From the IMG/VR virus record IMGVR_UViG_3300047558_000174, positions 1 through 23,570 of that record: DNA of 23,570 nucleotides. The stretch is one strand, 5' to 3'. Below are positions 1 through 23,570 of this stretch, one piece after another (the first letter of the stretch is position 1; each line of letters starts with the position of its first letter). The position numbers were made by a program, and so were the translations under genes. The DNA comes from a virus. The notes below the pieces were generated by a model. That model searched no databases. It had not been told where the DNA came from and was given only the letters and a program-made list of their open reading frames with translations.

Positions 1-156
1 AATCCATATCGTGCTAAATCAGCCCAGGAAGCTATCGAGTATATCAGTAATGCCAGATGGGACGACCCACAGGTAAAGTGGCGTTATGTACACGTGACTC
101 TCGAACGTGAAGGTAATCGTGAAGTAAAAACTCGCGTGTGGACAATGATTGAATGA
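1..156 (+). CDS. 3' end of an unidentified gene (partial)
   Basis: The reading frame is open from the window edge and stops at TGA 154-156, leaving the last 51 residues. The fragment reads as a small soluble protein with a helix-like start (AQEAIEYI) and a basic C-terminal strand region (WRYVHVTLEREGNREVKTRVW). I do not recognise the family. Its stop overlaps the start of the next gene as ATGA, which suggests translational coupling. The start lies outside the window. Confidence 0.6.
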   Translation, partial: NPYRAKSAQEAIEYISNARWDDPQVKWRYVHVTLEREGNREVKTRVWTMIE

Positions 157-326
157 CAACATTTATAGTCATCTTATTTGTCATCCTATTTGTGGCATGT
201 ATTGCCGCCGTGACCCACTATGCCTGGGAAGAATATAAATTAGAAGATGACCTCAATATGGATGGCAAAGCCTTCTTTATGAAAGAGTATCACAAAATAA
301 AAAGCCAACGTGAGAACGGTGACTAA
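153..326 (+). CDS. small single-span membrane protein (57 aa)
   Basis: The ATG at 153 overlaps the previous stop (ATGA), and the frame ends at TAA 324-326. Residues 4-20 are almost purely hydrophobic (TFIVILFVILFVACIAAV), followed by a charged soluble tail, as in a type II or N-anchored inner-membrane protein. Its function is unknown. The tight coupling on both sides makes it a likely real gene despite its size. The end of its coding sequence contains GGTGA, which can act as the ribosome site of the next gene at 328. Confidence 0.55.
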   Translation: MTTFIVILFVILFVACIAAVTHYAWEEYKLEDDLNMDGKAFFMKEYHKIKSQRENGD

Positions 327-327
327 A

Positions 328-1032
328 GTGACTACGCCTTATACCTACCGAATATGTTGGTCAATGACCGGCATTAGTTATTATGGAGTTCGTTACGCAA
401 AAGAATGTCATCCGTCTGATCTTTTTGTCACATACTTTACGTCCAGCACTAACGTTGCCAATTATATCAAGGAGCACGGATTACCTGATATTATTGAGAT
501 TAGAAAAATATTCAATGATATCAACATTGCTAGGGAATGGGAGGGTAGAGTACTTAAAAGACTAAAGGTCACTGTTAATCCCAACTGGATCAATAAGCAC
601 GACCTTAAGTCATTTGAGCCAATGTACGGCGACGATAATCCAATGAAGGACCCAAACACATATAAAAAATGGTTAAGCATAGTAACTAGCACGGAACATA
701 AAGAAAAACTTAAAAATACTTGGTCGAAATTAGAAGTAAGAGAAAAGACTTCTGGAAAAAATCATTACTCTAATAGAGAAGGATGGACTAGTTCGATCTT
801 AGGAGATAATAATCCGATGAAATCACAGGAAGTTGTGGCTAAAGCCATGGCTAATAGACAAAGTTTCAAAGGTCTCAATAACCCTAGAGTTAAACTTAGT
901 TTAGATGATGTCACAATGATTAAGAATAAAAAGGAATGGCTTAGAGGAGATGTTAGTAGAATTGCTAGAGAATTAAAAGTATCTCGTACTGCTATCAACT
1001 TGATTCGTTTTGGAAAAAATTGGCAAGAATAA
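328..1032 (+). CDS. probable GIY-YIG-type homing endonuclease with NUMOD3-like repeats
   Basis: The N-terminus (YTYRICWSMTGISYYGVRYA, then CHPSDLF and YFTSS) matches a phage family of GIY-YIG-like nucleases. TGISYYGVRYA stands in the place of the usual GIY...YIG strands. A conserved W-E-x-x-V-L-x-x-L helix follows near residue 70. The middle holds NUMOD3-like DNA-binding repeats with GDDNPMK and GDNNPMK cores. The C-terminus (SRIARELKVSRTAINLI) reads as a helix-turn-helix. I prefer GTG 328 over GTG 310 because GGTGA lies five bases upstream of it. Such free-standing genes cut a cognate site near their own insertion point and spread by repair. Family assignment is from recognition only. Confidence 0.72.
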   Translation: MTTPYTYRICWSMTGISYYGVRYAKECHPSDLFVTYFTSSTNVANYIKEHGLPDIIEIRKIFNDINIAREWEGRVLKRLKVTVNPNWINKHDLKSFEPMYGDDNPMKDPNTYKKWLSIVTSTEHKEKLKNTWSKLEVREKTSGKNHYSNREGWTSSILGDNNPMKSQEVVAKAMANRQSFKGLNNPRVKLSLDDVTMIKNKKEWLRGDVSRIARELKVSRTAINLIRFGKNWQE

Positions 1033-1038
1033 ACTCAA

Positions 1039-1046
1039 CATAAATA
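1039..1046 (+). promoter_or_regulatory. T4-type late promoter candidate
   Basis: CATAAATA followed by AAAT closely matches the T4 late -10 element (TATAAATA), which is read by a gp55-type sigma without a -35 box. It lies about 100 bp before the probable virion gene at 1144, as expected for a late gene. A GAATAA/TTATTC inverted repeat lies between it and the gene. Confidence 0.45.
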
Positions 1047-1143
1047 AAATATCATCGATTGCTGAATAATGAATGGTTCGTTATTCACCTTTCTGTCTTA
1101 AAGAATTTGCGGCTCTGACAGAGGCCGGTTTAAAAGGAAAATT

Positions 1144-2073
1144 ATGATGTATCATAATAAAATGGCTGTCGCCATTAAGACAAACGGGCGTGTTCTACGT
1201 GAATTCAAGGACACTGTATACTGTCCATTCGGGGCAGAATATTCCATTCTGCTAAAAAATCTCCATTCTCAGAGGGCTTTAGTTACAATCACTATTGATG
1301 GTGATGATATTGTTCCAGATGGGCTAGTTCTCAACGCAGGACAAGAAGTAGATTTGGAACGTTCTATAAAAAATAATAATTTAAACGCTGGTAATAAGTT
1401 TAAATTTATTGAACGCACTGGTGCTATTGAAGATGGTCCACGTGGCATTAAACTTCAGGACGGGTTGATAACTATCACCTATCAATTTGAAGCTCCACGC
1501 CCAGTCATCAACATCAATGATGTATGGTGGAAGAACAGCATCGTTGGTTCAACACCAACTGGCGGCGCTTATTATGGCACTGGCGTACCTCGTGATACCT
1601 TCTACGCTACTAACGGCACCTCTGCTAGTGGCGTAAGTGGTAGTACCGGCACTGATCGCTTCACCCTCACCGCAAGTGGTAGCACTAGTCAGATAAATGT
1701 CAACGGCGTCCTACGAGGTGTTGACTACTCTAAGGGCGAGACTACTAAAGCGGCGGCCGCTAGTGCTATCAATAATGTAGCGCCTCAGGCGGCTACTCAC
1801 GATGGCCAGGCTACTATGGACTGGAACGATGTGGGTATCACTGTACCTGGTAGTCGCAGTGACCAGAAGTTTACTCATACAACTATGGGCACTCTTGATC
1901 CAGAGAAGCACACAATCGTGTTGAAGATTCTCGGTGAGACTCCTGACAACAAGCCAGTGACTGAAGCAGTCACTGTAAAGAAAAAGCCTAAGTGTGTCAC
2001 GTGTGGTAAGCAAAACAAAGCAACTGCTAAGTTCTGTTCGGAATGCGGGACCGCGTTAGAAATCTTCGCTTAA
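1144..2073 (+). CDS. probable virion-associated protein with C-terminal zinc ribbon
   Basis: A 309-residue protein with AAAAGGA upstream of ATG. The N-terminal 120 residues (start MYHNKMAVAIKTNGRVLREF; later YCPFGAEYSILLKN and DLERSIKN) match a domain I associate with phage structural or decoration proteins of unknown exact role. The centre is rich in Gly, Ser and Thr, like a virion surface linker. The last 28 residues form a zinc ribbon with Cys284, Cys287, Cys298 and Cys301 (C-x2-C...C-x2-C). A late-type promoter precedes it and a strong terminator follows, so it looks like a single-gene late unit. The structural role is inference; an alternative is a non-virion protein with a metal-binding tail. 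Confidence 0.6.
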   Translation: MMYHNKMAVAIKTNGRVLREFKDTVYCPFGAEYSILLKNLHSQRALVTITIDGDDIVPDGLVLNAGQEVDLERSIKNNNLNAGNKFKFIERTGAIEDGPRGIKLQDGLITITYQFEAPRPVININDVWWKNSIVGSTPTGGAYYGTGVPRDTFYATNGTSASGVSGSTGTDRFTLTASGSTSQINVNGVLRGVDYSKGETTKAAAASAINNVAPQAATHDGQATMDWNDVGITVPGSRSDQKFTHTTMGTLDPEKHTIVLKILGETPDNKPVTEAVTVKKKPKCVTCGKQNKATAKFCSECGTALEIFA

Positions 2074-2074
2074 C

Positions 2075-2109
2075 AACTTAGGGGCCTACGGGCCCCTTAT
2101 AAGTTTTAG
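2075..2109 (+). terminator. Rho-independent terminator after the zinc-ribbon gene
   Basis: GGGGCC-TACG-GGCCCC at 2081-2096 forms a 6-bp GC-only stem. It is extended by AACTTA pairing with TAAGTT after a short bulge, and a T-rich run follows. It lies directly after the stop at 2073 and separates this gene from the ahpC unit. Confidence 0.8.
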
Positions 2110-2155
2110 CTATCGTCGTGATTGAAATATATTAGCGAAAAACTATCGAAAATCG

Positions 2156-2184
2156 TTGATTTATAGAGTAAATAAATGTACAAT
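2156..2184 (+). promoter_or_regulatory. promoter of ahpC: sigma-70-like with an embedded late box
   Basis: TTGATT, 17 bp, TACAAT forms a good sigma-70 promoter. Inside its spacer, GTAAATAA at 2168-2175 resembles a T4-type late element. The two could give expression both early and late. The ahpC start is about 55 bp downstream. Confidence 0.45.
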
Positions 2185-2239
2185 AGAAACACGGAACAAA
2201 GTGTTCTAGACAATTTTCATTTTACATTAAGGAGAAAAT

Positions 2240-2785
2240 ATGAAAACAGTAGGCGATAAACTAGCACCATTTGCTATCACTGGCGTTAAGCCAGGTCAAC
2301 CAGAAGATGCTTTCTTCACCATTACCGATCAAAGTTTTGAAGGTAAGTGGAAAGTCATTGTGTATTACCCAAAGGACTTTACATTCGTATGTCCAACTGA
2401 AATCGTAGCATACGATAAGTTAGCAGGTGACTTTGCTGACCGTGATGCTATCTTACTAACAGGTAGTACTGACAACGAGTTCTGTAAAGTGGCGTGGCAA
2501 AAAGCACACCCTGATCTACAGAAGATTACTCACACTCAATTCGCTGACACACAACGCGGTGAACTATCATTGATTGAGCAACTAGGTGTATTCTATGCTC
2601 CAGCTGGCGCGGCTCTACGTGCTACATTCATTGTTGACCCTAACAACGAGATTCAACACGTTACAGTCAACAACCTAAACGTTGGTCGTTCACCAGAAGA
2701 AACCTTACGAATACTAGATGCTCTACAGACTGGCGAACTATGTGCTTGTAACCGTACAGTAGGCGGGGAGACACTAGGTAAGTAA
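2240..2785 (+). CDS. ahpC: AhpC-type 2-Cys peroxiredoxin
   Basis: A 181-residue, full-length peroxiredoxin. The peroxidatic cysteine is Cys51 in FTFVCPTEI. The C-terminus has GELCACNR with Cys168 and Cys170, the three-cysteine layout of mycobacterial AhpC, which is recycled by AhpD rather than AhpF. This matches the ahpD gene downstream. The enzyme reduces H2O2, organic peroxides and peroxynitrite in the cytoplasm. AAGGAGAAAAT precedes ATG. The gene is intact and its base composition fits its neighbours. Peroxiredoxins are rare in phages; I infer that it protects the infected cell or virion assembly from oxidative stress. The identification is secure, the role during infection is not. Confidence 0.95.
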   Translation: MKTVGDKLAPFAITGVKPGQPEDAFFTITDQSFEGKWKVIVYYPKDFTFVCPTEIVAYDKLAGDFADRDAILLTGSTDNEFCKVAWQKAHPDLQKITHTQFADTQRGELSLIEQLGVFYAPAGAALRATFIVDPNNEIQHVTVNNLNVGRSPEETLRILDALQTGELCACNRTVGGETLGK

Positions 2786-2799
2786 ATGGAAAGGTTGGT

Positions 2800-2869
2800 G
2801 ATAAATAATAGTGTAGTTCACGGGACGGCAATCCCCAACTACTCTAATGCTTACAAGGAGCAATCAGCA
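2800..2869 (+). promoter_or_regulatory. late promoter and structured 5' leader of the HNH gene
   Basis: GATAAATA at 2800-2807 resembles a T4-type late promoter. The leader after it has an outer stem GTAGTT/AACTAC and an inner stem GGGA/TCCC, then TCTAATGCT and AAGGAGCAATCAGC before ATG 2870. The same leader, with scattered changes mainly in the inner loop, precedes the unrelated GIY-YIG gene at 18015. The hairpin lies upstream of the ribosome site and could control its access. Confidence 0.55.
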
Positions 2870-3502
2870 ATGATATTTATCACCACCTCTAATGACTATC
2901 GTAGGATTTACGAAAGTTATCACGGCCCTATTCCCAAAGACAACGATGGTAGAAGTTATGAAATACATCATATTGACGGAGATAGGACTAATAACTCAAT
3001 TGAAAATCTCAAGTTAGTAACAATACAAGAACACTATGACATACACTTCTCCCAAGGCGACTGGGGAGCTTGTTGGAAAATAGCAGAAAGAATGGCAGTT
3101 TCTCCAGAAGAAAGATCCAAAATACAATCGGAACTTGCTATCAAAAATAACAAGGAACGAGTTGAAAACGGAACTCATAACTTTTTAGATAAAGAACAAG
3201 CAAGACACCGTGCCGTAAAAAGAGTAGCAAGTGGAACTCATAATTTTCTCAACAAAGATCACGCAAGAAAACGACAGGCAAAAAGGATTAGTCAAGGCAC
3301 ACATAATTTTGTAGGTGAAAACAATCCTTCAATTAAAAAAGCCAAAGAATGGATAGTTACTGATCCGCAAGGAACTAGTCAGTCAATTACTAATCTTGCT
3401 AAATTTTGTAGAGAAAATAAACTAGATGATGCCGCAATGATAGGTGTAGCAAAAGGAAGATACACTCATCATCACGGCTGGAAATGTAACTATAAGGAAT
3501 AA
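2870..3502 (+). CDS. HNH homing endonuclease inserted between ahpC and ahpD
   Basis: A 210-residue HNH nuclease. The catalytic core at about residues 22-65 reads YEIHHIDGDRTNN, then NLKLVT and EHYDIH, giving the His-His-Asn-His pattern. Three THNF-centred repeats follow (NGTHNFL, SGTHNFL, QGTHNFV), like NUMOD DNA-binding modules. A C-terminal module (KFCRENKLDD...HHHGWKC) also occurs in the GIY-YIG gene at 18015. The frame is open up to 2786, but ATG 2870 has AAGGAG nine bases upstream and aligns with the start of the other leader-sharing gene, so I choose it. It is a selfish element and sits exactly between two genes of one pathway. Confidence 0.85.
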   Translation: MIFITTSNDYRRIYESYHGPIPKDNDGRSYEIHHIDGDRTNNSIENLKLVTIQEHYDIHFSQGDWGACWKIAERMAVSPEERSKIQSELAIKNNKERVENGTHNFLDKEQARHRAVKRVASGTHNFLNKDHARKRQAKRISQGTHNFVGENNPSIKKAKEWIVTDPQGTSQSITNLAKFCRENKLDDAAMIGVAKGRYTHHHGWKCNYKE

Positions 3503-3506
3503 TATT

Positions 3507-4019
3507 ATGAGTTGGGTAGATCAGTTAAAAGAGTCTTTACCAGAATATGCTAAAGATGTTAGGTTAAATTTAGACTCTGTTATTAAACGAAGTAGCATCA
3601 ATGAAGAATTAGCAAGTGCTTGTGCTTTGGCGGCAGCTTTTGCTACAGGTAATGGTAAGTTAGTGTCTTTTATTCAGTCAAATATTGCTGATGAAAAAGA
3701 ACGAGATGCCGCTCTTGCCGCAGCAAGTATTATGGCAATGACAAATACTTGGTATCCATATGTTGAAATGGTGGATGACGAAAATCTTAAGGGTCTTCCT
3801 GCTCAAATCAGAATGAATGCCATTGCCAGCCACGGCGGAACTACTAAGGCAAACTTTGAAGCGTTTAGCCTTGCCGCTTCCATCGTAGGCAAATGTCACT
3901 TCTGTGTCAAGGCACACTACGACACACTCAAGAAGGAAGGCTACACAGTAGAACAACTTCGTGACATTGGTCGTATTGCGGCAGTAATGAATAGTGTTGC
4001 GAAAGTGCTGAATAGCTAA
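3507..4019 (+). CDS. ahpD: AhpD-type alkylhydroperoxidase, partner of AhpC
   Basis: A 170-residue member of the AhpD/carboxymuconolactone-decarboxylase fold. The active site Glu118...Cys130-x2-Cys133-x3-His137 (in EAFSLAAS and GKCHFCVKAH) sits at the same numbering as mycobacterial AhpD. The usual His132 is Phe here, with a His at 131 instead. Known AhpD carries electrons from dihydrolipoamide to oxidised AhpC and has weak peroxidase activity. Its ribosome site AAGGAATAAT lies in the last codons of the homing endonuclease, so the insertion did not cut it off from translation. With ahpC it makes a two-component peroxide reductase, using host lipoamide if the host supplies it (inference). Confidence 0.93.
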   Translation: MSWVDQLKESLPEYAKDVRLNLDSVIKRSSINEELASACALAAAFATGNGKLVSFIQSNIADEKERDAALAAASIMAMTNTWYPYVEMVDDENLKGLPAQIRMNAIASHGGTTKANFEAFSLAASIVGKCHFCVKAHYDTLKKEGYTVEQLRDIGRIAAVMNSVAKVLNS

Positions 4020-4057
4020 GATATTTTCTGAGCACTGCTATCTGAACTAAGTAAGGG

Positions 4058-4180
4058 ATGATAGCAGAATTATTCTTATATGGGTTCATAACAGCGTTTG
4101 GTTGGTGGTCAGCCAATCACTATGTTATTGAACCCTATTTTCCGCCTCCTATTGAGCGCAAGGCAGATGACCAGAAATGA
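4058..4180 (+). CDS. small membrane protein (40 aa)
   Basis: The ATG follows GTAAGGG. The peptide starts MIAELFLYGFITAFGWWSAN, a single hydrophobic helix, then HYVIEPYFPPPIERK. Peptides of this type occur in marine and freshwater phages (from memory; unverified). Its TGA overlaps the next start (ATGATG), which supports it as coding. Function unknown. Confidence 0.6.
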   Translation: MIAELFLYGFITAFGWWSANHYVIEPYFPPPIERKADDQK

Positions 4181-4422
4181 TGGCTTGGGTATCTACATTC
4201 GCAGCCATCTTCCTACTTGATATTGTCTACACCTATTACCTACGTTGTGTAGCAAACAATCAAGTGATGGCGGCTAGTCTGTGGAGTGTTGCTTGCTATC
4301 TGTTAGGCAGTTACGCTGTTATCGAATACACATCAAACAATCTACTAATGATTCCCGCTATGCTCGGTGCGTTTTGTGGCACCTATGCTGGTATGAAACT
4401 CAAACACTTCAACGAGTCATAA
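4177..4422 (+). CDS. small polytopic membrane protein (81 aa)
   Basis: The protein has about three hydrophobic segments (residues 5-22, 30-49, 55-75) with an acidic residue in the first (FLLDIVYTYYLRC). The start overlaps the stop of the upstream membrane peptide, so the two are probably made together and might work as a pair. I do not know the family's function. It ends convergent with, and 14 bp inside, the leftward amidotransferase-like gene. Confidence 0.65.
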   Translation: MMAWVSTFAAIFLLDIVYTYYLRCVANNQVMAASLWSVACYLLGSYAVIEYTSNNLLMIPAMLGAFCGTYAGMKLKHFNES

Positions 4423-5044
4423 GTTCGTTAGTAAACTCTAGTAGCAAGTTGCCCTGTGGCTGATACTCGCCCTTCAACCAACTGTAGCTATCATACCAAA
4501 ATTGTTCACTCTCAGGATGACAGCCGATCAATCCTATTCTGTCCTGAAATATAGCCATTGAGTCGCCGTTGGCATATCGGGCAACAGTATCGTAGTTTCC
4601 AGGACCAACAAGAGCACAACCATCATAGAAGAACATCTTGTCTTTGGCACCGCGCCATTCGATATCAATGTTCTTAGCGTGTGGTCGGCGGGTATCTGTT
4701 CCAGGTTGTTTGATATATTGGACAGCGTCTACATCCCTAAGTATGTTGAAGTAGTGACTGCCTGCCCAATAAGCGCCCATACAGATGCCTAAGTACCTGC
4801 CACCACGCTCTAGGAAGCTCTCCACTGCGTTTTTATTAGACTTTAGTAGGGTGCCAAAGCTATCGCTGTCTCCGATGCCTCCAGGGAAGGCCACGATATC
4901 CACATCATCAAAGAATCCGTCTTCCATTTCGTTCTTTGAGAACAATCTGAAGTCATAGTGTCCCGACAATGCCTTAATCATCCCGTTCGCACATTGAACC
5001 GAGCACTTTGGGTCATAGATGAATAAGGCTATCTTTGGTTTCAC
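4409..5044 (-). CDS. class I glutamine amidotransferase-like / BPL-N domain protein
   Basis: A 211-residue protein with the DJ-1/GATase fold. The nucleophile elbow is LGICMGAYWAG with Cys88, preceded by an oxyanion-type FPGGIGDS. His176 and Glu178 in GCHPESEQ complete a Cys-His-Glu triad. The overall pattern resembles the N-terminal domain of biotin-protein-ligase-like proteins (BPL_N). The substrate is unknown. The start is GTG with no clear ribosome site, only 1-2 bp from an ATG-TGA, and a CTAAATAA box lies just upstream on this strand. It is the only leftward gene before 8 kb and runs against its neighbours, so it may have been acquired separately. Confidence 0.8.
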   Translation of the reverse strand: MKPKIALFIYDPKCSVQCANGMIKALSGHYDFRLFSKNEMEDGFFDDVDIVAFPGGIGDSDSFGTLLKSNKNAVESFLERGGRYLGICMGAYWAGSHYFNILRDVDAVQYIKQPGTDTRRPHAKNIDIEWRGAKDKMFFYDGCALVGPGNYDTVARYANGDSMAIFQDRIGLIGCHPESEQFWYDSYSWLKGEYQPQGNLLLEFTNELMTR

Positions 5045-5069
5045 ATGGTTATTTAGTTGTCCAAAAGTA

Positions 5070-5098
5070 TTGACTACTGTGTATCTTTGATATATACT
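5070..5098 (+). promoter_or_regulatory. sigma-70 promoter of the suppressor tRNA
   Basis: TTGACT, 17 bp, TATACT ends nine bases before the tRNA's first base at 5107. Transcription would start almost at the mature 5' end. The host polymerase could make this tRNA from the start of infection. Confidence 0.65.
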
Positions 5099-5106
5099 AG
5101 TGATAT

Positions 5107-5181
5107 GCGTTAGTAGCTAAGTGGCATAGCAGGCGATTCTAAACCGCTGAACCGTGGGTTCGATTCCCACCTAGCGCACCA
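5107..5181 (+). tRNA. tRNA with anticodon CUA (amber suppressor)
   Basis: A complete cloverleaf with encoded CCA. The acceptor is GCGTTAG/CTAGCGC with one G-U. The D stem is GCTA/TAGC with loop AGTGGCA. The T arm is GTGGG-TTCGATT-CCCAC and the variable loop is five bases. The anticodon stem 5132-5136/5144-5148 has G-U, G-C, C-G and G-C pairs, then an A-C mismatch next to the loop. The loop TTCTAAA (5137-5143) places CTA at 5139-5141, reading UAG. The discriminator is A. The charged amino acid cannot be told from sequence; glutamine is a guess based on the amber codon downstream. Confidence 0.88.
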
Positions 5182-5204
5182 CAAATCAACACAGGGGAAA
5201 CAAT

Positions 5205-5450
5205 ATGGACATGGACAACGCGGCAGCATATTTAGCAGGTAGTATCTTGTATGGTTTAGGTACGGTATTCTGTATCGCTTGCGCCGTAGCAGTCAATAAC
5301 CTACTCGCTAAGTACTGGAAACCAGTCAGGGTATTTACCGCTGATAGCTTTAATCCGTTCAATAATGCTCCACGTTACGCAACCGAAGAAGAGTTGGCTC
5401 GTATCGCTCCTCACTTGGAAGAAAAAACAGAGCCCGCTAAAAAGAAGTAA
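5205..5450 (+). CDS. small membrane-anchored protein (81 aa)
   Basis: AGGGGAAACAAT precedes ATG. One hydrophobic segment (about residues 8-34, AGSILYGLGTVFCIACAVAV) is followed by a soluble tail with KYWKPVRVF and EEELARIAP, ending in lysines. I recognise the type as a conserved hypothetical protein of T4-like aquatic phages. Function unknown. It lies between the suppressor tRNA and the amber-containing gene. Confidence 0.7.
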   Translation: MDMDNAAAYLAGSILYGLGTVFCIACAVAVNNLLAKYWKPVRVFTADSFNPFNNAPRYATEEELARIAPHLEEKTEPAKKK

Positions 5451-5454
5451 ATAA
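5447..5454 (+). promoter_or_regulatory. late promoter candidate before the amber-containing gene
   Basis: GTAAATAA at the stop codon of the preceding gene resembles the T4-type late element. It gives a leader of about 20 bases to the AAGGAG site of the gene at 5481. Confidence 0.35.
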
Positions 5455-5480
5455 TAATGTCACTACCAAAGGAGAAAATA

Positions 5481-6074
5481 ATGACACAACAATAGATTGA
5501 ATACGCTTGTAAGGACCTAGTATTTCATTTCAACAAGAAACATCTAGAAGACCCAACAATCCCAATGTGGGTGGTAAAAACTCATGGTGAGAGTTTTTAT
5601 GTCAATCATGTAACCGCAGAGTTACCATGGACAACAAAAGAAACACCAGACAACCCTCATACTAAGGGTAGTATCAAATTCAAAGAGTGCCTACTCGTCA
5701 TTGACGGCGAGAATTGTGCCACTATCTCAAAGCTATCCATCTTCGATAAAGTACGCCTGCGTAATCAACGACTAGGTATCAGCAGGATTATTTTCCGTGA
5801 CTTCTCGTTTAGTCAGATTCTAAAAGATGAGGGCGCCCGTCATTCCCCATTCAAAGTAATTCATGGTGCTTGTTCGACAGCATACACCGTGTGTGATTTG
5901 CTTGATTCTAAGATGGTCACATACTTACTACTAAAGTATTCAGATAAATTCCGCATCCTTATGCCGAATGAGACACAATACCAAGCGTATGATGACAAAT
6001 CCTTATGGGAAAAACTACAACAAAAGTATTACACGGACGAGTATCCAGACGACGATGAGGATGACGATGAGTAA
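5481..6074 (+). CDS. conserved phage protein with an in-frame TAG as fifth codon
   Basis: AAGGAGAAAATA precedes ATG 5481, then ACA CAA CAA TAG and an open frame to TAA 6072-6074. The residues after TAG (IEYACKDLVFHFNKKH, DPTIPMW) continue a family I know from aquatic phages, so translation should begin at 5481 and pass the TAG. If the amber is read, the product has 197 residues. The only later ATG (5565) has no ribosome site and would lose 28 residues. The C-terminus is very acidic (DDDEDDDE). CAG to TAG is one transition. The nearby CUA tRNA is the obvious way to read it; a recent pseudogene or a base-call error are the alternatives. Function unknown. Confidence 0.75.
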
Positions 6075-6276
6075 TACCATCAAAATATACATCGGAGAAG
6101 CCGAATTCCGATCGGCCATGCGTGATATTAAGGCGGCTGGTGTCAGACACTGGCCCGTCCACCGGACGCTCCTCAGCCGCTTCCCACACGTTTTTCAATA
6201 TGAGATAGAACTCGAAGACGGACCATTAACTTCATACTTACTACTAAAGTATCAGTGTGTAATATATGACAGTTGA
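6067..6276 (+). CDS. small protein resembling the array family (69 aa)
   Basis: ATG 6067 lies inside the last codons of the upstream gene (ATGAGTAA overlap). The C-terminus, FQYEIELEDGPLTSYLLLKY, has the strand-plus-helix pattern of the large leftward array (F-x-F, then T-L-F-L-L-R-W). A 20-bp stretch encoding SYLLLKY (6233-6252) is identical to 5920-5939 in the upstream gene. It may be an isolated member, or may have gained its tail by duplication. Function unknown. Confidence 0.6.
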   Translation: MSNTIKIYIGEAEFRSAMRDIKAAGVRHWPVHRTLLSRFPHVFQYEIELEDGPLTSYLLLKYQCVIYDS

Positions 6277-6292
6277 TTTGGAACTATAATCA

Positions 6293-6300
6293 AATAAATA
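6293..6300 (+). promoter_or_regulatory. late promoter candidate before the secreted barrel protein
   Basis: AATAAATA followed by TGAG resembles a T4-type late element about 45 bp before the start at 6345. A TATAAT at 6313-6318 has no good -35 box at 17 bp, so the late type is preferred. Confidence 0.35.
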
Positions 6301-6344
6301 TGAGTGTTATCCTATAATAACAATAATAACAAAGGAAACATAAA

Positions 6345-8228
6345 ATGAAAAAAACTATAGTCAGCATGGCTACGGCCATGCTGTGTGCGTCTGTCTCCGC
6401 TCAAAATTTAGGATTTGAGACTGGTGACGCAACAGATTGGACTGTTATCAACGGCAGTCTCGCACCAAAAACAACATGGAACGGCAACGGTAGCGGTGCT
6501 AGTGTAATCTCTGAGATTACGGCACTGACTCAGGGCGGTATGACATGGAAACTTCAACCATACGGTAACAAGATGCTTGCTCTACAAGCAGGTGGTGCTG
6601 GTGGCACATTCGATCAAATGGCAACAAACCTAGGTCTAAGTGCTAGTAGTGTTACTGAGTTGAAGAGTATCCTCACTCAACAAGCTCAAGCAACAGGCCA
6701 AGGTCAGGGTAATCCTACTAATGCCGCATGGGCTAAGACAACTATCAACGTTCAGGCTGGCGACATATTCAAGATGAGTTGGAACTACACATCTACTGAC
6801 TATGTACCATTCAACGACGGTAGTATTACTACTCTGGTCGATCCTACCAACGCTACTAACCTAGCAAAGATTAACGGTCAGCTAAAACAATATGCGTTAC
6901 TGGGGTTTACTAACCAAGGTACCGGCGACTATTCTACTGGCAGTTATGGTAGTACTGGTTGGCAGATTGCTAATTATGAAATCATTAACGGCGGTCAATA
7001 TGTGCTGGGCTTCGCATCATTCAATTTAGATGATACTGCTCTCAGTCCTATTCTGTTAGTTGATAATCAAAACGGCTACACATACAAGAACGGTACCCTA
7101 TTCGGTCCAGTTGCTCCTAACCCAGGCACAACTGCTCCTAATAATACAGGCGCGCCGGCTCCTACGCCAACGCCAACTCCGCCAACTGTGGTATCAACCG
7201 TACAAGACCAAGTCTTGACAACTGGTTGGTCTGCTCAAGTGGCTGGCGCTGGTGTTATGACAACAGTACGTCATCACGATGCTAGTGACAATGGTAAGGT
7301 ACAGACTATCGCAGTCAAGGACACTAACACAACAGTTACTCCTATGATTAACACTGCGTCATACAATCTTGTAGAGACAAAGACATGGAGTGATGGCACA
7401 ACTACGACCTCAGTCGTAGGCACTGGTACTGCTTATCAAGCACTCAACCCAAATACAAGTGTTGCTGAAGTTGACCAGCCAAGTTATGTTGGTCGTGTTG
7501 ACCAGATGCCAAGTGCTGTTGCTACTAATCGCAAGATTCTAACAACAATGAACTTCAACAATGTTGGCTACATGAACTACGATGCTAAGAAGAATGGTAT
7601 GAATGGCAGTTCTAACGGCTTCGTTGTAGGCGGTATGAAGTATCTTGAGGGTGGTTGGAGTGTTGGTGCCGGTGTTGCTAACTTTGCTGGCGGCCTGAGT
7701 GGTACTGATGGTATCGCTCGTTCTACTACTAACGCTGGTAGTCTAATGGCAGAGCAAAAGACAGATGATGTTACCGTTGACTACAACCTAGGCATCGGCT
7801 TCAGCGATTTGACTAGTGCTCGTACAATCGGCCCATTCAATAACAGTAGTGCTACTAAATCTAAGACTGTGTTCTCACAAGTCAAAGTAACTGGTAACGA
7901 ACCTCTAGTTGGTGATATCCGACCAGTTGGCGGCGTAGGTATAGGCTATGACCAGACCAACGGTTATGTAGAGAGTGGCAGTATTCAGAGTGCCCGTGAA
8001 GTCGGTAAACAGACTGACCGCTGGCAGTATGCTTTCGTTGGTGGCAAGTGGGTCAGTGGCCCATTCTCTGCTGAGGTAATCAAGCGTACAGACAATGTTG
8101 CTATCGCTAGTGTTGCTATTGACCACGAGCTAGAAGATAACAAGAATGTTTATCTCCGCGCAAGTTATGTCGATGGTAGTGAGCTACGTGGCTTACAAGG
8201 TCAAGTTGGCTTGAGAATCAAGTTCTGA
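6345..8228 (+). CDS. secreted outer-membrane-barrel-like protein (autotransporter-like)
   Basis: A 627-residue protein. Residues 1-19 form a Sec signal peptide (MKKTIVS...CASVSA, cleavage before Gln20). An N-terminal passenger of about 250 residues begins NLGFETGDATDWT, a pattern seen in carbohydrate-binding or anchor-type beta-sandwich domains. A Pro/Thr linker (PAPTPTPTPP) follows near residue 270. The C-terminal half alternates strands and ends GLQGQVGLRIKF, with a terminal Phe as in the BAM recognition signal of outer-membrane barrels. AAAGGAAACAT precedes ATG. It could be exported to the host outer membrane to alter receptors or block superinfection (inference), or be a virion protein that only looks like one. 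A terminator follows. Confidence 0.75.
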   Translation: MKKTIVSMATAMLCASVSAQNLGFETGDATDWTVINGSLAPKTTWNGNGSGASVISEITALTQGGMTWKLQPYGNKMLALQAGGAGGTFDQMATNLGLSASSVTELKSILTQQAQATGQGQGNPTNAAWAKTTINVQAGDIFKMSWNYTSTDYVPFNDGSITTLVDPTNATNLAKINGQLKQYALLGFTNQGTGDYSTGSYGSTGWQIANYEIINGGQYVLGFASFNLDDTALSPILLVDNQNGYTYKNGTLFGPVAPNPGTTAPNNTGAPAPTPTPTPPTVVSTVQDQVLTTGWSAQVAGAGVMTTVRHHDASDNGKVQTIAVKDTNTTVTPMINTASYNLVETKTWSDGTTTTSVVGTGTAYQALNPNTSVAEVDQPSYVGRVDQMPSAVATNRKILTTMNFNNVGYMNYDAKKNGMNGSSNGFVVGGMKYLEGGWSVGAGVANFAGGLSGTDGIARSTTNAGSLMAEQKTDDVTVDYNLGIGFSDLTSARTIGPFNNSSATKSKTVFSQVKVTGNEPLVGDIRPVGGVGIGYDQTNGYVESGSIQSAREVGKQTDRWQYAFVGGKWVSGPFSAEVIKRTDNVAIASVAIDHELEDNKNVYLRASYVDGSELRGLQGQVGLRIKF

Positions 8229-8243
8229 TAGTCAGTAAACCTC

Positions 8244-8269
8244 AAAACCCCACTTCGGTGGGGTTTTTT
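8244..8269. terminator. bidirectional Rho-independent terminator
   Basis: AAAACCCCAC-TTCG-GTGGGG-TTTTTT: a 6-bp GC-rich stem with a UUCG loop, T-run on the right and A-run on the left, so it works on both strands. It ends the rightward barrel gene and the leftward array, whose last stop (8268-8270) touches it. Confidence 0.9.
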
Positions 8270-8459
8270 ATTTCTCCGCTACACCAGCCCAGTCCCATTG
8301 TAAGATGTATGCGGTCTCTAGTTTCTCATTGTAGATGAAAATGTGGACGGCATTTAGGCCTCCCCAGAATTCCCAGTCACGACCGCGTTCGCCGTTCTGT
8401 CTGAGCCATTTAACAACTTCTGCTTTTTGTCTATTGACTATGTATTCTTTGTTGGCCAT
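8268..8459 (-). CDS. array family protein 1 (last gene of the array)
   Basis: 63 residues. It has the family helix VVKWLRQNG, a W-rich strand (DWEFW), IFIYNEKLETAYILQW and an extra tail (DWAGVAEK). It is the only member with no gene downstream, and its C-terminus has lost the AGG TGG coding for R-W. This fits the idea that the AGG codon is kept to serve a following gene. Its ATG lies inside the Thr-Trp codons (AC-ATG-G) of the upstream gene, with no clear Shine-Dalgarno. Function unknown. Confidence 0.75.
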   Translation of the reverse strand: MANKEYIVNRQKAEVVKWLRQNGERGRDWEFWGGLNAVHIFIYNEKLETAYILQWDWAGVAEK

Positions 8460-8743
8460 GTTAGTAACATCATATTGTAAATTGAATCGTGAACGTCAAA
8501 GCGTTGAATACTGACGGAGTCATTGGGTGAGCCTAGATCAAACCATAGTTTTGTTCTAGTATCAGCATACGTTGCTCTGATCCAGTTGCCAATCTCCTTG
8601 TTGACTGATACGTGATACCACTCTTCGCCATCGACCCATGTTCCTTGTGATTCCATTGTCCAGTCTTTCATTTGAATGACCATTAGTATCTCCCTAAGAG
8701 TAAGGTCACTGTTGTCAAGATATTTTTCAAAATCTGTTTTCAT
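8438..8743 (-). CDS. array family protein 2
   Basis: 101 residues from ATG 8743. IGNWIRATYADTRTKLWF is the helix-strand part and FDVHDSIYNMMLLTW the C-terminal helix, with Thr for the usual Arg and a short tail PTKNT. It stops at TAG and overlaps the next start by 22 bp. If this TAG were suppressed, about 28 residues would be added. The upstream junction has a weak GATGTGGG in place of GAGGTGG. Confidence 0.78.
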   Translation of the reverse strand: MKTDFEKYLDNSDLTLREILMVIQMKDWTMESQGTWVDGEEWYHVSVNKEIGNWIRATYADTRTKLWFDLGSPNDSVSIQRFDVHDSIYNMMLLTWPTKNT

Positions 8744-9174
8744 GCCCACATCAATAAGAATAGCACATAGTCTTGTTCATTATCAAACGCAACAAACAGG
8801 GCATCACCGCCACCTATATCGTTGATGTGCCATTCTTCCTCTGTTGTGTGGTCCCATGCGATAGCAGTTTGTTTGTACACACGCAGTATATCATCCCGCC
8901 AATGGCCTTGGCAATTCTCTCTACACCATTTACGTAGTTCATCTAAGCCTTCGATCCAATCACCGTAACGAGTCCATGGTTCACCACGAGTAGTGTGATA
9001 TATGTGAACATAAGGGTAACCATGAAAGTAATGCTTAGTTGTATTCGCCCGCATATCACAGCGTGGATCATTTCTGCGCTCGTATGCTTCCTGTGTCCAC
9101 CCCATCTTTTTTAGATAGCGTTGATGTAAGTGTGCGTCCCACCGTTCTCTGAGACTCTTGAACAAGTTAGTCAT
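8740..9174 (-). CDS. array family protein 3 (longest member)
   Basis: 144 residues from ATG 9174, which overlaps the upstream stop (ATGA). The unique N-terminal half is basic (LRERWDAHLHQRYLKK). Family parts are LRKWCRENCQGHW and FVAFDNEQDYVLFLLMWA. No Shine-Dalgarno precedes it, because the upstream gene ends KYL instead of RW; translation probably depends on coupling. Function unknown. Confidence 0.8.
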   Translation of the reverse strand: MTNLFKSLRERWDAHLHQRYLKKMGWTQEAYERRNDPRCDMRANTTKHYFHGYPYVHIYHTTRGEPWTRYGDWIEGLDELRKWCRENCQGHWRDDILRVYKQTAIAWDHTTEEEWHINDIGGGDALFVAFDNEQDYVLFLLMWA

Positions 9175-9395
9175 AAGTATTTTAGGGCGAACCATGTAGC
9201 CCAACTTTCATTATAGAACTTGAACACACCGTGTGCCCGCTCTAGTATCTCAAAGCTGAAGTTTTCGTTTTGATAACGGGTAACGTGCCAAGCATAGTCG
9301 AAGTCAACACCTTGCCTTAGGCCAGATTCACGCATTTCATAAACAACTTGTAGAAGTTCGTGGGCGCCATCAAGATACAGTTTGTGTTGGGTCAT
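9171..9395 (-). CDS. array family protein 4 (degenerate C-terminus)
   Basis: 74 residues from ATG 9395 with ATGA overlap. It has FKFYNESWATWFALKYL in place of the standard ending, so the R-W pair is K-Y. The usual W-C-x-E-N helix is not obvious; LLQVVYEMRESGLRQG may stand in its place. It still keeps the F-x-F strand and the hydrophobic helix. Confidence 0.72.
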   Translation of the reverse strand: MTQHKLYLDGAHELLQVVYEMRESGLRQGVDFDYAWHVTRYQNENFSFEILERAHGVFKFYNESWATWFALKYL

Positions 9396-9619
9396 GTCAT
9401 AAACTTCAAGAGGAATATCAGATACTTCTTTTCATCAACGATACTATACTCGCCGGTAATCATCTGGCCGGTAGTAAGCACCATGAGGATGCCGTAGTGT
9501 TCTTTGAGGTAGTCTTGTAAGCCGTCTGGATTAGGGGCGCCACATTGCTTGTAGTACTCTTTTGCCACCTTACTTAGTCCACTCCAGTATCTGTTACGAT
9601 CAATTTGAGTTTGTGTCAC
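9392..9619 (-). CDS. array family protein 5 (GTG start)
   Basis: 75 residues. GTG 9619 lies five bases after GAGGTGG, which encodes the upstream gene's R-W; no in-frame ATG lies near it. QDYLKEHYG is the helix and YSIVDEKKYLIFLLKFMT the C-terminal part, with K-F for R-W. It overlaps the upstream gene by 20 bp. Confidence 0.72.
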   Translation of the reverse strand: MTQTQIDRNRYWSGLSKVAKEYYKQCGAPNPDGLQDYLKEHYGILMVLTTGQMITGEYSIVDEKKYLIFLLKFMT

Positions 9620-9980
9620 GGGGCCACCTCAATAGCATCAGAGTGTAGAGCGATTCATCCATGATGTATCTAATGTAACTAACATGGCAACCATCATCTT
9701 CTTCGGCATACTTCCATAGTGATGGGTGTTGCTCTTCTACCCATGGTTGAACACTGCGTATGCGAACATCGACTGCTATCTTGTTACCAGGATATTGAAT
9801 ACACTCATTCTGATTACGTACTTCTTTGTAGTTGAGCATACCCAATGCTTTGCCATCTGGATGCTCAGTGTACGTGAAGTAACTATCAGGCTCACCAGGC
9901 TTTGGCGGACGAGTGTGCTTAACGTCACCCTTGTATTTGGATCGGATCCAGTCAAGTACGGCAGTTCGTAATGGTGTCAT
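9600..9980 (-). CDS. array family protein 6
   Basis: 126 residues from ATG 9980, coupled by ATGA to a zinc-finger-like gene. The N-terminal region is family-unlike and polar (KHTRPPKPGEPDSYF). VRIRSVQPWVEEQHPSLW resembles the W-helix and YIMDESLYTLMLLRW is the standard ending, with an extra PRDTNSN. The R-W codons are AGG TGG and serve the next gene's GTG. Confidence 0.78.
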   Translation of the reverse strand: MTPLRTAVLDWIRSKYKGDVKHTRPPKPGEPDSYFTYTEHPDGKALGMLNYKEVRNQNECIQYPGNKIAVDVRIRSVQPWVEEQHPSLWKYAEEDDGCHVSYIRYIMDESLYTLMLLRWPRDTNSN

Positions 9981-10183
9981 TCTTCGAACTTTCTCTCTTG
10001 ATATTTGTTACAAGTTTCACAGTAACGACCTTGACGGATGTAGATACTAGATGCGCTACGTAGAGCACCGCTCCACTTATGCCACTTGTGTAGCCCAATA
10101 GAGCACCAAAATGGCTGCTCTGAAAGTAGAGTTTTCTCTTCTAACATCCTAACTAAGTTTTCTTTTTCTAATCTACCACTCAT
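9977..10183 (-). CDS. zinc-finger-like small protein, not of the array family
   Basis: 68 residues from ATG 10183, preceded by GAGGTGGCT of the upstream member. FWCSIGLHKWHKW and YCETCNKY give a C-x4-H and C-x2-C set, a likely zinc site of a kind seen in many phage small proteins. It lacks the LLRW ending. It uses the array's embedded ribosome site but does not supply one in the same way, so it looks like an insertion into the array. Confidence 0.7.
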   Translation of the reverse strand: MSGRLEKENLVRMLEEKTLLSEQPFWCSIGLHKWHKWSGALRSASSIYIRQGRYCETCNKYQERKFEE

Positions 10184-10401
10184 AGCCACCTCAGTGCTGT
10201 CAATAACGCCACGTGCTCATCTCTAAACCAAAACTGAATAGCGGCCCTTGTGACTAATATCTTTGCCTCGTATCTGTTTCTATCCCACTCACATTGTTCA
10301 TCTACCCAATCAATGATTGTTCTAACTTCATCTACTCTTGAGATAATGTCATAAGTATCAGAGGTCCTGAGGGGCACATCGACTTTATAGTTTAACTCCA
10401 T
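10180..10401 (-). CDS. array family protein 7
   Basis: 73 residues if started at ATG 10401, which lies inside the upstream gene's Arg-Trp codons (CG-ATG-G). Neither this ATG nor the GTG at 10443 has a clear Shine-Dalgarno. IIDWVDEQCEWDRNRY is the helix and IQFWFRDEHVALLTALRWL the ending. The R-W codons AGG TGG give GAGGTGG to the zinc-finger gene. Confidence 0.75.
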   Translation of the reverse strand: MELNYKVDVPLRTSDTYDIISRVDEVRTIIDWVDEQCEWDRNRYEAKILVTRAAIQFWFRDEHVALLTALRWL

Positions 10402-10676
10402 CGCAATACAAACAGAATGTAATCTGCTTGGTCTCTGAACCACATTTGATCGAAATACGCATGGCGCCAGCGTGACCAGGCATCAGGCTTTCGATCCGGC
10501 GGACCAAAATGCTCAATACACCAGATGACAACTTTATCGTAGTCTTCATGGCGATAGTCAGCCTTTAGCCACTCACGACTAAATTTATACTTCGTGACTG
10601 GTCTATTAAATTCTTGAATAAGGATCTCCTTACAAAGATTATCAGTCATCAATCGTTTACTATTGAATCCCGTCAA
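10392..10676 (-). CDS. array family protein 8 (TTG start proposed)
   Basis: 94 residues from TTG 10676, placed five bases after the upstream gene's GAGGTG; the alternative ATG 10649 has no ribosome site. VIWCIEHFGPPDRKPDAW and QMWFRDQADYILFVLRWS show the family. Its Arg is CGA, not AGG, and here the next start ATG overlaps the R-W codons. Confidence 0.72.
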   Translation of the reverse strand: MTGFNSKRLMTDNLCKEILIQEFNRPVTKYKFSREWLKADYRHEDYDKVVIWCIEHFGPPDRKPDAWSRWRHAYFDQMWFRDQADYILFVLRWS

Positions 10677-10902
10677 AGCCCCACCTCAACATAAAAACTA
10701 ATCGTTGTGCTTCGTTCTCTATGCGCCATAGATTGACACCAAACGCAGATGCGCCTCGCTGACCGTTGTCATAGATTGATATGCCGTTCTCAGCACACCA
10801 TTGTATAACTTCTAAGTAATAGGTGCGTGACACCATAATATCACGCTCGTCACTAATTAACGAGTAGCCACTACCGTTAGTGAGGAACACCTTTGTCGCC
10901 AT
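10660..10902 (-). CDS. array family protein 9 (ends TAG TAA)
   Basis: 80 residues from ATG 10902, overlapping the upstream stop as TGATG. VIQWCAENGISIYDNG and NLWRIENEAQRLVFMLRW are the family parts, with a GFDGIQ tail. The stop is a tandem TAG TAA, so an amber suppressor would add one residue only. Its AGG TGG serves the next gene's TTG. Confidence 0.78.
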   Translation of the reverse strand: MATKVFLTNGSGYSLISDERDIMVSRTYYLEVIQWCAENGISIYDNGQRGASAFGVNLWRIENEAQRLVFMLRWGFDGIQ

Positions 10903-11087
10903 CAGCGTCTACCCCACATACCTACACGTGAGTAACCTAACTCACGCTTGATTTCTTTTCGGTCATCGCCATCGAACTCAGCAAGATCAGGATAAGGTTT
11001 ACGGCGCTCACGCTTGTAACGCTTTGCTTCACGCTCTAGGCGTTCCATGTCTTCTGATGTTGCTTTAGGTATCTTATGCTTTTTCAT
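10902..11087 (-). CDS. highly charged small protein, not of the array family
   Basis: 61 residues from ATG 11087, preceded by TTGAGGTGGGC. It is Lys/Arg/Glu-rich (MERLEREAKRYKRERRKPYP), probably helical or coiled, with no LLRW ending. With the gene at 9977 it is one of two clear strangers in the array. Function unknown. Confidence 0.68.
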   Translation of the reverse strand: MKKHKIPKATSEDMERLEREAKRYKRERRKPYPDLAEFDGDDRKEIKRELGYSRVGMWGRR

Positions 11088-11305
11088 GCCCACCTCAATC
11101 TAAACAGGGTAGCCTCATTGCTATTTGTAAAATAATAATCTGTTGACCTGTAGTGATACACCGTGTACCATCTACCGGTAACATTCTCTATCAGCCAATC
11201 TTCTATGAATTGTCTGCTGTCGGCAATGATAACACCCTTACTGTCTTCATCTTCCTCAAGCGTGACGATTTCAGGCCAAATCGATTTCTTCATTCGTCTT
11301 GTCAT
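11084..11305 (-). CDS. array family protein 10
   Basis: 73 residues from ATG 11305 with ATGA overlap and GAGGTGGGC upstream. IEDWLIENVTGRWYTVY is the W-helix and first strand; DYYFTNSNEATLFRLRWA is the ending. The N-terminus is unlike its neighbours (MKKSIWPEIVTLEEDEDSK). Confidence 0.82.
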   Translation of the reverse strand: MTRRMKKSIWPEIVTLEEDEDSKGVIIADSRQFIEDWLIENVTGRWYTVYHYRSTDYYFTNSNEATLFRLRWA

Positions 11306-11658
11306 GCCCACCTCAGTAAGAATAGGGTCAAGTCGTCATCGTTCTTGAACCAGAATGTGGAGTTGTTGACGTACCAGCGTTCTAGTTTACCTTCGCTCAT
11401 CCATGGTAGTCTAGTAGGGCCAAACTGCTCTACACACCATTCAACTGCTTTGTCCCACTTGATACTGCGACCTGTAATAGCATAAGCGCCATCATCATAC
11501 ACAGGACGGGCCGAGTGATACTGTGAACCTAGAATCTTGCCATCACTGACTTCGATTCTGTTCCAGCCAAGTAGCGACATAAGTAATTCAGTATCGATAT
11601 CACGTGCCATTTTAGCGGCCGCTTGATCGATTGCTTGTTGATAAATTTGTTGGTTCAT
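11302..11658 (-). CDS. array family protein 11 (long N-terminal extension)
   Basis: 118 residues from ATG 11658 with GAGGTGGGG upstream. The N-terminal 35 residues look helical (QAIDQAAAKMARDIDTELLM). The family core AVEWCVEQFGPTRLPW and FWFKNDDDLTLFLLRWA is one of the clearest in the array. Confidence 0.84.
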   Translation of the reverse strand: MNQQIYQQAIDQAAAKMARDIDTELLMSLLGWNRIEVSDGKILGSQYHSARPVYDDGAYAITGRSIKWDKAVEWCVEQFGPTRLPWMSEGKLERWYVNNSTFWFKNDDDLTLFLLRWA

Positions 11659-11837
11659 CCCCACCTCAGGTAATAAATGATTGCGTGGCTCTCGGGTACG
11701 TTATAGATTATATCATCTTGTCCTAATTGCCACAATGGCCAATTCGTCCAATCTTCGGCGCCAGGGCAGTTCTCTTTGATCCATTCACATCGTTCCCACC
11801 AAGTGATACGGTCAGTGATGACTAGTGTTTCTCTCAT
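11655..11837 (-). CDS. array family protein 12
   Basis: 60 residues from ATG 11837; the upstream junction is GAGATGGGT (Arg AGA), a weaker ribosome site. CEWIKENCPGAEDWTNW and IIYNVPESHAIIYYLRWG give the core with almost no N-terminal extension. It is close to the minimal form of the family. Confidence 0.82.
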   Translation of the reverse strand: MRETLVITDRITWWERCEWIKENCPGAEDWTNWPLWQLGQDDIIYNVPESHAIIYYLRWG

Positions 11838-12121
11838 ACCCATCTCAATAAGAATAAGGTAACGTTTGCTTCGTCTTTGAAAAAGAATGTTAGGTCATGA
11901 CCAACCCATGCGCGGCGCCATGATCGTTGTCGCCCTCCCTCGCCGAAGTTATCTGTACACCAATTATAGATTTCGGCAGCATCGTACTTAGTATCATACG
12001 TTCGCTTGACTGTAATCTTGTGTTTGTACTTACTTCTACGCTCGGTATGTATCACTCGATCTTCATCGTCTTTTATTTCTATCCAATCTTCATCATCGAA
12101 GTAAGGCTTTACTATATTCAT
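11834..12121 (-). CDS. array family protein 13
   Basis: 95 residues from ATG 12121. IYNWCTDNFGEGGRQRSW and FFFKDEANVTLFLLRWV are the family parts. The upstream gene ends Q-W (CAA TGG), which removes the Shine-Dalgarno, so this start relies on the ATGA overlap alone. The N-terminus is acidic then basic (DDEDWIEIKDDEDRV). Confidence 0.8.
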   Translation of the reverse strand: MNIVKPYFDDEDWIEIKDDEDRVIHTERRSKYKHKITVKRTYDTKYDAAEIYNWCTDNFGEGGRQRSWRRAWVGHDLTFFFKDEANVTLFLLRWV

Positions 12122-12387
12122 AACCATTGTAATTGTATAATTGTCATTAGTTCTTCACGTATGATGTAGATAGCACGATGACGCCCACCGTAGGTCTTCC
12201 ACAATTCTCTATCTTGTGTTTCAATCCAATCGCCGAACCAATAACTTGTTTGTATTCTATACCATCTCACATCATCTTCTACAAAACCCCACGGCTCACA
12301 ACCTCGCTCGAAGTGATATAGTCGTGTGCTATGTCCTTCTGGCGGATTCTTTGTGTGAAAGTAAACACTGTCGATTTCGCCACTCAT
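12118..12387 (-). CDS. array family protein 14 (Q-W ending)
   Basis: 89 residues from ATG 12387, preceded by CTAAGGTGGTT. FGDWIETQDRELWKTYG and IYIIREELMTIIQLQWL show the family with Arg replaced by Gln. The replacement also removes the AGG used at other junctions. Confidence 0.78.
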   Translation of the reverse strand: MSGEIDSVYFHTKNPPEGHSTRLYHFERGCEPWGFVEDDVRWYRIQTSYWFGDWIETQDRELWKTYGGRHRAIYIIREELMTIIQLQWL

Positions 12388-12599
12388 AACCACCTTAGAA
12401 TGAACAGCAATTCTTGCTTACTATTTTTCAACCACACGACACCGTGCGAGTAATAGTAATCATAACCATAACTTTTGAAGTTCTCTCTGAGCCAGTCTAA
12501 CACTTCTTTAGTTACCTTATACTCGATACGATATCTAAATATGTTTTGTTTCTTAGCTCCAACACATATGTGAAGAGCCTCATATCTGCCTACCTTCAT
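12384..12599 (-). CDS. array family protein 15
   Basis: 71 residues from ATG 12599 with CTGAGGTGGCT upstream. VLDWLRENFKSYGYDYYY and VVWLKNSKQELLFILRWL are the core. It supplies AAGGTGG to the next gene. Confidence 0.82.
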   Translation of the reverse strand: MKVGRYEALHICVGAKKQNIFRYRIEYKVTKEVLDWLRENFKSYGYDYYYSHGVVWLKNSKQELLFILRWL

Positions 12600-12775
12600 A
12601 GCCACCTCAGCATGAATAGGGTTTGGTGCGCTTCCTCTCTAAACATGAATCGTTCGTTCATGTAGTCCCAGTTACGTTGACCACAGTTCTCGTTACACCA
12701 TGTTGATAGCGTATACCAATCTCCCATGGAGTTCCACCACTTTGATGTTCGTTTGTAAGGTACGTAATACTTCAT
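12596..12775 (-). CDS. array family protein 16 (minimal form)
   Basis: 59 residues from ATG 12775 with TTGAGGTGGGC upstream. LSTWCNENCGQRNWDYM and RFMFREEAHQTLFMLRWL make a compact core. Two cysteines in W-C-x-E-N-C are shared with other members (8740, 14078) and could bind metal or pair, but no further Cys/His support this. Confidence 0.83.
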   Translation of the reverse strand: MKYYVPYKRTSKWWNSMGDWYTLSTWCNENCGQRNWDYMNERFMFREEAHQTLFMLRWL

Positions 12776-13014
12776 GCCCACCTCAATAAGAATAGGGTCA
12801 TGTAAGTCTCAGATTCGAATTCGAGTAGCATGGTGCCACTGCGACCGAGCATCATTCTACTGCTATCAGGACGGCGATGCGTGTAGCGGCGTCTAGCGTG
12901 GTACTCTCGTGCGAGTACATCCCAGATGCTACCATCAGTGGAGGGGTCTAAGTTAGCCCAGTAGTGGTCAACAATTTTGTTCCAGTACGGGTCAAGATTG
13001 ATTACTGTGTCCAT
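12772..13014 (-). CDS. array family protein 17
   Basis: 80 residues. The ATG at 13014 lies inside the upstream R-W codons (CG-ATG-G) with no Shine-Dalgarno. The W-helix is weak (IWDVLAREYHARRRY), but MLLEFESETYMTLFLLRWA is canonical. Confidence 0.8.
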   Translation of the reverse strand: MDTVINLDPYWNKIVDHYWANLDPSTDGSIWDVLAREYHARRRYTHRRPDSSRMMLGRSGTMLLEFESETYMTLFLLRWA

Positions 13015-13379
13015 CGTAGCAAGAACAGGGTCAAGTCAGCATCGTGTTTGAAGTGCCAAACACCCCATGACAACTTGTTTGTCCAGCGTGGATTCTTGTA
13101 GCCAGTTGATTCTAATGGTCCATATGTTTCTTCACACCACTGGTTGACTTTCTTTTCAAAACCCCATGGCGCATTATTCACCTTCGCCCAGCACTTGAAC
13201 TTGCCACGTTGAACCATTTGGCCATGAGTAATTTCTACCGGCTTGCGCTTCTCCATGATGGTTGTCCACTGTTGTACGTAATCGTTCACCATACTCTTTC
13301 CTGTTCCGCGTCCATACATTACGGCGAGTGTGTCTGGCTTCCAGCCGCCACTCTCAATGTCTGCCCATACTGTTGTCAT
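13002..13379 (-). CDS. array family protein 18 with a P-loop-like N-terminal motif
   Basis: 125 residues from ATG 13379 with ATGA overlap. The family core is VNQWCEETYGPLESTG and WHFKHDADLTLFLLRWTQ. The N-terminus has MYGRGTGKSMVNDYVQQW, which resembles the deviant Walker A of phage packaging ATPases, but the protein is too short for an ATPase domain. Its Arg codon is CGA, and the next ATG overlaps it. Confidence 0.8.
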   Translation of the reverse strand: MTTVWADIESGGWKPDTLAVMYGRGTGKSMVNDYVQQWTTIMEKRKPVEITHGQMVQRGKFKCWAKVNNAPWGFEKKVNQWCEETYGPLESTGYKNPRWTNKLSWGVWHFKHDADLTLFLLRWTQ

Positions 13380-13663
13380 TGACCTAATACCTTTGGTTGA
13401 TACACTAACAAATCAAAAGCAGTAGCGTATTCGGTTTGGGGTTCCATATGAAAGCCTGTGCCCCACATGATCCACACTCTACGCTTGTATGCCTTCGTCC
13501 AAAACAGAGGTTGACCTGTTACCGATCTTCTTGGCCAGATAACGAACGTTTCTGTCCACGGGTAACAATCTGCTCCGTCTTCAATTATAGTGTAGTCCAT
13601 GGTTTGTGTCAACTGTCTGTAGTGCTTATTGTCACCAATACTTCTGTTCCAAAGTATCTTCAT
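13376..13663 (-). CDS. array gene with divergent C-terminus (doubtful family member)
   Basis: 95 residues from ATG 13663. It is Trp-rich (FVIWPRRS, PLFW, VWIMWGTGF) and ends TAFDLLVYQPKVLGQ, where TAFDLL could be a relic of TLFLL. No R-W pair is present. A different site (TTAGGTCA) precedes the next ATG. It may be a decayed member or a separate family. Confidence 0.6.
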   Translation of the reverse strand: MKILWNRSIGDNKHYRQLTQTMDYTIIEDGADCYPWTETFVIWPRRSVTGQPLFWTKAYKRRVWIMWGTGFHMEPQTEYATAFDLLVYQPKVLGQ

Positions 13664-13902
13664 GACCACTTGAGTAAGAAGATGGTGTATAAGTTATCAT
13701 CAATGATTTCATATCGTTCAATCTGGCCGTAATCGTGACTCAAGTGTACACGCAAGCCGTAATTGATTTCTAGGTAATGTAAGTGTGAATCAATTTTTGG
13801 ATCACCAGAAACATATCGCTCAGCACCAGTCAAGAACGCCACATCAGGGCCCTCATGGCGATACTGTTTCTGTACCATTTTTATTACTGCTTGTAAGCTC
13901 AT
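13660..13902 (-). CDS. array family protein 19 (K-W ending)
   Basis: 80 residues from ATG 13902 with TTGAGGTGGTC upstream. LHYLEINYGLRVHL takes the place of the W-helix, and RYEIIDDNLYTIFLLKWS is the ending with Lys for Arg (AAG TGG), which weakens the next ribosome site to CAAGTGG. Confidence 0.78.
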   Translation of the reverse strand: MSLQAVIKMVQKQYRHEGPDVAFLTGAERYVSGDPKIDSHLHYLEINYGLRVHLSHDYGQIERYEIIDDNLYTIFLLKWS

Positions 13903-14081
13903 GACCACCTCAATAAGTAAATCAAATATACATCTTCATTCATCCATAAGTTTTCTAACCCATAGTCATATTCTTCACCCCAACGATCACCGTTGACTCC
14001 GAAGTTTTCAACAAGCCACATTTTAACATCATACTTGCGAGTCCAATGCCAGCGTTCGGTTACGATGCCGTACTGATTCAT
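13899..14081 (-). CDS. array family protein 20
   Basis: 60 residues from ATG 14081 (ATGA overlap). ATG 14093 is possible; the frame is open farther upstream inside the previous gene without a better start. VKMWLVENFGVNGDRW and NLWMNEDVYLIYLLRWS are the family parts. Its AGG TGG supplies the next gene. Confidence 0.76.
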   Translation of the reverse strand: MNQYGIVTERWHWTRKYDVKMWLVENFGVNGDRWGEEYDYGLENLWMNEDVYLIYLLRWS

Positions 14082-14257
14082 GAACCTGTCCATCTTAATA
14101 AGAATAGGGTGTAGTCTGCTTCGCTGTAGAATTGAAATGTGCCATGTAGTTTGTACTTCCATGTACCCTGACAATTCTTCTCGCACCAGTCAAGACGATT
14201 AGACCATGCGCCCTCTGATGGGTGAACGTCATCTGGGGTTCTGTACCAATATGTCAT
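14078..14257 (-). CDS. array family protein 21
   Basis: 59 residues from ATG 14257, which shares one base with the upstream TAA (TAATG) and follows GAGGTGGGCATA. RLDWCEKNCQGTW and FQFYSEADYTLFLLRW are canonical, with a TGS tail. Its Arg is AGA; a separate ACAGG lies before the next ATG. Confidence 0.82.
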   Translation of the reverse strand: MTYWYRTPDDVHPSEGAWSNRLDWCEKNCQGTWKYKLHGTFQFYSEADYTLFLLRWTGS

Positions 14258-14454
14258 TATGCCCACCTCAATAGAAAAAGAGTCATATCCGACTCATTTT
14301 TGAAAGTGAAGAAAGTAGTGCCGAACGCAGAATCTATCCACCATACCTGATCGTCGTAATTGGCCCAGCCGCCGTAGCCTATATTTTCTTTACACCATTT
14401 GGTCATATCACCCTGTAGATGATATTTGTCTCGACCGAACTCAATTTTGTGCAT
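14257..14454 (-). CDS. array family protein 22
   Basis: 65 residues from ATG 14454, preceded by GGGGGTAGT. MTKWCKENIGYGGW and FFTFKNESDMTLFLLRWA are canonical. It follows the upstream TAG stop after one base. Confidence 0.82.
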   Translation of the reverse strand: MHKIEFGRDKYHLQGDMTKWCKENIGYGGWANYDDQVWWIDSAFGTTFFTFKNESDMTLFLLRWA

Positions 14455-14455
14455 A

Positions 14456-14659
14456 CTACCCCCAACGGAGTTCAAATATTGTTACATCCCTATCGTCTTC
14501 GAATTCAAACTCATAGACACCTGCTGAGTAGCCAGCTTGCTCTTGTACAGTAGTTAGGTCCCAATTCCCGACGCAGAATTGTCCGCACCAGTCTAAGACT
14601 TCATCTAACCCACCGTACTTGACAAAGATTGTGACCGTATGGTCAGACTTGATTGCCAA
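14456..14659 (-). CDS. array family protein 23 (first gene of the array; TTG start, TAG stop)
   Basis: 67 residues. TTG 14659 lies in the end of the dCMP deaminase gene, eight bases after GAGGTAA; the frame has no ATG. VLDWCGQFCVGNW and YEFEFEDDRDVTIFELRWG show the family. It stops at TAG; suppression would add five residues before TGA. As the first member it links the array to the nucleotide-metabolism genes upstream. Confidence 0.78.
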   Translation of the reverse strand: MAIKSDHTVTIFVKYGGLDEVLDWCGQFCVGNWDLTTVQEQAGYSAGVYEFEFEDDRDVTIFELRWG

Positions 14660-15092
14660 TTTGGGTTACCTCGATTCCACTTGTTCGTAGAAACTTGACC
14701 CCGTAATCATCACGATATTGATTGCCATAATAAACACGGCGAATGCCTGACTGAAGGATAAGTTTAGCGCAGTCGATACAAGGTGCGTGAGTGATAAAAA
14801 TATCAGCATCGCGGCCACTGTTAGTGCTCCGAGCCAGTTTTGAAATTGCGTTTGATTCAGCATGAAGTACCTCCGGTTTGGTCTTGAGCACTTTTACAAA
14901 CTTCTCGTCTACTTCACTTATGATTTCGTCTTCGCAGTTATTGTCCCAGCCACTGGGCATACCATTGTAACCGTAACCGATAACTGAATCATCTTTGACA
15001 ATGACACTACCTACTTGTAGTCTACGAGCATGGGATAGTTGGGCGCAACGCTTTGCCCAGTCCATGTATAAGTCAATGTATTTTTGCTTCAT
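14643..15092 (-). CDS. deoxycytidylate (dCMP) deaminase
   Basis: 149 residues. The zinc-dependent cytidine-deaminase signature is complete: His77 and Glu79 in LHAESNAI, Cys105 and Cys108 in APCIDCAKL. The N-terminal RLQVGSVIVKDD and YNGMPSGWDNNCED match the T4-like dCMP deaminase family. It converts dCMP to dUMP for thymidylate synthesis during phage DNA replication. GGAGTAGGGA precedes ATG. It lies in a leftward group with a MazG-like enzyme and a DexA-like exonuclease, all nucleotide or nucleic-acid metabolism. Confidence 0.93.
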   Translation of the reverse strand: MKQKYIDLYMDWAKRCAQLSHARRLQVGSVIVKDDSVIGYGYNGMPSGWDNNCEDEIISEVDEKFVKVLKTKPEVLHAESNAISKLARSTNSGRDADIFITHAPCIDCAKLILQSGIRRVYYGNQYRDDYGVKFLRTSGIEVTQIGNQV

Positions 15093-15339
15093 TCCCTACT
15101 CCGTAGTTATCTCTAATCCAGAGTCTACAAATATTTTCATCTTTGAAGTAATAAAGTGTAGACTCTTTGCCTAATCCGAAGTGTTCACAAAATGCTCTAC
15201 CGTAGGGTTTACCCTCTAGGATATAGATTGTTCTACATCGTTCGAATTCCTCAAACTCTTCTGGTGTTATCTTGAAGAATTGTTGGTCAACAGTTAGAGT
15301 GTTGAGCATCTGCTCAAACGCACGGCAGGATTCGCTCAC
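15073..15339 (-). CDS. hypothetical protein with an array-like strand-helix (88 aa)
   Basis: The GTG start at 15339 overlaps the upstream stop (GTGA); ATG 15309 is the alternative. The C-terminal third, STLYYFKDENICRLWIRDNY, resembles the F-x-F-x-x-E plus hydrophobic-helix pattern of the downstream array. It may be a distant relative or founder type, but similarity is slight. Function unknown. It overlaps the deaminase gene by 20 bp. Confidence 0.62.
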   Translation of the reverse strand: MSESCRAFEQMLNTLTVDQQFFKITPEEFEEFERCRTIYILEGKPYGRAFCEHFGLGKESTLYYFKDENICRLWIRDNYGVGNEAKIH

Positions 15340-15770
15340 TTTACTTCTGTGCCGCCTTTTAGCTTATTCTCGATGATTAGGGATGTGCCACCGTCAGTAT
15401 GTTTGATGACACCAATTTCATGCTTCTTAATCATCTTGGCAAACTGTTCTGCCGCAGTCTCGAAGGTATTACCCTGACACATAAACGTATCGCCATTCTT
15501 ATAGAAGATATGCGCTGGACCAACAACTTCATGCTTGACTTCAACGATATCTTCTTCATCAACTTGATGTACTTGTACATCTTTGATGCCCTTGCTTTCT
15601 AAGTCACGTTTGATTTTATGAGCTATTTCTTCTAATTCATCAAGTTCATCAGGAGTCATCATGTCCATCATTGTTTTAACTAGCTTGTACTCACCATATC
15701 GCATACCACAATAGAAAGCGGCACCAACGCTAGCCAAGAAAAGAATGATTGATATGTCTAAGTCTGTCAT
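15336..15770 (-). CDS. membrane-anchored hypothetical protein (144 aa)
   Basis: An N-terminal hydrophobic helix (residues 5-24, DISIILFLASVGAAFYCG) is followed by an acidic coiled segment (DELDELEEIAHKIKRDLE) and a C-terminal alpha/beta part with FYKNGDTFMCQG and AAEQFAKMI. AAGGACTAAT precedes ATG. I know the type as a conserved hypothetical protein of T4-like phages; its role is unknown. Confidence 0.75.
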   Translation of the reverse strand: MTDLDISIILFLASVGAAFYCGMRYGEYKLVKTMMDMMTPDELDELEEIAHKIKRDLESKGIKDVQVHQVDEEDIVEVKHEVVGPAHIFYKNGDTFMCQGNTFETAAEQFAKMIKKHEIGVIKHTDGGTSLIIENKLKGGTEVK

Positions 15771-15771
15771 A

Positions 15772-16047
15772 TTAGTCCTTAAAAATGTTTGACCATTGTT
15801 TGAGTTTTTCGATTTTGGCTTTTTCTGCCTGGTCTAAGTGTACACGATTTATGATACCTTTGTCAAGTAAAATCGTAACCATGGCCATAACATCACCAAG
15901 TTCTTCTTCTAAATGCTCACGGTTAGTTTTAGGTTTACCTGGTTTGAAGTTGTCGATACCAAAACGACTAATTTTACTTACAGCTTGAATTACCTCGGCA
16001 CATTCTTCTTGAAGAATGTCCATTACTTCTTTTGTTGAATCATCCAT
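15772..16047 (-). CDS. MazG-like nucleotide pyrophosphohydrolase
   Basis: 91 residues from ATG 16047, which overlaps the upstream TAA (TAATG); GTG 16062 is less likely. It is all-alpha, with metal-binding glutamates in QEECAEVIQA (residues 13-22) and EEELGDVMAM (47-56), the E-E-x-x-E...E-x-x-D pattern of the MazG/NTP-PPase superfamily. It probably hydrolyses (d)NTPs or an alarmone-like substrate; the substrate cannot be read from sequence. It is coupled to the DexA-like gene. Confidence 0.82.
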   Translation of the reverse strand: MDDSTKEVMDILQEECAEVIQAVSKISRFGIDNFKPGKPKTNREHLEEELGDVMAMVTILLDKGIINRVHLDQAEKAKIEKLKQWSNIFKD

Positions 16048-16646
16048 TATACTTTGTTCCACTTTACGAATGGTGTAACGGCACGGCCGTCTTGTAGCTT
16101 TGCGTTCTTTAATTCACGATATACGTTTTGCACCCAGAAACTCTGATCGATAGCATCTGCTAGTGCGTTATGTTGCGTGATGATCTTTCGCTGTGGATCG
16201 ATACCAACATCAACGATTGTGCGAACATCACGAACTTGCCAGAATTCCCACGGAGATTTTCTTTCTAGTTTACCAAAAATGAAATCGCACATCATTACGT
16301 CAAATGTTGCTCCATTTGACCATACACGCTTAGCACCCCAGCAAAATTTGTAGATTTCATCAAATGCTTCTTGAATGGTAAGTCTTGGGTTTTCTGGCGT
16401 ACCTTCACCTAGTGCTTCTTCTTGTGCTTCAGGCGACTGAGTGCCCCACCATTCGATGGTACTATCATCTACTCTGAGTCCTAGTTCAACACAGCTATCT
16501 AAATCTATTCTGATGTACTTAACATCAAATTTGTTATCTATTGCTTCGTTTCCCAATGGGTCAAATTTAACTAGACCAACAGTAACGGGAGCTCCATCCC
16601 ATCGTGGAGATAAGGTCTCGAAGTCAATCATTACATCAGTATTCAT
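16047..16646 (-). CDS. dexA: DEDDh 3'-5' exonuclease, DexA-like
   Basis: 199 residues. The catalytic set is visible: Asp8 and Glu10 in MIDFET, Asp116 in SNGATFDVMM, His159 and Asp164 in QHNALADAID. The WDGAP, EWWGTQS and ALGEGTP context matches the Rv2179c/T4 DexA group. T4 DexA degrades DNA or RNA from the 3' end; here host DNA breakdown or nucleic-acid turnover is likely. AAGGATGATGT precedes ATG. A 13-bp inverted repeat and a UUCG hairpin lie in its upstream region. Confidence 0.88.
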   Translation of the reverse strand: MNTDVMIDFETLSPRWDGAPVTVGLVKFDPLGNEAIDNKFDVKYIRIDLDSCVELGLRVDDSTIEWWGTQSPEAQEEALGEGTPENPRLTIQEAFDEIYKFCWGAKRVWSNGATFDVMMCDFIFGKLERKSPWEFWQVRDVRTIVDVGIDPQRKIITQHNALADAIDQSFWVQNVYRELKNAKLQDGRAVTPFVKWNKV

Positions 16647-16660
16647 ACATCATCCTTGTT

Positions 16661-16700
16661 CTATTAACAAGTACTTTCTCACCAAAATACTTGTTAATAG
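16661..16700 (-). promoter_or_regulatory. 13-bp perfect inverted repeat in the dexA-like leader
   Basis: Arms 16661-16673 and 16688-16700 (CTATTAACAAGTA and its complement) are perfect, with a 14-base loop. It is AT-rich and not followed by a T-run, so it looks more like an operator or RNA-processing hairpin than a terminator. It lies 15 bp before the gene start. Confidence 0.45.
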
Positions 16701-16717
16701 ACCGGCCGAAGCCGGTC
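16700..16717 (-). terminator. UUCG hairpin after the winged-helix gene
   Basis: Minus-strand GACCGGC-TTCG-GCCGGTC, a 7-bp GC-rich stem with a stable tetraloop, seven bases after the stop of the 16724 gene. No clear T-run follows, so termination may be partial. It could instead protect the 3' end of the mRNA. Confidence 0.5.
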
Positions 16718-16723
16718 ATCAAA

Positions 16724-16918
16724 TTAGGCTACCAATGCGTACTTGGTAGTCTTAGTGCTCTTAACAAGAGCTACCTTCAACTTATCACGACGGCGAATAT
16801 CGCTGATAGTGGCAGTTGGGTTAGCTACTTTGAAGCGACTAGCGATTTGCTTTGCTGTCAACTTCTCACCCTTTGCTAGGGCGGCGATTACACGTGAGCG
16901 CTTAGAAATGAATTTCAT
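16724..16918 (-). CDS. small winged-helix-like DNA-binding protein (64 aa)
   Basis: The sequence SRVIAALAKGEKLTAKQIAS, RFKVANPTATISDIRRRDKL and TKYALV fits a winged helix: two helices, a recognition helix near residues 32-43 and a basic wing. It is rich in Lys and Arg. AAGGAAATCAAA precedes ATG, and its own promoter (16970-16998) lies upstream. It is a candidate regulator of phage transcription, perhaps acting on the repeated promoters in this region (inference). Confidence 0.72.
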   Translation of the reverse strand: MKFISKRSRVIAALAKGEKLTAKQIASRFKVANPTATISDIRRRDKLKVALVKSTKTTKYALVA

Positions 16919-16969
16919 TTTGATTTCCTTTAGTTAGTTAGGTTAGTATGCTCTTTCGAACATATTTGT

Positions 16970-16998
16970 ATTATAGCACTATCGTGGCTATAAGTCAA
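16970..16998 (-). promoter_or_regulatory. sigma-70 promoter, extended -10
   Basis: TTGACT, 17 bp, TATAAT with TGC before the -10. It drives the winged-helix gene; its spacer differs from the repeated set farther on. Confidence 0.75.
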
Positions 16999-17039
16999 CG
17001 ATAATTGGACAACTGCTGTTACACTGAGGTCCAAATATT

Positions 17040-17879
17040 TCATACTTCGAAGCTCCGAACTTCGAAATGTTCAGCACAGGATTCATGTCCATGGTATCCG
17101 CGAGGATTTGCCACTACGCGAGTCTCTCCGATAACATAGTCATGTTGAGAATGTACGTGTCCATGCACCCAAGTTTTGATTTGAGGATGATCCAGAATGA
17201 ACTCCGATAGGTCACTTGCGTAACCGCCGTTCATGTGATGGTCACCAGGATTACGGTACTGCTCACTAATACTCATAAACGATGGCGCGTGGTGAGTTAC
17301 CATCACAACAGATTTATCAGTATGCTTCTTTAACTCTTCCTCGAAGAAACGCATTGCCTTGATGTGGTCACGAAACGTGTACTCAGGCGTCAACTTGAAG
17401 TACAGGTTCTTGTCCTCGTAGTGGTTCTGAATAACACGATAGTCATTCATACCAGCCTTGAGTGTGTACGTGGTCAGGGAATCACCGTTGTTACAGTTAG
17501 TCCACAGTGTAGCACCCATGAACACTACACCCTCAAACTCGACCGCCTCTTTCTCGAGGATAGTTACGTTAGAGGGCACGATTGCTTTCAGGTTGTCATA
17601 CGTCTTATGGAACTTACCATGATAATGGCAATGGTTTCCCATTATGTAGAACACCTTAGTGTACTTAGCCAGCTCAATCTCAAAGAACGTCCAGCAACGG
17701 TACAAGTCAATGTACTTAGGATCGCTCTTTTCTTCTGGTGTTAGTTCCTGCCATGCCGCACGATGACGAGTGATTTTTCTTTCTTCGCAAACATCACCAG
17801 CAAGAATAAGGGTGTCGCCACCAGGCAATTGGATATTACCAAACTCGAGGTGGAGGTCACTGGCATATTGAATCTTCAT
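17040..17879 (-). CDS. calcineurin-like metallophosphoesterase
   Basis: 279 residues with all five blocks of the family: Asp8-x-His10 (SDLHLE), Asp29 (LILAGDVC), MGNHCHY, MVTHHAPS and WVHGHVHS. Such enzymes bind two metal ions and cleave phosphomono- or diesters; the substrate here is unknown. AAGGAATAAGT precedes ATG, with a dedicated consensus promoter 27 bp upstream. It stands alone, with terminator-like AT-rich DNA after it. Confidence 0.9.
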   Translation of the reverse strand: MKIQYASDLHLEFGNIQLPGGDTLILAGDVCEERKITRHRAAWQELTPEEKSDPKYIDLYRCWTFFEIELAKYTKVFYIMGNHCHYHGKFHKTYDNLKAIVPSNVTILEKEAVEFEGVVFMGATLWTNCNNGDSLTTYTLKAGMNDYRVIQNHYEDKNLYFKLTPEYTFRDHIKAMRFFEEELKKHTDKSVVMVTHHAPSFMSISEQYRNPGDHHMNGGYASDLSEFILDHPQIKTWVHGHVHSQHDYVIGETRVVANPRGYHGHESCAEHFEVRSFEV

Positions 17880-17905
17880 ACTTATTCCTTACTAATCAAT
17901 ACATT

Positions 17906-17934
17906 ATTATATCACGGAATAGTATTCCTGTCAA
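17906..17934 (-). promoter_or_regulatory. sigma-70 promoter with palindromic spacer
   Basis: Perfect TTGACA and TATAAT, 17 bp apart, with TGA in the extended -10 position. The spacer contains GGAATA-G-TATTCC, a 13-bp palindrome that could bind a repressor. It drives the metallophosphoesterase. Confidence 0.82.
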
Positions 17935-17946
17935 GTCACAAGGAAG

Positions 17947-18014
17947 TATAAATAAAAGTGTAGTTCGCGGGCGTAGGAACCCCAACTACTCTAATGCTAT
18001 GAGGAGCAATCAGC
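17947..18014 (+). promoter_or_regulatory. late promoter and structured leader of the GIY-YIG gene
   Basis: TATAAATA at 17947-17954 is an exact T4 late consensus. The leader has GTAGTT/AACTAC (17960-17965/17984-17989) around GGG/CCC, then CTAATGCT and GAGGAGCAATCAGC before GTG 18015. It matches the leader at 2800-2869, while the proteins have different nuclease folds. Confidence 0.65.
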
Positions 18015-18629
18015 GTGAATATTTATACTATCTATCGAGCAACGAATACTATTACTAATAAAGTTTATATTGGTTTTACATCCGAGACCTTATCTCGCCG
18101 ATCATCAGGGCATAAGCGTGACGCTCTTTTAGAGCAGAGTGATGCTAAATTTCATAAAGCCATACGTAAATACGGATGGGACAATTTCATATTTGATGTT
18201 ATATATCAAGCAAAAGAAGATTTGCCACCAAAGCAGTCACATACGTGTAAAGTCATGGAAGATTATTTCATCAATGAATACAACTCACTCGAAGATGGAT
18301 ACAATTCTGCTCCTGGCGGAGGGGCCTGGCCCATTATGAAGGGAGAGGACCATCCACTGTACGGCGTTGGACACTCGGATGATACTAAGAAGTTACTCAG
18401 TCGGAATCATCACGATGTTAGTGGAACTAACAACCCAATGTACGGTAAATTGGGCAAAGACAATCCTAAATCAATGAAGTTCTGGGCAATAGATCCAGAT
18501 GGTAATAGATATGAAGATATTGGCATCGCTAACTTCTGTCGCAACAATGGTCTACTGGATTCAAACGTAGTAGGAGTACTAAAGGGCGACCGCAAACAGC
18601 ACAAAGGTTGGAAGTTTGGTTACCTCTGA
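18015..18629 (+). CDS. GIY-YIG homing endonuclease with NUMOD3 repeats
   Basis: 204 residues. YTIYRATN and NKVYIGFTS (residues 4-22) are the GIY and YIG strands; RRSSGHKRD follows, and the catalytic glutamate is probably in VMEDYFIN. Two NUMOD3-like segments (GEDHPLYG, GTNNPMYG) precede a C-terminal DNA-binding module (ANFCRNNGLLD, HKGWKFGYL) shared with the HNH enzyme at 2870. The start is GTG with AGGAG eight bases upstream. It is the only rightward gene among leftward early genes and its end overlaps the convergent gene by 10 bp. Confidence 0.9.
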   Translation: MNIYTIYRATNTITNKVYIGFTSETLSRRSSGHKRDALLEQSDAKFHKAIRKYGWDNFIFDVIYQAKEDLPPKQSHTCKVMEDYFINEYNSLEDGYNSAPGGGAWPIMKGEDHPLYGVGHSDDTKKLLSRNHHDVSGTNNPMYGKLGKDNPKSMKFWAIDPDGNRYEDIGIANFCRNNGLLDSNVVGVLKGDRKQHKGWKFGYL

Positions 18630-18994
18630 GTTCTCCGTTCTCTCTCCTGGTGATGTTCGTCACACAGTACTTTTAACCAACCACCTTGACGCAACTGTCC
18701 TCGTGCGCCACAGCGTTCACAAGTAATCTCACTCATAGCTTCTGCCATTGCGACTAGACCACTAATGTATTCATCGCCACCATCGTAATAGAAACGGAGG
18801 GTGCCGAACTTCTCTTTAATCTGGGCAACCACAACTTGTGGCACTTCAGGCTTCCAATCAATGTGTGACTGAATGTTACGACACAGCATTGTTAGAATAG
18901 GGAACCAGCCCTCGTCACAATAAATGTCTCGGGTACCTTCAGGGAAAATCTTAGGGTACACGGTTCTTAGGTAGTTTTCTTGTTCATCTGTCAT
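18620..18994 (-). CDS. zinc-ribbon hypothetical protein (124 aa)
   Basis: The C-terminal part has TCERCGARG...GGWLKVLCDEH with Cys92, Cys95, Cys111 and His114 as a probable zinc site. The central IKEKFGTLRFYYDGGD and VAMAEAMSE are typical of a family common in phages and some bacteria, function unknown. GGAG lies eight bases before ATG, whose ATGA overlaps the upstream stop. Confidence 0.75.
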   Translation of the reverse strand: MTDEQENYLRTVYPKIFPEGTRDIYCDEGWFPILTMLCRNIQSHIDWKPEVPQVVVAQIKEKFGTLRFYYDGGDEYISGLVAMAEAMSEITCERCGARGQLRQGGWLKVLCDEHHQERERRTQR

Positions 18995-19245
18995 TTTTCA
19001 ACTCCGAAATGTTCTTTCAACACCATAGACCAGTCCAAGTCACTGCGACCAATAAACTCTGGACGCATCAAATATTCACCACATTCCCTAACAATCAACT
19101 CGGCGAACTTTTCAAACGATTCATTTGATTCAAAAATTACACCAGCATCTTCTTCGTATTCTTTGCCTTCTAAATTGTTGTAGTTGATCCTACGCATAAA
19201 GTCGGCACCAGCCTGTTCAGCAAGTTCTTTAATTCGTTCGTTCAT
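18991..19245 (-). CDS. conserved phage hypothetical protein (84 aa)
   Basis: The pattern MNERIKELAEQAG...FAELIVRECGEY...LKEHFGVEK occurs in many T4-like and other tailed phages as an uncharacterised small protein. It is helical, with no motif pointing to an activity. GGAGATTAAAG precedes ATG. Confidence 0.75.
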   Translation of the reverse strand: MNERIKELAEQAGADFMRRINYNNLEGKEYEEDAGVIFESNESFEKFAELIVRECGEYLMRPEFIGRSDLDWSMVLKEHFGVEK

Positions 19246-19273
19246 TCTTTAATCTCCGATAGTAAGTTTTTCA

Positions 19274-19693
19274 TTAACTGTGCTTTTCAATAGCTCGTCG
19301 GAAAATCAATTCCTGTTTCTGAAACGCCTCAACTTCCCAAGGACGACTGAGGTACGGTGTAGATGGACGATACTTACGGCCATTCCACATAATGCTTCTA
19401 CTACCTGCTTTCAACTTACCACTAGCAATCTGCTTAACGTGGACCATTTCGTGAGCAATGGTTGAACCCATTTTAGCTAAGTCGCGGGTTGACTTGATAG
19501 CAACAACAATAGCACCAATGCCGGGCAGTGGGACAGTTACACCTTCGCTATCCTCACTATCAACTGTTTTTTCCACACGAATCAATAATGCTTTATTGTA
19601 ACGCGAAAGACCCAGTTGGTCAATCATTTCTGGAACCATATGTTCCAAAAACTCTTTTGCTCGTTTAGAGCGGGCTTCAATAGCGAATTCCAT
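19274..19693 (-). CDS. zinc-metallopeptidase-like protein (SprT-like)
   Basis: 139 residues with His81-Glu82-x-x-His85 (IAHEMVHVKQ) and a downstream RPWEVEAFQKQE that can give the third ligand Glu. The arrangement matches small SprT-like zinc-peptidase domains in phages. Whether it cleaves protein is unknown. It follows the 19695 gene after one base. Confidence 0.75.
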   Translation of the reverse strand: MEFAIEARSKRAKEFLEHMVPEMIDQLGLSRYNKALLIRVEKTVDSEDSEGVTVPLPGIGAIVVAIKSTRDLAKMGSTIAHEMVHVKQIASGKLKAGSRSIMWNGRKYRPSTPYLSRPWEVEAFQKQELIFRRAIEKHS

Positions 19694-19694
19694 A

Positions 19695-20057
19695 TTATGC
19701 CTTATAGTCTTTTTCGGTTAGGGCTGGTTCGTCTTTTAGGATTCTCAACAACTGGTCATCACGGACGTGTTGTTCTTTTTTGGCACGTTTTGCTTCGTCT
19801 GATACTTTGAGCATCTTATCGTAAGCACGAGCCCATTCTACACCACGTAGCCACTGCTCAAGTTGAAGGATAGTACCAGTGAAGATTTCAGCGTCACGAG
19901 CATAGATAGGAAGACTATCAGCATCTTTTGGTTTGATTGCCAGAACGTCACCGAACTCACTGTCGTAGCGAAGGCGTGAGTGAGCCATCATGAAACCTAA
20001 TTCATCAAGGTCACGTTCAAGACGTTTGATTCGTATTACAGTATCATATCCTGACAT
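19695..20057 (-). CDS. conserved phage hypothetical protein (120 aa)
   Basis: A helical protein with IKRLERDLDELGFMM, then IYARDAEIFTGTILQLEQWL and a charged tail. The type is known from many phages without a function. AAAGGAGTCCCA precedes ATG and a consensus promoter lies 30 bp upstream; it heads the leftward unit down to 18620. Confidence 0.72.
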   Translation of the reverse strand: MSGYDTVIRIKRLERDLDELGFMMAHSRLRYDSEFGDVLAIKPKDADSLPIYARDAEIFTGTILQLEQWLRGVEWARAYDKMLKVSDEAKRAKKEQHVRDDQLLRILKDEPALTEKDYKA

Positions 20058-20087
20058 TGGGACTCCTTTTAATCATTCAATACAAGT

Positions 20088-20116
20088 ATTATAGCAGGAG
20101 TCCCATTTATTGTCAA
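20088..20116 (-). promoter_or_regulatory. sigma-70 promoter of the repeated set
   Basis: Perfect TTGACA, 17 bp, TATAAT with extended -10 TGC. The spacer shares ATAAATGG and TCCTGC with the promoters at 21886 and 22482. CAATAC-AA-GTATTA covers the -10 end and start-site region. Confidence 0.88.
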
Positions 20117-20135
20117 ATGAGTACTTTGGTATTAC

Positions 20136-20576
20136 TCACCAGCTAGAGTGGTATTCAAAGTACCAGCCCTTCATGGAGTCTTCCTCCGTGAGTTTAATCA
20201 GCTGGTCACGAGTGTACTCAAGGTCTTGAAAGTAATATTTGTCATACTTAGTATCACCGAAGAAAAAGCCGCTTGCTGTTGGCAACAATTCATCAGCACG
20301 TCCACGATTAGCTAAGACCTCTAGAACGACTTCCAATAGTTGTTTCAATTCATCTTTGCCAAGTTCATAGTAGCCACAGTCATCAACACCATTCTGAACG
20401 TTATCAACGAACCATTTATGAACGGCGTTGGATTTTCGCCAATAAGCCACTTCTGCTTTTACTTCGTTGATTTTGGCACCACTCAACTCAGGAAAGTTTT
20501 CCGTGAGTTTAATAGCTAGGTCTTCCTCAACATTCCACAAATAACGCTTAGCGTTCAGGTACATATCTAAACCCAT
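20136..20576 (-). CDS. MGLDMYL-family protein (146 aa)
   Basis: The start MGLDMYLNAKRYLW is the hallmark of a large family of uncharacterised proteins in phages and bacteria, with EVAYWRKSNAVHKWF and CGYYEL as further typical blocks. GGAGGATAAA precedes ATG 20576; the frame open to 20609 is not needed. The family has sometimes been annotated as a phosphoglycerate-kinase-like protein without support. Function unknown. Confidence 0.8.
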   Translation of the reverse strand: MGLDMYLNAKRYLWNVEEDLAIKLTENFPELSGAKINEVKAEVAYWRKSNAVHKWFVDNVQNGVDDCGYYELGKDELKQLLEVVLEVLANRGRADELLPTASGFFFGDTKYDKYYFQDLEYTRDQLIKLTEEDSMKGWYFEYHSSW

Positions 20577-20605
20577 TTTATCCTCCAGTTGTTGACGTTT
20601 GAATT

Positions 20606-20734
20606 TCACTTGGCAGTTTCGACGGCAATAGCCTTGGTCTTCTCTACGCCATTGTCAAGCATACGGGCGATACCTGAGAAGCCAACAGTAGCGATAATAA
20701 TACCAAACACTGTACCAAAAATAAAAGATTTCAT
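20606..20734 (-). CDS. small membrane protein (42 aa)
   Basis: MKSFIFGTVFGIIIATVGF is a single hydrophobic helix, followed by SGIARMLDNGVEKTKAIAVE, an amphipathic tail. The same type is found in other phage early regions. GTGAGGATAAG precedes ATG. It lies eight bases after the stop of the membrane gene upstream, with which it may act. Function unknown. Confidence 0.75.
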   Translation of the reverse strand: MKSFIFGTVFGIIIATVGFSGIARMLDNGVEKTKAIAVETAK

Positions 20735-20741
20735 CTTATCC

Positions 20742-21005
20742 TCACTTAAAGAAAAAGTTTAACACACCATACACAACATCATGTGATACTGTTTTGAGCC
20801 AGTCATATACTGACGTGCCAATATCGACAACCGTCCTAATGATACTGAGAATCCAGTTACCAAAGTCAATGAATAGCCACCAGGCAGGAGATAAAAAATC
20901 AAATACCATGGCTACGTATTCCCAGTATGTTCCTAGGAGAGCAAAAAATAAAGCATACAGTCCAAGAGCAACTGAGGCATCCCATTCAATTTCCAAATTA
21001 CCCAT
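20742..21005 (-). CDS. membrane protein (87 aa)
   Basis: Starting at ATG 21005 (overlap ATGGGTAA with the upstream stop; GAGG nine bases before), the protein has two or three hydrophobic segments (ALGLYALFFALLGTYW, PAWWLFIDFGNWILSII) and aromatic residues throughout. No family recognised. With the 42-residue membrane peptide it forms a small membrane cassette. Confidence 0.72.
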   Translation of the reverse strand: MGNLEIEWDASVALGLYALFFALLGTYWEYVAMVFDFLSPAWWLFIDFGNWILSIIRTVVDIGTSVYDWLKTVSHDVVYGVLNFFFK

Positions 21006-21471
21006 TGTCTTCATCCTCACATTCTTTTAGACTATCAGAGATACCGTACTCATTGTTGAGGTCACTCGGGATATCAGATTCTACTTCCACGGATGTCATT
21101 GCACTGTAATCATAACAGTCATCCTCACCATTTTCATATTTGCCAACATAACAGGCGCCAGGTTCACAGTAAGTAGCGGAGACTTCAAAGCCCATTTCTT
21201 CTAGTGCTTTATAAAACTCGATAGGAGGACTCCAGGCACTATCAAAATAAAACGTGATGCTGTTTTGATTCTGACTAGTAATCTCAGCGTCAATGTCCCA
21301 CTTGGTACCCCAATTAGCAATGTTCCAATCATACCAGTTATCATTTTCAGTAACTGGGCGTGGCACGATAGTGTTCATAAATTCTTTTTCGCCTGCCGTC
21401 GTTTCGATCCATGTAATTTTGGCAGGGTCTTCGTGCTTGAGTTCAACCGAGTTAGAACACCAATTAGGCAT
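20998..21471 (-). CDS. MPNWC-family (Api92/DUF1281-like) protein
   Basis: The start MPNWCSNSVELKHED is typical of the Api92-like family, as are NTIVPRP, WNIANWGTKWD and FDSAWSPPIEFYKAL. It has 157 residues and an acidic tail. AAGGAGAAGTCAT precedes ATG 21471, so the longer frame to 21498 is rejected. Known members occur in phages and mobile elements without a proven function. Confidence 0.85.
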   Translation of the reverse strand: MPNWCSNSVELKHEDPAKITWIETTAGEKEFMNTIVPRPVTENDNWYDWNIANWGTKWDIDAEITSQNQNSITFYFDSAWSPPIEFYKALEEMGFEVSATYCEPGACYVGKYENGEDDCYDYSAMTSVEVESDIPSDLNNEYGISDSLKECEDEDNG

Positions 21472-21856
21472 ATGACTTCTCCTTAGAAACAGTTTCAATA
21501 TGACGACAAGTACGACGGAACATAAAACCCTTACATGAGCAAGTGAGTTTATTACCCACCGGCGTTACGTAATGAGTCTCACCCGAACTACCTTTTACCT
21601 CTATTGTAGCAGGACTACGATTTTCTGTCAAGTCTTTGGTAGGAGTACCAAAGTATACACTATCTGATTCACCTTTAATATTGACTTTTCGGAACTTACG
21701 ACCCTTGCTTGAATAAGCTATAGGGCGCTTGAACTTACACAGGGCTGTGGTACCATGCTTGATATAGCCGACCATACGAGTACCAGCATCGTCCACATAA
21801 TAGATATGGTTAGCGTAGCCGTCTGGCCACTCGGTGATTTCTTCTAAAAATTTCAT
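21464..21856 (-). CDS. SWIM zinc-finger protein (130 aa)
   Basis: The C-terminus has Cys106-x-Cys108...Cys117-x-His119 (LTCSCKGFMFRRTCRH), the SWIM zinc finger, which binds DNA or protein. The N-terminal half is a beta-rich domain. A strong promoter lies 30 bp upstream, yet no good ribosome site is seen before ATG 21856. A second promoter (21603-21631) sits inside the gene. Confidence 0.8.
   Translation of the reverse strand: MKFLEEITEWPDGYANHIYYVDDAGTRMVGYIKHGTTALCKFKRPIAYSSKGRKFRKVNIKGESDSVYFGTPTKDLTENRSPATIEVKGSSGETHYVTPVGNKLTCSCKGFMFRRTCRHIETVSKEKSYA
21603..21631 (-). promoter_or_regulatory. internal sigma-70 promoter inside the SWIM gene
   Basis: TTGACA, 17 bp, TACAAT with extended -10 TGC, matching the repeated set (AGTCCTGC before the -10). 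It would drive the MPNWC gene and the membrane genes beyond it without the SWIM protein. Confidence 0.78.
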
Positions 21857-21885
21857 ATCTGGTGACTATCAGTTTCAATACAAGT

Positions 21886-21914
21886 ATTGTAGCAGGACTT
21901 CCATTTATTGTCAA
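21886..21914 (-). promoter_or_regulatory. sigma-70 promoter of the repeated set
   Basis: TTGACA, 17 bp, TACAAT, extended -10 TGC. CAATAC-AA-GTATTG at 21876-21889 is a perfect 6-bp-arm palindrome over the -10 end and start site, a possible operator. It drives the SWIM gene. Confidence 0.88.
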
Positions 21915-21916
21915 AT

Positions 21917-22450
21917 TTAGACCACTACTTCTGACCTGGCTGCCTGAGTAGTCTTGAGGCGATAGCGGGCGCCGGTGGGGCTGGAGACGCTAAATCCACG
22001 ACGGCCAAGAGCTTCCAGTACTGTGTACACTGTGCCGCCGTACTTCAACTTAGAACCGACTGCCACGGGCTTTTTGGTAGCTTTGGCCTTGATTTTAGCC
22101 CAACAAGCATCACGCCATTGTTGGGCGTATTGGCTTGTGGTGGGGGTCAGGAGCTTGAGGATTCGCTCGGGGCAGTCAACTTGATACGGACCGCAAGTCT
22201 CGTCCATATCTTTATAACCAAAGTTGTAATGGTCCTTACAGAAGTTAAGCATAAAGATAACAGCAAATACTGTACGTTCACCAGTGTCTTTAGCGACCTT
22301 CTCAACTGCTCCATAGTATGTACGAAAGTTCTTAACGCCACCATCAAGCACACGGTAGTCATGAGTATCGGACGTCCAAGTGAGACAATTCTTCTCGATG
22401 TACTCTTTAGAAGAGGTGTATGAAGGCTTGTGTGTATAAGTCCAACCCAT
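21917..22450 (-). CDS. MGWTY-family protein (DUF6927-like)
   Basis: 177 residues from ATG 22450, with GGAGTCATAAA upstream; the longer frame to 22663 runs inside the hydrolase gene and is rejected. The start MGWTYTHKPS and blocks TVFAVIFMLNFC and PYQVDCPERILKLLTPT match a family of uncharacterised proteins in phages and bacteria. The C-terminus is a basic SH3-like part (GSKLKYGGTVYTVLE). Function unknown. Confidence 0.78.
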   Translation of the reverse strand: MGWTYTHKPSYTSSKEYIEKNCLTWTSDTHDYRVLDGGVKNFRTYYGAVEKVAKDTGERTVFAVIFMLNFCKDHYNFGYKDMDETCGPYQVDCPERILKLLTPTTSQYAQQWRDACWAKIKAKATKKPVAVGSKLKYGGTVYTVLEALGRRGFSVSSPTGARYRLKTTQAARSEVVV

Positions 22451-22481
22451 TTTATGACTCCGTTTAAGTTTCAATAGGATT

Positions 22482-22510
22482 ATTGTAGCAGGATTCCCAT
22501 TTATTGTCAA
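22482..22510 (-). promoter_or_regulatory. sigma-70 promoter of the repeated set
   Basis: TTGACA, 17 bp, TACAAT, extended -10 TGC. The -35 begins one base after the hydrolase stop. CAATA-GGAT-TATTG covers the -10 end. It drives the MGWTY gene. Confidence 0.88.
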
Positions 22511-22511
22511 A

Positions 22512-23303
22512 TTATCGGAGATTCCTCGCAAAGAATTCCTTAGTTCGTGCTTCGGCTTCACGTGTGGCCGCGCCAGCGTACTGTAAGAAGTGACGACCAT
22601 TCCAACGGTCCGGTGCTTGTCTGTCAAAAGCGTGGTAGGCGCCCTCGTAGAAATGGATTTCATAGTTTGGCTGACCTACCCATGGTTTACACATTTCAGA
22701 AGGAGTCCAATCATCTTTAGTGCCAATGTGGATCATTTCGGGTACAACATTAGGACGATTGGCAATACTTCGGATCTGAGTATTACAATATGGATAGTAT
22801 GTGACAACCGCATCAACGCCGGTGTTGATATAGCCCTTAGCTATGAAGTCACCTAGTGTACCGCCATGTGAGAAGCCTATGAAGCCCACCTTTCCGTTAT
22901 GCCATGATTGCTCTCGTACCCACTGTACGGTTGCTTTGATATCTGGGAGGCGGCGGGCTGACGATACTACCCTGGTATTGCCACACACTTCATGTACACC
23001 ACGCGGCGAGAATGAATCTGGCACTACAACGTTATAACCCCAAGAGTTTAGAGCGTGAATCCAAGCCATGTTAGTACGGCGAGAAGTTTCTACACCCGAG
23101 CAACTGTGGCCAAACACAATAGTTGGCGCCGGCTGAGTCCGTGTCCGATACACCTCTATTGGGATATCGACTTCTTCGACCGGACGAGTTTCCTTCTCAG
23201 TAGCATTTATCGATTTTACTGTTACATCAGCATGACGATTGGTGATTGGGCCAGCACACGCCGACAGGGAAAATACCAAACAGAGAATGGAAATAAATCG
23301 CAT
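22512..23303 (-). CDS. lipoprotein alpha/beta hydrolase (dienelactone-hydrolase-like)
   Basis: 263 residues. Residues 1-16 form a lipoprotein signal peptide with lipobox LSAC (Cys16), so the protein should be anchored to a membrane on the periplasmic side. The hydrolase core has nucleophile Ser145 in GFSHGG, Asp197 or Asp198 in GTKDDWTP and His224 in GAYHAFD. This is the dienelactone-hydrolase type that cleaves esters. GAGGAGTAACC precedes ATG and a consensus promoter lies 28 bp upstream. In a phage it may remove ester groups from envelope sugars or lipids (inference); acquisition from the host is likely. Confidence 0.85.
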   Translation of the reverse strand: MRFISILCLVFSLSACAGPITNRHADVTVKSINATEKETRPVEEVDIPIEVYRTRTQPAPTIVFGHSCSGVETSRRTNMAWIHALNSWGYNVVVPDSFSPRGVHEVCGNTRVVSSARRLPDIKATVQWVREQSWHNGKVGFIGFSHGGTLGDFIAKGYINTGVDAVVTYYPYCNTQIRSIANRPNVVPEMIHIGTKDDWTPSEMCKPWVGQPNYEIHFYEGAYHAFDRQAPDRWNGRHFLQYAGAATREAEARTKEFFARNLR

Positions 23304-23330
23304 GGTTACTCCTCGAGTTTCAATACAAAT

Positions 23331-23359
23331 ATTGTAACAGGAGTTGGATTTATTGTCAA
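23331..23359 (-). promoter_or_regulatory. sigma-70 promoter of the repeated set
   Basis: TTGACA, 17 bp, TACAAT, extended -10 TGT. CAATA-CAAA-TATTG at 23321-23334 covers the -10 end. It drives the lipoprotein hydrolase gene. Confidence 0.86.
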
Positions 23360-23362
23360 GTA

Positions 23363-23570
23363 CTACTGGAGTATTAGTTTTATGAGGGCGATTGTGTCTA
23401 CGGTCACAATGAATCCGTAGTTAGCTAAGCCACCGAGACTGCCTCGGGTCCATAGTGCCCATGCGAAGATAGCACTAGAGGTGACTGTTAGAGCGAGATA
23501 CGCTAAGAAGGGCACATGGGGGACCGTAAGCATAAACATTACGTTAGCGCCCACGCTGGTGGCCCATGCT
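23363..23570 (-). CDS. membrane protein, 5' end beyond the window
   Basis: The frame is open to the window edge, so the start is probably outside; GTG 23554 is a weak internal choice. Two or three hydrophobic segments are visible (VPFLAYLALTVTSSAIFAWA, NYGFIVTVDTIALIKLIL). It stops at TAG 23363-23365, right before the next promoter. Suppression would add about 19 residues. Function unknown. Confidence 0.65.
   Translation of the reverse strand, partial: AWATSVGANVMFMLTVPHVPFLAYLALTVTSSAIFAWALWTRGSLGGLANYGFIVTVDTIALIKLILQ

Follow-up and report, generated by a model that had tools for sequence, protein, structure and literature searches.

What do lone suppressor tRNAs read in phages that otherwise keep the standard code? 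This has been an open puzzle. According to the excerpts of the published reports considered here, the authors of the XacN1 genome (anticodon CUA) looked for suppressor targets and found none (PMC5852040), and a UCA suppressor was described in Atu_ph07 with no target named (PMC6102473). The same question is raised by an IMG/VR virus record that was analysed over 23,570 bases (the window). The sole tRNA that ARAGORN places in it has the anticodon CTA, and the gene downstream carries the matching stop in frame near its start. The features of this locus are:

5070–5098, + strand: sigma70-type promoter of the tRNA, TTGACT-17-TATACT, 10 of 12 consensus matches; recurs upstream of related CUA tRNAs
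5107–5181, + strand: suppressor tRNA, anticodon CUA at 5139–5141, CCA encoded (ARAGORN, sequence, Rfam)
5205–5450, + strand: ORF of 81 aa between the tRNA and the gated gene, no confident family; putative module member
5469–5474, + strand: ribosome-binding site AAGGAG before ATG 5481 (sequence; same kind of site in relatives)
5481–6074, + strand: gated gene (FHFN gene), reading ATG, 3 codons, TAG, 192 more codons and TAA (sequence; relatives)
5493–5495, + strand: in-frame TAG gate, codon 5 (kept in 23/23 relatives that reach the start)

A sequence-only reading of this DNA had described a complete cloverleaf with encoded CCA and a CTA anticodon in the loop TTCTAAA. Both ARAGORN and pairing by eye agree with that description: the acceptor stem has 7/7 pairs (one G-U), the D stem 4/4 and the T stem 5/5, and base 73 is A. 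The labels 'Pyl' (CUA) and 'SeC' given by ARAGORN reflect the anticodon only. The single mismatch, already pointed out in that reading, is the A-C pair at 31-39. Since related tRNAs commonly carry a non-Watson-Crick pair at this position (C-A, A-C or U-G), the mismatch is not expected to be disabling, and the low score that had been feared from it was not seen. Against Rfam RF00005 the tRNA scores 61 bits over its full length (E 3.4e-11), compared with a gathering score of 29. The molecule thus folds as a tRNA cloverleaf and its anticodon pairs with a stop codon, as expected of a nonsense suppressor. Its amino acid identity is less distinct: the acceptor start GCG, found in 41 of the 74 tRNAs listed (several of them tRNA-Arg matches to the pattern), and A or G at position 73 single out no one synthetase.

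The tRNA had also been credited with a host-type promoter of its own. The promoter-like sequence ends 8 nt upstream of the tRNA, and scores of at least 10 were obtained upstream of 25/59 distinct CUA tRNAs vs 18/397 other tRNAs. The gene with an in-frame TAG, placed about 300 bp past the tRNA, was likewise found there. It begins ATG ACA CAA CAA TAG ATT GAA, with the ATG 299 nt downstream of the tRNA.

Relatives of this gene were collected using the part after the first downstream Met as query, which yielded 25 viral loci; two of them are cut at the start and were excluded. In each of the 23 relatives whose start is present, the conserved block (IEYAC-like ... FHFNK) comes directly after an in-frame TAG. 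Between ATG and TAG the codons differ both in how many there are and in what they encode (S, A, TQ, TQQ, SQQ, AM, TDLNPIAI), although TAG and the residues that follow are invariant. A second search, with a relative from Rhizobium phage RHph_I1_18 as query, gave 62 rows. Among the scanned loci there are 89 FHFN genes, 72 of them TAG-gated, and 16 of the 17 ungated ones have a gated PTH2 gene adjoining or near; at the remaining locus, L140, none was seen. Of 50 distinct N-termini, 32 have the TAG as codon 3 and most others have it at codon 4–10. TAG is followed by A in 46 of the 50; an A at this place favours readthrough, and Ile codons likewise begin with A. Over the seven codons before FHFN, differences are concentrated at the third codon position (0.245/0.204/0.581 at positions 1/2/3), which argues that this stretch is translated. 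An early stop is thus conserved, as would be expected of a gate that is specific to this gene.

The same data bear on the idea that the gene is a pseudogene, or its TAG an accident of sequencing or of the strain. An in-frame stop is what such an accident would leave, and no gene is annotated at the corresponding place in RHph_I1_18. With the same stop in 50 distinct N-termini and coding conservation after it, this explanation is hardly credible. A frameshift was also considered and rejected, as ATG, stop and downstream block lie in one frame in 23/23 relatives. The natural exception is L140:4989-5564, an FHFN gene without the stop that is close in sequence to those of L139 and L162. Its contig keeps CUA tRNA genes despite the lost stop, and it could serve as a useful natural control. 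No FHFN relative was found in GTDB contigs (76 pattern stretches, 0 confirmed) or in PLSDB plasmids.

Cultured phages were searched by tblastn over 50,697 phage records, and four records matched. In RHph_I1_18 an unannotated ORF begins ATG AGT GAG TTC ATG TAG AAC, in which TAG is codon 6 when counted from the ATG five codons upstream, and its stop is followed after 11 nt by an annotated tRNA-Pyl(cta). In Sinorhizobium phage Phosso and Agrobacterium phage Atu_ph07, FHFN is the ungated C-terminal part of a longer protein, and a PTH2 gene lies two genes upstream. This PTH2 gene has an in-frame stop upstream of its core, in Phosso at codon 4 (ATG-AAA-TAT-TAG-GTT) and in Atu_ph07 at codon 7 (ATG...TTT-TGA-ATT). 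The annotated PTH2 starts of both phages fall after the gate, downstream of the true core. Because of the early stop, then, standard annotation appears to have missed this gene family, leaving the RHph_I1_18 copy unannotated and starting PTH2 after the gate in the other two.

Gated PTH2 genes are not confined to these phages. PTH2 is gated at codon 3–5 in L150, L156, L157, L159-161, L164, L165, L167, L168 and L171, where the ungated FHFN overlaps or follows the gated PTH2 gene; the L171 copy is frameshifted. At L147 both FHFN and PTH2 are gated. The gate codon numbers at L168, L169 and L147 depend on the ATG chosen, the nearest ATG giving the lower number. Pfam PF01981 scores above its curated cut-off in the gated copies L180, L181, L186, L190-L196, L198 and L201. 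The huge-phage records LR756500 and LR756501 have no FHFN match, and their PTH2 is gated near CUA tRNAs. FHFN is absent from XacN1, SCTP-2, RAS14 and phiM19, and the PTH2 genes there show no gate; in both respects XacN1 differs from the present phages.

If the gate is served by the tRNA, the anticodon should follow the stop. Phosso, with a TAG gate, has two CUA tRNAs, and Atu_ph07, with a TGA gate, has a UCA tRNA at 430,713-430,787 that is not annotated there in its record. Similarly, L245 combines a TAG gate on PTH2 with a CUA tRNA, and L246 a TGA gate on PTH2 with a UCA tRNA; the co-variation rests on the two TGA cases, Atu_ph07 and L246. The tRNAs found in the TGA phages resemble neither one another nor the CUA tRNAs, and the pairing of stop and anticodon therefore looks selected and not inherited as a block.

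Cognate tRNAs also occur together with the gate. Of 92 gated loci (74 with FHFN and 18 with PTH2 only, a set that contains near-identical contigs), 80 have a cognate tRNA nearby. The count was 81 before inspection; L137 was removed, its tRNA being a tRNA-Arg. The twelve loci without one are L113, L114, L119, L126, L131, L132, L133, L137, L138, L143, L168 and L169. Several of these are fragments, while the contigs are 47-100 kb long for L126, L132 and L133 and 150 kb for L114; these four contigs were searched throughout with the exact pattern and in parts with ARAGORN. L137 and L138 carry an odd tRNA over which ARAGORN is split between Arg and Pyl, and at L119 a candidate CUA tRNA, its D arm long, fell outside the filter. 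On shuffled sequence the tRNA filter gave 0 matches in 874,948 bases. No cognate tRNA was detected in 79 control loci fetched by an unrelated neighbour gene, and none of 40 whole control contigs had a CUA tRNA when ARAGORN was applied to the four pattern matches. Among the loci of the control fetch, L027 is the single one with a CUA tRNA; it also has a gated FHFN gene, as does L107, and was treated as a case. At loci where ARAGORN puts the tRNA on the same locus as the gate, the two share a strand in 39/39, with the tRNA upstream in 37.

A different reading of the early stop is that TAG closes a leader peptide, the gene itself being reached by reinitiation or through a non-standard start just after the stop, and the tRNA serving something else. 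The gates lie 2–10 codons from the ATG, as do the stops of leader minigenes, and in four mycobacteriophages a GTG with a Shine-Dalgarno-like site comes right after the TAG. The codons after the stop vary (ATT, ATC, ATA, ACT, AAC, AAA, GTN), and 18 of 19 gated PTH2 genes have no ATG, GTG or TTG between gate and core motif, the exception being L246 with one GTG. As the anticodon moreover changes together with the stop, we regard this reading as improbable. A start at the ATT after TAG was rejected on its own account, both for the varying post-gate codons and for a ribosome-binding site that is too distant in the long-leader cases.

The sequence-only reading had hinted that the phage might recode TAG in general, and this part of it was not borne out. 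TAG terminates 4/55 hand-picked ORFs of the window, and in six related genomes 5/147, 5/125, 7/106, 21/141, 18/184 and 2/82 of the long ORFs (2–15%). These six genomes were also searched for conserved segments that follow a stop and have no start codon; the internal-stop part of the search was swamped by antisense shadows and was left out. Among the 33 candidates after shadow removal, only FHFN recurs in all six genomes, always behind TAG. TAG still acts as a stop, and the many sense genes with in-frame TAG that a code-15 phage would have were not seen. A genome-wide alternative code, in which this gene would be one of many containing TAG, is highly improbable on these counts, even though CUA tRNAs are typical of code-15 phages (PMC13037316, PMC10879173) and the PTH2 gene of LR756501 has a further in-frame TAG. 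That record (L296, 735 kb) may itself use code 15, given the second in-frame TAG and two CUA tRNAs. As far as the excerpts of these two papers go, a phage CUA tRNA reads UAG in a standard-code host in code-15 phages, the same as proposed here; those phages recode many genes, whereas the present genomes each yielded a single early stop, and other genes in them still end in TAG.

The arrangement is very probably a natural lock, worked by a suppressor tRNA, on a small operon related to translation, comparable to an engineered feed-forward circuit. The parts of it established by comparison among relatives are the conserved stop, the coding conservation after it, the co-occurrence of tRNA and gate, and the co-variation of stop and anticodon; of these, the first, third and fourth give good support to the earlier proposal that a phage amber suppressor tRNA would serve the downstream TAG gene. 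In the lock, the FHFN gene (in sister phages PTH2, in the same neighbourhood) would be held behind a conserved stop within its first 2–10 codons, and the dedicated tRNA, made from its own promoter, would read that stop. Without charged phage tRNA, ribosomes would release a peptide of 1–9 residues. With it, a fraction would read through to the full protein, as set by competition with the release factor. The result would be a feed-forward AND gate whose product requires both the mRNA and the mature, charged phage tRNA, and because both are needed the leak before phage takeover should be small. In infected cells the tRNA is presumably charged and reads the gate stop, limiting expression until it accumulates. 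We infer charging by a host synthetase, as we do the inserted amino acid, the extent of readthrough and its timing. A tRNA that reads TAG would also extend other phage genes that end in TAG.

Expression tied to an early in-frame stop has a precedent. The release-factor 2 gene prfB is autoregulated at an in-frame UGA, via a frameshift and without a dedicated tRNA. As in the present gate, an early stop links expression to termination; prfB shifts frame, whereas the gate would keep the frame and supply the tRNA. The engineered 'leak dampener' (Ho et al., PMC7969014), in the outline of it considered here, is still closer, as a gene with a nonsense codon is expressed only with a co-made suppressor tRNA, and the outline includes an opal version. 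It was built in E. coli, whereas the phage-borne arrangement is natural, conserved and directed at PTH2/FHFN, and would be nature's version of an AND gate engineered at the level of translation. Like the phages studied here, XacN1 and Atu_ph07 are, in the excerpts noted above, standard-code phages with stop-reading tRNAs, and Atu_ph07 is one of our cases; unlike its published account as excerpted, the present analysis proposes a target, PTH2. The open-access literature searched gave no report of such a gate or of its targets. A co-varying target makes the question of lone suppressors testable in cultured phages.

The suppressor-tRNA lock might be extended to a feedback circuit, in which termination and drop-off at the early stop load peptidyl-tRNA and the readthrough product, PTH2 or perhaps FHFN, acts on peptidyl-tRNA, so that expression would report the translation state. 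Pfam PTH2 identifies the second gated protein as a peptidyl-tRNA hydrolase, and the further PTH2 paralogues that these phages carry are ungated. The gates fall at codons 2–10, where drop-off is most likely. Against this, a PTH2 match of any kind was present in only 22 of 50 records searched, most FHFN-gated ones having none beside the gate. We consider the circuit possible but rather doubtful; it would add to the lock and does not oppose it. In a broader form, which we put forward tentatively, a gene-specific UAG/UGA lock on a PTH2 and/or FHFN operon, with a dedicated co-varying tRNA, would have evolved probably several times; since PTH2 has peptidyl-tRNA as its substrate, a feedback circuit on termination and drop-off may arise from lock and product together. 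If true, the idea would account for many of the lone suppressor tRNAs in phages, those in about 190 sequenced mycobacteriophages perhaps among them.

As a gate, the mycobacteriophage arrangement can be read in two ways. In Alice, Cane17, Myrna and ScoobyDoobyDoo (the Mycobacterium phage loci L306, L307, L308 and L297) PTH2 is annotated from the GTG directly after TAG, and an ATG or GTG lies directly before the TAG. A CUA tRNA is located downstream of PTH2, annotated as tRNA-OTHER in Cane17 and as tRNA-Ser in Myrna. A promoter-like TTGACA...TANNNT lies 6–7 nt upstream of the first ATG/GTG, and from this spacing the mRNA might be leaderless, with TAG as codon 2. The Shine-Dalgarno-like site fits the annotated GTG equally well. 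The Alice region is shared at at least 95% identity by 190 records.

The FHFN protein of the window matched no Pfam or PHROGs family, and nothing significant in the PDB by sequence (best E 0.14). AlphaFold gave confident models of both the full protein (86.4) and its N-terminal domain (pLDDT 92.9). No significant fold match was obtained for the full model (Foldseek best E 7e-3; VIA best Z 6.1, residues 91-175) or for the N-terminal domain alone (Foldseek best E 0.97; VIA best Z 2.7). A WW-domain-like stretch at residues 27-46 (E 0.14-0.6) is a lead only. The neighbouring PTH2 suggests a role for FHFN around peptidyl-tRNA. FHFN showed no relation to the LLRW array of the window (hhalign probability 0.6%).

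Three other regions of the window are of note. About 22 small ORFs (61–154 aa) stand in tandem on the minus strand at 8268-14659, many with overlapping ends; in alignment they have a C-terminal TLFLLRW-like motif in common and little else, and look like a large family of diverged duplicates. At 6345-8228, a 627-aa protein with a signal-like start matches the autotransporter beta-domain (Pfam, E 1e-6), which is unusual on a phage record. At 2240-4019 an AhpC-like peroxiredoxin (2240-2785), an HNH endonuclease (2786-3502) and an AhpD/CMD-like protein (3507-4019) lie consecutively, making a redox pair with a homing-type nuclease in its middle.

Follow-up and report, generated by a model that had tools for sequence, protein, structure and literature searches.

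The window, the whole 23,570-nucleotide stretch analysed here, carries a leftward train of small genes at 8268-14659. The first-pass annotation had described a run of 26 tightly packed genes, and all 26 minus-strand open reading frames (ORFs) were present at the positions listed below. With starts corrected, 17 of the 25 junctions were exact 4-base ATGA overlaps, six were other overlaps, and the other two were gaps of 1 and 10 bases. This co-oriented array is probably co-transcribed, and its genes are probably translationally coupled. Most of them encode a shared domain, here called LRW; E values are those of the LRW profile.

14456..14659, minus strand: gene 1, 67 aa, LRW member ending ELRWG (E=4e-10)
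14257..14454, minus strand: gene 2, 65 aa, LRW member by profile (AlphaFold model, pLDDT 94.9)
14078..14257, minus strand: gene 3, 59 aa, LRW member by profile; orthologues of 63-67% in L041 and L115
13899..14081, minus strand: gene 4, 60 aa, LRW member by profile; orthologue of 73% in L114
13660..13902, minus strand: gene 5, 80 aa, marginal LRW member (E=0.03); orthologue of 92% in L105
13376..13663, minus strand: gene 6, 95 aa, without LRW domain; conserved at 23 places in other loci
13002..13379, minus strand: gene 7, 125 aa, LRW member (E=2e-10) whose N-terminal arm is long
12772..13014, minus strand: gene 8, 80 aa, LRW member by profile; start codon within the CGATGG (R-W) of gene 7
12596..12775, minus strand: gene 9, 59 aa, LRW member (E=4e-12)
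12384..12599, minus strand: gene 10, 71 aa, LRW member (E=2e-9)
12118..12387, minus strand: gene 11, 89 aa, divergent member with tail QLQWL, by tail and homologues in other phages
11834..12121, minus strand: gene 12, 95 aa, LRW member (E=1e-12)
11655..11837, minus strand: gene 13, 60 aa, LRW member by profile; orthologue of 85% in L105/L117
11302..11658, minus strand: gene 14, 118 aa, LRW member by profile, N-terminus AAKMARDIDTELLMSLLGWNRIEV
11084..11305, minus strand: gene 15, 73 aa, LRW member (E=2e-11)
10902..11087, minus strand: gene 16, 61 aa, without LRW domain; orthologue of 93% in L105/L117
10660..10902, minus strand: gene 17, 80 aa, LRW member (E=1e-6)
10392..10649, minus strand: gene 18, 85 aa, LRW member by profile; KYKFSR-subfamily orthologue
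10180..10401, minus strand: gene 19, 73 aa, LRW member by profile; start codon within the CGATGG (R-W) of gene 18
9977..10183, minus strand: gene 20, 68 aa, without LRW domain; orthologue of 66% in L105
9600..9980, minus strand: gene 21, 126 aa, marginal LRW member (E=0.026); 67% to L105
9392..9619, minus strand: gene 22, 75 aa, divergent member with tail LLKFMT, by tail and homologues in other phages
9171..9395, minus strand: gene 23, 74 aa, divergent member; subfamily of 12 members in 12 loci
8740..9174, minus strand: gene 24, 144 aa, LRW member by profile; subfamily of 23 members in 23 loci
8438..8743, minus strand: gene 25, 101 aa, divergent member with tail MLLTW
8268..8459, minus strand: gene 26, 63 aa, marginal LRW member (E=0.002), final gene of the train
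8244..8267: hairpin AAAACCCCACTTCGGTGGGGTTTT and T run, separating the array end from the convergent gene 6345-8228
13584..13612, minus strand: within gene 6, a perfect sigma-70 promoter-like site (TTGACA-17-TATAAT)
14643..15092, minus strand: dCMP deaminase, directly upstream of the array and overlapping it
15772-16062 and 16047-16646: MazG and exonuclease, in the same train as dCMP deaminase and array
16970..16998, minus strand: sigma-70 promoter-like site (11/12) upstream of the exonuclease-MazG-dCMP deaminase-array train
17906..17934, minus strand: perfect sigma-70 promoter-like site further upstream

A 46-column LRW profile, iterated over the window and other phages, matched 20 array ORFs at E<0.03, of which 16 reached E<1e-3. 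Genes 11 and 22 (12118 and 9392) were added by their tails and their homologues in other phages, bringing the total to about 22-23, in agreement with the earlier description of a tandem paralogous family of at least 23 small proteins. The tail was missing from genes 6, 16 and 20 (13376, 10902 and 9977), as that description had implied. The matches are not due to chance: at E<0.05, one and the same profile gave 14 matches with the real ORFs and 0-1 match in each set of residue-shuffled ORFs. Relatives were gathered from viral contigs with a DNA pattern for the tail, and 658 members were found in 118 viral stretches versus none in 118 pattern-matched bacterial or archaeal stretches; the bacterial and archaeal genomes searched with this pattern yielded only stretches without LRW members.

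The codons of the R-W tail are usually AGG TGG, which is the Shine-Dalgarno sequence of the following gene. In 580 of 699 unique members the next start lay 3-12 nt after the beginning of the W codon, and in 440 the arrangement was exactly TGG-NN-ATG. The arginine codon was AGG in 266 of 368 members with a following start (72%; scan seeds left out of this count) versus 12 of 58 without one (21%; Fisher p=8e-14), and the figure elsewhere was 8%. A typical cassette end, L-R-W-x-stop, reads TTG AGG TGG NNA TGA, and its final codons thus also provide the Shine-Dalgarno sequence and start of the next gene. Since the conserved protein tail is also the ribosome-binding site, which is an unusual use of one stretch of sequence, each gene would be a plug-in unit, and a cassette could be acquired, dropped or moved with translation left intact. 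We infer translational coupling between cassettes from this arrangement.

Such double use speaks for the alternative, already named in the first-pass annotation, that the tail is a shared nucleotide signal only and that unrelated ORFs carry a translated Shine-Dalgarno sequence at their ends. The identity of R-W with that sequence was borne out, but as the whole explanation this reading was refuted and we give it next to no probability. A profile built from other phages only, and lacking the last nine residues, still detected 8 array ORFs at E<0.05 (4 at E<1e-3), with zero matches outside the array; alignment of just the last seven residues had been proposed as the sign of a mere signal. W was retained in 85% of members without a following start, relatives in Pseudomonas phage PA5oct have W-C-x-E-N and F-x-F but lack R-W, and a shared fold was predicted confidently. 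The array core is a genuine paralogous protein family with a real domain that is more than the tail.

In the structure predictions, the LRW domain is about 60 aa long, with a shared beta-alpha-beta-beta-beta-alpha fold modelled for gene 2 at pLDDT 94.9. A Foldseek search of this model against the PDB gave no match at E<=0.001 (best TM ~0.5), including no significant match to a solved member of the ferredoxin-like or RRM-like fold. About 14 structural matches had a probability >=0.98, all of them uncharacterised proteins of uncultured phages.

About 100 stretches of uncultivated phages contain about 700 unique members of the family, with 33 members within 11.6 kb in one stretch (L125). It is widespread in contigs of uncultivated jumbo phages and nearly absent from cultured phages, and the curated libraries and cultured-phage searches made here miss it. 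Among 107 diverse members and the window members, the domain had no match in PHROGs and no significant match in Pfam, where the best matches, of one or two members, were near E=0.007. Tblastn with conserved window members and the consensus found no match in the phage collection; matches in Aeromonas T5-like phages were dropped, being actually a ClpP-like protease. LRW members were not found in T4, KVP40, S-PM2, P-SSM2, HTVC008M, GAP32, R1-37 or XacN1. Weak cultured-phage relatives occur in PA5oct and Agrobacterium phage Atu_ph07, in few copies and no array (E 2e-5 to 0.03). In PA5oct (gp237, gp210, gp209) the W-C-x-E-N helix and F-x-F strand are followed by a hydrophobic helix, and two of the three genes have dCMP deaminase and MazG genes nearby, like the array of the window. 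The three PA5oct genes are annotated as hypothetical only. The virus carrying the array is of jumbo type and infects bacteria.

The constant core with a variable remainder that had been described was supported. The N-termini, said to be almost all different, indeed differ between paralogues, but they are conserved between orthologues of other phages. The best relative lay in another phage for 613 of 668 members and in the member's own array for 55, and a subfamily occurred just once in each phage (25 members in 25 loci, 24 in 24, 23 in 23). Across 98 independent orthologue pairs, dN/dS was 0.22 for N-termini and 0.18 for the core, so the proposed check for excess non-synonymous change in the N-termini revealed no excess. 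These results showed that each cassette belongs to an old, separately conserved orthologous subfamily under purifying selection, and such selection with one-per-phage retention is less typical of arms-race genes. The earlier reading, in which hypervariable binders or decoys are diversified by conflict with host defences, draws on the constant core, variable remainder, tandem layout and gene-content turnover between relatives. The low N-terminal dN/dS, the best relatives in other phages and the single copies make it very unlikely, and N-terminal diversification as a full explanation was rejected on these grounds. A possible role against the host survives from that reading; the hypervariable decoy set was not supported.

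In related phages, the N-terminal arms of some subfamilies derive from the major capsid protein of T4 type and are either segment A, the conserved Gol-like stretch (~gp23 95-132), or segment B, the spine-helix stretch (~258-307, T4 numbering); a third capsid stretch was seen in one or two members. Pfam Gp23 (PF07068) matched inside array ORFs with a best E of 7e-14, and above the curated cut-off in many ORFs of other phages. In a set of 100 members, Gp23 matched 8 and the PHROG major head protein 7 (best 8e-11), and cluster-level hhalign to the capsid gave P=93 and 91, with the remaining clusters at <=1.2. The matched pieces are short (~25-85 profile positions), no array ORF holds a full-length HK97-type capsid protein, and full-length T4-type capsid genes lie elsewhere on the same contigs, their nearly invariant segment differing from the diverged array segments. 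The predicted capsid-type arm is helical and of low confidence beside the well-folded domain. Other N-terminal arms, compared with phage proteins including the complete proteome of the 352-kb contig G025, matched just the capsid protein, apart from members that were truncated or divergent. Sequence comparison thus showed that the late major capsid protein of the phage itself is the source of the two recurrent arms in related phages. Although these arms are homologous to pieces of the Gp23 family (PF07068, phrog_138), they lack the capsid fold, are joined to a folded domain of unrelated origin and occur in sigma-70-promoter-rich regions.

In the window array segment A was unrecognisable, and the sole capsid-type member was gene 14, whose N-terminus resembles the segment-B subfamily, weakly on its own (E=0.076). 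Gene 11 is similar to the WIExQ...RYIIxEEL subfamily and gene 18 belongs to the KYKFSR subfamily, both of which bear segment A in other phages, and gene 21 is 42% to a segment-A ORF (L331:7481-7852). Taken jointly, the LRW protein family, the dual coding and this ancestry are very probably correct.

It is distinctly unlikely that the array is largely a non-adaptive accumulation in which a self-contained unit ATG...AGGTGGNNATGA recombines easily at its conserved 3' end and copies and captured fragments of other genes pile up. Recombination could use the shared 3' DNA as a substrate, capsid fragments were captured, and the density of L125 would fit; against it stand the strong purifying selection, orthologues 66-93% identical between close relatives, and a subfamily in up to 25 loci.

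Perfect sigma-70 sites numbered 45 on the array strand versus 2 on the opposite strand, with 1.3 expected. In G025, the first 60 kb, including the capsid gene, had zero 12/12 sites, and several lay around the array at 123-128 kb. The position of perfect sigma-70 promoters on the array strand indicates that the array may be expressed early. The hairpin at 8244..8267 is a probable terminator and, being palindromic, could act in both directions. T4-type early host-takeover clusters likewise consist of tiny, packed and overlapping, co-oriented genes with strong consensus sigma-70 promoters, and their gene content turns over between relatives. T4 early genes are mostly unrelated to one another, whereas here ~23 neighbours form one homologous family whose tail doubles as a ribosome-binding site. 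Searches of the open-access literature found no description of such gene arrays, in line, for the tandem arrangement, with the earlier remark that no described phage system built this way was known.

These features suggest, at slightly better than even probability, an early host-interaction role for the array. The LRW domain would be a common scaffold, and the various arms and surfaces would bind different factors of the host shortly after infection. Capsid-armed members may be early stand-ins for the late protein, pre-empting host factors that recognise the capsid (EF-Tu/Lit-type or another sensor). To our knowledge, the triggers of capsid-sensing immunity are known and phage countermeasures mostly are not. 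Capsid proteins trigger several host defences (PMC3014915, PMC9712102, PMC11312562), and Gol has been placed in the first quarter of gp23, described as its most conserved region (PMC3014915). Segment A also lies in that quarter and may overlap the Gol region, and a similar peptide stands at the N-terminus of array members; unlike in Gol/Lit/EF-Tu exclusion, its carrier is a small protein of its own that is apparently early. If displayed, a Gol-type peptide could also activate Lit instead of blocking it. A capsid-sensor decoy role of the capsid-armed members is possible though unlikely, and it could account for just a few subfamilies, since most have no capsid-like arm. We entertain only tentatively, as rather unlikely, the fuller version in which early scaffold proteins display capsid pieces that occupy or disarm capsid sensors ahead of the genuine capsid protein, other members do likewise for other host factors, and the tails unite the set.

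Alternatively, LRW proteins may be capsid-assembly regulators or chaperones that bind the major capsid protein of their phage, the arms mimicking the N-arm/E-loop strand and spine helix. The HK97-type capsid regions matched by the arms form subunit contacts, which speaks for this, as do the origin of the recurrent arms from one protein and the full T4-type capsid gene retained by the host phages. However, arrays lie far from the capsid gene in sigma-70-promoter-rich regions, that of the window beside nucleotide-metabolism genes; most subfamilies are unrelated to the capsid, and in several A-type ORFs the GVQPM core persists while the E-loop strand after it has been lost. We regard this reading as distinctly unlikely, and equally its supposed purpose, the timing or shaping of assembly of a large head.

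It is highly improbable that capsid-segment proteins are weapons against competing phages, dominant-negative subunits by which the heads of T4-type phages in the same cell are kept from assembling. Early expression would suit exclusion, and the array segments differ from the nearly invariant capsid segment of their phages; but carriers have the same capsid type as such competitors and would poison themselves unless protected, and most members have no capsid segment. The best overall explanation, to which we give about even chances, is an early host-interaction toolkit whose capsid-armed members would act on factors due to encounter the capsid protein at a later stage. Through the capsid-derived arms, early phage proteins may be linked to capsid-sensing immunity in a way that can be tested.

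The 26 minus-strand ORFs at 8268-14659 proposed by the first-pass annotation are real, running from gene 1 (14456-14659) to gene 26 (8268-8459). After correction of the starts, 17 of the 25 junctions were exact ATGA overlaps, 6 were other overlaps and 2 were gaps of 1 and 10 bases. Genes for dCMP deaminase, MazG and an exonuclease lay upstream of the array in the same train with no real gap, and the train ended at a palindromic terminator-like hairpin (8244-8267) facing a convergent gene. The cultured-phage collection held no near match to this 23,570-base IMG/VR contig.

BLAST and profile searches linked array members across about 50 residues. Viral stretches for profile iteration were picked by the DNA pattern YTNTTYNTNYTNAGGTGGNNATGA, and the iterated profile yielded a 46-column domain, here the LRW domain, with the consensus WDEIIEWCEENFGPEGGRWYYNYGEGGDTFYFKDEKDATLFLLRWS. 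At E<1e-3 it had 674 members, spread over the window and 102 of the 118 viral stretches (103 loci in all), some of them contigs of 330-380 kb. The same DNA pattern picked 118 stretches in bacterial and archaeal genomes, none with a member, indicating that the tail-coding pattern alone does not yield the family. It had been proposed that a match confined to the conserved C-terminal R-W tail would mean a shared nucleotide signal rather than a protein family. A profile built from other phages only, minus the last nine residues, still recovered array members, with no other hit in the window, which argues for a protein family. The domain was absent from both Pfam and PHROGs, and the libraries and open-access papers that were searched contained no described family or system covering the array.

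When the profile was run against twelve cultured phages, weak relatives appeared only in PA5oct and Atu_ph07. The three in PA5oct have no R-W tail:

NC_071039.1, 165381-165596: LRW relative, annotated hypothetical
NC_071039.1, 181548-181805: LRW relative, annotated hypothetical
NC_071039.1, 181966-182187: LRW relative, annotated hypothetical

Two of these three have dCMP deaminase and MazG genes nearby, like the window array, and the PA5oct relatives offer a practical way into experimental work. The most expanded array seen, on another viral contig (L125, 94,375 bases), packs at least 33 members into 11.6 kb. Its tail is distinct (SEAHKNWFILRWS), and within this one contig several subfamilies have expanded.

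AlphaFold2 modelling of gene 2 from a 107-sequence alignment gave a strand, a helix, three strands and a helix at a mean pLDDT of 94.9, a confident prediction showing the fold of the LRW domain as modelled. The model had no significant structural match in the PDB. In a viral structure library it had one match at E=8e-7 and roughly a dozen others at probability >=0.98; every one was an uncharacterised protein from an uncultured phage.

The tail is dual-coded, its coding sequence also carrying signals for translation of the next gene. The usual junction reads TTG AGG TGG NNA TGA. Its GAGGTG can pair with the 3' end of 16S rRNA, and the W codon opens five bases ahead of the next ATG. At the junctions leading into genes 8, 19 and 26, the start codon instead overlaps the W codon of the gene before (CGATGG or ACATGG). 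Among 699 unique members, 580 had a start 3-12 nt past the beginning of the W codon, 440 of them exactly as TGG-NN-ATG. The Arg codon was AGG in 266 of 368 members with a following start versus 12 of 58 without (Fisher p=8e-14; 8% in the remainder of these genes), in a sample biased because loci were found via this junction, with scan seeds removed from the counts and same-array neighbours left in. W was kept in 92% with a following start versus 85% without, and Arg in 80% versus 58%. These counts make W a feature of the protein and tie AGG, and in part the choice of Arg, to translation initiation.

The first-pass annotation had also read the array as a set with diversifying N-termini, which the comparison with other phages contradicted. 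Window paralogues were only distantly alike, and for each one scored a closer relative existed in a different phage; across the whole family, the best match lay in another locus for 613 of 668 members. N-terminal clustering gave one copy per phage, with subfamilies of 25 in 25 loci, 24 in 24, 23 in 23 and 16 in 16. The nearest relatives (L105 and L117) shared window genes 14-5-6-13-16-17-20-21-25, several at 66-93% identity and in window order except for gene 14, genes 20 and 21 being absent from the L117 stretch; more distant phages carried reshuffled subsets. Across 98 independent orthologue pairs, dN/dS was 0.22 for N-termini, 0.18 for the core and 0.22 for the tail, values showing purifying selection on retained orthologues. 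On these comparisons the array is best described as an old conserved toolkit in which whole cassettes turn over, not a hypervariable set. An array gene without the LRW domain (13376-13663) ranked with the most conserved genes in the train, found at 23 places in other loci with 53-80% identity in those listed; its product had no Pfam match.

Perfect sigma-70 promoters (TTGACA-16..18-TATAAT) in 78 array loci numbered 45 on the array strand versus 2 on the other, with 1.3 expected per strand. All eight window sites of 11/12 or better were on the array strand. In a 352-kb contig (G025), the capsid gene's region had no perfect site and the array lay among several. This promoter pattern suggests that host RNA polymerase probably transcribes the array early.

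A search of the contigs with PF07068 (T4 major capsid protein) detected genuine capsid genes and also, which was not expected, short matches within array ORFs. Array proteins in over 10 records carried segment A (profile ~2-60, E down to 7e-14) close to the N-terminus. Segment B (~130-222) also recurred, sometimes ~1.3 kb or less from A (G080, G063, G068), and one or two members carried a further C-terminal capsid stretch. PHROGs and Pfam agreed: of 100 long-armed members, 7-8 matched the major head protein, the only family to recur. Subfamily-level hhalign against the capsid gave P=93 (A) and 91 (B), versus <=1.2 for others. By sequence, some of the arms found in other phages descend from the capsid protein. 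Segment A aligns to T4 gp23 ~95-132 (PNLIAFDICGVQPM) and segment B to ~258-307. A review puts the Lit-activating Gol peptide in the first quarter of gp23 and describes it as the most conserved part (PMC3014915), and we infer that segment A probably overlaps it. In an AlphaFold model of one protein carrying segment A, the arm was helical and uncertain (pLDDT ~56-64) and the LRW domain well folded (blocks 84-96). Among the window genes, number 14 is similar to the B subfamily, and numbers 18, 11 and 21 sit near A-type subfamilies; no clear segment A was found in the window, so the capsid link is weaker for this phage.

Of the earlier interpretation as binders or decoys, the family stood, the diversification did not, and a role against the host is possible. 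The array would be expressed early with translational coupling between cassettes, and the LRW domain would be a common scaffold whose specific arms or surfaces act on host factors. Capsid-armed members would encounter these factors ahead of the capsid. Defences known to be triggered by the capsid include Lit, CapRel and Thoeris, and escape mutants also implicate PifA, Pycsar and CBASS (PMC9712102, PMC11312562). Two points weaken this mechanism: capsid arms are missing from most subfamilies, and displaying a trigger could switch a sensor on instead of blocking it.

Elsewhere in the window, visual inspection together with matches in other loci gave three genes for probable HNH- and GIY-YIG-like homing endonucleases (310-1032, 2786-3502 and 18015-18629); one report mentions a homing endonuclease amplifying anti-defence loci (PMC13096335). 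An AhpC-type peroxiredoxin (2240-2785) and an AhpD/CMD-family protein (3507-4019) lie close together with an HNH-like gene between them, and further contigs with arrays also carry both (L288 at 91%/80%, L087 and L273). A tRNA with a CTA anticodon (5107-5181), called tRNA-Pyl by ARAGORN, is a possible amber suppressor, although TAG still serves as a stop in array genes. The 627-aa protein at 6345-8228 has a signal-peptide-like start and an autotransporter-type beta-domain, with no relative in other loci. A biotin-protein-ligase N-terminal-like protein (4409-5044) is matched at 63-68% in three array-bearing contigs (L026, L062 and L084).
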